Below, in pieces: positions 1-64,000 of a stretch of DNA of 64,000 nucleotides. Position numbers and translations under genes: made by a program. The DNA comes from Actinoplanes utahensis (GTDB taxonomy: Bacteria; Actinomycetota; Actinomycetes; Mycobacteriales; Micromonosporaceae). The first letter of the stretch is position 1. Every line of letters starts with the position of its first letter. The stretch lies in assembly GCF_016862455.1 (NCBI RefSeq), contig NZ_BOMZ01000015.1:124001-188000 (forward strand). The letters are read 5' to 3'. Below the pieces are notes generated by a model. That model was not told the origin of the DNA. It saw only the letters and a list, made by a program, of their open reading frames with translations, and did no database searches.

Positions 1-1
1 G

Positions 2-1228
2 GGCACCGCGACCGACGGCGAGACCCCGCTGCTGCGGAAGCCGTCGAACGACGAGCCCTTCTCGGCGCTGGCCTTCAAGATCCAGACCGACAAGCACCTC
101 GGCAAGCTGACCTACGTGCGGGTCTACTCCGGAACGCTCGAGACCGGTACCCAGGTGATCAACTCCACCAAGGACCGCAAAGAGCGGATCGGCAAGATCT
201 ACCAGATGCACGCGAACAAGCGTGAGGAGCGCACCACCGCGCAGGCCGGCGACATCATCGCCGTCCAGGGTCTGAAGCAGACCACCACCGGTGACACGCT
301 CTGCGACCCGGCGAAGCCGGTCATCCTCGAGTCGATGACCTTCCCGGAGCCGGTCATCCAGGTGGCCATCGAGCCGAAGACCAAGTCGGACCAGGAGAAG
401 CTGGGCACCGCGATCCAGCGTCTGGCCGAGGAGGACCCGACCTTCCGCGTCTTCAACGACGAGGAGACCGGGCAGACCATCATCGCCGGCATGGGCGAGC
501 TTCACCTCGACATCCTCGTCGACCGTATGCGCCGCGAGTTCAACGTCGAGGCGAACATCGGCAAGCCGCAGGTGGCGTACCGCGAGACGATCCGCGGCAC
601 CGTGGAGAAGCACACGTACGTCCACAAGAAGCAGACCGGTGGCTCGGGCCAGTACGCGAAGGTCATCGTCAACGTCGAGCCGCTTCCGCTCGACGCGGAC
701 GGCCCCACGTACGAGTTCGTGAACGCGGTGACCGGTGGTCGCATCCCCAAGGAGTTCATCCCCTCGGTGGACGCGGGTGCGCAGGACTCCCTGCAGTACG
801 GCGTCCTCGCCGGCTACCCGCTGGTCGGCGTGAAGTTCACGCTGGTCGACGGTCAGTACCACGAGGTCGACTCCTCCGAGATGGCCTTCAAGATCGCCGG
901 CTCGATGGCGATGAAGGAAGTGGCTCGCAAGGCCGACCCGGCTCTCCTCGAGCCGATGATGTCCGTCGAGGTCACCACCCCTGAGGACAACATGGGTGAC
1001 GTCATCGGCGACCTCAACTCCCGGCGTGGCATGATTCAGTCGATGGAGGAGCGTCACGGCGCTCGCGTCGTCAAGGCTCTGGTCCCGCTCTCGGAGATGT
1101 TCGGCTACGTCGGCGACCTCCGGTCGAAGACTGCGGGCCGGGCTAGCTACAGCATGCAGTTCGACTCCTACGCCGAGGTTCCCGCGAACGTGGCGAAGGA
1201 GATCATCGCTAAGGCCACCGGCGCCTGA
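2..1228 (+). CDS. fusA: Elongation factor G, C-terminal part (5' end outside window)
   Basis: This is the ribosomal translocase GTPase. The window opens inside the gene; the frame is open from base 2 and gives about 408 residues, roughly the last 58% of the usual 700. The G domain is therefore missing and domains II to V are present. The visible motifs are typical of [17 protein letters not shown] in domain [13 protein letters not shown] in domain IV, and [20 protein letters not shown] in domain V. The stop is TGA at 1226. It is followed by a hairpin and then tuf, the usual order rpsL-rpsG-fusA-tuf. No frameshift or odd residue was seen in the visible part. Confidence 0.98.
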
Positions 1229-1237
1229 CGCGTTGAG

Positions 1238-1268
1238 GCACGTGCGGCCTGTCGAGGGCCGCACGTGC
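1238..1268 (+). terminator. Hairpin between fusA and tuf
   Basis: A perfect 12-bp stem (1238-1249 with 1257-1268) closes a 7-nt loop in the 118-bp fusA-tuf gap. It has no U-tract, as is common for actinobacterial terminators. It may cause partial termination or protect the fusA 3' end, since tuf is normally expressed above fusA. Confidence 0.55.
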
Positions 1269-1346
1269 ACGAGCAGTCGACAGAGTCCTGAGCGCCTTAT
1301 CGGCGTGCCGGGCGAAAAGTAATGATCAGTCCACAGGAGGACACCA

Positions 1347-2540
1347 GTGGCGAAGGCGAAGTTCGAGCGGACTAAGCCGCACGTCAACATCGGCACCATT
1401 GGTCACATCGACCACGGTAAGACGACGCTGACTGCGGCCATCACGAAGGTCCTGCACGACGAGTTCCCCGAGCTGAACCCGTACACCCCGTTCGACGAGA
1501 TCGACAAGGCGCCGGAGGAGAAGGCTCGTGGTATCACGATCTCCATCGCGCACGTCGAGTACCAGACCGCGGCGCGTCACTACGCGCACGTGGACTGCCC
1601 CGGCCACGCGGACTACATCAAGAACATGATCACCGGTGCGGCCCAGATGGACGGCGCGATCCTGGTCGTGGCCGCCACCGACGGCCCGATGCCGCAGACC
1701 AAGGAGCACGTGCTCCTGGCCCGCCAGGTCGGCGTTCCGTACATCGTCGTCGCCCTGAACAAGAGCGACATGGTCGAGGACGAGGAGCTCCTGGAGCTCG
1801 TCGAGCTCGAGGTTCGCGAGCTGCTCAGCACCTACGAGTTCCCGGGCGACGACCTGCCGGTCGTGCGCGTGTCGGCGCTCAAGGCGCTCGAGGGCGACCC
1901 GGAGTGGACCGGCAAGCTCCTGGAGCTGATGAACGCGGTCGACACCGCGATCCCGCAGCCCGAGCGTGAGACCGAGAAGCCGTTCCTCATGCCGATCGAG
2001 GACGTCTTCACGATCACCGGCCGTGGCACCGTGGTGACCGGTCGCGCCGAGCGTGGCATCCTCAAGCCGAACGAGGAGGTCGAGATCGTCGGTATCCGCG
2101 AGAAGTCGACCAAGACCGTCTGCACCGGCATCGAGATGTTCCGCAAGCTGCTCGACGAGGCCCGCGCGGGTGAGAACGTCGGTCTGCTGCTCCGCGGTAT
2201 CAAGCGCGAGGACGTCGAGCGCGGCATGGTCGTCGTGAAGCCGGGCACCACGACTCCGCACACGGAGTTCGAGGGCCAGGTCTACATCCTCTCGAAGGAG
2301 GAGGGTGGCCGGCACACCCCGTTCTTCCAGAACTACCGGCCGCAGTTCTACTTCCGCACCACGGACGTCACCGGCGTCGTCACGCTGCCCGAGGGCACCG
2401 AGATGGTCATGCCCGGCGACTCCACCTCCATGTCCGTGAAGCTGATCCAGCCGATCGCCATGGAGCAGGGCCTGAAGTTCGCGATCCGTGAGGGTGGCCG
2501 CACCGTCGGCGCCGGAACGGTCACGAAGATCAACAAGTGA
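1347..2540 (+). CDS. tuf: Elongation factor Tu
   Basis: This GTPase delivers aminoacyl-tRNA to the ribosomal A site. Its 397 residues match the family length. The G motifs are intact: GHIDHGKT (19-26), RGIT, DCPGH, NKSD and SAL. The beta-barrel domains follow, with GRGTVVTGR and the C-terminal [11 protein letters not shown]. The start is GTG at 1347, six bases after a strong AGGAGG (1335-1340). It is the second gene of the fusA-tuf unit and ends just before a strong hairpin, so it is probably transcribed separately from the S10 operon downstream. No known elfamycin-resistance substitution was noticed, though this was not checked residue by residue. Confidence 0.99.
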
Positions 2541-2545
2541 TCGGA

Positions 2546-2574
2546 CGTTGTTCACGACACAGTCGTGAACAACG
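2546..2574 (+). terminator. Terminator hairpin after tuf
   Basis: A perfect 13-bp inverted repeat (2546-2558 with 2562-2574) with a 3-nt loop (ACA) begins six bases after the tuf stop. It very likely ends the fusA-tuf transcript. Confidence 0.75.
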
Positions 2575-2591
2575 CCTGAAGGTGACCCCGA

Positions 2592-2621
2592 TTAGCAATG
2601 CCGGATTCAATCCGGCATACT
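2592..2621 (+). promoter_or_regulatory. Candidate promoter of the S10 operon
   Basis: TTAGCA (2592-2597) and CATACT (2616-2621) are 18 bp apart, each matching 4 of 6 positions of the sigma-70 type consensus. The spacer contains a 17-bp palindrome (2600-2616) that could be an operator. The position, between the tuf terminator and a structured leader, fits a dedicated promoter for rpsJ onward. Confidence 0.4.
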
Positions 2622-2905
2622 AGTCAGGTTGCGTCCGCGCGGGGTGGGTGACTCGATGGTGGCTAGCGCTGCCTGTTCAGTCACCCACCCTCGCCGGGTG
2701 TCCGGGTGTGTTCCTTTGCCGCCCGACACCACAGATCCCCGTGATCGACTGGAGTGCCAAGCACTCTGCCTGGGCATCATCTGCCCGAAGGCGCGACACG
2801 CCCGACCGCGGGGGTCGGACAACGCAGGATCAACCGTCCTGCGGGCATGCGGAGGCCACCCGCTTCCGCAGGTAGCGGCATCGAGAGAAGGAAACAGAAG
2901 CCACC
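2622..2905 (+). promoter_or_regulatory. Structured leader of the S10 operon mRNA
   Basis: The roughly 280 bases before rpsJ hold no convincing gene but several inverted repeats: a 12-bp stem with a 25-nt loop (2642-2653 with 2679-2690), a CCGACC/GGTCGG stem near 2802-2819, and a 7-bp stem (2823-2829 with 2837-2843). A purine-rich AGAAGGAA lies just before the rpsJ ATG. In E. coli the S10 operon leader binds L4, encoded in this operon, for feedback control. A similar role here is an inference from position only. Confidence 0.5.
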
Positions 2906-3214
2906 ATGGCGGGACAGAAGATCCGCATCCGGCTCAAGGCCTATGACCACGAGGTCGTCGACTCCTCGGCGCGGAAGATCGTCGAGACGGTGACGCGTAC
3001 CGGGGCGCAGGTCGCGGGCCCGGTGCCGCTGCCCACGGAGATCAACCGTTTCTGCGTGATCCGTTCGCCGCACAAGTACAAGGACTCGCGCGAGCACTTC
3101 GAGATGCGCACGCACAAGCGGCTGATCGACATCATCGACCCGACCCCCAAGACGGTCGACTCGCTCATGCGCCTCGACCTGCCGGCTGGCGTCGACATCG
3201 AGATCAAGCTGTAG
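2906..3214 (+). CDS. rpsJ: 30S ribosomal protein S10
   Basis: This is a small-subunit head protein, and in bacteria also the NusE antitermination partner of NusB. The 102-residue length and composition are typical: [11 protein letters not shown] at the start, then [20 protein letters not shown] and [12 protein letters not shown]. The ATG at 2906 follows a purine-rich ribosome site. It is the first gene of the S10 cluster and lies 10 bases before rplC. Confidence 0.99.
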
Positions 3215-3224
3215 GGACCGGACA

Positions 3225-3884
3225 ATGGACAGGCAAGTTAAGGGGATCCTGGGCGCCAAGCTCGGCATGACCCAGGTCTGGGACAACAACAAGGTTGTCC
3301 CGGTGACCGTGGTGCAGGCCGGCCCGTGCGTCGTGACCCAGGTCCGCACCGATGAGAAGGACGGCTACTCGGCTGTCCAGCTGGCTTACGGCGCGATCGA
3401 CCCGCGCAAGGTGAACAAGCCCGAGAGCGGCCAGTTCGCCAAGGCCGGCGTTTCGCCGCGCCGCCACGTGGTTGAGCTGCGCACCGTCGACGCCGGCGAG
3501 TACGAGCTCGGCCAGGAGGTCAGCGTCGACACGTTCACGGTCGGCCAGCCGATCGACGTGACCGGCAAGACCAAGGGCAAGGGCTACGCCGGTGTCATGA
3601 AGCGGCACGGCTTCCACGGTCTGCGCGCGAGCCACGGTGTCGAGCGCAAGCACCGCTCGCCCGGCTCCATCGGCGCCTGCGCGACCCCGGGTCGCGTCTT
3701 CAAGGGTATGAAGATGGCCGGTCGCATGGGTGGCAAGCGCTTCACCGTGCAGAACCTGGTCATCCAGGCCGTCGACACCGAGCGCAACCTGATCCTGGTC
3801 CGCGGCGCGGTTCCCGGTCCCAAGGGCGCGCTGATCCTGGTCCGTTCCGCTGCGAAGAAGACCGCGAAGGGCGGTGCCAAGTGA
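3225..3884 (+). CDS. rplC: 50S ribosomal protein L3
   Basis: L3 is one of the first proteins to bind 23S rRNA and reaches toward the peptidyl-transferase centre. The 219-residue product has the family start [13 protein letters not shown] and the central [17 protein letters not shown] and [13 protein letters not shown] motifs that form the long loop near the active site. The start is ATG 3225. The stop overlaps the rplD start (GTGA, 3881-3884), which indicates translational coupling. Confidence 0.99.
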
Positions 3885-4528
3885 GCTCCGTTGACGTGAT
3901 CAACGCTGAGGGTGCGAAGGCCGGCTCGGTCGACCTGCCCGGCAACGTCTTCGACGTCGCAGCGAACATTCCGCTGATGCACCAGGTCGTCGTGGCGCAG
4001 CTGGCCGCGGCCCGGCAGGGCACGCACAAGGCCAAGACGCGCGGCGAGGTCGCCGGTGGCGGCAAGAAGCCGTACAAGCAGAAGGGCACCGGCCGGGCTC
4101 GTCAGGGCTCGATCCGCGCGCCGCAGTTCACCGGCGGTGGCGTCGTGCACGGTCCCGTGCCGCGCGACTACAGCCAGCGGACCCCCAAGAAGATGAAGGC
4201 CGCGGCTCTCCGCAGCGCCCTCTCCGACCGGGCTCGTGACGGCCGCGTCTTCGTGGTCGAGTCCTTCCTCGCCGGCGAGAAGCCGTCGACGAAGGCCGCG
4301 ATCGCGACCCTGCGCAAGGTCGCCCAGAGCAACAAGGTCCTGGTCGTCCTGGACAGCCAGGACGAGCTGAACTGGGTGTCGCTGCGCAACGAGCCGACCG
4401 TCCACCTCATCGAGGCCGGCCAGCTCAACACCTACGACGTGCTGGTCGCCGACGAGGTGGTCTTCACGAAGGTCGCGCTCGACGAGTTCCTCGGCGGGAC
4501 CGCGAAGTCCGAGGAGGGCGACAAGTGA
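3881..4528 (+). CDS. rplD: 50S ribosomal protein L4
   Basis: L4 is a 23S-binding protein that lines the exit tunnel; in enterobacteria it also represses its own S10 operon. The product has 215 residues. The tunnel-loop segment is clear around residues 45-90 ([20 protein letters not shown], then [15 protein letters not shown]). The GTG start at 3881 overlaps the rplC stop by four bases, and the gene ends in a four-base overlap with rplW. This is the protein one would test against the S10 leader. Confidence 0.99.
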
Positions 4529-4827
4529 GCACGATCGCCGACCCGCGCGACATCATCGTCGCCCCGGTGGTCTCCGAGAAGAGCTACAGCGTTCTCGACC
4601 AGAACTGGTACACGTTCCAGGTTCACCCGGACGCGAACAAGACGCAGATCAAGATCGCTATCCAGCAGATCTTCAACGTCCGCGTGCTGACCGTGAACAC
4701 CGCGAACCGCGAGGGCAAGCGCAAGCGCACCAAGACCGGTTGGGGTCAGCGCAAGGCGACCAAGCGCGCGATGGTCAAGCTGGCTGACGGTGACCGTATC
4801 GAGGCCTTCGGCGGCCCGGTCAGCTAA
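4525..4827 (+). CDS. rplW: 50S ribosomal protein L23
   Basis: L23 sits at the tunnel exit and forms the docking site for trigger factor and SRP. It has 100 residues; [12 protein letters not shown] near the N-terminus and [19 protein letters not shown] near the C-terminus are family hallmarks. The GTG start overlaps the rplD stop (GTGA, 4525-4528). Fourteen bases separate it from rplB. Confidence 0.99.
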
Positions 4828-4841
4828 GGGGTTTGTGAATC

Positions 4842-5681
4842 ATGGGAATCCGTAAGTACAAGCCGACCACGCCGGGCCGTCGTGGCTCCAGCGTCGCCGA
4901 CTTCGCCGAGATCACCCGGTCGACGCCGGAGAAGTCTCTGCTGGTTCCGCTGCCCAAGAAGGGCGGCCGCAACGTCCACGGCCGGATCACCACCCGGCAC
5001 CAGGGCGGTGGCCACAAGCGGCAGTACCGGCTGATCGACTTCAAGCGGAACGACAAGGACGGCGTGCCGGCCAAGGTCGCTCACATCGAGTACGACCCCA
5101 ACCGCACCTCCCGCATCGCTCTGCTGCACTACGCCGACGGTGAGAAGCGCTACATCCTCGCGCCGAAGGACCTGAAGCAGGGCGACCGCGTCGAGTCGGG
5201 CGTGGGCGCGGACATCAAGCCGGGGAACAACCTTCCCCTGCGCAACATCCCGGTCGGTACGACGGTCCACGGCGTGGAGCTTCGTCCCGGCGGTGGCGCC
5301 AAGCTGGCCCGCTCGGCCGGCGTCGGCATCCAGCTGCTCGGCCGTGAGGGTGCCTACGCCACGCTGCGTATGCCGTCCGGTGAGATCCGGCGCGTCGACA
5401 TCCGCTGCCGCGCGACGGTCGGCGAGATCGGCAACGCCGAGCAGTCGAACATCAACTGGGGTAAGGCCGGCCGTATGCGGTGGAAGGGCAAGCGCCCCAC
5501 CGTCCGTGGTGTCGCCATGAACCCCGTCGACCACCCGCACGGTGGTGGTGAGGGTAAGACCTCCGGTGGTCGTCACCCGGTCAACCCGGCTGGTAAGCCG
5601 GAGGGCCGTACCCGCCGCAAGGGCCAGGAGAGCGACAAGCTGATCGTTCGCCGCCGCTACGCCACCCGCAAGCGCGGGTAA
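4842..5681 (+). CDS. rplB: 50S ribosomal protein L2
   Basis: L2 is a core 23S protein needed for subunit joining and peptidyl-transferase activity. The product has 279 residues. It begins [14 protein letters not shown] and carries the late signature [15 protein letters not shown] (about residues 226-240), whose His is the conserved one near the catalytic centre. The start is ATG 4842. The lysine- and arginine-rich C-terminus is normal. Confidence 0.99.
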
Positions 5682-5694
5682 CGGGAGTTAAAAG

Positions 5695-5976
5695 ATGCCT
5701 CGCAGCCTGAAGAAGGGCCCGTTCGTCGACGACCACCTGCTCAAGAAGGTGGAAGTTCAGAACGAGAAGAACTCGAAGAACGTCATCAAGACCTGGTCGC
5801 GGCGTTCGACCATCATTCCGGACATGCTCGGACACACGATCGCCGTGCACGACGGGCGCAAGCACGTCCCGGTGTTCGTCACCGAGGCCATGGTCGGTCA
5901 CAAGCTCGGCGAGTTCGCTCTGACCCGTACGTTCAAGGGTCACGAGAAGGACGACCGCAAGAGCCGTCGTCGCTAG
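5695..5976 (+). CDS. rpsS: 30S ribosomal protein S19
   Basis: S19 is a head protein that pairs with S13 and contacts the A-site tRNA region. Its 93 residues match the family: [19 protein letters not shown], then [21 protein letters not shown] and [17 protein letters not shown]. The start is ATG 5695 after GGGAG. It lies 13 bases after rplB and 31 before rplV. Confidence 0.99.
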
Positions 5977-6007
5977 TCAGTCCACGGATAAGAAAGGGGT
6001 TACAGCG

Positions 6008-6451
6008 ATGCCAGTTAAGAATGACGCTCCGGCGCTTCCGGGCTCTCGCGCAGTTGCGAAGCACGTCCGCATTTCGCCGAGCAAGGCTCGCCGTGTGATC
6101 AACCTCGTCCGCGGTCTGCCCGCGAAGGAGGCTCTGATCGTCCTGCAGTTCGCGCCGCAGTCGGCGAGCGAGCAGGTCTACAAGGTGGTCGCCAGCGCGA
6201 TCGCGAACGCTGAGAACAACGAGCGGCTCGACCCCGACACTCTCCTCATCAGTGAGGCGTTCGTCGACGAGGGTCCGACGCTGAAGCGTTTCCGTCCGCG
6301 GGCGCAGGGCCGGGCGTACCGGATCCGCAAGCGCACGTGTCACATCACCATCGCGGTCGAGGCGGTCCAGACGGCCCGCCCGGCGAAGAAGGCTGCGGCC
6401 AAGAAGGCTGCGCCGCAGGCCGAGTCCCAGAGCACGGAGGGTGCCGAGTAA
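6008..6451 (+). CDS. rplV: 50S ribosomal protein L22
   Basis: L22 lines the exit tunnel with its extended beta-hairpin, where macrolide resistance changes can occur. The 147 residues comprise a normal core ([19 protein letters not shown], then [19 protein letters not shown]) and a C-terminal Ala/Lys/Glu-rich tail of about 30 residues typical of actinobacteria. A strong AAAGGGG precedes ATG 6008. The TAA stop shares its last A with the rpsC ATG. Confidence 0.98.
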
Positions 6452-7311
6452 TGGGTCAGAAGGTTCACCCCACCGGGTTCCGTCTCGGCATCTCCACCGA
6501 CTGGCGGAGCCGCTGGTTCGCGGACAAGCTCTACAAGGACTACATCGGCGAGGACGTCAAGATCCGCCGCATGATGTCCAAGGGCCTCGAGCGCGCCGGC
6601 ATCTCCAAGGTGGACATCGAGCGGACCCGTGACCGGGTTCGTGTCGACATCCACACCGCCCGGCCGGGCATCGTCATCGGCCGTAAGGGCCAGGAGGCCG
6701 ACCGGATCCGCGGCGAGCTCGAGAAGCTCACCGGCAAGCAGGTCCAGCTGAACATCCTCGAGGTCAAGAGCCCCGAGTCGGACGCTCAGCTGGTCGCTCA
6801 GGGTGTCGCCGAGCAGCTGTCCTCCCGGGTCAGCTTCCGCCGGGCGATGCGTAAGGCCATGCAGTCGGCCATGAAGAACCCGATCTGCAAGGGCATCCGG
6901 GTGCAGGTCTCCGGCCGTCTCGGCGGCGCGGAGATGAGCCGCACGGAGTTCTACCGTGAGGGTCGTGTTCCGCTGCACACGCTGCGGGCCAACATCGAGT
7001 ACGGCTTCTTCGAGGCCCGTACCACGTTCGGCCGTATCGGTGTGAAGGTCTGGATCTACAAGGGCGACGCCGTCCCGGGTCGCGAGGCCGTCGCTGAGGC
7101 GCCGGCTCGCCCGCGCCGTGACCGCGCCGACCGTCCCGAGCGTCCGCGTCGTGGCCGTTCCGGTTCGTCCGGCACGACCGCGGGCGGCACCGAGGCTGGC
7201 CGGGCCGCTCAGGCCCAGGCGCGGGGTGGCGACACCCCCGCCGGCGAGAACCTGAATGACGCTGCGGTCGCCGCCGCTCCGGCGCAGGCCGAAACGCAGC
7301 AGGAGGGCTGA
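6451..7311 (+). CDS. rpsC: 30S ribosomal protein S3
   Basis: S3 binds mRNA at the entry channel and contributes to helicase activity. The start chosen is ATG 6451 ([14 protein letters not shown]), which overlaps the rplV stop by one base; the frame is open further upstream, but only as shadow of rplV. This gives 286 residues. A KH domain is visible ([20 protein letters not shown]). The C-terminal 60 or so residues are an Arg/Pro/Ala-rich extension absent from the 233-residue E. coli protein but usual in actinobacteria. Confidence 0.98.
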
Positions 7312-7314
7312 CAA

Positions 7315-7740
7315 ATGCTGATGCCGCGTAAGCCCCCAAAGGGCTTCCGTAAGCCGCATCACCCGGACCGCAGTGGCGCGTCCAAGGGCGGCAACCGGGT
7401 CGTCTTCGGCGAGTTCGGTATCCAGGCTCTGGAGCCCGCGTACGTGACGAACCGGCAGATCGAGTCGGCACGTATCGCGATGACCCGTCACATCAAGCGT
7501 GGCGGCAAGGTCTGGATCTCGATCTTCCCGGACCAGGCCCTGACCAAGAAGCCTGCCGAGACCCGCATGGGTTCCGGTAAGGGTTCTCCGGAGTGGTGGG
7601 TGGCGAACGTCAAGCCGGGTCGGATTCTCTTCGAGATGTCCTTCCCGAACGAGACGGTCGCGCGTGAGGCGATGCGCCGCGCGATCCACAAGCTCCCGAT
7701 GAAGTGCCGCATCGTGACGCGCGAAGTGGGTGAAAGCTGA
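7315..7740 (+). CDS. rplP: 50S ribosomal protein L16
   Basis: L16 organises the A-site tRNA elbow region of the 50S subunit. It has 141 residues, with the conserved [20 protein letters not shown], the segment [20 protein letters not shown] and the glycine-rich [14 protein letters not shown]. The N-terminus ([19 protein letters not shown]) differs a little from the common MLIPRRVKHRKQHHP. The stop overlaps the rpmC start by one base (TGATG). Confidence 0.98.
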
Positions 7741-7973
7741 TGGCAGCGGGCGTTAAGGCAGCCGAGCTGCGCGAGAACTCCGACGAGGAGCTGATCGCGA
7801 AGCTGCGGGAGGCCAAGGCGGAGCTGTTCAACCTTCGTGTGCAGCGCGCGACAGGCCAGCTCGACAATCACCGTCGGCTGCAGGTCGTTCGCAAGGACAT
7901 CGCGAAGATCTACACGATCATGCGTGAGCGTGAGCTTGGGCTCTCGGTCGCGCCGGATGAGGTGACGGCATGA
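7740..7973 (+). CDS. rpmC: 50S ribosomal protein L29
   Basis: L29 is a small helical hairpin protein near the tunnel exit, beside L23. Its 77 residues include the family segments [20 protein letters not shown] and [16 protein letters not shown], and end with the helix [17 protein letters not shown]. The ATG at 7740 overlaps the rplP stop. The stop overlaps the rpsQ start (ATGA, 7970-7973). Confidence 0.98.
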
Positions 7974-8242
7974 GTGAGAACACCACCGCTCCGCGCGCTC
8001 AGCGCAAGACGCGTGACGGTCTCGTGGTCAGCGACAAGATGGACAAGACTGTCGTCGTCGAGGTCGAGGACCGGGTCAAGCACGCCCTGTACGGCAAGGT
8101 CATCCGCCGTACGCGGAAGCTGAAGGTGCACGACGAGCAGAACGCGGCCGGCGTCGGTGACCGCGTTTCGATCATGGAGACTCGTCCGCTCTCCGCCACC
8201 AAGCGGTGGCGCATCGTGGAGATCCTCGAAAAGGCCAAGTGA
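7970..8242 (+). CDS. rpsQ: 30S ribosomal protein S17
   Basis: S17 is an OB-fold protein that binds 16S rRNA early in assembly. The 90-residue product shows [20 protein letters not shown], then [18 protein letters not shown] and the end [20 protein letters not shown]. The start is ATG 7970, coupled to rpmC. It is the last gene of the S10 block and is followed by a strong hairpin. Confidence 0.98.
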
Positions 8243-8245
8243 GTG

Positions 8246-8273
8246 CGCTGGGCCGGCTCCGGCCGGCCCAGCG
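8246..8273 (+). terminator. Hairpin between rpsQ and rplN
   Basis: A perfect 12-bp GC-only-type stem (8246-8257 with 8262-8273) and a 4-nt loop lie 3 bases after the rpsQ stop, in a 95-bp gap. It marks the boundary between the S10 and spc blocks and could terminate part of the transcription or set the mRNA processing end. Confidence 0.6.
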
Positions 8274-8337
8274 GACCATCGTTCCGCCAAGCTTCGGGCT
8301 GCTTTTCCCGGAGAACTGGCAGACATAGGAGACAGAC

Positions 8338-8706
8338 GTGATCCAGCAGGAGTCGCGACTGCGCGTCGCCGACAACACGGGTGCCCGGGAGATCCTGTGC
8401 ATCCGGGTGCTCGGTGGCTCCGGTCGCCGTTACGCGAGCATCGGCGACGTCATCGTGGCCACGGTCAAGGACGCCATTCCGGGTGGCGGTGTGAAGAAGG
8501 GTGACGTCGTCAAGGCGGTCATCGTCCGCACCGCCAAGGAGCGGCGCCGTCCGGACGGCTCGTACATCCGTTTCGACGAGAACGCCGCCGTCATCATCAA
8601 GGACGGCGGGGACCCCCGCGGCACCCGCATCTTCGGCCCGGTCGGGCGCGAGCTGCGCGACAAGCGGTTCATGAAGATCATCAGCCTGGCGCCGGAGGTG
8701 CTCTGA
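8338..8706 (+). CDS. rplN: 50S ribosomal protein L14
   Basis: L14 forms part of the 50S subunit interface (bridge B8) and the docking site of RsfS. It has 122 residues beginning [20 protein letters not shown], with the central [15 protein letters not shown] and the end [19 protein letters not shown]. The start is GTG 8338; a TAGGAG ribosome site lies about 8 bases upstream. It is the first gene of the spc block. Confidence 0.99.
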
Positions 8707-8708
8707 CC

Positions 8709-9023
8709 GTGAAGATCAAGAAGGGCGACACGGTCGTCGTCATCGCCGGCAAGGACAAGGGTGCCAAGGGTAAGGTCATCGCGGCCTTCCCGCGGCAGGA
8801 CAAGGTCCTGGTCGAGGGCGTCAACCGAGTCAAGAAGCACGAGCGTATCCGCACGAACCAGCGCGGATCGAAGACCGGTGGCATCGTCACCCAGGAAGCC
8901 CCGATCCACATCTCGAACGTGCAGGTGCTGGACGACCAGGGCAAGCCGACCCGCATCGGCTACCGGATCGACGACAACGGCACCAAGGTCCGGATCGCGC
9001 GTACGACCGGTAAGGAACTCTGA
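8709..9023 (+). CDS. rplX: 50S ribosomal protein L24
   Basis: L24 is an assembly-initiator protein with a KOW motif. The 104-residue product begins [20 protein letters not shown], which is the KOW motif, and has [20 protein letters not shown] in the middle. The GTG start at 8709 is two bases after the rplN stop. Its own stop overlaps the rplE ATG by one base. Confidence 0.98.
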
Positions 9024-9592
9024 TGACTGCCGCTACCGAGGCCAAGACGCTGCCGCGTCTCAAGCAGAAGTACCGCTCGGAGGTCGTGCCGGCCATCCGT
9101 GAGCAGTTCAAGTACGGCAACCCGATGCAGACGCCGGGCCTGGTCAAGGTCGTCGTCAACATGGGTGTCGGCGAGGCTGCCCGCGATGCCAAGCTGATCG
9201 ACGGCGCGGTCCGGGACCTGACCACCATCACCGGTCAGAAGCCGCTGGTCCGCCGGGCGACCAAGTCCATCGCGCAGTTCAAGCTGCGTGAGGGCATGCC
9301 GATCGGCGCGAAGGTCACCCTCCGCGGCGACCGGATGTGGGAGTTCCTGGACCGGCTGCTGTCGATCTCGCTGCCCCGTATCCGCGACTTCCGCGGACTC
9401 GACGGCCGCAAGCTGGACGGTCACGGCAACTACACGTTCGGTCTGACCGAGCAGTCGGTGTTCCACGAGATCGATCAGGACAAGATCGACCGCCCCCGGG
9501 GCATGGACATCACCGTGGTCACCACCGCCTCGACCGACGACGAGGGCCGGGCGCTGCTCAAGCTCCTCGGCTTCCCGTTCAAGGAGAACTGA
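9023..9592 (+). CDS. rplE: 50S ribosomal protein L5
   Basis: L5 binds 5S rRNA and forms intersubunit bridge B1b with S13. The 189 residues include [40 protein letters not shown] and the C-terminal [20 protein letters not shown]. The start is ATG 9023, overlapping the rplX stop. The N-terminal ten residues are an actinobacterial extension. Confidence 0.98.
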
Positions 9593-9594
9593 GC

Positions 9595-9780
9595 ATGGCT
9601 AAGAAGGCGCTGATCATCAAGGCGGCCGCGAAGCCGAAGTTCGCCGTGCGTGCCTACACCCGCTGCCAGAAGTGCGGTCGCCCGCACTCGGTCTACCGCA
9701 AGTTCGGCCTGTGCCGCGTTTGCGTGCGGGACATGGCCCACCGTGGTGAGCTGCCCGGCGTGTCCAAGGCCTCCTGGTAA
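9595..9780 (+). CDS. rpsN: 30S ribosomal protein S14, zinc-binding type Z
   Basis: This is the 61-residue zinc-ribbon form of S14, also called rpsZ in some genomes. The start is ATG 9595 ([20 protein letters not shown]), two bases after the rplE stop. Two CxxC pairs, in RCQKCGRPH and LCRVCVRD, form the zinc site. Many actinobacteria also keep a zinc-free long S14 elsewhere, under Zur control. This primary copy would be used when zinc is sufficient. Confidence 0.97.
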
Positions 9781-9791
9781 CTTCCGTCCTC

Positions 9792-9815
9792 TGGCCCGCC
9801 TTCACCGGCGGGCCA
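9792..9815 (+). terminator. Hairpin between rpsN and rpsH
   Basis: A 9-bp perfect stem (9792-9800 with 9807-9815) with a 6-nt loop lies 12 bases after the rpsN stop, in a 119-bp gap. It may attenuate or process the transcript within the spc block. Confidence 0.5.
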
Positions 9816-9899
9816 TCAGGCGGACCCGAATGTAATGCCGCTTCGCCGTAGGCCTGAGCCCAGCTCGGGAACCCCGGCGAGAAAGGTTGACGAATACCC

Positions 9900-10307
9900 A
9901 TGACGATGACGGACCCGATCGCAGACATGCTCACGCGTCTGCGTAACGCCAACCAGGCGTACCACGACAAGGTGACGATGCCCTACTCGAAGATCAAGGC
10001 GAACATCGCCGAGGTCCTCAAGGCCGAGGGTTACATCGCTTCGTGGACGTCTGAGGAGCCCGAGGAGGGCGCGGTCGGCAAGCGTCTGGTCGTTGAGCTC
10101 AAGTACGGCCAGAACCGCGAGCGCAGCCTCGCCGGCATCAAGCGCGTCTCGAAGCCGGGCCTGCGGGTTTACGCCAAGTCCGACGAGCTGCCGCGCGTGC
10201 TCGGTGGCCTCGGTGTCGCGATCATTTCGACGTCCCAGGGACTGCTGACCGACAAGCAGGCCCGCAAGCGGAGCGTTGGCGGGGAAGTCCTCGCCTTCGT
10301 CTGGTAA
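9900..10307 (+). CDS. rpsH: 30S ribosomal protein S8
   Basis: S8 is a primary 16S-binding protein and, in E. coli, the translational repressor of the spc operon. It has 135 residues, starting [20 protein letters not shown] and ending with the signature [25 protein letters not shown]. The start is ATG 9900 after GAAAGG. The 119-bp gap in front of it is where S8-type feedback would be sought by analogy. Confidence 0.98.
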
Positions 10308-10321
10308 CTGGAGACTTAGAC

Positions 10322-10861
10322 ATGTCGCGAATCGGACGTAAGTCGATCCCGGTCCCGGCCGGCGTCGACGTCACCATCACGGGGCAGACCGTCAAGGTCA
10401 AGGGCCCCAAGGGCGAACTCTCGCACACCGTCGCCGAGCCGATCACGGTCTCGCAGGATGGTGGCGAGCTGGTCGTCAACCGCCCCAACGACGAGCGCAA
10501 GGCCAAGGAACTGCACGGCCTCTCCCGTACCCTGGTCGCCAACATGATCGTCGGCGTCACCGAGGGCTACAAGAAGGTCCTGGAGATCAACGGCACCGGT
10601 TACCGCGTGACCGCCAAGGGCAAGGACCTCGAGTTCGCCCTCGGTTTCTCGCACCCGGTTCTGGTTCCGGCGCCGGCGGGCATCACCTTCTCCGTCGAGA
10701 AGCCGACCCAGTTCACCGTCACCGGTATCGACAAGCAGCTGGTGGGCGAGGTCTCCGCGAACATTCGCAAGATCCGTCCGCCGGAGCCCTACAAGGGCAA
10801 GGGCGTCAAGTACCAGGGCGAGGTCATCCGCCGCAAGGCTGGAAAGGCAGGTAAGAAGTGA
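10322..10861 (+). CDS. rplF: 50S ribosomal protein L6
   Basis: L6 lies near the GTPase centre and the sarcin-ricin loop. The 179-residue protein begins [20 protein letters not shown], carries the duplicated L6 fold, and ends with the signature [20 protein letters not shown]. The start is ATG 10322 and the stop overlaps the rplR start by four bases (GTGA). Confidence 0.98.
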
Positions 10862-11253
10862 CCGCCACGCTGCTCAAGCGCCGCAACGGCGGCGGCATCG
10901 CCGCCAAGCGTGCCGTCGGCAAGGCGCGTCGGCACTTCCGGGTCCGCAAGAACGTCAGTGGTACGGCCGAGCGTCCCCGCCTGGTCGTCACCCGGTCCGC
11001 GCGGCACATCACCGCGCAGATCATCGACGACCTCAAGGGCCACACGCTGGCCTCGGCGTCCACGCTCGACACCTCGATCCGGGGTGGCGAGGGCGACAAG
11101 ACCGCGCAGGCCGGCAAGGTCGGCGCGCTTCTCGCCGAGCGGGCCAAGGCCGCGGGGATTTCCAAGGTCGTCTTCGACCGGGGTGGCAACAAGTACGCGG
11201 GCCGCATCGCCAAGCTCGCGGACGCCGCTCGCGAAGCCGGACTCGAGTTCTAG
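10858..11253 (+). CDS. rplR: 50S ribosomal protein L18
   Basis: L18 binds 5S rRNA in the central protuberance. It has 131 residues; [32 protein letters not shown] and the C-terminal [20 protein letters not shown] are diagnostic. The start is GTG 10858, coupled to rplF. A GGAGGGA ribosome site for rpsE lies just after its stop. Confidence 0.98.
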
Positions 11254-11266
11254 GAGGGATTGACCA

Positions 11267-11890
11267 ATGCCTGGTCAGCAGCGCCGAGGCGGCGGGTCCG
11301 GCGGTAACACCGAGGGTGGCAACCGCAGGGACAACCGTCGCGAGGGCGGCCGCGGCAACGCGCCCGTCGAGAAGACCCCGCATCTCGAGCGGGTCGTCGC
11401 GATCAACCGTGTCGCGAAGGTCGTCAAGGGTGGTCGTCGCTTCAGCTTCACCGCCCTGGTGATCGTCGGCGACGGTGACGGCACCGTCGGTATCGGCTAC
11501 GGAAAGGCCAAGGAGGTGCCCGCGGCCATCGCCAAGGGCGTCGAGGAGGCCAAGAAGCACTTCTTCAAGGTCCCGCGGATCGGTGCGACGATCCCGCACC
11601 CGATCACCGGCGAGGCCGCCGCGGGTGTCGTTCTCCTCAAGCCGGCGTCGGCTGGTACCGGTGTCATCGCCGGTGGCCCGGTGCGCGCCGTGCTGGAGTG
11701 CGCGGGTATCCACGACATCCTGTCGAAGAGCCTCGGCTCTTCGAACCCGATCAACATCGTGCACGCGACCGTGGCCGCTCTGAAGGGCCTCGAGTCGCCG
11801 GAGGCCGTGGCCAAGCGCCGTGGTCTGCCGGTCGAGGACGTGGCGCCGGCGGCCATGCTGGCAGCGCGTGCGGAAGCGGCGGTGCACTGA
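11267..11890 (+). CDS. rpsE: 30S ribosomal protein S5
   Basis: S5 takes part in decoding fidelity and the mRNA entry channel. It has 207 residues with a roughly 40-residue Gly/Arg/Asn-rich N-terminal extension typical of actinobacteria. The double-stranded RNA-binding part follows ([20 protein letters not shown]) and then the [14 protein letters not shown] and [20 protein letters not shown] motifs. The start is ATG 11267; the stop overlaps the rpmD ATG by one base. Confidence 0.98.
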
Positions 11891-12072
11891 TGGCGCGCTT
11901 GAAGGTCACCCAGATCCGGTCCGGGATCGGGCGTAAGCAGAACCAGCGGGACTCCCTGCGGTCGCTCGGCCTGAAGCGGATCAACGATGTGGTGGTCAAG
12001 GAGGACCGTCCCGAGATTCGGGGCATGATCTTCGCCGTGAACCACCTCGTCACTGTCGAGGAGGTCGAGTAA
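11890..12072 (+). CDS. rpmD: 50S ribosomal protein L30
   Basis: This is a small 60-residue 50S protein. The start chosen is ATG 11890 ([20 protein letters not shown]), which overlaps the rpsE stop (TGATG); the open frame further upstream is shadow of rps[21 protein letters not shown] and [16 protein letters not shown] complete the family pattern. rplO starts directly after its stop. Confidence 0.97.
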
Positions 12073-12522
12073 ATGGCGATCAAGGTCCACCACCTGCGCC
12101 CGGCGCCCGGTGCCAAGACCGCGAAGACCCGTGTGGGTCGCGGTGAGGGCTCCAAGGGCAAGACCGCCGGTCGCGGTACCAAGGGCACGGGTGCCCGTAA
12201 GAACACCCCGGCGTCGTTCGAGGGTGGGCAGATGCCCATCCACATGCGCCTGCCGAAGGTGAAGGGTCTGAAGAACCGGCCGCGTAACAAGGTCGTGTTC
12301 CAGGTCGTCAACCTGGACAAGCTCGCTGAGCTGTTCCCGAACGGCGGCGAGGTCGGCCCGTCCGAGCTGGTCGAGGCCGGCGCGGTCCGCAAGGGCCAGC
12401 CGGTCAAGGTGCTCGGCTCGGGTGAGCTGGCCGGTGTGGCGCTGACCATCTCGGCGCACGCGTTCAGCGACTCGGCCAAGGCGAAGATCGCCGCGGCCGG
12501 TGGCTCGGCCACCGAGCTGTAA
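12073..12522 (+). CDS. rplO: 50S ribosomal protein L15
   Basis: L15 is a late-assembly 50S protein. The 149-residue product has the glycine-rich N-terminal part ([20 protein letters not shown]), the segment [17 protein letters not shown] and the C-terminal [20 protein letters not shown]. The ATG at 12073 directly follows the rpmD stop. A strong hairpin and a 395-bp gap separate it from secY. Confidence 0.98.
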
Positions 12523-12536
12523 GTCGTGATGCGGTG

Positions 12537-12575
12537 AGAGGCCGCGGCACCGGGGAGACCCGGGCCGCGGCCTCT
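12537..12575 (+). terminator. Terminator hairpin after rplO
   Basis: A 12-bp perfect stem (12537-12548 with 12564-12575) has an inner CCGGG/CCCGG pairing in the loop and starts 15 bases after the rplO stop. It is followed by TTGTCGTT. It probably ends the spc transcript before secY. Confidence 0.65.
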
Positions 12576-12796
12576 TGTCGTTAAACGGCCCTGTGCGGCG
12601 CGTGTGGCCGTGATCGCGCTGTGGACTCCTCCCAGTGCGGCTGCGCCGTGAGAACGCCGTGACGGCCGTCTCAGAGCGTCAGGGCCCGGTGCCGTAGGGT
12701 GGGAGCCGGGTGCCGATCGACGCGCAAGCACCCGGATCAGCCATGAAGCCGGACAGTTGTGTTGTACTGGGACATCGGCCCGTACGATGCCGGTGG

Positions 12797-12823
12797 TTGT
12801 GCTCTCGGCCTTGCTGATACAGT
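12797..12823 (+). promoter_or_regulatory. Possible secY promoter with extended -10
   Basis: TGATACAGT (12815-12823) reads as an extended -10 (TG-N-TACAGT). A TTGTGC at 12797-12802 would be a -35, but at a short 15-bp spacing. It lies about 95 bases before the secY start. This is a weak call. Confidence 0.3.
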
Positions 12824-12917
12824 GCTCCGCTGGCGGCCTCTACGGCTGCTCAATGATGTGTGCCCGAAGTTCCGGGATACCGCAACCCAGAGTGTGGCGA
12901 CCACGCAGGAGGATCAG

Positions 12918-14258
12918 TTGTTGTCCGCCTTCTCGAGCGCGCTTCGGACGCCTGACCTGCGGAAGAAGCTACTTTTCACGGTAGCGATTGTGGGGATCTA
13001 CCGTCTCGGTGCCACATTGCCCAGTCCTGGCGTGTCCTACGCCAACGTCAAGGCATGCCTGGAAATCGCCGAGTCGGACACCAGTGGCGTCCTGAACCTG
13101 CTGAATCTGTTCTCCGGCGGTGCGCTGCTCCAGCTCTCCGTCTTCGCGCTGGGCATCATGCCGTACATCACGGCGTCGATCATCCTGCAGCTGCTCACCG
13201 TGGTCATCCCGCGTCTGGAGCAGCTCCGCAAGGAGGGCCAGTCCGGTCAGGCGAAGATCACCCAGTACACCCGGTACCTGACGCTCGGCCTCGCGGTTCT
13301 GCAGGCCTCCGCGTTCGTGGCGCTGGCGCGTACCGGTCAGCTGTTCAACAACATGTGCGACCAGGACGACCCGGCGTACCAGATCATCCCCGAGAACACC
13401 GGCATTCCGATGTGGCTCACGCTCACCATCCTGGTGATGACGATGACCGCCGGCACCGGTGTGGTCATGTGGCTCGGTGAGCTGATCACCGACCGCGGCG
13501 TCGGCAACGGCATGTCCGTCCTGATCTTCACCTCGATCGCGGCCCGCCTGCCCGGCGAGGGCTGGAGCATCAAGGAGTCCAGCGGCAACGCCAAGTTCGC
13601 GCTCGTCATCGGCCTGGTGCTGGTCATCATCGCGCTGGTGGTCTTCATCGAGCAGGCGCAGCGCCGCATCCCGGTGCAGTACGCGAAGCGCATGATCGGC
13701 CGGCGGATGTACGGCGGCACCTCGACCTACATCCCGCTGAAGGTGAACCAGGCGGGTGTCGTCCCGGTCATCTTCGCGTCGTCGCTGCTCTACCTGCCGC
13801 AGCTGTACCTGCAGTTCTTCGACCAGAACAACCTCAAGGGTTACCAGATCTGGATCCAGAACCACCTGGCCGACCCGACGCACTGGCTCTACATCGCGGT
13901 CTACTTCCTCTTGATCATCTTCTTCACGTACTTCTACGTGTCGATCACGTTCAACCCGACCGAGGTCGCGGAGAACATGAAGAAGTACGGTGGTTTCGTT
14001 CCGGGTATCCGCCCGGGCAAGCCGACCGCCGAGTACCTGGACTTCATCCTCAGCCGGATCACCCTGCCGGGCGCGTTGTACCTTGGCTTGATCTCGGTTC
14101 TGCCGAACTTCTTCTTCATCTGGCTCAACCAGGACCAGTACATGAACTTCCCGTTCGGTGGTACTGCTGTTCTGATCATGGTGGGCGTGGGTCTGGAGAC
14201 GGTGAAGCAGATCGAGAGCCAACTCATGCAGCGGAACTACGAAGGGTTCCTCCGGTAG
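12918..14258 (+). CDS. secY: Preprotein translocase subunit SecY
   Basis: SecY is the central channel of the Sec translocon in the cytoplasmic membrane. The start chosen is TTG 12918, five bases after GGAGG (12908-12912). It gives 446 residues starting LSAFSSALRTPDLRKKLLFT, which matches the family; a GTG at 12759 in the same frame would add about 50 unrelated residues. Ten membrane segments are visible, and the motifs GIMPYITASIILQLLTVVIP, LGELITDRGVGNGMS and GGFVPGIRPGKPTAEYL are present. It is followed by adk as in most actinobacteria. Confidence 0.97.
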   Translation: MLSAFSSALRTPDLRKKLLFTVAIVGIYRLGATLPSPGVSYANVKACLEIAESDTSGVLNLLNLFSGGALLQLSVFALGIMPYITASIILQLLTVVIPRLEQLRKEGQSGQAKITQYTRYLTLGLAVLQASAFVALARTGQLFNNMCDQDDPAYQIIPENTGIPMWLTLTILVMTMTAGTGVVMWLGELITDRGVGNGMSVLIFTSIAARLPGEGWSIKESSGNAKFALVIGLVLVIIALVVFIEQAQRRIPVQYAKRMIGRRMYGGTSTYIPLKVNQAGVVPVIFASSLLYLPQLYLQFFDQNNLKGYQIWIQNHLADPTHWLYIAVYFLLIIFFTYFYVSITFNPTEVAENMKKYGGFVPGIRPGKPTAEYLDFILSRITLPGALYLGLISVLPNFFFIWLNQDQYMNFPFGGTAVLIMVGVGLETVKQIESQLMQRNYEGFLR

Positions 14259-14332
14259 TGGGTACGCGGGGCCGGGGGGCTCTGGCGTCGACGGTGGGCG
14301 TGGTTTCTGAGGACCGAAGCGAGGCGATGTAG

Positions 14333-14986
14333 GTGCGGCTGGTGTTGGTGGGCCCTCCGGGGGCCGGCAAGGGGACCCAGGCTGAGTTCATCGCCGCCCA
14401 TCTCGCCGTACCGAAGATCTCGACCGGTGACATCTTCCGGGCCAACGTCTCGCAGGGGACGCCGCTGGGCGTCGAGGCCAAGCGGTACATGGACGCCGGG
14501 CAGTTGGTGCCGGACGAGGTGACCATCAACATGGTCCGGGACCGGCTCGCCGAGCCGGACGCCAGCGACGGCTTCCTGCTGGACGGCTTCCCACGGACCG
14601 TGCCGCAGGCCTCCGCGCTGGACAAGCTGCTGGCCGACCTCGGCACGGCGCTGGACATCGTGATGGAGCTCGTGGTCGACGACGACGAGGTCATCCGTCG
14701 GCTCTCCGGGCGCCGGACGTGCCGGGGCTGCGGAAAGATCTGGCACGTCGAGTTCGACCCGACGAGCAAGGAGAACATCTGCGACCGGTGCGGCAGCGAG
14801 CTGTTCCAGCGCGATGACGACAAGGCCGAGACGATCGCCAACCGTCTCGTGGAGTACGCGGACAAGACCGCGCCCCTGGTCGACTTCTACGGCGCTCAGG
14901 GCAAGCTGGTGGGCATCGACGCGACCGGCCCGGTCGAGGACGTCACCGTGCGCGCCATCGACGCCCTGCGGTCGTACGGCGGCTGA
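14333..14986 (+). CDS. adk: Adenylate kinase, zinc-type lid
   Basis: This enzyme converts AMP and ATP to two ADP in the cytosol. The 217-residue long form has the P-loop GPPGAGKGT at 7-15, AMP-binding [10 protein letters not shown] and the motif [10 protein letters not shown]. The lid carries four cysteines at about 130, 133, 150 and 153 (CRGC and CDRC), so it should bind structural zinc. Many actinobacterial Adk proteins are short or lidless, so the long zinc form is worth noting. The start is GTG 14333, 74 bases after secY. Confidence 0.97.
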
Positions 14987-15011
14987 TCCCGCCCGTTCCT
15001 CAAGACGACGA

Positions 15012-15039
15012 CGCCGCCCCGGGGAGACCCGGGGCGGCG
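15012..15039 (+). terminator. Hairpin between adk and map
   Basis: A 12-bp perfect stem (15012-15023 with 15028-15039) with a 4-nt GAGA loop lies 26 bases after the adk stop. It is immediately followed by the map promoter, so it probably ends the secY-adk transcript. Confidence 0.65.
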
Positions 15040-15061
15040 GCATGTAAAGACCGAAGAGAGT

Positions 15062-15067
15062 TAGGCT
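15062..15067 (+). promoter_or_regulatory. -10 element of map, leaderless arrangement
   Basis: TAGGCT ends exactly seven bases before the map ATG, and no ribosome site is visible. This spacing predicts a transcript starting at or next to the start codon. Confidence 0.5.
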
Positions 15068-15074
15068 CACCGCC

Positions 15075-15908
15075 ATGCGCCGCCAAGAGCTGGACATTCA
15101 GCTGAAGACGCCCGAGCAGATCGAGAAGATGCGGGCGGCCGGCCTGGTCGTCGCCGCGGCTCTGGACGCGATGCGGGCGGCGGTCGCCCCCGGTGTCTCC
15201 ACCGGCGATCTGGACGCGATCGCCGAGAAGGTGATCCGCGACGCGGGCGCCACCCCGTCGTTCAAGGGCTACCACGGCTTCCCCGCGTCGATCTGCGCCT
15301 CCGTCAACGAGCAGGTGGTGCACGGCATCCCCAGCGCCGGGCAGGTGCTGCGGGAGGGCGATCTGATCTCGATCGACTGCGGCGCCGTCCTGGACGGCTG
15401 GCACGGCGACTCGGCGATCACCGTGGGGGTCGGCGAGACCGACCCCGCGCTGCTGAAGATGGCCGAGGTCGCGGAGGACGCGATGTGGGCCGGCATCGCG
15501 GCGGCGGCACGCGGCATCGCGAACGGGCGGGGCCGGCTGACCGACATCTCGTTCAACATCGAGAAGTCGATCCGCAAGGCCGGGCGGTACGGGATCGTCG
15601 ACGGTTACGGCGGCCACGGCATCGGCACCGAGATGCACCAGGACCCGCACGTGCTCAACCACGGCAAGCCGGGCCGCGGCATCCGCCTGGAGGTGGGTCT
15701 GGCGCTCGCCATCGAGCCGATGATCACGATGGGCTCGCCGCGGACCGTGGAGCTCAGCGACGGCTGGACCGTGGTGACCCGGGACGGGTCCCGCGCGGCG
15801 CACGTGGAGCACACCATGGCGCTGCTCGAGGACGGGGTGTGGGTGACCACCGCGGTGGACGGCGGCCGGGCCCGTCTGGGCGATCTGGTGACCGCGCGAC
15901 AGGGATAG
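15075..15908 (+). CDS. map: Methionine aminopeptidase, type I
   Basis: This enzyme removes the N-terminal Met from nascent proteins with a dinuclear metal centre. The 277 residues carry the five expected ligands: Asp in SIDCGA, Asp in WHGDSA, His in [10 protein letters not shown], Glu in AIEPMI and Glu in HVEHTM. The substrate His is in [12 protein letters not shown]. The start is ATG 15075 with a -10-like TAGGCT seven bases upstream and no ribosome site. It sits between adk and the infA group, the standard position. Confidence 0.97.
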
Positions 15909-15929
15909 ATACCGGTGGTGCTCTGCTGC

Positions 15930-15935
15930 CATGCT
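15930..15935 (+). promoter_or_regulatory. Possible -10 of the DUF1707 gene
   Basis: CATGCT lies seven bases before the ATG at 15943, and no ribosome site is visible. It resembles the TANNNT leaderless pattern, with C in the first position. This is a weak call. Confidence 0.3.
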
Positions 15936-15942
15936 GTGACGC

Positions 15943-16380
15943 ATGGGGCAGGACAGCATGCGGGCCGGGGATCAGGATCGCCAGCGAGTCGCGGACCGGT
16001 TGCGTGTGGCGCTGGACGAGGGCCGGCTCGATCTGAGCGAGTACGACGAGCGCGTCCAGCAGGCGTACGCCGCGAAGACCTACGCGGATCTGGACGGCTT
16101 GCTCGACGATCTGCCGGGCCCGGTCCCGCTGGCGAAGTCACGGGTCGAGCCGCATCGTCCGGCCGCGGCCCCGGCGTCCGCGCCGGAGGAGGCGTGCGAA
16201 CGCGATTCGCGGCCGGGTTATCACGGCATGCTGGCCGTCTTCGTGGTCTGCACGCTGGTCTGGGCGCTCTCCAGTCTGGGCTCCGGTGAGTTTCTCTACT
16301 TCTGGCCGGGCTGGGTTCTGATCCCGGTCGTCTTCGCCGTCTTCGCTCACTTGGGGAACCGGGGCAAACGCCGCCACTGA
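15943..16380 (+). CDS. DUF1707 protein with two membrane segments
   Basis: The N-terminal half (about residues 5-58) is a DUF1707 domain, recognisable by [20 protein letters not shown] and the [28 protein letters not shown] pattern. This domain is common at the N-terminus of small actinobacterial membrane proteins, and its function is not established. A Pro/Ala-rich linker follows, then two hydrophobic segments (about 93-110 and 118-137) separated by a short [11 protein letters not shown] turn. The tail is basic. The gene lies between map and infA, where many relatives have no gene, so it is a local insertion. Confidence 0.85.
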
Positions 16381-16442
16381 GGCGGATATGGTCGAGATGT
16401 CCGTCGCAAACACGCCCGACAGCGGGTTACGGAACCCTCGGT

Positions 16443-16471
16443 TTGGCGTCGCTGTTACGGGCGCGTAGACT
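16443..16471 (+). promoter_or_regulatory. Promoter of the infA-rpmJ group
   Basis: TTGGCG (16443-16448) and TAGACT (16466-16471) are separated by 17 bp. TAGACT is a frequent strong actinobacterial -10. It lies about 145 bases before the infA ATG, and a 7-bp hairpin (16545-16551 with 16556-16562) follows in the leader. Confidence 0.55.
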
Positions 16472-16616
16472 GGCTCGCTGGCGCGTAGCGTCCACTCCCA
16501 CATGCCCTCAAGCGCTTCGAGGGTGGGGGGAGCCGCGGCTGGTTCGGGTCCTCACGGACCCGGAAAAGACGTTGCGACAGCCTGCCCCAAGAACCCGATG
16601 TCAGGTAGCGGAGGAC

Positions 16617-16838
16617 ATGCCAAAGAAAGACGGAGCCATCGAGATCGAAGGCCGAGTGATCGAGCCCCTGCCGAACGCAATGTTCCGCGTTGAGCTCGCT
16701 AATGGTCACAAGGTCCTGGCACACATCTCCGGGAAGATGCGGCAGCACTACATCCGTATCCTTCCCGAGGACAGGGTCGTCGTCGAGCTTTCGCCGTACG
16801 ACCTCACCCGTGGGCGCATCGTCTACCGCTACAAGTAA
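16617..16838 (+). CDS. infA: Translation initiation factor IF-1
   Basis: IF-1 occupies the 30S A site during initiation. The start chosen is ATG 16617 after GCGGAGG, giving exactly 73 residues ([20 protein letters not shown]), with the OB-fold motifs [20 protein letters not shown] and the end [11 protein letters not shown]. The open frame upstream of this start is not conserved. It is followed 55 bases later by rpmJ. Confidence 0.98.
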
Positions 16839-16893
16839 GCACGGGTCGCCGGGGGTTTTCCACATCCCGTCTGACTGAGAGTTAAGGCAAACC

Positions 16894-17010
16894 GTGAAGG
16901 TCAAGCCGAGCGTCAAGCGGATCTGCAACAACTGCCGGGTCATCCGGCGGCACGGCCGGGTCATGGTCATCTGCTCGACCGACCCGCGCCACAAGCAGCG
17001 CCAGGGCTAA
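16894..17010 (+). CDS. rpmJ: 50S ribosomal protein L36
   Basis: This is a 38-residue zinc-ribbon protein. The start is GTG 16894. It begins [20 protein letters not shown] and continues [18 protein letters not shown]. Zinc ligands are Cys11, Cys14, Cys27 and His33. The usual position between infA and rpsM is kept. As for S14, actinobacteria often have a zinc-free paralogue elsewhere. Confidence 0.97.
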
Positions 17011-17161
17011 AACCCGCGCACGGATCCGCACCACTGAACAAGCTCGTCCCGGCCGTGGGTGACCACAGCCGCACCCCCGGTCGGAGGCCGGGGCCCACCT
17101 GCGCAGGTGGGATGGGACGGGCGCAGACCTCCGAGATCACGAACGAGGAGTACCGCCAGTA
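17011..17161 (+). promoter_or_regulatory. Structured leader before rpsM
   Basis: This 151-bp gap holds two adjacent inverted repeats: CCCCGG/CCGGGG (17075-17080 with 17088-17093) and a perfect 18-bp palindrome (17094-17111). It sits where the E. coli alpha operon leader binds S4, and the downstream genes (rpsM-rpsK-rpsD-rpoA-rplQ) are the same. A feedback role is inferred from position. Confidence 0.4.
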
Positions 17162-17542
17162 ATGGCTCGTCTCGTCGGCGTCGATCTCCCCCGCGAAAAG
17201 CGGTTGGAGATCGCGCTCACTTACATCTACGGCATCGGTCGCACCCGTGCCGTGGAGACATTGACTGCTACCGCGATTGACCTGAACAAGCGCGCCAAGG
17301 ACTTGACGGAAGAAGAGCTGGTTCAGCTCCGGGACTACATCGAGTCCAACTTCAAGGTTGAGGGCGACCTGCGCCGCGAGGTCGCTGCGGACATCCGCCG
17401 CAAGGTCGAGATCGGCTGCTACGCCGGCATCCGCCACCGCAAGGGTCTTCCCGTGCGCGGACAGCGGACCCGGACCAACGCTCGTACCCGTAAGGGCCCG
17501 AAGCGCACGGTCGCCGGTAAGAAGAAGCCCGGTCGGAAGTAA
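17162..17542 (+). CDS. rpsM: 30S ribosomal protein S13
   Basis: S13 is a head protein making bridges B1a and B1b and contacting P-site tRNA. The 126 residues begin [20 protein letters not shown], contain YGIGRTRA, and end with the basic [20 protein letters not shown] tail. The start is ATG 17162. It leads the alpha-type block. Confidence 0.98.
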
Positions 17543-17559
17543 TAGGAGCGCACTGACTT

Positions 17560-17967
17560 ATGCCACCGAAGGCACGCGCAGGGGCCGCAGTAAAGAAGGT
17601 CCGGCGCAAAGAACGCAAGAACGTCGCCCACGGGCAGGCGCACATCAAGAGCACCTTCAACAACACCATCGTGTCGATCACCGACCCGACCGGTGCTGTG
17701 ATCTCCTGGGCCTCGTCCGGCCAGGTCGGCTTCAAGGGCTCCCGCAAGTCGACCCCGTTCGCCGCGCAGCTGGCCGCCGAGGCTGCCGCCCGTCGTGCCA
17801 TGGAGCACGGCATGCGCAAGGTCGACGTGTTCGTCAAGGGACCGGGCTCCGGCCGGGAGACCGCCATCCGTTCGCTGCAGGCCGCCGGCCTCGAGGTCGG
17901 GCAGATCTCCGACGTCACGCCGCAGCCGCACAACGGTTGCCGCCCGCCGAAGCGTCGCCGGGTCTGA
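17560..17967 (+). CDS. rpsK: 30S ribosomal protein S11
   Basis: S11 is a platform protein near the mRNA exit. It has 135 residues: the basic N-terminal extension [20 protein letters not shown] is followed by [20 protein letters not shown] and the C-terminal [18 protein letters not shown]. The start is ATG 17560, 17 bases after rpsM. Confidence 0.98.
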
Positions 17968-17980
17968 GGGGGATTCAGAG

Positions 17981-18607
17981 ATGGCTCGTTACACCGGTGC
18001 GGACTGCAAGCGCTGCCGCCGCGAGAAGATGAAGCTGTTCCTCAAGGGCAGCAAGTGCGATGGGCCGAAGTGCCCGTTCGAGTCGCGTCCCTTCCCGCCC
18101 GGCCAGCACGGCCGCGGTCGGACCAAGGAGACCGAGTACCTGCTCCAGCACCGCGAGAAGCAGAAGGCCCGCCGCGTCTACGGCGTGCTCGAGAAGCAGT
18201 TCCGCGGTTACTACGAGGAGGCTGTCACCAAGCCCGGCAAGACCGGTGAGGTGCTGCTGCAGATCCTCGAGACGCGTCTGGACAACGTCGTCTACCGGGC
18301 CGGCTACGCCGCGTCCCGCGACGCCGCTCGCCAGCTGGTCAAGCACGGCCACTTCCTGGTGAACGGCAAGAAGGTCGACATCCCGTCCTACCGGGTCCGG
18401 GAGCACGACATCATCGCCGTTCGCGAGAAGTCGCGGGAGATGACCCCCTTCGTCGTCGCCCAGGCTCAGGCCGGTTCCCGGCCGGTTCCGGCGTGGGTCG
18501 AGCCGATCCCGGCCGAGATGAAGATCCTGGTTCACGCCCTCCCGGCCCGCGCTGTCATCGACACGCAGGTCCAGGAGCAGCTGATCGTCGAGCTCTACTC
18601 CAAGTAG
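17981..18607 (+). CDS. rpsD: 30S ribosomal protein S4, zinc-containing form
   Basis: S4 initiates 30S assembly. The start chosen is ATG 17981 ([20 protein letters not shown]) after GGGGGA, giving 208 residues; longer open frame upstream is rpsK shadow. A four-Cys knuckle (Cys9, Cys12, Cys26, Cys31) marks the zinc-binding form. The S4 RNA-binding domain follows at about 95-155 ([20 protein letters not shown]). In E. coli S4 represses the alpha operon, so it is the candidate ligand of the rpsM leader. Confidence 0.98.
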
Positions 18608-18616
18608 CGCTCTTTG

Positions 18617-18645
18617 AAAGTGCCGGCCGCGAGGCCGGCACTTTT
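18617..18645 (+). terminator. Intrinsic-type hairpin between rpsD and rpoA
   Basis: A 12-bp perfect stem (18617-18628 with 18633-18644) has a GCGA tetraloop, and its 3' side runs into four T residues (18642-18645). It starts 10 bases after the rpsD stop and 55 before the rpoA start. Since rpoA and rplQ lie downstream without a clear promoter, it may work as a partial terminator. Confidence 0.65.
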
Positions 18646-18699
18646 GAACACCACGGACGGCCATCAAATAGCGGGTGGCCCGACAGAAAGAAGAACAGC

Positions 18700-19722
18700 G
18701 TGCTCATCAGCCAGCGGCCGACCCTCTCGGAGGAGTCGCTCAGCGAGACCCGCTCCCGGTTCACCATCGAACCGCTGGAGCCGGGCTTCGGCTACACCCT
18801 CGGTAACTCACTGCGGCGGACCCTGCTGTCGTCCATCCCGGGCGCGGCGGTCACCAGCATCAAGATCGACGGCGTGCTGCACGAGTTCACCACGATCCCC
18901 GGGGTCAAGGAGGACGTGGTCGAGCTGGTCATGAACGTCAAGGAACTGACCGTCAGCTCCGAGCACGACGAGCCGGTCAGCATGTACCTGCGCAAGCAGG
19001 GCCCGGGCGACGTGACCGCCGGGGACATCCAGCCGCCGGCCGGTGTCTCGGTGCACAACCCCGATCTGAAGCTGGCGACCCTGAACAGCAAGGGCCGGCT
19101 GGACATGGAGCTGACCGTCGAGCGCGGTCGTGGCTACGTCACCGCGGCGCAGAACAAGAGCGCCGGCGCCGAGATCGGCCGGATCCCGGTCGACTCGATC
19201 TACTCGCCGGTTCTCAAGGTCACCTACCGCGTCGAGGCGACCCGTGTCGAGCAGCGGACCGACTTCGACCGCCTGATCATCGACGTCGAGTCGAAGGCCT
19301 CGATCTCCCCGCGGACCGCGCTGGCCTCGGCCGGCTCGACCCTCGTGGAGCTCTTCGGCCTGTGCCGTGAGCTCGACGAGACCGCTGAGGGCATCGACAT
19401 CGGCCCGTCGCCCCAGGACGCGCAGCTCGCTGCCGACCTGGCCCTTCCGATTGAGGAGCTGGACCTCACCGTCCGGTCGTACAACTGCCTCAAGCGTGAA
19501 GGCATCAACTCGGTGGGCGAATTGATAGGGCGTACGGAGGCCGACCTTCTGGACATCCGGAACTTCGGCCAGAAGTCGATCGACGAGGTCAAGATGAAGC
19601 TCGCCGGAATGGGCCTGGGACTGAAGGACAGCGCGCCGTCCTTCGACCCGGCGCACGTGGTCGACTCGTTCGGCGACGTGGATTACGACACCGACGACTA
19701 CCGCGAGACCGAGCAGCTCTAA
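18700..19722 (+). CDS. rpoA: RNA polymerase alpha subunit
   Basis: This subunit starts RNA polymerase assembly and contacts activators and UP elements. The start chosen is GTG 18700 ([20 protein letters not shown]), giving 340 residues. The N-terminal dimerisation domain shows [20 protein letters not shown]. The C-terminal domain (about 240-320) shows [19 protein letters not shown] and [20 protein letters not shown]. The acidic end ([19 protein letters not shown]) is typical of actinobacteria. Confidence 0.98.
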
Positions 19723-19758
19723 CAGCTCGGTTGCGCCACATTTCAAGGAGCAATTGAA

Positions 19759-20322
19759 ATGCCCACGCCCACCAAGGGTGCCCGCCTCGGCGGCAGCCCG
19801 GCACACGAGAAGCTCATCCTGGCCAACCTGGCCACCGAGCTCTTCCGGCACGGGAAGATCAAGACCACCGAGTCGAAGGCCAAGCGGCTGCGCCCGCTGG
19901 CCGAGCAGCTGGTCACGAAGGCCAAGCGCGGCGACCTGCACTCCCGTCGCCGGGTTCTGGCCACCGTGAAGGACAAGGACGTCGTGTACGCCCTGTTCGA
20001 GCAGATTGCTCCGCGGTACTCCAACCGCCCCGGTGGGTACACCCGGATCACCAAGATCGGCCCGCGCAAGGGTGACGCCGCTCCCATGGCCGTCATCGAG
20101 CTGGTCGAGGAGCTCGAGGTCGCGGCCACCACCGCCGCGCCGTCGAAGGAGGCCCGCAAGGCCGCCGCGCAGCAGGCCAAGGTCGAGGCGCTCGCGCCCG
20201 AGGAGGAGACGCCGGCCGGCGCCCCCGCCGAGGCCGAGGGTGACCAGGACGCTGAGGCTCCGGTCAGCGCGTCCGGTGACAAGCCCGGTGACAAGGCCGA
20301 GGGCGAAGACACCAAGGCCTGA
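19759..20322 (+). CDS. rplQ: 50S ribosomal protein L17
   Basis: L17 lies near the tunnel exit. The core (about 1-120) begins [20 protein letters not shown] and includes [20 protein letters not shown]. The 187 residues exceed the 127 of E. coli because of an Ala/Glu/Asp-rich C-terminal tail common in actinobacteria. The start is ATG 19759 after AAGGAG. It is the last gene before a classical terminator. Confidence 0.98.
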
Positions 20323-20336
20323 GTCGTCATCACGTG

Positions 20337-20377
20337 AGACCCGGCATCCTTCGGGGTGCCGGGTCTTTCGCTTTCTT
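20337..20377 (+). terminator. Intrinsic terminator after rplQ
   Basis: A 13-pair stem (20337-20349 with 20354-20366) with a UUCG tetraloop is followed by a T-rich run (TTCGCTTTCTT). This is the clearest classical terminator in the window and ends the alpha-type block. Confidence 0.85.
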
Positions 20378-20442
20378 AAGATCGAGACCGTTTTCTGGTA
20401 CGGGTCTGCAAGGTCCCGTCGTTCCCCGGGACAGGTGATGTC

Positions 20443-21264
20443 ATGGCTCCTGGAGATTCCATCCGGCTGCGTCTGGACGTGTCGTATGACGGCGCCGATT
20501 TCTCCGGCTGGGCCGCCCAGCCCGGTCGCCGTACCGTCGCGGGGGTTCTGACCGAGGCTTTCGCCCGTCTCCTCGGCCCGGAGACGCCCCTGGGCCTGAC
20601 CGTCGCCGGTCGTACCGACGCCGGCGTGCACGCCACCGGCCAGGTGTGCCACGTCGACCTGCCCGCCGGCCGCTGGACCGAACTCGAGGGCTCGCTGCTG
20701 CGCCGGCTCGCCGCGCTGATGCCGCCGGACGCCCGGGTGCGTGCCGTGCGGCCGGTGCCGGACACGTTCGACGCCCGGTTCTCGGCGACCTTCCGCAGGT
20801 ACGAGTACCGGGTCGCGGACACCCCGTGGGGGCCGGAGCCGCTGCGCCGCCACGACACCCTCGGCTGGGTGCGCCCGCTCGACCTGGACCGGCTCAACGA
20901 GGCCGCGGCCGGGCTGGTCGGCGAGCACGACTTCGCCGCGTTCTGCAAGCGCAAGGAGCACGCCACCACGATCCGGGCGATCACCCGGCTGTCGTGGCGG
21001 CGCGACCCGGACGGCATCTGTGTGGCGACCGTGCAGGCCGACGCGTTCTGTCAGGCGATGGTCCGCAGCCTCGTCGGTGCGATGCTGACCGTCGGTGACG
21101 GCCGGCGCGCCCCGGAATGGCCGGCCAAGCTGCTCACCCTGCGGGAACGCTCCAGTGACGTGGTGGTCGCCCCGGCGCACGGGCTGACCCTGATCGCGGT
21201 CGGTTACCCCGACGAGACCGAGTACGCCGCCCGCGCCGAAGCCACCCGCCGCCTCCGCGCGTGA
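20443..21264 (+). CDS. truA: tRNA pseudouridine(38-40) synthase
   Basis: TruA isomerises uridines 38 to 40 in the anticodon arm of many tRNAs. The 273-residue product has the catalytic Asp at about residue 59 in VAGRTDAGVHATGQV, with LDVSYDGADFSGWAAQPGRR at the N-terminus and the helper motif MVRSLVGAML in the C-terminal half. The start is ATG 20443, downstream of the rplQ terminator, so it probably has its own promoter. Confidence 0.97.
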   Translation: MAPGDSIRLRLDVSYDGADFSGWAAQPGRRTVAGVLTEAFARLLGPETPLGLTVAGRTDAGVHATGQVCHVDLPAGRWTELEGSLLRRLAALMPPDARVRAVRPVPDTFDARFSATFRRYEYRVADTPWGPEPLRRHDTLGWVRPLDLDRLNEAAAGLVGEHDFAAFCKRKEHATTIRAITRLSWRRDPDGICVATVQADAFCQAMVRSLVGAMLTVGDGRRAPEWPAKLLTLRERSSDVVVAPAHGLTLIAVGYPDETEYAARAEATRRLRA

Positions 21265-21285
21265 ACCCCACGACCAGCTGAGGGG

Positions 21286-22035
21286 TCAGCCGGCGCGGCG
21301 GACCAGGACGGTGTCGTGCAGGTGGGTGTCGAGGATGTCGGCGGTGATCTGCTGGACCTGGGGCGTGCCGGCCGGTACGAGCTCGCCGGACGGGCCGGTG
21401 ATCAGGCAGTACATGACGAAGTGGCCGCGGGTGCGCCAGAGGACCGGGGTGCCCGGCCCGGTGGCCGCGCCGGACATCTCGGCGAACCCGCCGTCACCGG
21501 TCTCGACCAGGGAGCGGACCTGGTCGCCGACGGCCGTCGCGCTGGTGGCGTCGGGCAGGTTCAGCATGCCGGCGGTGATCCGGTAGTCGGCGTACGGGAC
21601 GGTCAGGGCGGCCTGGACCGCCTGCGAGCACCCGTACCGCGCAAGGGTCTGCCGCAAGGCGCCGGTGGCCGCGGCCGGGCAGTCCGCCGTGAGGGACGCC
21701 CGCGTCACCCGGAAGCCGGCGGCGCCGGTGGGGAAGACCTCGTCGGCGGTCAGTGGCGCGGTGTCCACGGTCCGGGCCGCGATGCGGGCGTCGACCTCGG
21801 CGGAGGCGAGAGTCCGGGCGGGGGTGTGCCGGTCCTCGGCCACGATGAGGACGCCCAGCATGACGAAGATGCCGAGCACGATCAGCGCGGCCAGGCCGCG
21901 GGTGAGCAGGTGGGCGGTCGGGTAGGGCTCGCGCCAGAGGTGTCGCCGGGCCCGGCGGCGGCCGTGGAAGGGAAGGCGCAGCTGGAGTGCCGGGGTGGCG
22001 CGGTGGGCGGAGCGCGTCGGGGTGGCGTGCCGCAT
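21286..22035 (-). CDS. Membrane-anchored protein of unknown function
   Basis: I do not recognise this 249-residue protein. A basic, cytoplasmic-looking N-terminus (about 1-46, rich in Arg and His) is followed by one strong membrane segment (about 47-66, AALIVLGIFVMLGVLIVAED). An extracytoplasmic part of about 180 residues follows. That part has three cysteines (in TADCPAA, RYGCSQ and MYCLITG), of which two could pair. No catalytic motif stands out. It is convergent with truA. The start ATG at 22035 has TAGCTT six bases upstream and no ribosome site. Confidence 0.7.
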   Translation of the reverse strand: MRHATPTRSAHRATPALQLRLPFHGRRRARRHLWREPYPTAHLLTRGLAALIVLGIFVMLGVLIVAEDRHTPARTLASAEVDARIAARTVDTAPLTADEVFPTGAAGFRVTRASLTADCPAAATGALRQTLARYGCSQAVQAALTVPYADYRITAGMLNLPDATSATAVGDQVRSLVETGDGGFAEMSGAATGPGTPVLWRTRGHFVMYCLITGPSGELVPAGTPQVQQITADILDTHLHDTVLVRRAG

Positions 22036-22041
22036 CCGCTC

Positions 22042-22047
22042 AAGCTA
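22042..22047 (-). promoter_or_regulatory. -10 element of the 21286-22035 gene
   Basis: On the minus strand TAGCTT lies six bases before the ATG at 22035 without a ribosome site, which is the leaderless arrangement seen elsewhere in this window. Confidence 0.4.
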
Positions 22048-22183
22048 GGCGCGCACACCGGTCGATGAACGCACAACCGGTCCGTCGTGGTTTCGCCGCG
22101 CGTGGATTAGAGGCGGGTGTGACGGCGGCGTGTGTATGGAGGCCGAAGCACACACGCTGATGAGGGCCGTGCAGACTTGGCAG

Positions 22184-22801
22184 GTGAGCGCCGACCACTA
22201 CTTCACCGCAGAACCCGACGCGCCGTTCCGCAAGGGCGAGATCGAGTTCACCGTCGCCGGGCGGGACTACCGGCTGGCCGTCGCGTCCGGGGTGTTCTCG
22301 GCCGGGCGGTTGGACCCGGGCACCGCCGTGCTGCTGCGCAAGGCCGGTCTGCCGGACGCGGCCACCGAGGGCACGCTGCTCGACATCGGCTGCGGTTACG
22401 GCCCGATCGCCTGCGTGCTGGCCAGCGAGGCGCCGCGGACCACGGTCTACGCGATCGACGTGAACTCCCGCGCCCGGGAACTGGCCGCGGAGAACGCCGA
22501 ACGCCTCGGGCCGGCCGGCCGGGTGCTGGTGACGGCGCCCGACGAGGTGCCGGACCAGGTCGCGTTCGACCAGATCTGGAGCAACCCGCCCACCCACATC
22601 GGCAAGGCCGGCCTGCACGCCCTGCTGGAACGCTGGCTGCCCCGGTTGGCGCCGGGCGGCACCGCCTGGCTGGTGATCAACCGGCACCTGGGCGGTGACT
22701 CGTTGCACGCCTGGCTCGTCGCCGGTGGCTGGACGGTCCAGAGGGTGGCCAGCCAGAAGGGCTTCCGGGTGCTGCGGGTCACCCGAAATTCGGCTGACTG
22801 A
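22184..22801 (+). CDS. RsmC-like class I SAM-dependent methyltransferase
   Basis: The protein has the small RsmC/RlmG-type methyltransferase fold that modifies the exocyclic amine of guanine in rRNA. The SAM site is LLDIGCGYGPIACVLAS, and the catalytic NPP motif is in WSNPPTHIGKAGLHALLERW. It lacks the N-terminal pseudo-domain of E. coli RsmC, so it matches the short form. The start is uncertain. GTG 22184 (SADHYFTAEPDAPFRKGEI) fits family alignments, but the frame is open to GTG 22130, with an ATG at 22160. Substrate not proven; 16S G1207 is the analogy. Confidence 0.8.
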   Translation: MSADHYFTAEPDAPFRKGEIEFTVAGRDYRLAVASGVFSAGRLDPGTAVLLRKAGLPDAATEGTLLDIGCGYGPIACVLASEAPRTTVYAIDVNSRARELAAENAERLGPAGRVLVTAPDEVPDQVAFDQIWSNPPTHIGKAGLHALLERWLPRLAPGGTAWLVINRHLGGDSLHAWLVAGGWTVQRVASQKGFRVLRVTRNSAD

Positions 22802-22829
22802 ACGTAGTCCCGACCGGGAGGATGCCCGC

Positions 22830-24476
22830 ATGGGTTATGTGGACGTCGCCGGCGCCGGATTCGTGCTCCCGGACGGTCGTGAGCTGTTCGCCGACGTGTC
22901 GTTCCGGGTCGGTGAAGGCGCGAAGGTGGCCCTCGTCGGGCCCAACGGGGCCGGCAAGACCACCCTGATGAAGATGGTGGCGGGCGACCTCCCGATCCAG
23001 AGCGGCACCGTGGCGCGATCCGGCGGGCTCGGGGTGATGCGGCAGTTCATCGGCATGATCGGCGACGACCGTACCCTCGAAGATCTTGCGCTGTCCCTGG
23101 TCGCACCCACGCTGGGCGCCGCGGGTGAGCGGCTGCGCAAGGCGGTGGCGGCCCTGGACGAGACCGAGAAGAGCCAGATCGCGTACGCCAACGCGCTCAC
23201 CCACTGGGGCGAGGCCGGCGGCTACGACGCGGAGGTGCTCTTCGACACCGTGACCGTCGCCATCCTCGGCAAGCCGTGGGAGGAGGCCCGATCCAGGATC
23301 GTGCGTACGCTCTCCGGCGGCGAGCAGAAACGGTTCGCCCTCGACCTGCTGCTCCGCGGCTCCGACGAGGTGCTGCTGCTCGACGAGCCGGACAACTTCC
23401 TCGACGTGCCCGCCAAACGCTGGCTGGAGCAGCGGCTGCGCGAGTCGAACAAGTCGGTGCTCTACGTCTCGCACGACCGGGAGCTGCTGGCCGAGACCGC
23501 CGACCGGGTGGTGGCCGTGGAGGGCGGCGGCGCCTGGACCCATCCGGGCGGCTTCACGTCCTGGCACGAGGCCCGCTCCAACCGGCACGAGCGGATGGAG
23601 GAGAACCGCCGCCGCTGGGACGAGGAGCACGAGAAGCTCAAGGAACTGGTCTTCACGCTGAAGAACAAGGCCGCCTTCAACGACGGCCTCGCCTCCCGCT
23701 ATCAGGCCGCGCAGACCCGGCTGCGCAAGTTCGAGGAGGCCGGCCCGCCGCCGCTGCCGCCGAAGGACCAGGCGGTCCGGATGAACCTGCGCGGCGGCCG
23801 CACCGGCAAGCGTGCCGTCATCTGCGAAGGTCTCGAACTGGAGAACCTGACGTTCCCGTTCGACCTGGAGATCTGGTACGGCGACCGGGTCGCGGTCCTC
23901 GGCGCCAACGGCACCGGCAAATCGCACTTCCTGCGCCTGCTCGCGGCCGGCGGCAGCGACCCGGACATCGAGCACAAGCCGGTCGACGGGGCGCCGCTCG
24001 CGCACGTGGCGCACGAGGGGAAGGCGCGGCTCGGCGCGCGGGTCCGGCCCGGCCACTTCTCGCAGACCCACGACCGGCCCGAGCTGCTGGACAAGACCCT
24101 CGTCGAGATCCTCTGGCGCGGTGACGAGCACCGGTCCGGAATGGACCGGGCGGGCTCGATGAAGGTTCTCAACCGGTACGAGCTGGCGGCGCAGGGGGAT
24201 CAGCGGTTCGGCACCCTGTCCGGCGGGCAGCAGGCCCGTTTCCTGGTGCTGCTGCTCGAGTTGTCCGGTGCGACCGTTCTGCTGCTCGACGAGCCGACGG
24301 ACAACCTGGACCTGGCGTCCGCGGAAGCCCTGGAAGAGGGCCTGAAGGCGTTCGACGGCACGGTGATCGCGGTCACCCATGACCGCTGGTTCACCAGGTC
24401 CTTCGATCGGTTCGTGCTGTTCCGGGGCGACGGTGAGGTGGTCGAGGTCCCGGAGCCGGTCTGGGACGTGCGCTAG
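22830..24476 (+). CDS. ABC-F family ATPase
   Basis: This is a soluble duplicated ATPase without membrane domains; ABC-F proteins act on the ribosome, either in general translation or in antibiotic protection. The start is ATG 22830 after GGAGG, giving 548 residues. NBD1 has GPNGAGKT (37-44), LSGGEQKR and VLLLDEPDNFLD. NBD2 has GANGTGKS, LSGGQQAR and VLLLDEPTDNLD. Between them is a charged linker (HERMEENRRRWDEEHEKLKE), which is the ribosome-contacting P-site tRNA interaction region. The subfamily cannot be assigned by eye, and a resistance role is not shown. Confidence 0.93.
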   Translation: MGYVDVAGAGFVLPDGRELFADVSFRVGEGAKVALVGPNGAGKTTLMKMVAGDLPIQSGTVARSGGLGVMRQFIGMIGDDRTLEDLALSLVAPTLGAAGERLRKAVAALDETEKSQIAYANALTHWGEAGGYDAEVLFDTVTVAILGKPWEEARSRIVRTLSGGEQKRFALDLLLRGSDEVLLLDEPDNFLDVPAKRWLEQRLRESNKSVLYVSHDRELLAETADRVVAVEGGGAWTHPGGFTSWHEARSNRHERMEENRRRWDEEHEKLKELVFTLKNKAAFNDGLASRYQAAQTRLRKFEEAGPPPLPPKDQAVRMNLRGGRTGKRAVICEGLELENLTFPFDLEIWYGDRVAVLGANGTGKSHFLRLLAAGGSDPDIEHKPVDGAPLAHVAHEGKARLGARVRPGHFSQTHDRPELLDKTLVEILWRGDEHRSGMDRAGSMKVLNRYELAAQGDQRFGTLSGGQQARFLVLLLELSGATVLLLDEPTDNLDLASAEALEEGLKAFDGTVIAVTHDRWFTRSFDRFVLFRGDGEVVEVPEPVWDVR

Positions 24477-24590
24477 CTGCGCGGATCCGCCGGTCGGGGC
24501 GGCCGACCGGCGACAGTGGACGCGGATCTTCGTCGTCCGGACCGCCACGGACGACGGGAAACCGAGTCCTAAGTCACCGGCGGCGAGAGC

Positions 24591-24596
24591 TAGCGT
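24591..24596 (+). promoter_or_regulatory. -10 element of the thi operon
   Basis: TAGCGT lies about 40 bases before the TPP aptamer. A start around 24603 would place the whole aptamer in the transcript. No convincing -35 was seen. Confidence 0.35.
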
Positions 24597-24630
24597 GGAG
24601 TGTCACGGACCGGTTATGGTCCGGTTACAA

Positions 24631-24725
24631 CAACCCCACGGGAGTCCGGGCATCGGGCTGAGAGGGGGGCTGACGCCGCCCCCGACCGTCAAACCTGATC
24701 CGGGTAATGCCGGCGCAGGGAGGAC
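24631..24725 (+). ncRNA. TPP riboswitch (THI element)
   Basis: The universally conserved parts are present in order: CTGAGA (24658-24663), a GGGGG/CCCCC arm, ACCTGATC (24693-24700), and GGGTAATGCCGGCGCAGGGA at the 3' side. The end of the aptamer, AGGGAGGA (24717-24724), is also the Shine-Dalgarno site of thiE, seven bases before the ATG. Ligand binding would hide the ribosome site, so control should be at translation initiation. No terminator is visible between aptamer and start codon. Confidence 0.96.
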
Positions 24726-24731
24726 TGCTCC

Positions 24732-25312
24732 ATGGTTATCCCCTTTCCCCGTATCCACGTCATAACGGACGACATCGACGTTGTTCGCGGCGTTGCCGGG
24801 CTCGAAGACGTGGCCGTTCAGATCCGGGTCAAGACCACCGCGGCGTACGCCTACGCGCTCGCCGTCGAAGCGGTCGCGATCTGCCGCCCCGCCGGGACGA
24901 TGGTGCTGGTCAACGATCGGGTCGGGGTCGCGCTCGCGGCCGGCGCCGACGGTGTGCACGTCGGTGCCGACGACCTGCCGGTCGAAGCGGCCCGGCGGGT
25001 CCTCGGCCCAGGCGCCGTCGTCGGAGCGACCTGCCGCACTCCGGCGGGCGCCCGCGCCGCCGTCGCCGCCGGCGCCAGCTACCTCGGCGTCGGGCCGGCA
25101 TTCCCCACGTCCACGAAGGACGGCCTGCCACCACCGCTCGGACCGGCCGCGATCGCCGCCGTCGCCGACGCGGTGCCGGGCACGCCCGTCCTGGCGATCG
25201 GCGGCATCACCGCCGACCGGGTGCCGCTGCTCGCGGTGCACGGGATCGCCGCGGTCGCCGCCTTCACGGCGGATCCCAAGGGGGCGGCCGCCGAGTTCCT
25301 GGCAGCCCTCCG

Positions 25313-25316
<4 letters not shown>
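24732..25316 (+). CDS. thiE: Thiamine-phosphate synthase
   Basis: ThiE couples HMP diphosphate with thiazole phosphate to give thiamine phosphate. The 194-residue TIM-barrel protein keeps the binding pattern: VQIRVK (the family usually reads QxREK), LVNDRVGVALAAGADGVHVG, GVGPAFPTSTKDG and VLAIGGI. The pyrophosphate-contacting Arg, Lys, Asn-Asp and Thr-Lys positions are therefore kept. It is the first gene after the TPP riboswitch, and its stop overlaps the thiO ATG. Confidence 0.93.
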
Positions 25317-27960
<2,644 letters not shown>

Positions 27961-27964
<4 letters not shown>

Positions 27965-28728
27965 CGCCGCCGGTGGTGCTCACGATCGCCGGCTCGGACT
28001 CCGGCGGCGGCGCCGGGATCCAGGCCGATCTGAAGACGTTCGCGGCGCTCGGCGCGTTCGGGACGTCGGTGATCACGGCGATCACCGCGCAGAACACGCT
28101 CGGCGTGACCGCCGTCCACTCGGTCCCGGTGGAGAACGTCGCGGCGCAGTTGGACGCGGTGCTGTCGGATCTGCCGGTGGCGGCGGTCAAGGTCGGGATG
28201 ATCTCCGATGCGGCGGTGGCGAAGCTGATCGCGGAACGGGTGGACGATCTGCCCAACCTGGTCGTCGACCCGGTGCTGGTGGCGACGGCGGGGAGCCGGC
28301 TCGGGGAGGCCGCGGTCGTCGGGGTGCTCACGGCGTACCCCTGTGTCCTCACCCCGAATCGGCACGAAGCCGGCGCCCTCCTGGGGCGGCGGGTGGAGAC
28401 CACCGAAGAGATGGTCTCGGCGGCGGCCGAGCTCGCCGCGCTGGGCGCGCGTGCCGTCGTGGTGACCGGCAGTGAGATGGCCGTCGACGTGCTGCACCAT
28501 GCCGGCGAGACCACGTTGCTGCGCGGTGAGCCGGTGGCGACGGTCAACAACCACGGTTCGGGGTGCACGTTCTCGTCGGCGATCGCGGTGCGCCTGGCGC
28601 GGGGCGACGCGGTGCCGGACGCGGTCGCGGCGGCGAAGGACTACGTGAACCGGGGTCTGCGGGGCGGCAGTTCCTGGCGGCTCGGTGCGGGCCCGGGCCC
28701 GCTGGACCACTTCGGCTGGTCCGTCTAG
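27961..28728 (+). CDS. thiD: HMP / HMP-phosphate kinase ThiD
   Basis: ThiD phosphorylates hydroxymethylpyrimidine twice to HMP diphosphate, the ThiE substrate. It has 255 residues of the ribokinase fold. [20 protein letters not shown] is the N-terminal signature, and [20 protein letters not shown] carries the anion hole and catalytic Cys region. The start is GTG 27961, overlapping the upstream stop. It lacks the fused TenA or ThiE domain found in some species. Confidence 0.95.
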
Positions 28729-30330
<1,602 letters not shown>

Positions 30331-30353
30331 CCCCGGTTTCACCGATCACCCGG

Positions 30354-33300
30354 TCACAGCTCGTCGGCGTCCTCGTCGGCGAGCTGGTTGGCTGGTTGCT
30401 TCGCCGCCGGCAGGAAGTCGTAGATCGGTTCCTGGGCGGGTCCCGGATCCGCGATCGGCCGATTGCGTTCGGCCAGCTCGGCCATGGCGGCGCGGGCGGC
30501 CTCCGCGTCGCGTTCCGGTTTTGCGGCGGGCGTGCGGTCCGTGTCGGTTTCTGGTTTTTCAGTGGGCGTGCGGTGCGCGTCGCGTTCCGGTTTTGCGGTG
30601 GGCTTGCGGTCCGCCTCGACTTCCAACCCCTCGGGGGTACGGGGTGCGCGTTCGAGTTCCCCGCCAGTGTTCTCAGTGGTGCCGATGGGGTCGTCCGGCG
30701 CGCCCTTCCGGGAGCGGGACGTGCGGCGGCCGCCTCGCTTCCGGGCGGGGCGTTTCGGTTCCTCGCTCTGCGGACCGCTGGGAGTATCGGTCCGAGGGCT
30801 GCTGCCCTCGCTCGCGCCCTCCGGTTGCGTGGTCACCTCTGCCAGTTCGGCGAGTTCCTTCTTGAGCTCCTCGATCGATTCCGGCGCGGTCGGATCCACG
30901 GAACCCTCGGCGGCGCCGGTCTCGGCCTTCTCAACGGAGTCGGCACTTCCGGCGGCGGCCTCGGCCTTCTCCGACGGCTCGGCACTCTCGGTGGTCCCGC
31001 TGCGCCCGTCAGCCTCGGCTCGCTCATCGGTCCTGGTTTGCCCGACGGCTTCGATCCGCTCGTCCGGGCTGGTCTGCTCGTCCCCCGCTGCCTCGGCTGA
31101 GTCGGTGCCTTCGCTCTTCCGGTGCCTGCCACCCGTCGGACTCTCCGGCTCTGTGGCATCAGACACAGCCGCTTCCGGAGACACCGACCCGGGCCCGATC
31201 CTCCCGCTCGGGCGGGCCTCGGATTCGGCCCGCTCCAGCAGCGAGACCTCGGATTCCGGCAGCGGGGCAGGCCGATCTCCAGCAGGCGCGGAATCGGCCT
31301 GGCCGGGCAGCGCTTCGGACCTTTCGTCAGGCTGCTCTCCGGTCGATGCGTCGAGTGGCTTGCCGGGCACCACGTGGGGCCTTTCAGCCGGTGCATCAAG
31401 CGGCTCGCTGGGCAGCGTGCCGGACACTTTGCCGACCAGGCCGGCCGGTTCGGGAAGCTGGGTGTCGCTCGGCGTGGCCGGTTCGCGATGCTCGGCGTCG
31501 CTTGCCGTGGCGGTGGAAAGCTTCGGGGTGAGGTGTGCCTGCCTCGTTCCGGAGGACAGTACTTCGAGAGGTGCCGCGGTCCGGGGACCGAAGGGCGGAA
31601 GGTCTCCGACAGTGACGGCCGACTGCTCGGGCCCGGCGCTCGGCGGGACCGCCGCGGCAACCTTCGCCTTGGCACGTGAACGCTTGGCCACCGCTTTGGC
31701 GGGCGCCTTCGCCGGGCCTGCGGAGGCAGCGGCCTTCGTTGTCCGCTTCCTGGCGGGAGTCCTCTTCGCTGAGGCGCTCGTGGCCACCGGGGCTGCTGGT
31801 TCCCCGGATTGTGCCGCCTGGGCGGTCGCCATGCTGCCGTCGACATCGCCCGGCTCTGCGGGCCGGGCGGCTTCCTCGGCTTTCGAAGTCTCCTCGAGCC
31901 CGCCTTCGCTGACAGGCACGAGGGGCGAAGGCTGATCGGGAGAGCCGGAACCGGCAGGCTCGGTACCAGTAGCCGCCGTCGACGGCGGGCCCGAGCGGGT
32001 GACCGCACCCTCCGTCGCCGGCATCTCCGCCCGTCTGGCCGGTGATCTGGGCTTGGGCGTAGCTGGAGCAGCTTCGGAGGTTCCGGCCGCCGCCTCGATC
32101 CGATACCGGTAGAGAATCCCCTCATCCCTGACCACGAAGTCGTCGGCGCCATCCGGCCGCCGCCAGGTGAGGATCATCTGCCCGTACTTCTCGGCCAGCT
32201 TCACCAACGCCGGAAACGTGTCGACTACGACGACCGGCTTCCCCGGCGGACTGGCCATCGGCTCCACCGGAACGATCAGATGCGGGTAGCGGCGCTGGAT
32301 CTGCGCCCGCGTCCGCAGCGGGACGTGGCGTGCTGCCATGGCGGCCACGATCCCCGCCGCGGTCAGCGCCATGAGGAGGAGATACACGGCATACAGTCGT
32401 GCTTGTGGCGCGGTGAGGACGGTGTGACCGAACGCGCCTATCTGCCGCGTTCGAACCACGCTGCCGGTGCTCGATTGATCGACGACCAGCGCATCCGGGC
32501 CGCCCACGAGGGTGAGCAGCAGCGGGGCGAGATTCAGGGAGATCCGCGGCGCGAAGGTGGAGCCGTCGTCATGTTGAACCGCCGCTGTGATCTCGGCCGT
32601 GATCGGCCCCATGTCGGCGCCGATCGCTTCACCTGCCGCCTTCACCCGTTGCGTCCAACTGTCCAAGTCGAGCTGAACGGTGTCGGCGTATCGCTCGCTG
32701 GTGAATCGCTTCTGCTGCATCAACTGCAGCGTTTTGTGCCAACCGTTCTCCGCGGACAGCCGGGCGGTGACGGTGATGTTCCCGGCTTCGCCCGCATACT
32801 GCATGTGCAGATTGACGAGGTCGGTCAACTTCCGGAAGACCGGGTCGGGTGAGTAGACCGTGGTGCCGTCGTAGGCCGCCGACGGCGTGACCTCCGCCGA
32901 ATAGGAGAAAGTCATCGACTCACCGGGCCGCCCACTGCCCTCCACAGTCTCGGTCACCGGTTTCATCCAGCCGAGGACTCCCAGCGCCAGGCCTACCGCG
33001 CCGGCTAGCGCAGCAACGGCGGCGAGCGCACGTAGTGCGGGGTGAAGGCGGCTGACAGCCTTGATCACCACCGCCGCGGTAGCCCACGAGCCGCCTCCGC
33101 CAGACATGCCCTTCGCTCTCTTCTTCCGGCGACCACGCGAGATGTCTCTTCGCGTCTTGGCCGCGCCCGCTCCGCCGCTGACGAACAGGAAGCTGAGCAT
33201 GCCCAGGCCGGTCGGGCTGAGTATCGGTTGCAGCCAGGCTCCGCCCCCGGGAACATGCAGGACGGCACGTCCGATCATCTGTTCGGCGGTGGGGTTGTCG

Positions 33301-33569
33301 ACGTCTATCGACTCGTTGTTGTCTCCTTTGAGGACATAGCCGGCCGCGCCGTCGCCGCCGATGATGCGATGCAGCACCTCGATCTGGCCGTTGGCACCAT
33401 GGTAGGCAGCTATCTGCCCCGTTTCGTACGTATCGAATTTGATGACGAATACCAGGTCGCCCTGGTGGTACACCGGTTGCATGCTGATGCCGTGAGTGAC
33501 GACATATGAAATGCGATCCGTGGTGACCGCCCAAGCGCCAATGGCCGCCATCACGAGGATGGCGGCCAT
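30354..33569 (-). CDS. SipW-type signal peptidase fused to a DUF5305-like region and a long disordered tail
   Basis: The protein has 1071 residues. Residues 1-17 are a membrane segment. Then come GISMQP with the nucleophile Ser29, VLHRII with His67 in place of the usual Lys, and LKGDNN (80-85); Ser-His is the SipW/archaeal-ER arrangement. Further membrane segments lie at about 115-132 and 176-200. The extracytoplasmic segment (205-385) and last membrane helix (388-412) resemble DUF5305 proteins, which often accompany such peptidases. From about 495 on the chain is low-complexity, with a histone-like KRTPARKRTTKAAAS stretch and 12-residue repeats such as RTPAAKPERDAE. The start is ATG 33569; the frame is open further upstream without a standard start codon. 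The likely substrate is encoded just upstream. Confidence 0.8.
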   Translation of the reverse strand: MAAILVMAAIGAWAVTTDRISYVVTHGISMQPVYHQGDLVFVIKFDTYETGQIAAYHGANGQIEVLHRIIGGDGAAGYVLKGDNNESIDVDNPTAEQMIGRAVLHVPGGGAWLQPILSPTGLGMLSFLFVSGGAGAAKTRRDISRGRRKKRAKGMSGGGGSWATAAVVIKAVSRLHPALRALAAVAALAGAVGLALGVLGWMKPVTETVEGSGRPGESMTFSYSAEVTPSAAYDGTTVYSPDPVFRKLTDLVNLHMQYAGEAGNITVTARLSAENGWHKTLQLMQQKRFTSERYADTVQLDLDSWTQRVKAAGEAIGADMGPITAEITAAVQHDDGSTFAPRISLNLAPLLLTLVGGPDALVVDQSSTGSVVRTRQIGAFGHTVLTAPQARLYAVYLLLMALTAAGIVAAMAARHVPLRTRAQIQRRYPHLIVPVEPMASPPGKPVVVVDTFPALVKLAEKYGQMILTWRRPDGADDFVVRDEGILYRYRIEAAAGTSEAAPATPKPRSPARRAEMPATEGAVTRSGPPSTAATGTEPAGSGSPDQPSPLVPVSEGGLEETSKAEEAARPAEPGDVDGSMATAQAAQSGEPAAPVATSASAKRTPARKRTTKAAASAGPAKAPAKAVAKRSRAKAKVAAAVPPSAGPEQSAVTVGDLPPFGPRTAAPLEVLSSGTRQAHLTPKLSTATASDAEHREPATPSDTQLPEPAGLVGKVSGTLPSEPLDAPAERPHVVPGKPLDASTGEQPDERSEALPGQADSAPAGDRPAPLPESEVSLLERAESEARPSGRIGPGSVSPEAAVSDATEPESPTGGRHRKSEGTDSAEAAGDEQTSPDERIEAVGQTRTDERAEADGRSGTTESAEPSEKAEAAAGSADSVEKAETGAAEGSVDPTAPESIEELKKELAELAEVTTQPEGASEGSSPRTDTPSGPQSEEPKRPARKRGGRRTSRSRKGAPDDPIGTTENTGGELERAPRTPEGLEVEADRKPTAKPERDAHRTPTEKPETDTDRTPAAKPERDAEAARAAMAELAERNRPIADPGPAQEPIYDFLPAAKQPANQLADEDADEL

Positions 33570-33678
33570 TGTCAGACGTCGAACCTTGGAAACGATGGTG
33601 AACTCCAGGCGAGCGGATCGCGCCCGCGGCGAGTGACTGACCCCCGGCTTCGCTTACGGTTCGAGCATCTCAGTTGCG

Positions 33679-34131
33679 TTACGCGACCGTGGGCACAACG
33701 GCGACGTCGAGCGTGGTCACCCCGGTGTAGTTGCCGGTCGGGTCCAGGCAGGTCCACGCGGTGCCGCCGGCGCTCGTGCACGCGTAGAAGAGGCTGTTCT
33801 TGTTCGTCGAGGTGCCGCCACCCGACGCGATCTTGACCTTGACGGAGGATGTGACGGGCAGTGTGACGCCGCTGCCGCCGTCAATCTTGATGTTCACGCC
33901 GGTGATCAGGTTGGGGTCGGTGCCGTCGTGGGTGAAGACCGCCTCGGTCAGCCGGGCGCCGACGACAGACTTCGGGGCGGCCAGCGCACCACCAGCGATG
34001 ATCTGGCCGGTGCCGTCGATGTTGCCGCCGACGAGTGCGGCGGTGACGCCGTTCGCGGTGAAGGCGGTGGAACCGGCGGCGACCGCACCGGCGACAGCGA
34101 CGCCGCCGATGAGCTGAATGATGTTACGCAT
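33679..34131 (-). CDS. Small secreted protein, probable substrate of the adjacent signal peptidase
   Basis: The start chosen is ATG 34131, preceded by AGGGGAGA; the longer frame upstream has no ribosome site. The 150-residue product has a signal peptide (MRNIIQLIGGVAVAGAVAAG, then STAFTANG) resembling SipW-dependent signals, which end near an AxFT-type motif. The mature part is Gly/Thr/Ala-rich, predicted beta, and has two cysteines close together (YACTSAGGTAWTCLD) likely forming a disulfide. I do not recognise a named family; TasA or camelysin-like fibre proteins are the functional analogy. It is 109 bases upstream of the peptidase gene on the same strand. Confidence 0.75.
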   Translation of the reverse strand: MRNIIQLIGGVAVAGAVAAGSTAFTANGVTAALVGGNIDGTGQIIAGGALAAPKSVVGARLTEAVFTHDGTDPNLITGVNIKIDGGSGVTLPVTSSVKVKIASGGGTSTNKNSLFYACTSAGGTAWTCLDPTGNYTGVTTLDVAVVPTVA

Positions 34132-34550
34132 ATGTATGTCTCCCCTGGTCGGTAACCCAGCCGGCCTCGTGGGCCCTGTGGCTTTGCGTCCCCGGCTCAC
34201 ACCGGGTTTGCGTTTGTCGGCCCGAGCGAGTTGCTCGTTTTGCTTACGCCGGGTTGTTCGGTCGGGGAGGGGTGGGGATGAGCCCGAAGCCCATGATTTC
34301 TTGCGGCGATTTCGCGGTTTCCGCACCTGAGACCGAGGGAGGTGCTATCGAGTTGCCGGACGGTTTCCGAGGCTGGTCGCGGGCCGGAGGAAACGGGCGG
34401 AACGGCGCGGGGCGACCGTCGAGAGGACGGTCGCCCCGCGTACCAGGAAAGGGTTTTTTCGGGGGGTGAAGTTCGTCGGCCGTCGCTCGGGGATGTCATG
34501 CCGGGAGGGTGACGGGCGTGGGTGAGGCCGACGAGCCGGGCGGCTGTGGG
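34132..34550. other. 419-bp gap between the secreted protein and the ribonuclease
   Basis: No gene was recognised. The part next to 34131 holds the ribosome site and presumably the promoter of the secreted protein. At 34406-34440 lies a strong terminator hairpin for the ribonuclease gene. Between them I see nothing conserved except a small CGAGC/GCTCG stem at 34223-34237. Confidence 0.6.
34406..34440 (-). terminator. Terminator hairpin, likely of the ribonuclease gene
   Basis: A 15-bp perfect stem (34406-34420 with 34426-34440) with a 5-nt loop lies about 110 bases downstream of the ribonuclease stop on the minus strand. A T-run (TTTTTT at about 34454) lies on the plus side. Confidence 0.7.
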
Positions 34551-34970
34551 TCAGAGCTTGTAGAAGGTGACGTAGTGGTCGGGGGTGAAGTAGGCGACGC
34601 GGGTGCTGCGGTTGACGACGATGCGGTAGGCGTCCCGGGAGGCGCCGCGGTTGCGGGAGTAGACGTCGTACTCCGAGTAGGTCGCGGAGGGGAGCTGGCC
34701 CTCGCGGTTGTAGAAGGTGCCGCCGGTGTAGTTGTAGTTGCCGTAGGGCCACGAGTACCAGCCGGCGGAGGTCGGCCAGCCCAGGGACTTCCAGCCGTTG
34801 AAGGCGGTGCGGGCGGCGGAGCAGCGGCTGATCGTGCAGCTGGAGTAGACGGCGGCATGGGCGGCGTCGGTGGCGGTCGGGGCCACTACCGCGGGGGCGA
34901 CGAGGGCGGTGCCGGAGAGGGCGAAGACCAGGGCCAGGCCGGAGAGGAACCGGCCGATGCGGGTGCTCAT
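34551..34970 (-). CDS. Secreted guanyl-specific ribonuclease (RNase Sa/T1 family)
   Basis: An extracellular ribonuclease cleaving after G is the family activity. The 139 residues begin with a signal peptide (about 1-40, ending AHA). The catalytic triad of RNase Sa is matched in spacing: Glu100 in TYSEYDV, Arg116 in DAYRIVV and His132 in TPDHYVTF. FYNREGQLP is the substrate-binding segment. Cys45 and Cys50 are close together, unlike the distant disulfide of RNase Sa. No barstar-like inhibitor gene is next to it. The start is ATG 34970. Confidence 0.93.
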   Translation of the reverse strand: MSTRIGRFLSGLALVFALSGTALVAPAVVAPTATDAAHAAVYSSCTISRCSAARTAFNGWKSLGWPTSAGWYSWPYGNYNYTGGTFYNREGQLPSATYSEYDVYSRNRGASRDAYRIVVNRSTRVAYFTPDHYVTFYKL

Positions 34971-35360
34971 GATCGGGCTCCGATGCGTCGAGGGATGTGA
35001 CCCGGATATCGATCATCGTTACCGGCCGGTGGTGTCCGCGGTACCTCCCGAACTCATCGTTTCATCGGTGTTCGCCGATCTTTTATGAGACGGAAACCGT
35101 GTGCGGACGGTGTCCGGCAGTCCTTCACCCAGGCGAAACCCGCCATTGGCGTCGGCCGTAACCGGAACATGCCGACGAGGCGGTAGCGGTCTGGTGGGCG
35201 CGCATGGCTGCGCTGGCCGGCCGGGTACGGCGCGCGAGGTGGGTGGGTGCGGAATGGCCGCGAAGTGGGAACGGAATTCGCTGCCGGAAACGGATCAGCC
35301 CGCCGGGCGCCTGGAGTGGGCGCCGGCGGGCTCGCCGGGAGGAAGCCGGATTGCGGATGG
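34971..35360. other. 390-bp gap upstream of the ribonuclease
   Basis: No gene was recognised; short open frames here have no ribosome site or family resemblance. The left part should hold the ribonuclease promoter and contains an ATCGG/CCGAT repeat at 35064-35079. The right end holds the terminator of the 35361 gene. Confidence 0.55.
35297..35332 (-). terminator. Terminator hairpin of the large membrane protein gene
   Basis: AGCCCGCCG and GCGCC on the left pair with GGCGC and CGGCGGGCT on the right, giving 14 pairs with one bulged base. It lies 29-64 bases downstream of the stop at 35361. Confidence 0.6.
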
Positions 35361-37373
35361 TCAGGCGCCGCCGAGGCCGTTGACCCAGTCGACGTAGTCC
35401 TCCTCACGGCCGCCTTTCTGGCCGCGCTTCTGGTCCTGCGGGGCGGGGGCAACCGGAGGCGGGGACACCGGCTGCGGGTGTGGCAGCGGGGCGCTGGCGG
35501 CGGTCGGCTCGGGGACGAGCGGGCCGCGCGGGGTGCGCGACCCGCGGGCGGCGACCCGCGGATGCTCGGCCGTGTCGATGCCGACGCGAGGGCTGGGCTG
35601 GGTGGCCGTGAAGCCGTTGAAGGAGCCGGTGTCGCCGGTCAGGGCGGCGGACGGTGTGGCGGGGGGCGGCGGCTCGGGGGTGGACCGGCGGGTACGCCAT
35701 CCGCGCCGCAGGCCGCCGCTCGCGTTCTTGGCCGCCGGCTGCTGTCCGGAGAAGCGGGCCTCCGCGGAGGAGTCCTGCGGGCCGCCGAAGCCGGGCGCTT
35801 CCGCTGACGCCGGGCCGCCCGGGCCGGAGGGCTGGGTGGGGATGCCGGAGGCGGCGGCACGGACCGGGACGCCGGAACCGCTGACCTGGGCCGAGGCTTT
35901 CCGGGCGACCGGCGCGGGAATGCCGGGAACGGCGGCCGGGGCGAGGGCACCCGGAACGCCGGCCGACGCGGGGCCCCCGGGGGCCGGAGTGCCGGGAACC
36001 GTGCCCGAGCCGGACCGGCCGGGAACCGAGCCTGAGGCGGACCGGCCGGGAACCGAGCCTGAGGCGGACCGGCCGGGAGCCGGGGCCGCGGCCGGGATTC
36101 CCGGGGTGGCTCCGGTGGCCTGGCTGCCGGACGAGGGGAAGCCGGCGGTGGGGTTCTGGGTGAAGGTGGTTCCGCTGCCCGAGGTGAAGGGTGACGAGGC
36201 GGCGGGCGTGGCGGCCAGGTCCTGGAGCGGGTGTGGCCGGTCGGCGACGGAGAAGACACCGGTGTCGGACGGGCGCAGCTGGTCGTCGGGGCGCTGCGCG
36301 GCGGCGGCCGCGGCGGCCGCGATGGCGGACTGGTGGGGGACGTCGCGGCGGGGGAGACCGGTGGCGGCCTCCGGCCCGGCGGCGGAGAGGTTGCCGGTGG
36401 CCGAGGGGTTGCCGGTGGGGGAGGGGTTGCCGGTCGGGAGGTTGCCGGCGGAGGGGGCGGGGTCGGAAGGGTCGGCGGCGGAGGGGGCGCCCGCGGAAGT
36501 GGCCGGCTCGGCGGAGCGGGCCCGCTCGGGCGCGCCGCGGAGGATGGCGGCCAGGACCGAACCGAGGACGCCGGCGCCGCTGGCGGTCATCGCCGCCCAG
36601 TACGGGTGGAGGCCGAGGCCGGAAGCCGAACCGGGGCCGGCGATCAGGTAGGCCAGGGTCAGCAGTGCCGGGCCGGCCAGGCCGCTGAGTGCGACGGCCG
36701 TGGTGGAGAACTTTCGGCCGCGGGCGGCCCAGCCGATGGAAAGGCCGGTGAGCAGGGCGATCAGCGGCATCGTCGCGAAGGCGATGTAGTCGGCGGCGGA
36801 GGCCGGGATGAAACCGCCTTCCAGCACACCGAGGCGGACCGCCGCGGGGGTCTTGCCGGGTGCCAGGGACGGCACGACCGAGATCAACGCCACAGTCCAG
36901 ACGGCGAGGCTCAGGGTGGTGAGGCTCCAGCGGGCGACCGCCTTGGCCGCCGCGGCGTATCCGGCGAAGATGCCGATCGCCGCGCCGAGGCCGGCGCAGA
37001 TGCCGATGACGAGGACCGGCTGGACTCCGGTGATCTGGGCGGATCGGGCCGGCTGCATGGTGAGCGGCAGGACGGCGAGGGCGCCTGTTCCGGCGGCCAG
37101 GCCCATCGCGAGCGCGCCGCCGCTGCCGACCGGGCGGGGTGACCAGCGGGGCCGCAGCCCGGTGGCGACCACGGCGCCGATCGCCGCGGCGGTCATGGTG
37201 ATCCATGCGACCCAGGCGAGTTGCGCTGTCCATTGGTCACGCTGAGTGATTTCCAGGGTCTGGTCGAGCCGCACCATGCCGAGCCCGTAGGCGATGCCGA
37301 GTTGGCCGGCCCCGACGACCGCGGCGGCCGTGATGGTAGCGGCCAGCAGCTTCAGCCAGCTCCGAAATGCCAT
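35361..37373 (-). CDS. Multi-pass membrane protein with low-complexity C-terminal half
   Basis: The function is not recognised. I place the start at ATG 37373 (MAFRSWLKLLAATITAAAVV); a GTG at 37382 would add three residues. Residues 1-280 contain about eight membrane helices with short loops. Residues 290-650 are Pro/Ala/Gly/Ser-rich, including 9-residue repeats GRSASGSVP. The C-terminus turns conserved-looking again (QDQKRGQKGGREEDYVDWVN, GLGGA). The layout suggests a membrane anchor with a long cytoplasmic tail ending in a short linear motif. It is monocistronic and divergent from the conservon. Confidence 0.75.
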   Translation of the reverse strand: MAFRSWLKLLAATITAAAVVGAGQLGIAYGLGMVRLDQTLEITQRDQWTAQLAWVAWITMTAAAIGAVVATGLRPRWSPRPVGSGGALAMGLAAGTGALAVLPLTMQPARSAQITGVQPVLVIGICAGLGAAIGIFAGYAAAAKAVARWSLTTLSLAVWTVALISVVPSLAPGKTPAAVRLGVLEGGFIPASAADYIAFATMPLIALLTGLSIGWAARGRKFSTTAVALSGLAGPALLTLAYLIAGPGSASGLGLHPYWAAMTASGAGVLGSVLAAILRGAPERARSAEPATSAGAPSAADPSDPAPSAGNLPTGNPSPTGNPSATGNLSAAGPEAATGLPRRDVPHQSAIAAAAAAAAQRPDDQLRPSDTGVFSVADRPHPLQDLAATPAASSPFTSGSGTTFTQNPTAGFPSSGSQATGATPGIPAAAPAPGRSASGSVPGRSASGSVPGRSGSGTVPGTPAPGGPASAGVPGALAPAAVPGIPAPVARKASAQVSGSGVPVRAAASGIPTQPSGPGGPASAEAPGFGGPQDSSAEARFSGQQPAAKNASGGLRRGWRTRRSTPEPPPPATPSAALTGDTGSFNGFTATQPSPRVGIDTAEHPRVAARGSRTPRGPLVPEPTAASAPLPHPQPVSPPPVAPAPQDQKRGQKGGREEDYVDWVNGLGGA
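36017..36070 (-). repeat. Two 27-bp tandem repeats in the membrane protein gene
   Basis: Two exact 27-bp units (36017-36043 and 36044-36070) encode GRSASGSVP repeats, flanked by partial copies. A separate run of GNPSPT/GNPSAT-type repeats is encoded near 36390-36450. These are probably expansions of disordered linker sequence. Confidence 0.8.
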
Positions 37374-37936
37374 GCCGCGCACGTTACGGAATGTTCCGCA
37401 TGGTGCGCCAGTCCGGGGTTTGCTTCTTAAGGCACCCTAAAGTCGAGATCATCTATGATCGAGAATCTTCTATGAATATCAGTCACCTACGGTGATCCAT
37501 GGGCGACGTAGGGGCCACTTGCCAGACGATGGGTCCGAAGTGGACACTGTCGCGCACGGACACCGAGTCCGTCACGTCACGCTGTTTCTTGCCACCGTGT
37601 TCACCGAGGTCGGGGAGGGGAGCTCCCACATAGTGGTTGGAATCGCGATGCTGTCCGGTGACCGGGATCTCACGGATGGTGGCGTGTGAGGCATTCGTGC
37701 ACGTCAACCTCGCCGACGATGGACGTGCGGCAGACTCGCGCGCGGTTATCACCCGGACAGGTGAGCCTTTTGCGGGACCTTCCAGGCTTCCCAAGAGGTC
37801 GGTGTTCTGGTGAAATCGCCGCCGTGCCGGAAACGGCGCGGGCCTTGCTGCGGGCGCCGGACGGGGCCGGGCCGCGGCCTTCCATGGGCCGGCTCCTGCC
37901 GTGGTGCGGAGCGGGGACGACCGCGAAGGAGAAGTC
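37374..37936. other. 563-bp divergent intergenic region before the conservon
   Basis: No gene was recognised; a short open frame at 37686-37940 has no support. The stretch 37430-37500 is clearly richer in A and T than its surroundings and contains the palindrome GATCAT-CT-ATGATC (37447-37460), a possible operator between the divergent genes. AAGGAG at 37926-37931 is the ribosome site of the kinase gene. Confidence 0.5.
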
Positions 37937-40735
37937 GTGAGCACGGGACCCTCGCCCCAGGCCGCGCGGCCGACGTCGGGCGGCGGTTTCCGCGGGCTGC
38001 GGAACGCGCGCCTGCGCGTCAAGATCGCCGGTCTGCTGCTCGTGCCGCTGACCGCGGTGGTCGGTATGGCGTTCATGCGGTCGCTGGAGATCCGGCAGCA
38101 GTCCGAGGATTCCACCCGGGTGGTCCGGCTCGCCGTCCTCGGTTCCGAGCTCTCCGGGCTGGGCCGGCTCGTGCACGACGAGCGGATGGCCGCTCTCGAA
38201 TACCTCGCCGACGCGAACGCGCCGGAGACCGCGTACCGGGAGACGGGCAAGGCGGTGGACTCCCGGGTACGGGCGTTCCGCACCGCCCGCACCGAGATCA
38301 CCGAGGTGCCGGCCCGGGTCCGGGACCGGCTGGACCTGATCGACAAACAGCTCACCGGCCTGGCCCAGGCCCGGGTCGAGGTCAGCAGCCGGGCCGGTTC
38401 CGGTCTGGCCGCCACCTCGGAGCGGTACGGCGAGATCCTCGACGGCATCACCGGGTACGAGACGCTGCTGAGCCTGGAGGCCGGGCGCGGCCCGGTGGCC
38501 GACGGCCTCCGCGCGCTCGCCGACTTCTCCCGGGTCGAGTCGGCGGTCGCCGATCAAGCCGCGGTGGCGTTCGTGACCCGGGCCACGAACGACCGGGGCG
38601 CCGACCGCCAGCGGCAGTTGATCGCCGCGCAGGAGGCCCGCGCGAGCGCGTTGGCCGAGTTCCGTGCGATCGCCGGTGCCGGCCAGGTCGCGTCCGCTGA
38701 CGCGGTGCTCGCCGACGAGGCGGTGGCCCGGGCCGACCGGTTGTCCGCCGGGCTGGCCGGTGCCCAGCCGGCCGGCCCGGCCGAGCTGACCGACGCGTTC
38801 GGCGACGTGCTGGTGCTGGTCCGCGGTGCCGAAGTGGAGATCGAGAAGCAGGTCGGCGCGCTCGCCGAGGACGAGCGCTCGAAGACCGACCGGCTGGCCG
38901 CCGTCGAGTTCGTCAGCGTGCTGCTGGTCGTGTTCGCGGCGGTGGCGATCGGGGTGCTGCTGGGCCGGGCGCTGCTGCTGGCGGTGCGCCGCCTGCGGGA
39001 CGGCGCCCTCGCCGTCGCCCACCGGGACCTGCCGGCCGCGGTGGACCTGCTGCACGACGTCGGGAGCCTGGGCGAGGGTGGCGTGGAACGGGTCGTCGCG
39101 CAGACCCGCGATCCGATCCCGGTCACCGACCGGGACGAGTTCGGCCAGGTCGCCGAGGCGTTCAACATGGTCCATCGGGAGGCCGTCCGGATGGCCGCCG
39201 AGCAGGCGGCCCTGCGGACCAGCCTCTCCACCATGTTCCTCAGTCTGGCCCGGCGCAGTCAGTCGCTGGTCGACAAGATGATCGGCGAGCTCGACCAGAT
39301 CGAGCGGATCGAGGAGGACCCGAAGCGGCTGGCCCGGCTCTTCGAGCTGGACCACCTCGCCACCCGGATGCGCCGCAACGACGAGAACCTGCTGGTCCTG
39401 GCCGGCGCCGAGGTCGGCACCCCGCGCCGCGAGGACGCCCTGCTGGTCGACGCGCTGCGGGCCGCACAGTCCGAGGTGGAGCTGTACCACCGGATCGAGT
39501 TCGGCACGGTCGACACCGACGTGCTGATCAGCGCGGCAGCGGTCAACGACGTGGTCCGCCTGATCGCCGAGCTGCTCGACAACGCCACCCGCTTCTCCCC
39601 TCCGGCCACCGTGGTGGTGGCGCACGGCGGTGTCGTCGGCGACCACGCCGTGGTCCGGATCGAGGACCGTGGCCTGGGCATCTCCGCCGAGCAGATGGAG
39701 TCGCTGAGCAAGCGGCTGTCGGCACCGGCCGAAGTGGACGCGGGAACCTTCCGGCTGATGGGTTTCGCGGTGATCGGGCGGCTGGCAGCCCGGCACGGCA
39801 TCCGGGTCGAGCTGCGGTCCCCGAGCGAGGGCGGCACGGTCGTCGAGGTGACGCTCCCGGCCGGCATCGTGGTGCTGCCCGGCCGGGCAGCCGCCCCGCA
39901 GCCCCGAGCGGCCAGCTGGACCCGGCCCGGCCCGCCGCCGCAGGCGCCGCCGGGGGCGCCGCGCAGTCCCGAGGTGCGGCCACCGGTCCGGACCGCCCCC
40001 GCGCCGGCTCCGCCGCCGGTCCGGCCGCTCCCACCGATCGGCCCGCTGCCCGATCTGGATCTGCAGCCCACCCCGGACCGGCCGCCGCTGCCGTCACGTG
40101 TTCCCCGCGACCCCGAGCCGCCGACCCCGGACCGGCCGCCGCTCCCGACGCGGGTGCCCGGCGCGGCCGACACCTTCGCCCCGGACCCGGCGCCGCTGCT
40201 GTCACCCGTACCCCCGGCGCCGGAAGGAACCCCGGCCCCGGCGTGGGCGCAAGCCGCGGCAGCCTCCGTGACCGCGGAGGGAATCCGCTGGGAGATGCAG
40301 CACAGCTGGTTCGAGGGTGAGGCGGAGCCCGATCCGAGGCACGACATGCCGACCGCGGGGTACGCGCCACCACCGACCCCGGTGACCGTTTCGGCGCAAC
40401 CCGCACCGGAGCCGCCCCGTGCCGTCCCGACGCCCCGCCCGTCCGGGGACGACCGCTGGCGCACGTCGGCCGACGACGGCTGGCAGCGGGCGATGGCGGC
40501 GGCCGACCCGCAGGACGCCGGCACCACCGGTTCCGGGCTTCCGAAACGGATCCCGCAGGCCCAGCTCGTCCCCGGCGGGGTGCAGACGGCGCCGCGGGCA
40601 CAACATCGTCGTAGTCCGGATGAGGTTCGCGGGCTGCTTTCCGCGTACCACAGGGGAGTGCAACGGGGGCGGACGGACGGCGTTGCCGAAACCGCCGCCC
40701 CGGCAGGACAGGCTCCGAAGGAGAAGGATCAGTGA
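37937..40735 (+). CDS. cvnA: Conservon sensor kinase-like protein CvnA with nitrate-sensor-like domain
   Basis: This is the first protein of a conservon (cvnABCD), the actinobacterial four-gene signalling unit. The start chosen is GTG 37937 after AAGGAG, giving 932 residues. A membrane helix (about 30-47) precedes an extracytoplasmic helical sensor domain like NIT, then a second helix (about 322-342) and a HAMP-like linker. The segment LDHLATRMRRNDENLLVLAG and the HATPase (ELLDNATRFSPP, IEDRGLGIS) follow. No standard H-box is seen. The last 280 residues are Pro-rich and probably disordered. cvnB starts within its stop codon. Confidence 0.9.
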   Translation: MSTGPSPQAARPTSGGGFRGLRNARLRVKIAGLLLVPLTAVVGMAFMRSLEIRQQSEDSTRVVRLAVLGSELSGLGRLVHDERMAALEYLADANAPETAYRETGKAVDSRVRAFRTARTEITEVPARVRDRLDLIDKQLTGLAQARVEVSSRAGSGLAATSERYGEILDGITGYETLLSLEAGRGPVADGLRALADFSRVESAVADQAAVAFVTRATNDRGADRQRQLIAAQEARASALAEFRAIAGAGQVASADAVLADEAVARADRLSAGLAGAQPAGPAELTDAFGDVLVLVRGAEVEIEKQVGALAEDERSKTDRLAAVEFVSVLLVVFAAVAIGVLLGRALLLAVRRLRDGALAVAHRDLPAAVDLLHDVGSLGEGGVERVVAQTRDPIPVTDRDEFGQVAEAFNMVHREAVRMAAEQAALRTSLSTMFLSLARRSQSLVDKMIGELDQIERIEEDPKRLARLFELDHLATRMRRNDENLLVLAGAEVGTPRREDALLVDALRAAQSEVELYHRIEFGTVDTDVLISAAAVNDVVRLIAELLDNATRFSPPATVVVAHGGVVGDHAVVRIEDRGLGISAEQMESLSKRLSAPAEVDAGTFRLMGFAVIGRLAARHGIRVELRSPSEGGTVVEVTLPAGIVVLPGRAAAPQPRAASWTRPGPPPQAPPGAPRSPEVRPPVRTAPAPAPPPVRPLPPIGPLPDLDLQPTPDRPPLPSRVPRDPEPPTPDRPPLPTRVPGAADTFAPDPAPLLSPVPPAPEGTPAPAWAQAAAASVTAEGIRWEMQHSWFEGEAEPDPRHDMPTAGYAPPPTPVTVSAQPAPEPPRAVPTPRPSGDDRWRTSADDGWQRAMAAADPQDAGTTGSGLPKRIPQAQLVPGGVQTAPRAQHRRSPDEVRGLLSAYHRGVQRGRTDGVAETAAPAGQAPKEKDQ

Positions 40736-41139
40736 CCAGGCCCCCCACCATGCAGGACATGGGCTGGCTGCTCAGCAACTTCGCGGACAGCGTCGCCGGT
40801 ATCGCGCACGTGGTCGCGGTCTCCGCGGACGGGCTGCTGCTGGCGTCGTCCCGCGATCTGCCGCCGGATCGTGCCGACCAGCTCGCCGCGATCACCTGCG
40901 GCGTGGTCAGTCTCACCGAAGGCGCGTCCCGGATGTTCAACGCCGGTGTCGTGCAACAGACCATCATCGAAATGGACAGCGGTTATCTTTTCCTGATGTC
41001 CATCAGCGACGGTTCGTCGATGGCGGTCCTGGCGGCGCGCAGCTGCGACGTCGGTCAGGTCGGCTATGAGATGGCCCTGCTGGTGGAACGCGTCGGCGCG
41101 GCACTGTCGCCGGCGCCACGTGAGGCCGTCAGCCACTAG
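40732..41139 (+). CDS. cvnB: Roadblock/LC7 protein CvnB
   Basis: The small roadblock/longin-fold protein acts as partner of the CvnD GTPase, probably as activating or scaffolding protein. It has 135 residues; LLSNFADSVAGIAHVVAVSA, DGLLLASSRDLP and GYLFLMSISDGSSMAVLA are typical. The GTG start at 40732 overlaps the cvnA stop (GTGA). Confidence 0.93.
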   Translation: MTRPPTMQDMGWLLSNFADSVAGIAHVVAVSADGLLLASSRDLPPDRADQLAAITCGVVSLTEGASRMFNAGVVQQTIIEMDSGYLFLMSISDGSSMAVLAARSCDVGQVGYEMALLVERVGAALSPAPREAVSH

Positions 41140-41179
41140 TCGCCGGGGTTCGCCCCGGCGGAGACGAGGTGACCGCGAC

Positions 41180-41542
41180 ATGACACAGCCGCACGATCCC
41201 CGGGGCAACCTGGTGCGGCCGTACGCGGTCACCCGCGGCCGGACCGAACCGATCCGGGACATCCCGATCGAGGCGGTTCTGCTCGCCAGCCCGGCGGCCG
41301 TGCAGGAAGCGCGATTCGCCGGGCACGACAAGTACCGCATCGCCGCGCTGTGTGAGCCGAAGGCACTATCGCTCGCCGAGATCGCGGCGTTGACCCGGCT
41401 GCCCCTCGGGGTGGCCCGGGTGCTCGTCGCCGACATGGTCGCCGACGGGTTGCTTCAGCTGCACAGTGCCGCTCCCCGGACCGGGTTCACGGAGCGGATG
41501 GACCTGCTGGGAAGGGTGTTGGGTGGACTTCGCAACCTCTGA
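41180..41542 (+). CDS. cvnC: DUF742 protein CvnC
   Basis: The start chosen is ATG 41180 (MTQPHDPRGNLVRPYAVTRG), giving 120 residues; upstream frame is shadow. DUF742 proteins have a winged-helix-like core; here LSLAEIAALTRLPLGVARVL and VADMVADGLLQLH. Their exact role in the conservon is unknown. The 3' end overlaps cvnD by 20 bases. Confidence 0.92.
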   Translation: MTQPHDPRGNLVRPYAVTRGRTEPIRDIPIEAVLLASPAAVQEARFAGHDKYRIAALCEPKALSLAEIAALTRLPLGVARVLVADMVADGLLQLHSAAPRTGFTERMDLLGRVLGGLRNL

Positions 41543-42134
41543 GCGGACGCGGGCGCACCCCGCTGAGATCACCTCCGCGAAGATCGTCGTCGCGGGTGGT
41601 TTCGGCGTGGGCAAGACGACCCTCGTCGGTGCGGTCTCCGAGATCGAGCCGCTCACCACCGAGGCGGTGATGACCGTGGCCGGGGCCGGCGTCGACGACG
41701 CGTCGAAGGTGCCGGGCAAGGAGAGCACCACTGTCGCGATGGACTTCGGCCGGATCACCATGGCCGAGGATCTGATCCTCTACCTGTTCGGGACCCCGGG
41801 GCAGACCCGGTTCTGGTTCATGTGGGACGAGCTGATCCGGGGGGCGGTCGGTGCGGCGGTCCTGGTCGACACCCGGCGGCTCAGTGACGCGTTCGCGCCG
41901 CTCGACTACTTCGAGAACCGGCATCTGCCGTACCTGGTCGCGGTCAACTGCTTCGACGGCGCGCCCCGCTACGAGCCGGAGGAGGTCCGGGAGGCGCTCG
42001 CCATCCCGGCGCGGGTGCCGCTGCTGATGTGCGACGCCCGGCACCGCGATTCGGTGAAGGCCGTGCTGATCGGGGTGGTCGAGCACGCGATGGCCACCCT
42101 GGTGGCCGAGCACGAGCAGGCGGCGCCGGTCTAG
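41523..42134 (+). CDS. cvnD: Conservon small GTPase CvnD
   Basis: This Ras/MglA-like GTPase of the conservon has 203 residues from GTG 41523. G1 is GGFGVGKTT at 25-33, the switch/G3 region reads LFGTPGQTRFWFMW (GTPGQ instead of DxxGQ), and the G4-like motif is NCFD in place of NKxD, both usual for CvnD. It overlaps cvnC by 20 bases. It likely docks with CvnB and CvnA at the membrane. Confidence 0.93.
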   Translation: MDFATSERTRAHPAEITSAKIVVAGGFGVGKTTLVGAVSEIEPLTTEAVMTVAGAGVDDASKVPGKESTTVAMDFGRITMAEDLILYLFGTPGQTRFWFMWDELIRGAVGAAVLVDTRRLSDAFAPLDYFENRHLPYLVAVNCFDGAPRYEPEEVREALAIPARVPLLMCDARHRDSVKAVLIGVVEHAMATLVAEHEQAAPV

Positions 42135-42179
42135 ACCCGGAACGGGGTGTGGATCCCGGCCGCCAGGTGCGCCCGGGAC

Positions 42180-43334
42180 TCACCCACCCTGGACCGGGAT
42201 GCGGTAACCCCGTTTCACCACGGTCTGGATGACGTTGGGGATGGCCAGGCCCGCCCGCAGGCGGGCCACCGCCATCTCCACCGCGTGCTCGTCGGCGCCG
42301 CGGGGCAGAGCCTGGAGGAGGGCGGCCCGGGAGAGGACCCGGCCGGGTGCGTTCGCCAGGGCCCGCAGCACCGCCATCGGGGCGGGCGCCAGCGGGCGCA
42401 ACACCCCGTCCACCTCGGCGGCATGGCCGCGGAGGGTCAGCGAATGCCCGGCGACCTTGAGGGTCACGGCCCGCTTGGGGAGCTCTTCCACGATGGTACG
42501 GACCAGCGCGCTCAACCGGGCCCGTCCCGGCGTCACCACCGGCACCCCGTGCCCGCGCAGCGGAGCCGAGGTGACCGGCCCGACGCAGGCGGCCATGACG
42601 TCGGCCCGGAGCGCGTCCAGCAGCGCGTCGGTGCCCGTGCCGGCGGCCCGGATCAGGGCCTGGACGGCGGCGGCCGAGGTGAACGTGACGGTGTCGACGA
42701 GCCGGGCGACGACCAGGTCGACCAGCCGGTGCAGCGGCGCCGGGTCGGTGGGCGGCGCCCAGCGGTAGACCGGCAGCTCGATGACCCGGGCGCCGGCCGA
42801 CTCCAGCGCCTCGGTGTACTCCGGCTGGCTCTCCCCGTGCAGCTGCATCGCGACGGTCCGGCCGGTCAGGCCACGGGTGAGGAGGTGCTCCATCACCTCC
42901 TCGAAACCCTCGCCCTCCGGGGACCACTGGTCGGACAGGCCGGCGGCGTGGACGGCGGCGCGCGCCTTCGGGCCGCGGGCCACCAGATGGCTGCGGGACA
43001 GGACCGCGCGCAGCGGCTCGGCCAGGCCCCAGCCCTCCGCCGCCTCCAGCCAGCCGCGCATGCCGATGCCGGTGTTGACGAGCACGATGTCGGGGGGAGT
43101 GTCGAGGCAGGCCCGGGTCGCGGCGCGCAACTCGGCGTCGTCGGAGATGGGGACGATGCGCAGGGCGGGGGCCAGCACCACGCGGGCGCCACGCGCCTCC
43201 AGGAGGGTGGCCAGCTCGTCGTTGCGGCGGTCGGCGGTCACCCCGACGGTGTAACCGGAGAGCGCCGCGGCCGGCGCCGCGAGGGCGGCAGGCGTCAGCA
43301 GCGCCCGGCGGGCACCCGGGGTCCGCTCGATCAT
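42180..43334 (-). CDS. Uroporphyrinogen-III synthase fused to a winged-helix DNA-binding domain
   Basis: The start chosen is ATG 43334 (MIERTPGARRALLTP), giving 384 residues; the open frame upstream is unlike the family. Residues 20-270 form the HemD fold (GYTVGVTADRRNDELATLLE, VTFTSAAAVQALI). Residues 285-384 form an OmpR-type winged helix (LPKRAVTLKVAGHSLTLRGH, VEMAVARLRAGL, VIQTVVKRGYRIP). Relatives such as the M. tuberculosis Rv0260c type lie near nitrate or nitrite genes and may be regulators rather than enzymes. It is convergent with cvnD. Confidence 0.9.
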   Translation of the reverse strand: MIERTPGARRALLTPAALAAPAAALSGYTVGVTADRRNDELATLLEARGARVVLAPALRIVPISDDAELRAATRACLDTPPDIVLVNTGIGMRGWLEAAEGWGLAEPLRAVLSRSHLVARGPKARAAVHAAGLSDQWSPEGEGFEEVMEHLLTRGLTGRTVAMQLHGESQPEYTEALESAGARVIELPVYRWAPPTDPAPLHRLVDLVVARLVDTVTFTSAAAVQALIRAAGTGTDALLDALRADVMAACVGPVTSAPLRGHGVPVVTPGRARLSALVRTIVEELPKRAVTLKVAGHSLTLRGHAAEVDGVLRPLAPAPMAVLRALANAPGRVLSRAALLQALPRGADEHAVEMAVARLRAGLAIPNVIQTVVKRGYRIPVQGG

Positions 43335-43874
43335 CCGATCCCCGGGTCGGCGAGGAGCCCCTGGCGGAGAGATGTCCCCTGGTCCAGGGCGCTGCGGCCG
43401 AGAAGTCGCGGCGTGGCCGAACGGTCCACCGAAGGGCACGCTCGAAGCCCGCCGTCCTCAGCGTCGACCCGCTCCCATGTCACGCCTGCGGTCATCGCCG
43501 TGCCTCCGTCCGGGGCACGCCGCGACTCCTCCTCGCCGAGCCGGAACCCGGCTCGGCGAACATCGTCAGGTCCGTCCTCAACCCTGACGATGGTCTCTCC
43601 ATGGTGCGCCCGCGAAGGCGGCGTCGGTCGATGCCGGGCCGCTTCGTCAGGGGAACCGCACCGTTGGCCATGCATCGAAGCGTGCCGTGGGGGAATTTCG
43701 GTGAAGCGTCCCGTTTGTTTCAAGCCTGCTAAGTCAGGCAGAGTGGGTTGTGCCACCCGCTTCGGGCGTGTCCACGTCGCGGAGTATGCTTGCCGTGCAA
43801 AGGGTTCCACCAGGGCTGAGCGTCTGCAACCAGGATGCTCGCCGGTTCCGTGGTGCCCGTAAGTACCACCTGTT

Positions 43875-43904
43875 TTGACCACGCGCTGCGCAGCCGGGTA
43901 TTGT
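43875..43904 (+). promoter_or_regulatory. Promoter of rplM-rpsI
   Basis: TTGACC (43875-43880) and TATTGT (43899-43904) are 18 bp apart. This is the best sigma-70 type match in the window and lies about 110 bases before the rplM start. Confidence 0.6.
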
Positions 43905-44016
43905 TGCCTGCTGTTGTGCGACTGTTGCGAGTGGTCCCTGTGCGGGGTCGCTTGACGCATCTTCCTCGATGCGACCAGTGCGCGCCCCCAGACCGACGAC
44001 GAGACAAGGTAATTCT
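43905..44016 (+). promoter_or_regulatory. Leader of the rplM mRNA
   Basis: The roughly 105-nt leader contains a nested hairpin: CGCATC/GATGCG (43956-43961 with 43968-43973), inside a possible GGTCGC/GCGACC pairing. L13 leaders control rplM in Firmicutes; whether this one does is not known. Confidence 0.35.
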
Positions 44017-44460
44017 GTGCGTACGTACAGCCCGAAGCCGGGTGAGATCGAGCGTCAGTGGCACATTATCGACGCTTCTGACGTCGTTCTGGGCCGCCTG
44101 GCTACCCACACCGCGACGCTGCTGCGCGGTAAGCACAAGCCGACGTTCGCCCCGCACGTCGACTGCGGCGACTTCGTTGTGATCATCAACGCCGGCAAGG
44201 TCGCTCTGACCGGCAACAAGCGCCAGACCAAGGTCGCCTACCGCCACTCGGGCTACCCGGGTGGTCTGAAGCAGGTCGGCTACGAGGAGCTGCTCACCAA
44301 GCGGCCGGAGAAGGCGATCGAGCTCGCTGTCAAGGGCATGCTCCCGCACAACAAGCTCGCGCGGCAGATCCTCAAGAAGCTGAAGGTCTACCCGGGCGCT
44401 GAGCACCCGCACGCCGCTCAGCAGCCCCAGCCGTTCGAAATCAAGCAGATCGCGCAGTGA
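44017..44460 (+). CDS. rplM: 50S ribosomal protein L13
   Basis: L13 is an early-assembly 50S protein. The start chosen is GTG 44017 ([20 protein letters not shown]) after ACAAGG, giving 147 residues. [20 protein letters not shown] and the C-terminal [20 protein letters not shown] are family motifs. rpsI follows as usual. Confidence 0.98.
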
Positions 44461-44480
44461 GCGCGGGAGAAGGCAGCAGC

Positions 44481-45005
44481 ATGACCGACATCACCGAGCC
44501 CGAGGCCGTTGAGACCGTCGAGGCCGTTGAGACCGTCGAGACCGTCGAAGAGCCCGCCGAGACGGTGGTCGTCGTCGAGGCTGCCGCGCCGGCCCCGGTG
44601 CGCGCCCTGCGTCCCGGTGACCGTCCGGTCCAGACCGTCGGCCGCCGCAAGGAGGCCATCGTCCGGGTGCGCCTCATCCCCGGCACCGGCAAGATCACCT
44701 GCAACGGCCGTGACCTGGAGAACTACTTCCCCAGCAAGGTCAACCAGCAGCTCATCCGCGAGCCGCTGGTGACCGCCGAGCGGGCCGAGCAGTTCGACGT
44801 CATCGCGAACCTGCGTGGCGGCGGCATCACCGGCCAGGCCGGCGCCCTGCGTCTCGCCATCGCGCGTGCGCTCATCGCCGTCGAGCCCGACGACCGTCCG
44901 GCCCTGAAGAAGGCCGGCTTCCTGACCCGTGACGCCCGCGTCAAGGAGAGCAAGAAGTACGGTCTCAAGAAGGCCCGTAAGGCTCCGCAGTACTCGAAGC
45001 GCTGA
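44481..45005 (+). CDS. rpsI: 30S ribosomal protein S9
   Basis: S9 reaches the P-site tRNA with its basic C-terminal tail ([12 protein letters not shown]). The start chosen is ATG 44481, seven bases after GAGAAGG; a GTG at 44457 overlapping the rplM stop is the alternative. It has 174 residues against about 130 in E. coli, because of an acidic Val/Glu/Thr repeat extension ([15 protein letters not shown]) and an Ala/Pro linker. The core begins near [16 protein letters not shown]. Confidence 0.97.
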
Positions 45006-45022
45006 TCCTGCGCGTCGTCTGA

Positions 45023-45071
45023 ATCGACGGCCGAGCACATCCCCCGGCTGGGGATCTGCTCGGCCGTCGAT
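45023..45071 (+). terminator. Terminator after rpsI
   Basis: A 15-bp perfect outer stem (45023-45037 with 45057-45071) continues, after one mismatch, into a further 6-pair inner stem. It is followed by GTTTC. It lies 17 bases after the rpsI stop. Confidence 0.85.
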
Positions 45072-45174
45072 GTTTCACCCCCACTCCCTCCCCAACTAGC
45101 CGTTCCGGTACTCCTGGACCAGCCGATCGCTGAGGCAGGCTGGAGGCCACGTATACCGGCGAAAGGAAGCCGCC

Positions 45175-46527
45175 ATGGGGCGACTCTTCGGCACGGACGG
45201 CGTTCGCGGCCTCGCGAACGGCGATCTGCTCACCCCTGAACTGGCCCTCTCGGTCGCAGTCGCGGCCGCGCGGGTGCTCGTCGAGACCGACAGCAGCCAC
45301 CCGCCGCTCGCGATCGTGGGGCGCGACCCCCGGGCCAGCGGCGAGATGCTGGAAGCGGCGGTCGTCGCGGGTCTCACCAGTGCGGGGGCCAACGTGGTAC
45401 GGGTCGGTGTGCTCCCCACGCCGGCGGTCGCGTACCTCGTCGGGCAGACCCGTGCCGACCTGGGTGTGATGCTGTCGGCGTCGCACAACCCCATGCCGGA
45501 CAACGGCATCAAGCTGTTCGCGGCCGGCGGCACGAAGCTTCCCGACGAGCTCGAGGAGCGCATCGAGAAGGCGGTCGAGGACGGGCACGGGCTGATCGGC
45601 CGGCCCACCGGCGCCGGGATCGGCCGGGTCAACGATCTGCTCGACGGCGCGGAGCACTACATCCAGCACCTCATCGGGTCGCTCCCGCACCGCCTCGACG
45701 GCATCAAGGTCGTGGTGGACTGCGCGAACGGGGCGGCCAGCGAGGTCGGCCCGGTGGCCTACCGGGAGGCCGGCGCCGAGGTCATCGCCATCCACGCCGA
45801 CCCGGACGGCCTCAACATCAACGAAGAGTGCGGCTCCACGCACCTCGACAAGGTCATCGAGGCCGTGCTGCGCGAGGGCGCCGACCTGGGCCTGGCCCAC
45901 GACGGCGACGCCGACCGCTGCCTGGCCGTCACCGCCTCCGGCGAGGTCGTCGACGGTGACCAGATCATGGCGATCCTGGCGCTGGCCATGCGCGACAACG
46001 GCACCCTCACCGACGACACCCTGGTCGCCACCGTGATGAGCAACCTGGGCCTGCGGATCGCGATGAAGCAGTCCGGCATCACGCTGCTGGAGACCAAGGT
46101 CGGCGACCGGTACGTGCTGGAGGAACTGTCCAGCGGCGGCCTCGCCCTCGGTGGCGAGCAGAGCGGCCACATCGTGATGCCGGCCTTCGCCACCACCGGC
46201 GACGGTGTGCTGACCGGCCTGCACCTGATGGCGCAGATCGCGGCGAGCGGCAAGTCGCTCGCCGATCTCGCCGCCGTCGTGCACAAGCTGCCGCAGGTGC
46301 TGATCAACGTGAAGGTGGGCGACCGCGACGCGGGCGCGGCCGCGCCGACCGTGCAGGCCGCCGTCGCGCTGGCCGAGAACGAGTTGGGCGAGACCGGCCG
46401 GGTGCTGCTGCGCCCGTCCGGCACCGAGCTGCTGGTCCGGGTGATGGTCGAGGCCGCCACCGAGGAGCAGGCGCGTGCCGTCGCCGAGCGGATCGCCGAC
46501 GAGGTCCGGTCGGCCAGCCCGGCCTGA
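45175..46527 (+). CDS. glmM: Phosphoglucosamine mutase
   Basis: GlmM converts glucosamine-6-phosphate to glucosamine-1-phosphate for peptidoglycan precursors. The 450 residues have the active phosphoserine loop [14 protein letters not shown] (second Ser, about 103), the metal loop DGDADRC, the sugar loop GGEQSGH and the phosphate loop RPSGTE. AAAGGAAG precedes ATG 45175. glmS, the previous step, lies nearby but is separated by the MmpS-like gene. Confidence 0.98.
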
Positions 46528-46535
46528 TGTTCCGC

Positions 46536-46575
46536 TGACGGAGGGGCCGGTCCTGGTGGACCGGCCCCTCCGTCA
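46536..46575. terminator. Bidirectional terminator between glmM and the MmpS-like gene
   Basis: A perfect 18-bp stem (46536-46553 with 46558-46575) with a TGGT loop lies between two convergent genes. Its right arm includes the stop codon of the minus-strand gene (46573-46575). Confidence 0.85.
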
Positions 46576-47253
46576 TGGGAGGAAGACGTTGTAGCAGTTG
46601 GCGGTGGCGATCTCGCCCTCGGCGGTCTGCTCGGCGACCTCCTTGCCGTTGACCGAGGCGCGGCAGGTGACGCTGCCGGATGTGAAGCCGGTGCGCAGGG
46701 CGACCACCGAGACCAAGGTCGGGCTCTTCATCTTCGTGGTGATCCTCCACGGCAGGTCGGCGTTGCCGACCCGTTTCGGGGTGCCGTTGAGCTTGTCGAG
46801 GTAGAGGATCTCGACCCGGCCGGTCCCGCTCACCTCGTAGGTCACCGTGATCTCCGGGCCCTCACCCAGGCCCGGGATGTTCGTGGGCAGGTCGGTGGGG
46901 AGGCCGGGCAGGTCCGGCCAGTCCGGGGCGGCGTCCGTGGGCAGGGCCGGCGTGACCGGGTTGACCAGCGGCTCGGTGAGATCCTGCGCCGCCTCGGTGG
47001 TGCGGTCCACCAAGATCTTCCCGACCACCACCACACCGCCGCAGAGCAGCAGTGAGATGGCGAGGACCAGGGCGACCAGGGGAGTGGCGCTCTTGCGCGG
47101 CAGGCGGGGCGGCGGAGGGTATCCCGGCGGCCCCGGCTGCGGATTGCCCGGCGGAGCGCTCACGGGCGGGAACTCCGAGGTCGGCGGGTATGCCGAGGAC
47201 GAATCGGGCGGCGTGTATCTCGGTGGTTGCGGCTGCCCGCTCGGATCGCTCAT
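46573..47253 (-). CDS. MmpS-like membrane-anchored protein
   Basis: The start chosen is ATG 47253 (MSDPSGQPQPPRYTPP) after GGGAGGAA, giving 226 residues. A Pro-rich cytoplasmic N-terminus (about 1-60) and one membrane helix (about 64-85) precede a Pro/Asp linker and a C-terminal beta domain (ITVTYEVSGTGRVEILYLDK, VSVVALRTGFTSGSVTCRAS). The last domain resembles the MmpS family, accessory to MmpL transporters in mycobacteria. No MmpL gene is next to it. Two cysteines in the domain could form a disulfide. Confidence 0.75.
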   Translation of the reverse strand: MSDPSGQPQPPRYTPPDSSSAYPPTSEFPPVSAPPGNPQPGPPGYPPPPRLPRKSATPLVALVLAISLLLCGGVVVVGKILVDRTTEAAQDLTEPLVNPVTPALPTDAAPDWPDLPGLPTDLPTNIPGLGEGPEITVTYEVSGTGRVEILYLDKLNGTPKRVGNADLPWRITTKMKSPTLVSVVALRTGFTSGSVTCRASVNGKEVAEQTAEGEIATANCYNVFLP

Positions 47254-47478
47254 CTCTTCCTCCCGGTGGAGCGCCCGTGAGGGCTCCGCAACCGACGGTA
47301 CGCCCGCGTCGCACCCCCGGATCACTCACCCGTACGGATGACCACCGCTGGGCGGAGTGTTCATGAACCGCTGGATGTTACGAGCGTGTGGCCTGCCGAG
47401 GCGGTCGGAGTAGCGTTCCAATCACTTTGGATGCTCATAAGGCCGCTTCTCGAGCATGACGGATGAGCGAATCTCGGT

Positions 47479-47484
47479 TAGGCT
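47479..47484 (+). promoter_or_regulatory. -10 element of glmS, leaderless arrangement
   Basis: TAGGCT ends seven bases before the glmS ATG at 47492, and no ribosome site is visible. ATGACG at 47456-47461, 17 bp upstream, is a weak -35. Confidence 0.5.
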
Positions 47485-47491
47485 GCCCCGC

Positions 47492-49375
47492 ATGTGTGGG
47501 ATCGTGGGTTATGTAGGAAGTCGCCCGGCGCTGAGCATCGTCATCGACGGGCTCCGCCGCCTCGAGTACCGCGGATACGACTCCGCGGGCGTCGCCATCA
47601 TCGACAACGCGCTCGTCCAGACCGAGAAGAAGGCGGGCAAGCTCGCCAACCTGGAGAAGGCGCTCGCCGAGCGGACCGGCGACGGCATCGAGACCGGGAC
47701 CACCGGCATCGGGCACACCCGCTGGGCCACCCACGGCGGCCCGACCGACCGCAACGCCCACCCGCACCTGTCGGCCGACGGCCGGGTCGCCGTCATCCAC
47801 AACGGCATCATCGAGAACTTCGCGAAGCTCCGCGCCGAGATCGAGGCGACCGGCGTCGAGTTCCGCAGCGACACCGACACCGAATGCGCGGCCCACCTGC
47901 TCGCCGCCGAGATGCGCGCGCTGCGCGAGTCCGGTGCCGAGGACGGCCCGGCCCTGCTCGCCGAGGGCATGCGCCGGGTGGCCAACCGCCTGGAGGGCGC
48001 CTTCACCCTGCTCGCCGTCGACGTCCAGGTGCCGAACGCGGTCGCCGCCGCCCGCCGCAACTCCCCGCTCGTGGTCGGCCGCGGCAACGGGGAGAACTTC
48101 CTCGCCAGCGACGTCTCCGCGTTCATCGAGCACACCCGGGAGGCGATCGAGCTCGGCCAGGACCAGATCGTCCTGATCACCCCGGACGCCATCGAGATCA
48201 CCGGGTTCGACGGCACCCCCGCCGCCGGCAACGAGTACCACGTCGACTGGGACCTGTCCGCCGCCGAGAAGGGCGGCTACGAGTACTTCATGCTCAAGGA
48301 GATCGCCGAGCAGCCGCAGGCCATCGCGGACACCCTGCTCGGCCGGCTCAGCGAGCGCGGCGAGATCATCCTGGACGAGGTCCGGCTCACCGACCAGGAC
48401 CTGCGGGACGTCGACAAGGTGTTCATCGTGGCGTGCGGCACGTCGTACCACGCCGGCATGGTCGCCAAGTACGCCATCGAGCACTGGGTGCGGATCCCCT
48501 GCGAGGTCGAGCTGGCCAGCGAGTTCCGCTATCGGGACCCGATCCTGGACCGCTCCACGCTGGTGATCGTGATCAGCCAGTCCGGCGAGACCATGGACAC
48601 CCTGATGGCGCTGCGGCACGCCAAGGAGCAGAAGGCCCGGGTGCTGGCCATCTGCAACTCCAACGGTTCCACCATCCCGCGCGAGTCGGACGCCGTGCTC
48701 TACACCCACGGCGGGCCGGAGATCGCGGTCGCCTCCACCAAGGCGTTCCTCACCCAGCTGGTCGCCTGCTACCTGATCGGCCTGCACCTGGCCCAGATCC
48801 GCGGCGTGATGTACGCCGACGAGGTCGCCGCCGTGGTCGAGAAGCTCCGGGCCACCCCGGACAGCCTGCGCACCCTGCTCGGCCGGATGGAGGAGGTCCG
48901 GGAACTCGGCCGCGATCTCAAGACCGCGTCGACGGTGCTGTTCATCGGCCGGCACGTCGGGTTCCCGGTGGCCCTCGAAGGCGCGCTCAAGCTCAAGGAG
49001 CTCGCCTACATGCACGCCGAGGGCTTCGCCGCCGGCGAGCTCAAGCACGGCCCGATCTCGCTGATCGAGGACGGCACCGCGGTGGTCTGCGTGGTCCCGT
49101 CGCCGGCCGGTCGCGGCGTCATGCGCGACAAGGTGGTCTCCAACATCCAGGAGGTACGGGCCCGCGGCGCCCGCACCATCGTGATCGCCGAAGAGGGCGA
49201 CGAGGACGTCCGGCAGTTCGCCGACCACCTGATCCCGGTGCCGCACACGCCCACGCTGCTCGCCCCGCTGATGACCACGGTCCCGCTGCAGATCCTCGCC
49301 TGCGAGATCGCCGCGGCCCGTGGGTACGACGTGGACCAGCCCCGCAACCTGGCCAAGTCGGTCACCGTCGAATGA
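47492..49375 (+). CDS. glmS: Glutamine-fructose-6-phosphate aminotransferase
   Basis: GlmS makes glucosamine-6-phosphate from fructose-6-phosphate and glutamine. The start chosen is ATG 47492 so that Cys2, the glutaminase nucleophile, becomes N-terminal (MCGIVGYVGSRPALS). There are 627 residues: the class II amidotransferase domain (1-230, with GHTRWATHGGPTDRNAHPH) and two SIS domains (ACGTSYHAGMVAKY, ISQSGETMDTLMALRHAK), ending PRNLAKSVTVE. Transcription may be leaderless. There is no glmS ribozyme, which is restricted to Firmicutes and relatives. Confidence 0.98.
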   Translation: MCGIVGYVGSRPALSIVIDGLRRLEYRGYDSAGVAIIDNALVQTEKKAGKLANLEKALAERTGDGIETGTTGIGHTRWATHGGPTDRNAHPHLSADGRVAVIHNGIIENFAKLRAEIEATGVEFRSDTDTECAAHLLAAEMRALRESGAEDGPALLAEGMRRVANRLEGAFTLLAVDVQVPNAVAAARRNSPLVVGRGNGENFLASDVSAFIEHTREAIELGQDQIVLITPDAIEITGFDGTPAAGNEYHVDWDLSAAEKGGYEYFMLKEIAEQPQAIADTLLGRLSERGEIILDEVRLTDQDLRDVDKVFIVACGTSYHAGMVAKYAIEHWVRIPCEVELASEFRYRDPILDRSTLVIVISQSGETMDTLMALRHAKEQKARVLAICNSNGSTIPRESDAVLYTHGGPEIAVASTKAFLTQLVACYLIGLHLAQIRGVMYADEVAAVVEKLRATPDSLRTLLGRMEEVRELGRDLKTASTVLFIGRHVGFPVALEGALKLKELAYMHAEGFAAGELKHGPISLIEDGTAVVCVVPSPAGRGVMRDKVVSNIQEVRARGARTIVIAEEGDEDVRQFADHLIPVPHTPTLLAPLMTTVPLQILACEIAAARGYDVDQPRNLAKSVTVE

Positions 49376-49383
49376 TCGAAGAC

Positions 49384-49416
49384 GTGAGCCGCCGGACGTC
49401 CGTTCCGGCGGCTCAC
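49384..49416. terminator. Terminator between glmS and the hydrolase gene
   Basis: A 13-bp perfect stem (49384-49396 with 49404-49416) with a 7-nt loop lies between two convergent genes and can serve both. Confidence 0.75.
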
Positions 49417-49423
49417 GCCGTTC

Positions 49424-50917
49424 TCAGGGCTGCTCGCCCAGGGTGATCCGGGCCAGCGAGTCCAGCGCGGGCCGGTCCCGGTCCCAGTAACCGAGGTGCC
49501 CCGCGCCGATCTGGCTGGCGAAGATCCGGGCGCCGAACCCGGGATGACTCGGGTTGGCGCCGAACCACAGCTCGTCGCGGCCCGCCCAGACCGCCAACGG
49601 GCCGCCCACCAGGTTCTTCGGGGCGGTGGCCGCGTACTGGATCGGATCGGTCGCCGACGTCGTCGAGAAGACCCGGTCGGCGGGCACACTCAACCGGGAC
49701 ACCGCGTCGACGCCGACACCCGGCGAACCCACGAAGACCAGGCTGTCCGCCTCCACCGGGCCGGTCGCCGCGGTCCGCCCGGCCACCAGCGAGCCGTAAC
49801 TGTGCCCGAGCAGCGTCTGCCGGGCCGGCTCGCCGTCGTGACCGGCCCGCAGCCCCTCCTGGAACCGGCGCAGCCCGGCGGCGGCGTCCTCGGCCTGCCG
49901 CGCCGACGACGCCTCCGGCACGAAGTCCGGCGCGTCGTAATCCAGCCACAGCACCGCGCTCGCCGCCCGGGCCGGGTCCAGTTCACCGGCGCGAACAGCC
50001 ACCCGCTCGGCCCGCTCCAACTCGCCACCCAGCGACTTGAGGTCCGAGGTCATGCCGGGGACGTGGGTGAGGACGTGACCGGCTCGGTCCGGGTCGCCGA
50101 GCGCGACCACCGCCCGGCCTTCCTGATCCAGACCGAGCTTCACCAGGTACGCCCGGGGGCCGTCGTCGCTCTCCAACCGCGCGCTCAGCCGGGCCAGCCC
50201 GGTGCGCAGATCACCGGCCCGCCCCGGATCCGCGCCGGGTGGCACCCGCTGCCCGGCGAGCAGCAGCCGGTTGGCGATGTCCCGGTCGGCGACCGGGATG
50301 CCGTCCGCGCCGGCGAACGCGGCCGGGTCCGTGGCCAGCAGCCAGGCACGCTCGGCCGGAGACCAGCGATCCCACCACTGCCGGACCTCGGCCGGAGTGG
50401 CCGTGCAGGACGGCGTCGACGTGACCGGCGGCGCCGGTGACATGTCGATGAGCGTGCCGAGCCGGGTGACCGCGGCGCTGTCGGCCTCGGCCGCCAACCC
50501 GAGCGCGGCGCTCAGATCGGCGGCGGCCGAGCGGATGCTGCCGTGCTGCTCCGGGCGGCCGCGGACCGCACCGGAATCGTCGATGACCAGGCCGGCGCGC
50601 CGAGCCGTGCCGCGGGCCCGGTCGAGCAGGGCGCGCGCCCGGACCAGCGCCGCGGCGAACTCGCACAGCGCCTGATCGGCCCGCCAGCAGAGCACCCGGA
50701 AGAAGGTCAGCCGGTGGAGCAGTCCGCCGATCCGGGCCGCGGCCGCCTCGGCGGCCGCGCCGGACCACGAGGCGCGCAGCCGGGACGGGAGCGGGTCGAA
50801 CTCGGCGCACAGCGCGCCGGCCAGTGTGGCCCAGCGACGCCAGGCGAGTGCGGCGGCCTGCCATCGGGCCGGGTCGGTGGCACGGAGCCGTGCGTAGGTG
50901 ACGGCGGCGCCGCTCAC
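49424..50917 (-). CDS. WXG-type N-terminal domain fused to a DUF1023 alpha/beta hydrolase
   Basis: The start chosen is GTG 50917 (VSGAAVTYARLRATDPARW) after GGAGGGG, giving 497 residues; upstream frame belongs to the repeat mini-gene. Residues 1-150 are helical with a WSG at 51-53, like WXG100 secretion domains. The C-terminal half is a DUF1023 (Abhydrolase_8) hydrolase: nucleophile Ser373 in LLGHSYGSLVAG, a probable acid in VWAGRDELW, and GAGHLGYW with the likely His. Such fusions are candidate type VII (ESX) effectors or cell-surface esterases. No signal peptide is seen, consistent with that route. Confidence 0.85.
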   Translation of the reverse strand: MSGAAVTYARLRATDPARWQAAALAWRRWATLAGALCAEFDPLPSRLRASWSGAAAEAAAARIGGLLHRLTFFRVLCWRADQALCEFAAALVRARALLDRARGTARRAGLVIDDSGAVRGRPEQHGSIRSAAADLSAALGLAAEADSAAVTRLGTLIDMSPAPPVTSTPSCTATPAEVRQWWDRWSPAERAWLLATDPAAFAGADGIPVADRDIANRLLLAGQRVPPGADPGRAGDLRTGLARLSARLESDDGPRAYLVKLGLDQEGRAVVALGDPDRAGHVLTHVPGMTSDLKSLGGELERAERVAVRAGELDPARAASAVLWLDYDAPDFVPEASSARQAEDAAAGLRRFQEGLRAGHDGEPARQTLLGHSYGSLVAGRTAATGPVEADSLVFVGSPGVGVDAVSRLSVPADRVFSTTSATDPIQYAATAPKNLVGGPLAVWAGRDELWFGANPSHPGFGARIFASQIGAGHLGYWDRDRPALDSLARITLGEQP

Positions 50918-51108
50918 CGGGCCCCTCCGAGCGAGGTGCACCCGAGCCGGGCGTCTCCGAGCCGGGCGTCTCCGAGTGAGGTGCACCTGAGTCGGGCGTC
51001 TCCGAGTGAGGTGCACCTGAGTCGGGCGTCTCCGAGCGAGGTGCACCCGAGTCGGGCGTCTCCGAGCCGGGCCCACGCGAGGCGGACGTGTGTGAAGGCG
51101 GCGTTCAT
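50914..51108 (-). CDS. 64-residue pentapeptide-repeat-like mini-protein
   Basis: ATG 51108 overlaps the stop of the upstream gene (ATGA), and its TGA (50914-50916) overlaps the GTG of the hydrolase (GTGA), so it is exactly embedded in the operon. After [12 protein letters not shown] the chain is ARLGD-ARLGC-TSLGD-ARLRC blocks, about ten units with Leu at every fifth position and Ala or Thr two before it. This is the spacing of pentapeptide-repeat proteins (A[D/N]LXX). It is encoded by 30-bp DNA repeats. Expression is inferred from the overlaps; function unknown. Confidence 0.55.
   Translation of the reverse strand: MNAAFTHVRLAWARLGDARLGCTSLGDARLRCTSLGDARLRCTSLGDARLGDARLGCTSLGGAR
50926..51070 (-). 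repeat. 30-bp tandem repeats inside the mini-gene
   Basis: Full 30-bp units lie at 50926-50955, 50971-51000, 51001-51030 and 51031-51060, with a 15-bp half unit at 50956-50970 and a partial one from 51061. The units at 50971 and 51001 are identical. All steps are multiples of 15 bp, so the frame is kept and copy number could vary without frameshift. Confidence 0.9.
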
Positions 51109-51392
51109 CGGGCCGCCCGGAGCCGGGCCGCAGCCCGGGAATCGGCCTGCTCGTAGGTGTCCGCCGCGGCTCTCAGCCGCCCGGCCGTACCGGCCAGATC
51201 GGCGCCGAGCACCGCCACCCACCGTACTGCCGAACCGGACGCCACGGTCGCGGCCCGGGTGACGGCCCAGGGCGGCGATGGATCGATCGGCGGCACGGCG
51301 GCGGCCAGGTCGCTCACCCGGGCGGCCAGGCCGGTCACGGCGGCGGCGGTGTCGCGCAGGTCCGTGGCGTCGACCTCGAAATCGGGATTCAT
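51105..51392 (-). CDS. EspC-like type VII secretion target protein
   Basis: The start chosen is ATG 51392 ([19 protein letters not shown]), giving 95 residues; the longer frame upstream is unsupported. The helical hairpin composition and N-terminal [10 protein letters not shown] pattern resemble the EspC / ESX secretion-target family. YEQAD at 80-84 fits the YxxxD/E type VII secretion signal near the C-terminus. It is the first gene of the three-gene operon with the mini-protein and the hydrolase, so it probably escorts the hydrolase out of the cell. Confidence 0.75.
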
Positions 51393-51593
51393 TGACAAGA
51401 CCTCCATGGGGGACGACGGATGCGCCGACGTTAGAGGGGGAAGGGCCCGGCTCCGGCGGGCCTGTGGACGGTGGTCCACAGGGGCTGGCGGGGCGGCCGG
51501 AGGCGCGGGAGGCTCGGGGACGCGGCGGTGGGCGTACCCGGGGAAGGGGTCGAGCTTGATGGGATTGACCCGGGTCGCGGTCCGGGACGGCAC

Positions 51594-51599
51594 TAGGGT
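51594..51599 (+). promoter_or_regulatory. -10 element of acpS, leaderless arrangement
   Basis: TAGGGT ends seven bases before the GTG at 51607; there is no ribosome site. A TTGACC at 51565-51570 is too far upstream (23 bp) to be a normal -35. Confidence 0.5.
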
Positions 51600-51606
51600 G
51601 GCCGTT

Positions 51607-51981
51607 GTGATCGTGTCTGTCGGCATCGACGTCGTCCTGGTGGACCGGTTCGGCCGTGCGCTGGAACGCACTCCGCTGCTTGCGGACCGGCTGTTCACCG
51701 AGGCCGAGCGGCTGACCGGTTCCGGGAACCCGCGGTCCGCCGAGTCGCTGGCCGCCCGGTTCGCGGCGAAGGAGGCGGTGGCCAAGGCGCTCGGCGTGCC
51801 GGTCGGCCTGCGCTGGCACGACTGCGAGATCGTCACGGATCCGGACGGCCGCCCCTGGTTGACCGTCTCCGGTACGGTCGCCGCCGCGGCGACCGAGCGG
51901 GGCATCGCCCGATGGCACCTGTCGCTGTCCCACGACGGCGGGATCGCGTCCGCGATGGTGGTCGCCGAGGCGGGCGGCTGA
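51607..51981 (+). CDS. acpS: Holo-[acyl-carrier-protein] synthase
   Basis: AcpS transfers 4'-phosphopantetheine from CoA to acyl carrier protein. The start chosen is GTG 51607 ([15 protein letters not shown]), giving 124 residues. Magnesium-binding Asp8 is in SVGIDVV, the motif [14 protein letters not shown] carries the Glu and Lys, and the C-terminal part has [18 protein letters not shown]. It precedes nnr, as in many actinobacteria, and transcription may be leaderless. Confidence 0.96.
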
Positions 51982-52096
51982 CAGAAGCCGCGGCTGGCAG
52001 CGGACAGAAGCCGGGGCGGGCGGCTAGCAGAAGCCGCGGCGGGCGGCTAGCAGAAGCCGGGGCGGGCAGTGGGCGGAAGCCGGGGCGGGCGTCCCA
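51982..52096 (+). repeat. Five tandem 23-bp repeats between acpS and nnr
   Basis: CAGAAGCC (CGGAAGCC in the last) recurs at 51982, 52005, 52028, 52051 and 52074, an exact 23-bp step. Units differ at a few positions around CGGGGCGGGCGGCTAG. The array begins right after the acpS stop and ends 16 bases before the nnr ATG. Since 23 is not a multiple of three, it is not coding. Confidence 0.9.
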
Positions 52097-52112
52097 CACG
52101 ACAGGAGGACTC

Positions 52113-53564
52113 ATGCGGCGGGCGTGGCGGGTCAGCGATGTGCGGTCGGCCGAGAAGAGCGTGATGGCGGGTCTGCCCGAGGGCACCCTGATGCAACGGG
52201 CGGCAGCCGGCCTGGCCCGGCGCTGCGCGCTCCTGCTGGACGGGACCGGCGGTGTGTACGGCGCCCGGGTCCTGCTGCTGGTCGGCAGCGGTGACAACGG
52301 CGGCGACGCGCTCTACGCCGGCGCCGCGCTGGCCCGCCGTGGCGCGCAGGTCCGCGCGTTGCTGCTCACCCCGGAACGGGTGCACCTGGCCGGTCTGGCC
52401 GCGCTGCGGGCGGCCGGCGGCTTCACCACCCGCGACCTGCCGCCCCGTTCCGAGCTGGTGGTGGACGGCATCGTCGGGATCGGCGCGAGCGGCGGGCTGC
52501 GGCCGGCGGCGGCGGCGATCGTGCGGCAGGCCGGCGAGTTGCGCGGGCGCGGGGGCGCACGCGCCCTGGTGGTGGCCGTCGACGTGCCGAGCGGGGTGGC
52601 CGTGGACACCGGCGACGTGCCGGGTGAGGCGGTGACGGCCGATGTCACGGTCACGTTCGGGTGCCTCAAACCGGCCCACGTGCTCGGCCCGGCCGCGATC
52701 CGCTGCGGCGCCGTCGACCTGGTCGACATCGGCCTCGGCCCGGCGCTGGTCACCGGCCCGGCGGTCCGGGTGCCGGACGCCGCGGACATCGCGGCGTGGT
52801 GGCCCCGTCCCGGCGCGACCTCGGACAAGTACAGCCGTGGCGTGGTCGGCCTGGCCACCGGCTCGGCCGCCTACCCGGGCGCGGCGCTGCTCTCCACCTC
52901 GGGCGCGCTGGCCGGCCCCACCGGCATGGTGCGGTACGCGGGAAGCGCCCACGCCGAGGTGGTCCGTGCCCACCCGTCGGTGGTGGTCGCCGACAAGGTC
53001 GCCGACGCCGGCCGGGTGCAGGCATGGGTGTGCGGCTCCGGGCTCGGATCCGGCCCGCAGGCGCGGACCGAGCTGCGCAGTGTGCTGGCCACCTCGCTGC
53101 CGGTCCTGCTCGACGCCGACGCGATCAACCTGCTGGTCGGCGGCGAGCACGCCGAGGACCTGCGGCGGGACGCCCCGCTGGTGCTCACCCCGCACGACGG
53201 CGAGTTCACGCGGCTGGCCGGGGAGTCACCGGGCGCCGACCGGGCCGGGGCGGCCGCCCGGCTGGCCGCCTGGACCAACGCGGTGGTGCTGCTCAAGGGC
53301 GACCGGACGGTGGTGGCCACCCCGGCGGGCGAGATCTGGGCCAATCCGACGGGCAGTCCGGCGCTGGCCACGGCCGGGAGCGGGGACGTGCTGGCGGGGC
53401 TGCTCGGGTCGCTGCTGGCGGCGGGGGTGCCGCCGGTGCGGGCGGCCGTCGCCGCCGCCTATGTGCACGGACTGGCCGGCCGGTGGGCAGCGCGGCACGG
53501 GCCGGTCACCGCGCCGGACGTGGCGGCCGCTCTCCGCCCGGTTCTGGTCGATCTGCTGGGCTGA
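52113..53564 (+). CDS. nnr: Bifunctional NAD(P)HX epimerase / ADP-dependent dehydratase
   Basis: Nnr repairs hydrated NADH and NADPH. The start chosen is ATG 52113 after ACAGGAGGA, giving 483 residues. The N-terminal YjeF_N epimerase (1-210) has LLVGSGDNGGDALYAGAALA and VVAVDVPSGVAVDTG. The C-terminal YjeF_C dehydratase (215-483) has DKYSRGVVGLATGSAAYPGA, VLTPHDGEFTRLAG and TAGSGDVLAGLLGSLLAAG. It lies between acpS and alr, the standard order. Confidence 0.96.
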   Translation: MRRAWRVSDVRSAEKSVMAGLPEGTLMQRAAAGLARRCALLLDGTGGVYGARVLLLVGSGDNGGDALYAGAALARRGAQVRALLLTPERVHLAGLAALRAAGGFTTRDLPPRSELVVDGIVGIGASGGLRPAAAAIVRQAGELRGRGGARALVVAVDVPSGVAVDTGDVPGEAVTADVTVTFGCLKPAHVLGPAAIRCGAVDLVDIGLGPALVTGPAVRVPDAADIAAWWPRPGATSDKYSRGVVGLATGSAAYPGAALLSTSGALAGPTGMVRYAGSAHAEVVRAHPSVVVADKVADAGRVQAWVCGSGLGSGPQARTELRSVLATSLPVLLDADAINLLVGGEHAEDLRRDAPLVLTPHDGEFTRLAGESPGADRAGAAARLAAWTNAVVLLKGDRTVVATPAGEIWANPTGSPALATAGSGDVLAGLLGSLLAAGVPPVRAAVAAAYVHGLAGRWAARHGPVTAPDVAAALRPVLVDLLG

Positions 53565-53590
53565 CCGCCGGGAAATGTCATACGCCTCAG

Positions 53591-53596
53591 TAGGGT
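53591..53596 (+). promoter_or_regulatory. -10 element of alr
   Basis: TAGGGT lies six bases before the ATG at 53603. A GGAGG overlaps the spacer but would be only one base from the ATG, so a leaderless start is the better reading. Confidence 0.45.
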
Positions 53597-53602
53597 GGAG
53601 GC

Positions 53603-54724
53603 ATGTGGCAGGCCGAAGTCCGCGTCGATCTGGACGCCATCCGGGACAACGTCGCGATGCTGCGCGCTCGCGCCTCCGCCGAGGTGCTGGTGGCGGTGAA
53701 AGCGGACGGCTACGGGCACGGCATGGTCCCGGCCGCCCGGGCCGCGCTGGCCGGGGGCGCCACCTGGCTCGGCGTCGCCACCCTCGACGAGGCGCTGTCG
53801 TTGCGCCGTTCGGGGATCGGGGCGCCGGTCCTGGCCTGGCTGCTGAGCCCCGGCCTGCCGCTGCACGAGGGCGTGGCGGCCGGGATCGATCTGAGCGCCG
53901 GCACCCCCGGGCTGATCGACGAGCTGGTCACCGCGGCCCGGCAGGCCGGCGGTCCGGCCCGGGTGCATCTCAAGCTGGACACCGGTCTGGCGCGTGGCGG
54001 CGCGCCCGCCGCCGGCTGGCCGGCCCTGTTCGAGGCGGCGGCGAAAGCGGAGGCCGGCGGCGACCTCGAGGTGGTCGGGGTGTGGAGCCATTTCGCCTGC
54101 GCCGACGAGCCGGGTCACGAGTCGGTCGACCGTCAGCTGGCCGCCTTCCAGGAGGGCCTGACCATGGCCGCGGGTCACGGCATCGTCCCGCGCCTGCGGC
54201 ACATCGCCAACTCGGCCGCCCTGCTGACCCGGCCCGACGCGCATTTCGACCTGGTCCGGGCGGGCATCGCGGCGTATGGGTTGTCGCCCATCGCCGGACA
54301 GACCTATGGGCTGCGCCCGGCCATGACGGCGCGTGCCCGGGTGATGATGACGAAGCGGGTCCCGGCCGGTCAGGGCGTGTCCTACGGGCTCACCTACACC
54401 ACGGCTGACGAGACGACGCTTGCCGTGGTGCCGCTGGGTTACGGCGACGGCGTGCCCCGGCACGCGTCCAGCGTCGGGCCGGTGCGGATCGGCGGGGTCA
54501 CGGCCCGGATCGCCGGTCGGGTCTGCATGGATCAGGTGGTGGTCGACGTGGGGGACGAGCCGGTGGTCGCGGGCGATGTCGCGGTCCTGTTCGGGCCCGG
54601 CGACGACGGCGAGCCGACCGCCGACGCCTGGGCGGCCGCGACCGGCACGATCAACTACGAGATCGTCACGAGGTTCGGCAGCGGGCGGGTGCCCCGGCAC
54701 TACGACGGGGAGGTCGCTCGATGA
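53603..54724 (+). CDS. alr: Alanine racemase
   Basis: This PLP enzyme makes D-alanine for peptidoglycan. There are 373 residues. The PLP Lys is residue 33 in VAVKADGYGHGMVP, and the second catalytic Tyr is in GQGVSYGLTYTT. The substrate-site motif GRVCMDQVVVDVG is present near the C-terminus. The start is ATG 53603. The stop overlaps the following hydrolase ATG, so the downstream tsa genes are coupled to it. Confidence 0.97.
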   Translation: MWQAEVRVDLDAIRDNVAMLRARASAEVLVAVKADGYGHGMVPAARAALAGGATWLGVATLDEALSLRRSGIGAPVLAWLLSPGLPLHEGVAAGIDLSAGTPGLIDELVTAARQAGGPARVHLKLDTGLARGGAPAAGWPALFEAAAKAEAGGDLEVVGVWSHFACADEPGHESVDRQLAAFQEGLTMAAGHGIVPRLRHIANSAALLTRPDAHFDLVRAGIAAYGLSPIAGQTYGLRPAMTARARVMMTKRVPAGQGVSYGLTYTTADETTLAVVPLGYGDGVPRHASSVGPVRIGGVTARIAGRVCMDQVVVDVGDEPVVAGDVAVLFGPGDDGEPTADAWAAATGTINYEIVTRFGSGRVPRHYDGEVAR

Positions 54725-55794
54725 GGCGGCGGTCGAGGGTCGCCAAGGGCGCCGGCATATTCGGGGCCGCGGTGGGTGTCGCCGCGGCCGGTCTGGCCAC
54801 CGCGTTCGCTGTGGAGCGTGCGCTGGTGCGCCGTTCGGTCAACGCGCCCGGCGACCCCTATGTCGAGGAGCCGTTCGGCGACCAGCCGTTCGACCGGGAG
54901 CTGACGGTCACCGCCGCCGACGGCACCGACCTGCATGTGGAGATCATCGAGCCGGAGAGCGCGAGCGACGATCCGACCATCGTGTTCGTCCACGGGTTCG
55001 CCCTCGACATGGGCACTTTCTATTTCCAGCGCAAGGCGCTGGCCGAGCGGGGCACGCACCGGATGGTCTTCTACGACCAGCCGGGACATGGCAAGTCCGG
55101 CAAGCTGCAATCCGGCTCCTACGATCTCGCCGCCCTCGGCCGATCGCTGGCCGCGGTGCTGGAGGAGACCACCGTGCCCGGCGAACGGATCATCCTGGTC
55201 GGCCACTCGATGGGCGGCATGACGATCATGGCGTTCGCCGAGCAGTTCCCGGCCTGGTTCGGCAACCGGGTCACCGGTGTGGTGCTGATGTCCACCTCGG
55301 CCGGCCTCTTCGACAAGGCCAAGCTCGGCCTCACCAACGTGGTGGCCCGGGCGAGCGCCCCGTTCATCCCGCTCTGGAGCAAGGCGGCCCAGCTCGGCGG
55401 CGGCACCATCGACCGGGCCCGGGTGGCCTCCTCCGACCTGGCCTGGCTGCTCACCCGGAGGTACGGGTTCGGCGAGCCCAAGCCGAGCCCGTCGCTCGTC
55501 ACCTTCGTGGAGAGCATGAACTCGAAGACCTCCGCCGAGACGCTCACCAGATATCTGCAGACCCTCTACACGCACAACCGCATCCCGGCGCTGTCCGCGC
55601 TGCGTGGCGTGCCGGTGTTGGTCGTCGTCGGGGAGCGGGACTACCTGACCCCGGTCACCCACTCCGAGCAGATCATCGAGAACCTGCCCGAGGCCGAGCT
55701 GCTCAAGGTCGAGAACAGCGGCCACGTGGTGATGTTGGAGAAAGCCGACCAGGTCAACGCCGCACTGATCCCCTTCCTGGAGAAACTGACGTGA
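54721..55794 (+). CDS. Alpha/beta hydrolase, membrane-anchored
   Basis: The protein has 357 residues with an N-terminal hydrophobic anchor (about 10-32, AGIFGAAVGVAAAGLATAFA). The hydrolase shows the oxyanion region VFVHGFALDMG, nucleophile elbow VGHSMGGMTIM, acid VVGERDYLTP and the catalytic His in NSGHVVMLE. Relatives occupy this position between alr and tsaE in many actinobacteria; the substrate is unknown. The start is ATG 54721, overlapping the alr stop, and the end overlaps tsaE. Confidence 0.92.
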   Translation: MRRRSRVAKGAGIFGAAVGVAAAGLATAFAVERALVRRSVNAPGDPYVEEPFGDQPFDRELTVTAADGTDLHVEIIEPESASDDPTIVFVHGFALDMGTFYFQRKALAERGTHRMVFYDQPGHGKSGKLQSGSYDLAALGRSLAAVLEETTVPGERIILVGHSMGGMTIMAFAEQFPAWFGNRVTGVVLMSTSAGLFDKAKLGLTNVVARASAPFIPLWSKAAQLGGGTIDRARVASSDLAWLLTRRYGFGEPKPSPSLVTFVESMNSKTSAETLTRYLQTLYTHNRIPALSALRGVPVLVVVGERDYLTPVTHSEQIIENLPEAELLKVENSGHVVMLEKADQVNAALIPFLEKLT

Positions 55795-56240
55795 AACTGG
55801 ACACCGTCGAGGAGACGCGGGCCTTCGGGCGGCGGCTGGCCGCGGTGCTGCGCGCCGGCGACCTGGTGCTGCTCACCGGGCCCCTCGGCGCCGGCAAGAC
55901 CGCGCTGGTGCAGGGCATCGGCGCCGGCCTCGGCGTGCAGGGGCCGATCACCTCGCCGACGTTCGTGATCGCCCGGCTGCACCGCGGTCCGGTGCCCCTG
56001 GTGCATGCGGACGCGTACCGGCTGGGCGACCGTCCCGACCCGCGCGCCGAGATCGACGACCTGGACCTGGACGCCTCCGCCGACGACGCGGTCACCGTGA
56101 TCGAGTGGGGCGCCGGGATGGTCGAGCAGTTGAACGACGAATACCTGCAGATCCGAATCGACCGGCTGGACGACGACACCCGCGTCGTCGAACTCGTCCC
56201 GCACGGCGGCGACTGGGCACACCGACTGGAGACCATGTGA
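55791..56240 (+). CDS. tsaE: tRNA t6A biosynthesis ATPase TsaE
   Basis: TsaE is the ATPase that resets the TsaB-TsaD complex making t6A37 in tRNA. The start chosen is GTG 55791 (VKLDTVEETRAFGRRLAAVL), giving 149 residues. Walker A is GPLGAGKT at 30-37, SPTFVIARLH follows, and the Walker B-like segment is VTVIEWGAG. It is coupled to the hydrolase upstream and to ung downstream by GTGA overlaps. Confidence 0.96.
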   Translation: MKLDTVEETRAFGRRLAAVLRAGDLVLLTGPLGAGKTALVQGIGAGLGVQGPITSPTFVIARLHRGPVPLVHADAYRLGDRPDPRAEIDDLDLDASADDAVTVIEWGAGMVEQLNDEYLQIRIDRLDDDTRVVELVPHGGDWAHRLETM

Positions 56241-56920
56241 ATCTGACCGAGCTGCTTCCCCCCGAGTGGCGTGGCGAGCTGACCCCCTTCCTCGACGAGG
56301 CCGCCACCACCGCGCTGGGCGCCTGGGTGGCCGAGGAGTACGCGACTCAGACCATCTACCCGCCGGTCGAGGACCTGTTCGCGGCGTACCGGCTGTGCTC
56401 GCCGGCGCAGACCCGGGTGCTGCTGCTCGGCCAGGATCCGTACCACGGTCCCGGCCAGGCGCACGGGCTCAGTTTCAGCGTCCGGGACGGGGTGCGCCGC
56501 CCGCCGTCGCTGAGCAACATCTTCAAGGAGCTCAACGAGGACCTGAACGTGCCGAAACCGGCCGGCGGTGACCTCACCGGGTGGGCCAGGCAGGGTGTGC
56601 TGCTGCTCAACGCGGTGCTGACGGTGCGGGCGGGCAAGGCCGGGTCGCACGGCGGCAAGGGCTGGGAGGCGTTCACCGACGCCACCATCAAGGCGCTCAA
56701 CGAGCGGGACGAGCGCATCGTCTTCATGCTCTGGGGCAGCTATGCGAAGAAGAAGGCGGCGCTGGTCACCAATCCGGTCCACGCGGTGCTGGAGGCCGGT
56801 CACCCGAGCCCGCTGAACCGGGTCGGGTTCCTCGGCAGCCGCCCGTTCAGCGCCGCCAACAAGGCCCTCGCGGACGGTGGCCGTCAGGTCATCGACTGGG
56901 ACCCCCGGGCCACCGTCTAG
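56237..56920 (+). CDS. ung: Uracil-DNA glycosylase, family 1
   Basis: Ung removes uracil from DNA. The start chosen is GTG 56237, overlapping the tsaE stop, giving 227 residues. The water-activating Asp67 is in LLGQDPYHGPGQAHGLSFSV, and the Leu-loop motif HPSPLNRVGFLGSRPFS is intact. Its place between tsaE and tsaB is unusual; those two are adjacent in many relatives. Confidence 0.97.
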   Translation: MNLTELLPPEWRGELTPFLDEAATTALGAWVAEEYATQTIYPPVEDLFAAYRLCSPAQTRVLLLGQDPYHGPGQAHGLSFSVRDGVRRPPSLSNIFKELNEDLNVPKPAGGDLTGWARQGVLLLNAVLTVRAGKAGSHGGKGWEAFTDATIKALNERDERIVFMLWGSYAKKKAALVTNPVHAVLEAGHPSPLNRVGFLGSRPFSAANKALADGGRQVIDWDPRATV

Positions 56921-56923
56921 GGT
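56918..56923 (+). promoter_or_regulatory. Possible -10 element of tsaB
   Basis: TAGGGT overlaps the ung stop codon TAG and lies eight bases before the tsaB GTG; no ribosome site is visible. It would allow a near-leaderless tsaB transcript. Confidence 0.4.
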
Positions 56924-56931
56924 TTTCCCTT

Positions 56932-57660
56932 GTGCTGGTACTAGCTCTGGACACCGCAACCCCCGCGTCGACGGCGGCGCTCGTCGAGGTGACGGCGGAC
57001 GGCCTGGCCGGCGTGGTGGAGCGGCGGACCGTCGACCCCCGCGCCCACGGGGAGAAACTCGCCCCGGAGATCGCCGCGGCCCTGGCCGAGGCCGGGTTCC
57101 GCCCGCGGGATCTCGCCGCGATCGTGGCCGGGGTGGGCCCGGGGCCGTTCACCGGCCTGCGGGTCGGCCTCGCCACGGCGGCGAGCATGGGGCAGGCGCT
57201 CGGCATCCCGACGTACGGGGTGTGTTCGCTGGACGCTCTGGGGCGGGCCGCGGGTCCGGGGCGGGTGCTGATCGCGACCGACGCGCGCCGTCGTGAGGTG
57301 TACTTCGCGACCTACGCCGACGGGGAGCGGCTCACCGGGCCGGAGGTGGCCAAGCCGGCCGATGTGGCAGGCCTGCTGCAGGGTGCGGTCGGCGCGTCGC
57401 TTCCGGCGGGTGTCCTCGTTCCCGGCGGCGCCTCCGTGGCCGGTCTCGTGGACCGCGCGGCGGGTGAGGGCGCCTTGAAGTACGGGGACGTGTTCGGCGT
57501 GCCGGTGGAGGAGCATCTGCTGCACCCGCCGGGTGCGGCGCTCGTCGCGATCGCGGCCGACCGGGTGCGCGAGGGCGTGCCGAGCGAGGTGCTGACCCCC
57601 CTCTACCTGCGGCGGCCGGACGCGGTCGAGCCGGCCGCCCGCAAACCGGTGCTGACATGA
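56932..57660 (+). CDS. tsaB: tRNA t6A biosynthesis protein TsaB
   Basis: TsaB is the inactive ASKHA-fold partner of TsaD. The start chosen is GTG 56932 (VLVLALDTATPASTAALVEV), giving 242 residues. GVGPGPFTGLRVGLATAASM is the family signature, and IATDARRREVYFATY follows. The metal-binding His residues of TsaD are absent, as expected. The stop overlaps the rimI ATG. Confidence 0.95.
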   Translation: MLVLALDTATPASTAALVEVTADGLAGVVERRTVDPRAHGEKLAPEIAAALAEAGFRPRDLAAIVAGVGPGPFTGLRVGLATAASMGQALGIPTYGVCSLDALGRAAGPGRVLIATDARRREVYFATYADGERLTGPEVAKPADVAGLLQGAVGASLPAGVLVPGGASVAGLVDRAAGEGALKYGDVFGVPVEEHLLHPPGAALVAIAADRVREGVPSEVLTPLYLRRPDAVEPAARKPVLT

Positions 57661-58097
57661 CGACGATCGAGCGGTTCCGGTGGTGGCACATCGACGAGGT
57701 GCTGCCGATCGAGGAGGACCTCTTCGGCCCGGAGAAATGGTCCGCCGCGATGTTCTGGAACGAGCTCGCCTCCCGCCAGTTCTACCTGGTGGCGCTGGAC
57801 GGCGACGCCGTTGTGGGGTACGCGGGCCTGTCCGTTGTGGACGAGTACGAGTCCTGGGTGCAGAACATCGCGGTCCGGCGGGACGCCCAACGCCGCGGTC
57901 TGGGCCGGGAGTTGCTGGAGGCGCTGCTGGCCGAGGCGGCCCGGCGCGGTTCCCGCAAGACGCTGCTCGAGGTGGCCGTCGACAACGCCCCCGCGCAGAA
58001 GCTGTACGCGACCTACGGTTTCGAGCCGGTCGGGATCCGGCGCGGCTACTACCAACCCAGCAACACGGACGCCCTGGTGATGATGCGAGATGCGTGA
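57657..58097 (+). CDS. rimI: Ribosomal-protein-S18 alanine N-acetyltransferase RimI
   Basis: This GNAT-family N-terminal acetyltransferase has 146 residues. The CoA-binding motif is [19 protein letters not shown], followed by [20 protein letters not shown], which matches RimI rather than other GNATs. The position between tsaB and tsaD is conserved in actinobacteria. The start is ATG 57657; the 3' end overlaps tsaD by eight bases. Confidence 0.94.
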
Positions 58098-59142
58098 CGA
58101 GCCCCTGGTCCTCGGGATCGAGACCTCCTGCGACGAGACCGGTGTCGGCATCGTCCGCGGGCACACCCTGCTCGCCGACGCGCTGGCGTCGAGTGTGGAC
58201 CAGCACGCCCGCTTCGGTGGGGTGGTGCCCGAGGTGGCCAGCCGCGCCCACCTGGAGGCGCTGGTCCCGACCATGCAGCGGGCCCTGGACGAGGCGGGTG
58301 TGACCCTCGCCGACGTCGACGCGATCGCCGTCACCAGCGGTCCCGGCCTGGCGGGCGCGCTGCTGGTCGGCGTCGCCGCCGCGAAGGGGTACGCGCTCGC
58401 CGCCGAGAAACCGATCTACGGCGTCAACCACCTGGCCGCGCACGTGGCGGTGGACACCCTGGAGCACGGCCCGCTGCCCGAACCGGCGGTGGCGATGCTG
58501 GTCTCCGGCGGCCACTCGTCGTTGCTGCTGGTCGACGACCTGACGGCGGGGGCGACCCCGCTCGGCGCGACCATCGACGACGCGGCCGGTGAGGCGTTCG
58601 ACAAGGTGGCCCGGCTGCTCGGCCTGGGTTTCCCGGGCGGGCCGATCATCGACCGTTCGGCCCGGGACGGCGATCCGGCGTCGATCGCGTTCCCGCGGGG
58701 CCTGACCGCGCCGAAGGATCTGGCGGCGCACCGGTTCGACTTCTCCTTCTCCGGGTTGAAGACGGCGGTGGCCCGCTGGGTGGAGAGCCGGGAGCGGGCC
58801 GGTGAGCCGGTTCCGGTGGCCGACGTGTCGGCGAGCTTCCAGGAGGCGGTGTGTGACGTGCTCACCGCGAAGGCGATCGACGCGTGCCGGTCCCACGGGG
58901 TGGACACGCTCGTCATCGGCGGTGGGGTGGCGGCGAATTCGCGGTTGCGGGTGCTGGCCGAGGAGCGTGCGGCGAGACACGGGATCGCGGTACGCGTACC
59001 CCGCCCGCAGTTGTGCACCGACAACGGCGCGATGGTCGCCGCTCTCGGCGCGCATCTGGTCGCCGCCGGGGTCGCCCCGAGCCGTCTGGATCTGCCGGCG
59101 GATTCCGCCATGGGTTTGACCGCGGTGAGTGTGCCGGGGTAG
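58090..59142 (+). CDS. tsaD: tRNA N6-adenosine threonylcarbamoyltransferase TsaD
   Basis: TsaD transfers threonylcarbamoyl to A37 of ANN-decoding tRNAs. The 350 residues begin [19 protein letters not shown]. The metal-binding His pair is in [11 protein letters not shown], with [10 protein letters not shown], the acidic [20 protein letters not shown], and the late [13 protein letters not shown]. The start is ATG 58090. It ends the alr-tsaD operon; a small gene follows nine bases later. Confidence 0.97.
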
Positions 59143-59151
59143 GAAGCGTTC

Positions 59152-59406
59152 ATGATCGCGCGGATGTGGGAGGTGCGGGCCTCGCGCAGTGGCTTCGACG
59201 AGCTGCTGGCCTGGGTCTGTGACACGGCGGTGCCTGCCTTGGAGGTACTGCCACAACATGTGTCGAGTGACGTCTATTCGTCCACCGATCTTCGCATCGT
59301 CGTCATCACCAAATGGCGCAACTCCCCGGAGAACCTGCGTACCCCGCCGGAGAACCTGGTGGCACGCGCTCCGCACGTCTGGGATTTCCACCCCGTGGAT
59401 CGATGA
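59152..59406 (+). CDS. Small conserved protein, ABM-like
   Basis: The 84-residue protein begins MIARMWEVRASRSGFDELLA and ends APHVWDFHPVDR. A middle segment, SSTDLRIVVITKWRN, gives it the look of a dimeric alpha/beta barrel (antibiotic biosynthesis monooxygenase-like) protein, a pattern I recall from actinobacteria. No function is assigned. GGAAG precedes the ATG, and it is probably cotranscribed with tsaD. Confidence 0.75.
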   Translation: MIARMWEVRASRSGFDELLAWVCDTAVPALEVLPQHVSSDVYSSTDLRIVVITKWRNSPENLRTPPENLVARAPHVWDFHPVDR

Positions 59407-59448
59407 CCATTCGCAGTCCGCGCAGCCCGGCCTTACCGTCGGAGCCTG

Positions 59449-61134
59449 ATGCGAAGACTGCCAGTGACCGACCCCGGCACGCCCGATTCCCGGTCCGCCA
59501 CCCGATACCTGCTCTGGCTGATCCGGCGTTCCCGCCTGACGGTCGCCGCCGCGGCCCTGCTGGCGATCACCTGGATGTGGTGCCAGGCGCTGGTGCCGGC
59601 GGCGGTCGGCTGGGCCGTCGACGCCGCGGTGGCCCGCGACACCGGTGAGCTGATCGGCTGGGCGCTGTTCCTGTTCGGCCTCGGTGTGGTGCAGGCGTTC
59701 ACCGGCATCCTGCGGCACCGGTTCGCGGTGACGAACTGGCTGGGCGCGGCGTTCCGGACCGTGCAGGTGATCGTCCGGCAGGCGAACCGGCTCGGGTCCA
59801 CCCTGCCGCGGCGGCTGGACACCGGCGAGGTGGTGGCGATCGGCACCTCGGACATCACCCACATCGGCGGTGCGGTCGACATCACCTCGCGCGGGGTCGG
59901 TGCGCTGATCGCGGTGGTCACCGTGACGGCTCTGCTGCTGCACACCTCGATGCCGCTGGGGCTGGTGGTGCTGATCGGCGTACCACTGATGATGTTGATC
60001 GTGGGGGTCCTGATCCCGCCGCTGCACCGCAGGCAGCGGGTCTACCGCGAGTTGCAGGGCCGGCTCACCGGGCGTGCCGCGGACCTGGTCGGCGGCCTGC
60101 GGGTGCTGCGCGGGGTGGGTGGGGAGGCGACCATGTCGGCCCGCTACCGGGTCGAGTCGCGGGCGCTCGGCGCCGCGGGGGTGCGGACCGCGCGGGTGGA
60201 GTCGCTGCTGGAGGCGGCGCAGACGCTGCTGCCCGGGGTGTTCCTGGTGCTGGTGACGTGGCTGGGGGCGCGCTTCGCGGCGGACGGGCGGATCTCGGTG
60301 GGACAGCTGGTGGCGTTCTACGCGTACGCCGCCTTCCTGGTCGCGCCGTTGCGGCAGCTGACCGAGGCGATCGACAAGATGACCCGCGGCCACGTCTCGG
60401 CGCGCCGGGTGGTGGCGATGCTGCGCGAGCGCGGCGATCTTCCCGACCCACCGCAGCCGGCGCGCCTTCCGGTGGGCGAGCTGGCCGACACCGCATCGGG
60501 GGTACGGATCACGCCCGGCCTGCTCACCGCAATCGCCGCCACGGCGCCCGGCGACGCCGCCCGGATCGCGGACCGGCTGGGCCGTTACGCCGAAGGCGCC
60601 ACCCTGGACGGTGTCCCGCTGTCCGCCGCCGCGCTGTCCGAGGTGCGCGCGCGGATCCTGGTCGCCGACAACGAGGCTCAGCTGTTCACCGGGCGCCTGC
60701 GGTCCGACCTGGACCCGGACGGCCGCGGCGCCCTCCCCCAGGCCCTGGCCGCCGCCTGCGCCACCGACATCGTCGCCGCCCTGCCGGACGGCGCGGAGAC
60801 CGTGATGCCGGATCGCGGCCGGTCGTTCTCCGGCGGCCAGCAGCAGCGGCTGCGCCTGGCCCGGGCCCTGATCGCCGACCCGGACGTGCTGATCCTGGTC
60901 GAGCCGACGAATGCGGTGGACGCCTACACCGAGGCGCGGATCGCCGGCCGGCTGAAGGCGGCCCGGGCCGGCCGGACCACGGTGATCTGCACCTCCAGCC
61001 CGCTGCTGCTGAGCCACGCCGACCTGGTCTGTTTCGTCGAGCACGGCCGGGCCGTGGCCGTCGGCTCGCATACCGGCATGCTGCGTGACCAGCCCGGTTA
61101 CGCGCGGCTGGTGCTCCGCGAGGAGAAGCCGTGA
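59449..61134 (+). CDS. ABC exporter subunit with degenerate Walker motifs
   Basis: The 561-residue half-transporter has six membrane helices (about 25-320) and an NBD (about 340-561). Walker A is lost: the position reads AIAATAPGDAARIAD instead of GxxGxGK[ST]. Walker B reads LILVEPTNAVD, with Val in place of Asp. The signature SFSGGQQQRLRLARAL is perfect. It can therefore only complete the ATP site of a partner. The next gene, overlapping by four bases, has exactly the complementary set. GGAG precedes the ATG. Substrate unknown. Confidence 0.9.
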   Translation: MRRLPVTDPGTPDSRSATRYLLWLIRRSRLTVAAAALLAITWMWCQALVPAAVGWAVDAAVARDTGELIGWALFLFGLGVVQAFTGILRHRFAVTNWLGAAFRTVQVIVRQANRLGSTLPRRLDTGEVVAIGTSDITHIGGAVDITSRGVGALIAVVTVTALLLHTSMPLGLVVLIGVPLMMLIVGVLIPPLHRRQRVYRELQGRLTGRAADLVGGLRVLRGVGGEATMSARYRVESRALGAAGVRTARVESLLEAAQTLLPGVFLVLVTWLGARFAADGRISVGQLVAFYAYAAFLVAPLRQLTEAIDKMTRGHVSARRVVAMLRERGDLPDPPQPARLPVGELADTASGVRITPGLLTAIAATAPGDAARIADRLGRYAEGATLDGVPLSAAALSEVRARILVADNEAQLFTGRLRSDLDPDGRGALPQALAAACATDIVAALPDGAETVMPDRGRSFSGGQQQRLRLARALIADPDVLILVEPTNAVDAYTEARIAGRLKAARAGRTTVICTSSPLLLSHADLVCFVEHGRAVAVGSHTGMLRDQPGYARLVLREEKP

Positions 61135-62906
61135 CCCGTCTCGCGGTGGCCACCACCGCGCAGGCCCGCCGGTATGCCCGCGATCTGATCCGCGACTATC
61201 CGGGCATGTTCCGTGCCACGGTCGGCCTGCACGTGGCCGCTGCGGTGGCCGGGCTGGCCGGTCCGCGTCTGCTCGGTGACATGGTGCAGGGCATCCACGG
61301 CCACGTCCCGGTGCGGGAGCTGGACCATCTGGCGCTGGCCATCGCCGGTTTCGTGGTGGTGCAGGCGGTGCTGATCCGGTACGCGCACGTGGCGTCGGCC
61401 CGGCTCGGGGAGAGTGTGCTGGCCCGGCTGCGGGAGGAGTTCGTCACCCGGGTGCTGGCGCTGCCGCTGTCCACGGTGGAGTCGGCCGGGACCGGTGATC
61501 TGCTGACCCGGACCACCCGGGACGTTGACGCGCTGTCGAAATGCGTCCGGTTCGCGGTGCCGGAGACGCTGATCTCGCTGATCACCCTGTTCCTGGTGAT
61601 CGGGGCGCTGCTGGTGGTCAGCCCGGTCTTCGCGGCGCCGCTGCTGATCGGGGCGCCGATCATCGCGGTCGGCACCCGGTGGTACCTGCGGCACGCCCCG
61701 GCCGGTTACCTGCGGCAGAACGCGGCGTACGCGGACGTGACCGAAGGGCTGACCGAGACCGTCGAGGGCGCCCGGACGGTGGAGGCGCTGGGGAGGCAGC
61801 GGCAGCGGGTCGCGCGTACCGACACGGACCTGCGGCGATCCTGGCGGGCCGAACGGTTCACCCTGCACCTGCGGACCGTCTGGTGGCCGCTCGTCGAGAT
61901 CAGCTATGTGCTGCCGATGGTGCTCACCCTGCTCACCGGGGGCTGGCTGTACCTGCGCGGCTCGGTGTCGCTGGGCGCCCTGACCGCGGCGGTGATCTAC
62001 GTCCAGCAGCTCGTCGACCCGCTGGACCGGCTGGTCGGCTGGCTCGACGAGCTGGAGGTGGGTGCGGCGGCCCTGGCCCGGCTGCTGGGCGTGGCGGCCG
62101 GTCCGCCGCCGGCCGCCACGCCGAGGCCGGAGCCGGCCGGGAACCGGATGCGGGTGTGCGGGGTGCGCTTCTCCTACGAGCCGGGCCGGGAGGTGCTGCA
62201 CGGCATCGACCTGGTTCTGGAGCCGGGCGAGCGGCTGGCCGTGGTCGGCGTCTCCGGGGCCGGCAAGTCCACCCTCGGCCGCCTGCTCGCCGGGGTGCAC
62301 CAGCCGACCGCGGGCAGCATCACGGTCGGTGGGGTGCCGCTGGCCGCGCTGCCACCCGAGCGGCTGCGCGCCGAGGTGGCTCTGGTCACCCAGGAACACC
62401 ACGTCTTCATCGGTACGCTCCGCGACAACCTCGCCATGGTCCGGCCGGGCGCGCAGGAGGGCGAGATCCGGGCCGCGCTCACCGCCGTACAGGCCCTCAC
62501 CTGGGCCGACGAGCTGCCGAACGGCCTCAGCACGGTGGTCGGAGCCGGTGGTCATCCGCTGTCCCCGGCGCAGGCGCAGCAGGTGGCGCTGGCCCGGGTG
62601 GTGATCGCCGACCCGCACACCCTGGTGCTCGACGAGGCGACCGCGATGCTGGATCCGCGGGCGGCCCGGGACCTGGAGCGATCCCTGGCGGCGGTGGTCA
62701 GCGGCCGGACGGTGGTGGCGATCGCGCACCGGCTCTTCTCGGCGCACGACGCGGACCGGGTGGCGGTGGTGGAGGCCGGCCGGATCGTCGAGCTGGGCCC
62801 GCACGACGAGCTGGTGGCGGCCGGTGGGGTGTACGCCGCCCTGTGGGACTCCTGGCAGGGCGGCGCGATGAAAAAGGCGCGCCCGGAGGGCGCGCCTTTC
62901 CCGTAG
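61131..62906 (+). CDS. ABC exporter subunit with intact Walker motifs and degenerate signature
   Basis: The 591-residue partner half-transporter starts at GTG 61131 within the stop of the previous gene. It has six membrane helices (about 30-310), then an NBD with Walker A GVSGAGKST, Q-loop VTQEHHVF, Walker B LVLDEAT with the catalytic Glu, and switch His in AIAHRLFSAHD. The signature is changed to LSPAQAQQ. The heterodimer should thus have one complete and one dead ATP site. The last 12 codons are formed by a terminator hairpin. Confidence 0.92.
   Translation: MTRLAVATTAQARRYARDLIRDYPGMFRATVGLHVAAAVAGLAGPRLLGDMVQGIHGHVPVRELDHLALAIAGFVVVQAVLIRYAHVASARLGESVLARLREEFVTRVLALPLSTVESAGTGDLLTRTTRDVDALSKCVRFAVPETLISLITLFLVIGALLVVSPVFAAPLLIGAPIIAVGTRWYLRHAPAGYLRQNAAYADVTEGLTETVEGARTVEALGRQRQRVARTDTDLRRSWRAERFTLHLRTVWWPLVEISYVLPMVLTLLTGGWLYLRGSVSLGALTAAVIYVQQLVDPLDRLVGWLDELEVGAAALARLLGVAAGPPPAATPRPEPAGNRMRVCGVRFSYEPGREVLHGIDLVLEPGERLAVVGVSGAGKSTLGRLLAGVHQPTAGSITVGGVPLAALPPERLRAEVALVTQEHHVFIGTLRDNLAMVRPGAQEGEIRAALTAVQALTWADELPNGLSTVVGAGGHPLSPAQAQQVALARVVIADPHTLVLDEATAMLDPRAARDLERSLAAVVSGRTVVAIAHRLFSAHDADRVAVVEAGRIVELGPHDELVAAGGVYAALWDSWQGGAMKKARPEGAPFP
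62873..62899. terminator. Bidirectional terminator inside the last ABC codons
   Basis: A perfect 12-bp stem (62873-62884 with 62888-62899) has a 3-nt loop, with an A-run before and T-run after, so it can stop transcription from both directions. It lies wholly within the coding end of the ABC gene, 21 bases before the groL stop on the other strand. Confidence 0.8.
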
Positions 62907-62919
62907 ATCTACCGGGTGA

Positions 62920-64000
62920 TCAGAAGCCCGGGCCGTGCTGGTGGCCATGCCCGTGACCGTGGCTGTGGCCGTGCCCGCCGGCGGCGGCCGGGGCCGCCTC
63001 GGCCGGCTTCTCCACGACCAGGCTCTCGGTGGTCAGCAGGAGCGCGGCGATCGAGACGGCGTTGGAGACCGCGTTGCGGGTCACCTTCACCGGGTCGATG
63101 ATGCCGGCCGCGGCCAGGTCGACGTACTCGTCGGTGGCGGCGTTGAGGCCGTGACCCCAGCCCAGCTCGTTGACCTTGCCCACCACGACGTAACCGTCGT
63201 GGCCGGCGTTCTGCGCGATCCAGCGCAGCGGCTCGACCAGCGCCTTGCGGACGATGGCGACGCCGAGCGCCTCCTCGCCGGTCAGGCCCAGGTTGCCCTC
63301 GAGCTCCTTGGCGACCTGCGCGAGCGCGGCGCCGCCACCGGGGACGGTGCCTTCCTCGACGGCCGCCTTGGTCGCCGCGATGGCGTCCTCGATGCGGTGC
63401 TTGCGCTCCTTCATCTCGACCTCGGTGGCCGCGCCGACCTTGATCACCGCGATGCCGCCGGAGAGCTTCGCCAGCCGCTCCTGGAGCTTCTCGCGGTCCC
63501 AGTCGGAGTCGGACGCCTCGATCTCCTTGCGGATCTGCGAGACCCGGTCAGCGACCTCGGAGGAGTTGCCGCCACCGTCGACGATGGTGGTGTTCTCCTT
63601 GTCGACCACGACCCGCCGGGCGCGGCCCAGCGACTCGATGCCGACCTGGTCGAGCTTGTAACCGAGCTCGGGGGCGATCAGCTCGCCACCGGTCGCGATC
63701 GCCAGGTCCTGCAGGATCGCCTTGCGGCGGTCACCGAAGCCGGGCGCCTTCACCGCGGCGACCTTGATGGTCTTGCGCAGCGAGTTCACCACGAGGGTGG
63801 AGAGCGCCTGGCCCTCGACGTCCTCGGCGATGATCAGCAGCGGCTTGCCGGTCTGCAGCACCTTCTCCAGCAGCGGGAGCAGCTCCTCGATGCTGGAGAT
63901 CTTCTGGGTGGTGATGAGGATGTGGGCGTCCTCGAGCACCGCCTCCTGCGCCTCCGCGTCGGTCACGAAGTTCGGGGAGATGAAGCCCTTGTCGAACTGC
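62920..64000 (-). CDS. groL: Chaperonin GroEL with His-rich tail, C-terminal part (5' end outside window)
   Basis: This is the 60-kDa chaperonin. About 359 residues, the C-terminal two thirds, are in the window; the frame runs off the right edge. Apical and equatorial motifs are normal: [33 protein letters not shown] and [14 protein letters not shown]. The tail is not GGM-rich but His-rich, [19 protein letters not shown], as in actinobacterial GroEL1. The gene converges on the ABC operon instead of following tsaD on the same strand. A groES gene, if present, would lie beyond the edge. Confidence 0.97.

Follow-up and report, generated by a model that had tools for sequence, protein, structure and literature searches.

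A SipW-like signal peptidase fused to DUF5305 in Actinoplanes, most likely a dedicated maturation enzyme under cytoplasmic control

Described SipW systems and the fused peptidase

Signal peptidases are usually regarded as unregulated housekeeping enzymes. Among the closest described systems, SipW of Bacillus subtilis is a short and unfused enzyme. It is a dedicated ER-type peptidase that adjoins its own exported substrates TasA and TapA, and the excerpt on which we draw gives the TasA leader end as TWA-AFND (PMC10269814). For Clostridium perfringens, the available portions of the report state that both export and polymerisation of BsaA need SipW and that enzyme and substrate share an operon (PMC7395162). 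The system described below resembles both in the adjacency of enzyme and substrate genes, and the first also in Ala-Phe at the leader end. It differs from the Clostridium operon, which begins with the enzyme gene and includes a two-component system; those portions mention no fusion (PMC7395162).

We analysed a 64,000-nucleotide stretch of Actinoplanes utahensis DNA, hereafter the window. Our main reading of the locus, to which we assign a probability of roughly 0.6, is a two-gene surface-protein module, in which a leader-bearing substrate would be paired with a dedicated peptidase-DUF5305 protein that has an exchangeable cytoplasmic control or docking end and a non-AUG start.

From its listed ATG, the fusion gene spans positions 30354-33569 of the minus strand and encodes 1071 aa with no internal stop. 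A preliminary description of this DNA had proposed one chain joining a Ser29/His67 peptidase of the SipW/archaeal type, a DUF5305-like segment and a long disordered tail; the domains, their fusion and the tail all hold. The peptidase domain (residues 1-110; 33240..33569, minus strand) carries Ser29, His67-Arg68 and Asp83, the last within KGDNN. Residues 5-109 resemble the archaeal signal peptidase I model TIGR02228 (E 1.3e-12; 47.8 bits, cut-off 51.85), and residues 13-89 align to SEC11C in the PDB (E 2.6e-5), in agreement with the presence of the Ser-His dyad and of the Asp in the GDN box that mark membership of this type. All three residues are invariant in the 34 genus orthologues compared (34/34). 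The PF00717 score of the window protein is 17.9 (cut-off 23.3, exceeded by 8/8 fused relatives). Unlike the SipW-TasA pair, the enzyme reaches 16.4 bits against the cut-off of 190 for the Bacillus SipW equivalog NF046067, and its probable substrate matched no model of the TasA kind. The window's genome contains one copy of the enzyme.

The DUF5305 part (residues 206-491; 32097..32954, minus strand) gives the PF17231 match for which a profile search had been proposed. Residues 277-489 align to profile positions 1-217 with 22.9 bits (hmmscan, E 6.7e-5, cut-off 29), and the score rises to 29.9, over the cut-off, in the genome search once neighbouring pieces of the frame are added. All eight fused relatives scanned lie over the cut-off, with 32.7-58.6. 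We infer an extracytoplasmic beta-rich domain, a last membrane helix and a small cytosolic domain at residues 414-491. As controls, Corynebacterium glutamicum and Lactococcus lactis matched DUF5305 below the cut-off at E 0.01, and a further search of control genomes gave no match. Ten proteins on three plasmids, considered for a split DUF5305 adjoining haloarchaeal signal peptidases, included no Pfam DUF5305 match, and our own DUF5305 HMM reached E 0.35 at best on haloarchaeal plasmid proteins. A fold search with the fusion model returned nothing at E 0.001 (best 1.4e-3, OgpA) and says little, because the mean pLDDT of the model is 61 and its peptidase part is badly modelled. A literature search found no paper mentioning DUF5305.

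The same fusion occurs in 36 of the 67 genus genomes, which rules out an assembly join, the objection foreseen for such a chain; its absence as a whole from the other 31 marks it as dispensable. The expectation that DUF5305 is a separate protein does not agree with a survey of 396 phylum genomes, in which all five DUF5305 matches at E 1e-4 belong to reading frames that encode the peptidase as well. Within the loci compared, PF17231 stands on one chain with the signal peptidase save in L096, a DUF5305-half fragment without peptidase, in a genome with a fused copy elsewhere. The second exception, G066, is a weak family match (17.4 bits, below the cut-off), for which our own peptidase and DUF5305 HMMs gave nothing.

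The small exported protein and its pairing with the enzyme

A homologue of one small exported protein is found by HMM directly upstream of the fusion in all 41 loci with upstream sequence, which comprise 36 from the genus, one from another genus of the family and four from distant families. In the four distant families the small protein is matched only weakly, at E 1.2e-6 to 1.9e-3, yet A-F-T-A is kept. Enzyme and small protein stay together in two gene neighbourhoods, and in the window's genome the small protein is present in one copy, the only match even at E 10. This constant pairing, together with the lack of the whole fusion from so many genus genomes, argues against a signal peptidase of general use that acts on many proteins, with the upstream gene encoding one of these or being a mere neighbour. 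We consider that reading quite improbable; it draws some strength from the fact that substrates were sought by similarity to the upstream protein only, so that unrelated ones would be missed.

In the window, alignment with 12 relatives places the small exported protein, of 150 aa, at 33679..34131 on the minus strand; the listed start of its open reading frame, 34326, is too far upstream. The leader (residues 1-26; 34054..34131, minus strand) is far better conserved than what follows, with a mean pairwise identity over 34 rows of 72% vs 28% for the remainder, and its end reads G-x-x-A-[FLM]-T in 34/34. Taken together, these comparisons make the small exported protein the obvious and probable dedicated substrate of the fused peptidase.

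Among 13 members of the small-protein group searched against each of Pfam and NCBIfam, none matched a model of SipW-dependent fibre proteins, such as those for TasA/CalY and the SipW-cognate signal. Weak matches of single members were found to PF20567 (6.3e-4, the best), ArlG (0.0097) and TafA fimbrial (0.084), and Foldseek with the small-protein model (mean pLDDT 66) gave no convincing fold, TasA-like or other, with E 0.11 at best. Beside ten stand-alone peptidases of the phylum (10/18 such genomes), no SipW-like leader appeared on the same strand with a simple and perhaps too strict pattern. Literature on Actinoplanes missouriensis and signal peptidase yielded nothing evidently related in its titles and abstract openings.

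We envisage that the product of the upstream gene would be exported by means of a specialised leader, which the peptidase would cut after export, thereby releasing the mature protein. Since DUF5305 is on the same chain, its beta-rich domain would lie outside beside the cut substrate, with the small conserved domain and the tail inside. The mature protein might, more speculatively, be handed via DUF5305 to a surface polymer, and it may assemble into fibres.

The presumed cytoplasmic end

The tail (residues 492-1071; 30357..32096, minus strand) is disordered and presumably cytoplasmic. Residues 495-1071 are 88% A/P/E/K/R/T/S/D/G/Q and 10% aliphatic, aromatic or Cys, and no 19-residue stretch exceeds 0.57 in hydropathy. 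The 12-residue charged repeats noticed earlier proved real and correspond to an unstranded 36-bp tandem repeat at 30502..30618 (period 36, 3.2 copies, 79% matches). Two Lys/Arg-rich patches, at about residues 601-637 (31659..31769, minus strand) and 925-968 (30666..30797, minus strand), are embedded in a tail with a net charge of -32. Hence, of the 'histone-like' stretch the Lys/Ala-rich patch at residues 601-637 stands, while the label applies to that one patch only.

At least one basic patch is present in 17 of the 18 complete long tails (none in L107). Such patches, one of them Lys/Ala-rich in the window, might anchor the enzyme on DNA or the nucleoid, and tethering to DNA or a scaffold was the original suggestion. 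However, 19 of 20 long tails carry a net negative charge, if only -1 or -2 in three; the exception, L119, is interrupted by a stretch of N, beyond which it is apparently read in the wrong frame. Patch positions vary, the constant motif of the tails is not basic, and the sister group has tails of just 23-29 residues, so that this tether seems improbable.

That motif, P-x-[YF]-D-F-L, is found in 18/18 complete long tails at 12-91 residues from the end, in the window as EPIYDFLP (residues 1047-1054; 30408..30431, minus strand). Its codons for P, D, F and L show synonymous changes among these tails; with conservation thus at the protein level, a chance reading frame is rejected. In L098 a full 91 residues follow the motif, whose last Pro is missing. 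Codon-position GC of the tail (GC3 0.74-0.79, GC1 0.71-0.75) is not decisive. Elsewhere in the genome, DNA that would encode [YF]DFLP occurs once more, outside any listed same-strand reading frame of at least 60 aa; the backward control likewise produced a single match.

The long tails range from 171 to 670 residues. Their 20 rows have a single origin (support 100/99), on one side of a branch, and the comparison points to an old fusion with a young long tail. The neighbouring thiC is convergent to the fusion gene. At 18/18 testable long-tail loci vs 0/14 short-tail stretches it is no more than about 0.6 kb away from the fusion stop, and in L098, L100, L106 and L108 the last tail codons overlap the thiC end by about 7 codons. 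Together with the single-branch distribution, the variable length and the low-complexity composition, this would fit a tail that is a tolerated by-product, a stop having been lost beside thiC and the frame having grown into neighbouring DNA, with peptidase and substrate as in our main reading. Such an account says more about how the tail arose than about why it is maintained: the motif is kept in every complete tail, at a distance from the end that places it outside the thiC overlap, and nearly all complete tails keep a basic patch. We regard it as unlikely, and it can be compatible with a control module.

In two genomes (L094, L095), a GGDEF domain replaces the tail (PF00990, E 4.8e-31 and 1.4e-30). 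Both read RPRD before LEADNF, so that RxxD is kept and the GGDEF motif lost. The exchange amounts to one event in two close sequences. GGDEF receptors with a degenerate active site are known, PelD-like proteins among them. The two domains resemble these in keeping RxxD without the GGDEF motif, which makes c-di-GMP binding putative, and differ in the protein to which they belong, here a signal peptidase in place of a polysaccharide exporter. These sequences support a cytoplasmic end that is kept yet apparently exchangeable, being short, long with the motif, or GGDEF. According to our main reading, it would serve as a control or docking module differing by group; in the window's clade it would be a long disordered tether, whose P-x-[YF]-D-F-L motif we read as binding a cytosolic partner. 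No partner of the motif was found.

A disordered linker followed by a terminal peptide is also the layout of FtsZ. In the window's own FtsZ the last residues are DDVDVPDFLKNGS, and [VI]-x-D-F-L is common to this FtsZ and 14/18 tails, so the motif might mimic the FtsZ peptide, dock on SepF and bring secretion to septa. The part of the structural report available labels two FtsZ residues as conserved in the complex with SepF, an Asp (position -4 relative to the Phe) and a Pro (-2) (PMC7118173); these positions are taken in the tail by Pro and Tyr/Phe. The likeness provides no independent test, as the idea came from that resemblance, and with its key positions differing such mimicry is weak and very improbable.

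The probable start codon and possible control from inside

The real start of the fusion gene is probably ATC, ATT or ATA; in the window it would be the ATC at 33596 (33594..33596, minus strand), 9 codons upstream of the listed ATG and preceded by GGAG at 33603-33606. The entire gene would then span 30354..33596 on the minus strand, with a product of 1080 aa instead of 1071. In 30/34 orthologues a Shine-Dalgarno-like site is followed by one of these codons at -27 or -24, and no row has such a site ahead of the downstream core codon. Three outgroup genes have ATG at -27, a position shared by 22 of the 30 non-AUG starts; the other 8 sit one codon off. Over 31 rows, the Ile codons at the site are 18 ATC, 8 ATT and 5 ATA vs 726, 92 and 43 in the remaining gene (Fisher p 0.0006, with rows that are not independent). 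By the automatic test, the pattern is missing in four of the 34 orthologues: L101 has TTG, L104 has ATC without the listed site, and L108 and L124 have no candidate. Folding near the start at six loci gave a strong hairpin in L097 (z -3.9) and L120 (-4.2), a moderate one in L098 (-2.5) and none in the window, L101 and L115; a shared hairpin is rejected.

Streptomyces sigR has a conserved GTC start with a strong ribosome site, repressed by IF3, which sets the ratio of two operon products, as given in the excerpted report (PMC5472188). The fusion gene is similar in its conserved non-canonical actinomycete start codon behind a Shine-Dalgarno-like site. It differs in the codon itself (ATC/ATT/ATA), in belonging to a membrane peptidase and in being known from sequence comparison alone. 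Use of the non-AUG start would probably keep the amount of enzyme low compared with that of the substrate.

Combined, these features suggest that the cell controls the release of a surface protein from inside, and the likeliest identity of the fusion is a SipW-like enzyme that is dedicated to maturation and controlled from the cytoplasm. Only tentatively would we extend this to a whole peptidase family governed from inside, with a DUF5305-linked swappable input module (GGDEF or docking tether) and an AUH start that throttles translation. These comparisons place DUF5305 in a genetic setting and provide, in addition to Streptomyces sigR, another candidate for a conserved non-canonical actinomycete start codon. 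A dedicated, fused peptidase with swappable cytoplasmic modules would give a direct handle on how the maturation of surface proteins is gated from within.

Architecture and spread of the fused peptidase

The fusion gene (window 30354-33569, reverse strand) is open over 1071 codons and occurs as one copy in its genome. Family scans place an archaeal-type signal peptidase I at residues 5-109 and DUF5305 (PF17231) at residues 277-489; the same scans returned no family match for the tail. Ser29, His67 and Asp83 are unchanged in all 34 genus orthologues compared. Judged from hydropathy, helix prediction and basic stretches that follow the second and the last helix, the chain would cross the membrane four times; its end would then lie inside, and the peptidase with most of DUF5305 outside. 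We infer this topology rather than take it as read, since the second helix falls below the hydropathy threshold and our script also flagged a segment within the extracytoplasmic domain (354-372). The small cytosolic domain (414-491) is the most conserved of the five core segments, with a mean identity of 77% against 65% for the peptidase segment and 46% for the extracytoplasmic domain, and its conservation supports an inward-facing function.

The joining of peptidase and DUF5305 in one chain, proposed in the preliminary description, recurs in other genomes. All 13 loci from a public-genome scan, whose records are titled Actinoplanes or Paractinoplanes, are fused. The genus set gave a match in 39 of 67 genomes; 36 of these have the whole fusion, and the other three match weakly, in the peptidase part only. 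In the phylum set, the profile finds 24 of 396 genomes. Both parts share one frame in the window's own genome and in five from distant families, and the remaining 18 match in the peptidase part only, with DUF5305 not found nearby in the ten whose surroundings were examined. Searching the 396 genomes with DUF5305 at E 1e-4 returned five matches, namely the five fused genes from distant families; the DUF5305 of the window did not pass this threshold. Among the 101 genomes of the family set, DUF5305 at E 0.01 gave five matches, four over the cut-off; in the fifth (genome G066, 17.4 bits), the peptidase and DUF5305 HMMs made in this analysis found neither part. Each species contributes a single genome to these counts, and related rows are not independent of one another.

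One genome, which also holds the GGDEF-bearing locus L095, encodes a DUF5305 half without peptidase and with an end of the short-tail type (locus L096, 5019-6158). On the archaeal side, the comparison covers plasmid matches, three of which were inspected. These haloarchaeal stretches (L142, L143, L144), which rank among the plasmid sequences most similar to the peptidase part, encode signal peptidase I and vWA proteins; two of them also hold proteins whose annotation includes a SipW-dependent-type signal peptide.

The small exported protein and neighbouring genes

A same-strand frame matching the small-protein HMM (built from 13 genus sequences) precedes the fusion in all 41 loci with upstream sequence, a 42nd (L081) being cut before this region; the frame ends 81 to 165 bases ahead of the fusion-gene core. 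Within the family these matches are strong, at 50.9-151.6 bits; four distant families give weak ones of 13.5-23.9 bits. Pairwise identity over the 34 genus rows is 72% in the leader and 28% in the remainder, which holds two Cys in every row; L095 and L077 have no Cys there, and L080 has additional leader-bearing copies upstream. The leader end carries G-x-x-A-[FLM]-T in 34/34 genus rows, resembling the Ala-Phe of TasA, which, according to PMC10269814, is cut by SipW and inefficiently by LepB. No second relative of the small protein was found in the window's genome at E 10. The predicted model is beta-rich and gave no convincing match to solved folds; the small protein is not assigned to TasA or CalY.

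A small ribonuclease with a signal-peptide-like start (34551-34970, reverse strand; PF00545, E 1.7e-10) is kept beside the module in seven other loci. At 35361-37382 (reverse strand) lies a 673-aa membrane-protein-like neighbour, which also has a long low-complexity tail; its conserved end reads YVDWVNGLGG in the window and YVNWVNGLGG in locus L004, and it had no match in Pfam or NCBIfam at E 1. At 37901-42000 (forward strand), three small conserved genes stand behind a sensor-kinase-like gene, by its layout a putative actinobacterial conservon; 8-9 of the other 13 loci have this arrangement too. In some short-tail loci (L010 at 9563-10666, L011, L012) a Lamin Tail Domain protein lies 3' of the fusion gene, matching PF00932 at E 1.1e-19 in L010.

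A probable upstream ATC-type start

In the test applied, no Shine-Dalgarno-like site precedes the listed ATG (33569) or the core codon of any of the other 33 orthologues. Nine codons upstream stands GGAG-N6-ATC (codon at 33594..33596), and ATC, ATT or ATA occurs in 30/34 orthologues (22 at -27, 8 at -24), each 4-10 bases behind a site of GGAG/GAGG/AGGA/GGGG/GGGA type. Four orthologues differ: the codon is TTG in L101 and ATC in L104, there with none of the listed sites before it and a stop in frame at -33, while L108 and L124 yielded no candidate in this test. The core codon is GAG in L126 and CTG in L113 and L129, so a usual start is not available at that codon in these three. Three outgroup genes (L092, L094, L095) have ATG at -27, preceded by GGGG, and the ATC bias of Ile codons is weaker at the proposed site than in the gene body. 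The fusion gene thus probably starts at the upstream ATC-type codon, as judged from sequence comparison. Such a reading has precedent in Streptomyces sigR, described in PMC5472188 as starting with GTC in 32/34 species and repressed by IF3.

Exchange of the presumably cytoplasmic tail

The tree holds 20 long-tail, 20 short-tail and two GGDEF rows; the short ones comprise 14 genus rows, L092 from another genus and five distant rows on long branches of unsure placement. One branch (100/99) separates the long tails from all other rows and another (100/100) sets the GGDEF pair apart; support for a group of the 14 short genus rows is lower, at 85/76. Tail length in the long group ranges from 171 to 670 residues; two of the 20 are incomplete, L118 because its contig stops there and L119 because of a run of N. 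All 18 complete long tails contain P-x-[YF]-D-F-L, whose residues are kept despite codon changes; its distance from the end is 12 to 23 residues in 16 tails, 30 residues in L102 and 91 residues in L098. In the 18 long-tail loci whose downstream sequence reaches far enough, a convergent thiC always lies within about 0.6 kb; the 14 short-tail stretches hold no thiC. We infer a single origin of the long tail, with a change of place beside thiC that could have run in either direction, and later retention with a fixed motif.

In L094 (fusion gene at 5778-7856) and L095 (fusion gene at 4416-6512), a GGDEF domain stands in place of the tail. Its motif reads EADNF and is preceded by RPRD, a putative c-di-GMP pocket of the inhibitory-site type. 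L094 also has a frame at 8155-9450 that looks PAS/kinase-like by eye.

Taken together, the peptidase, DUF5305, the tail and the paired small protein are consistent with a dedicated maturation unit, SipW-like and controlled from the cytoplasm.
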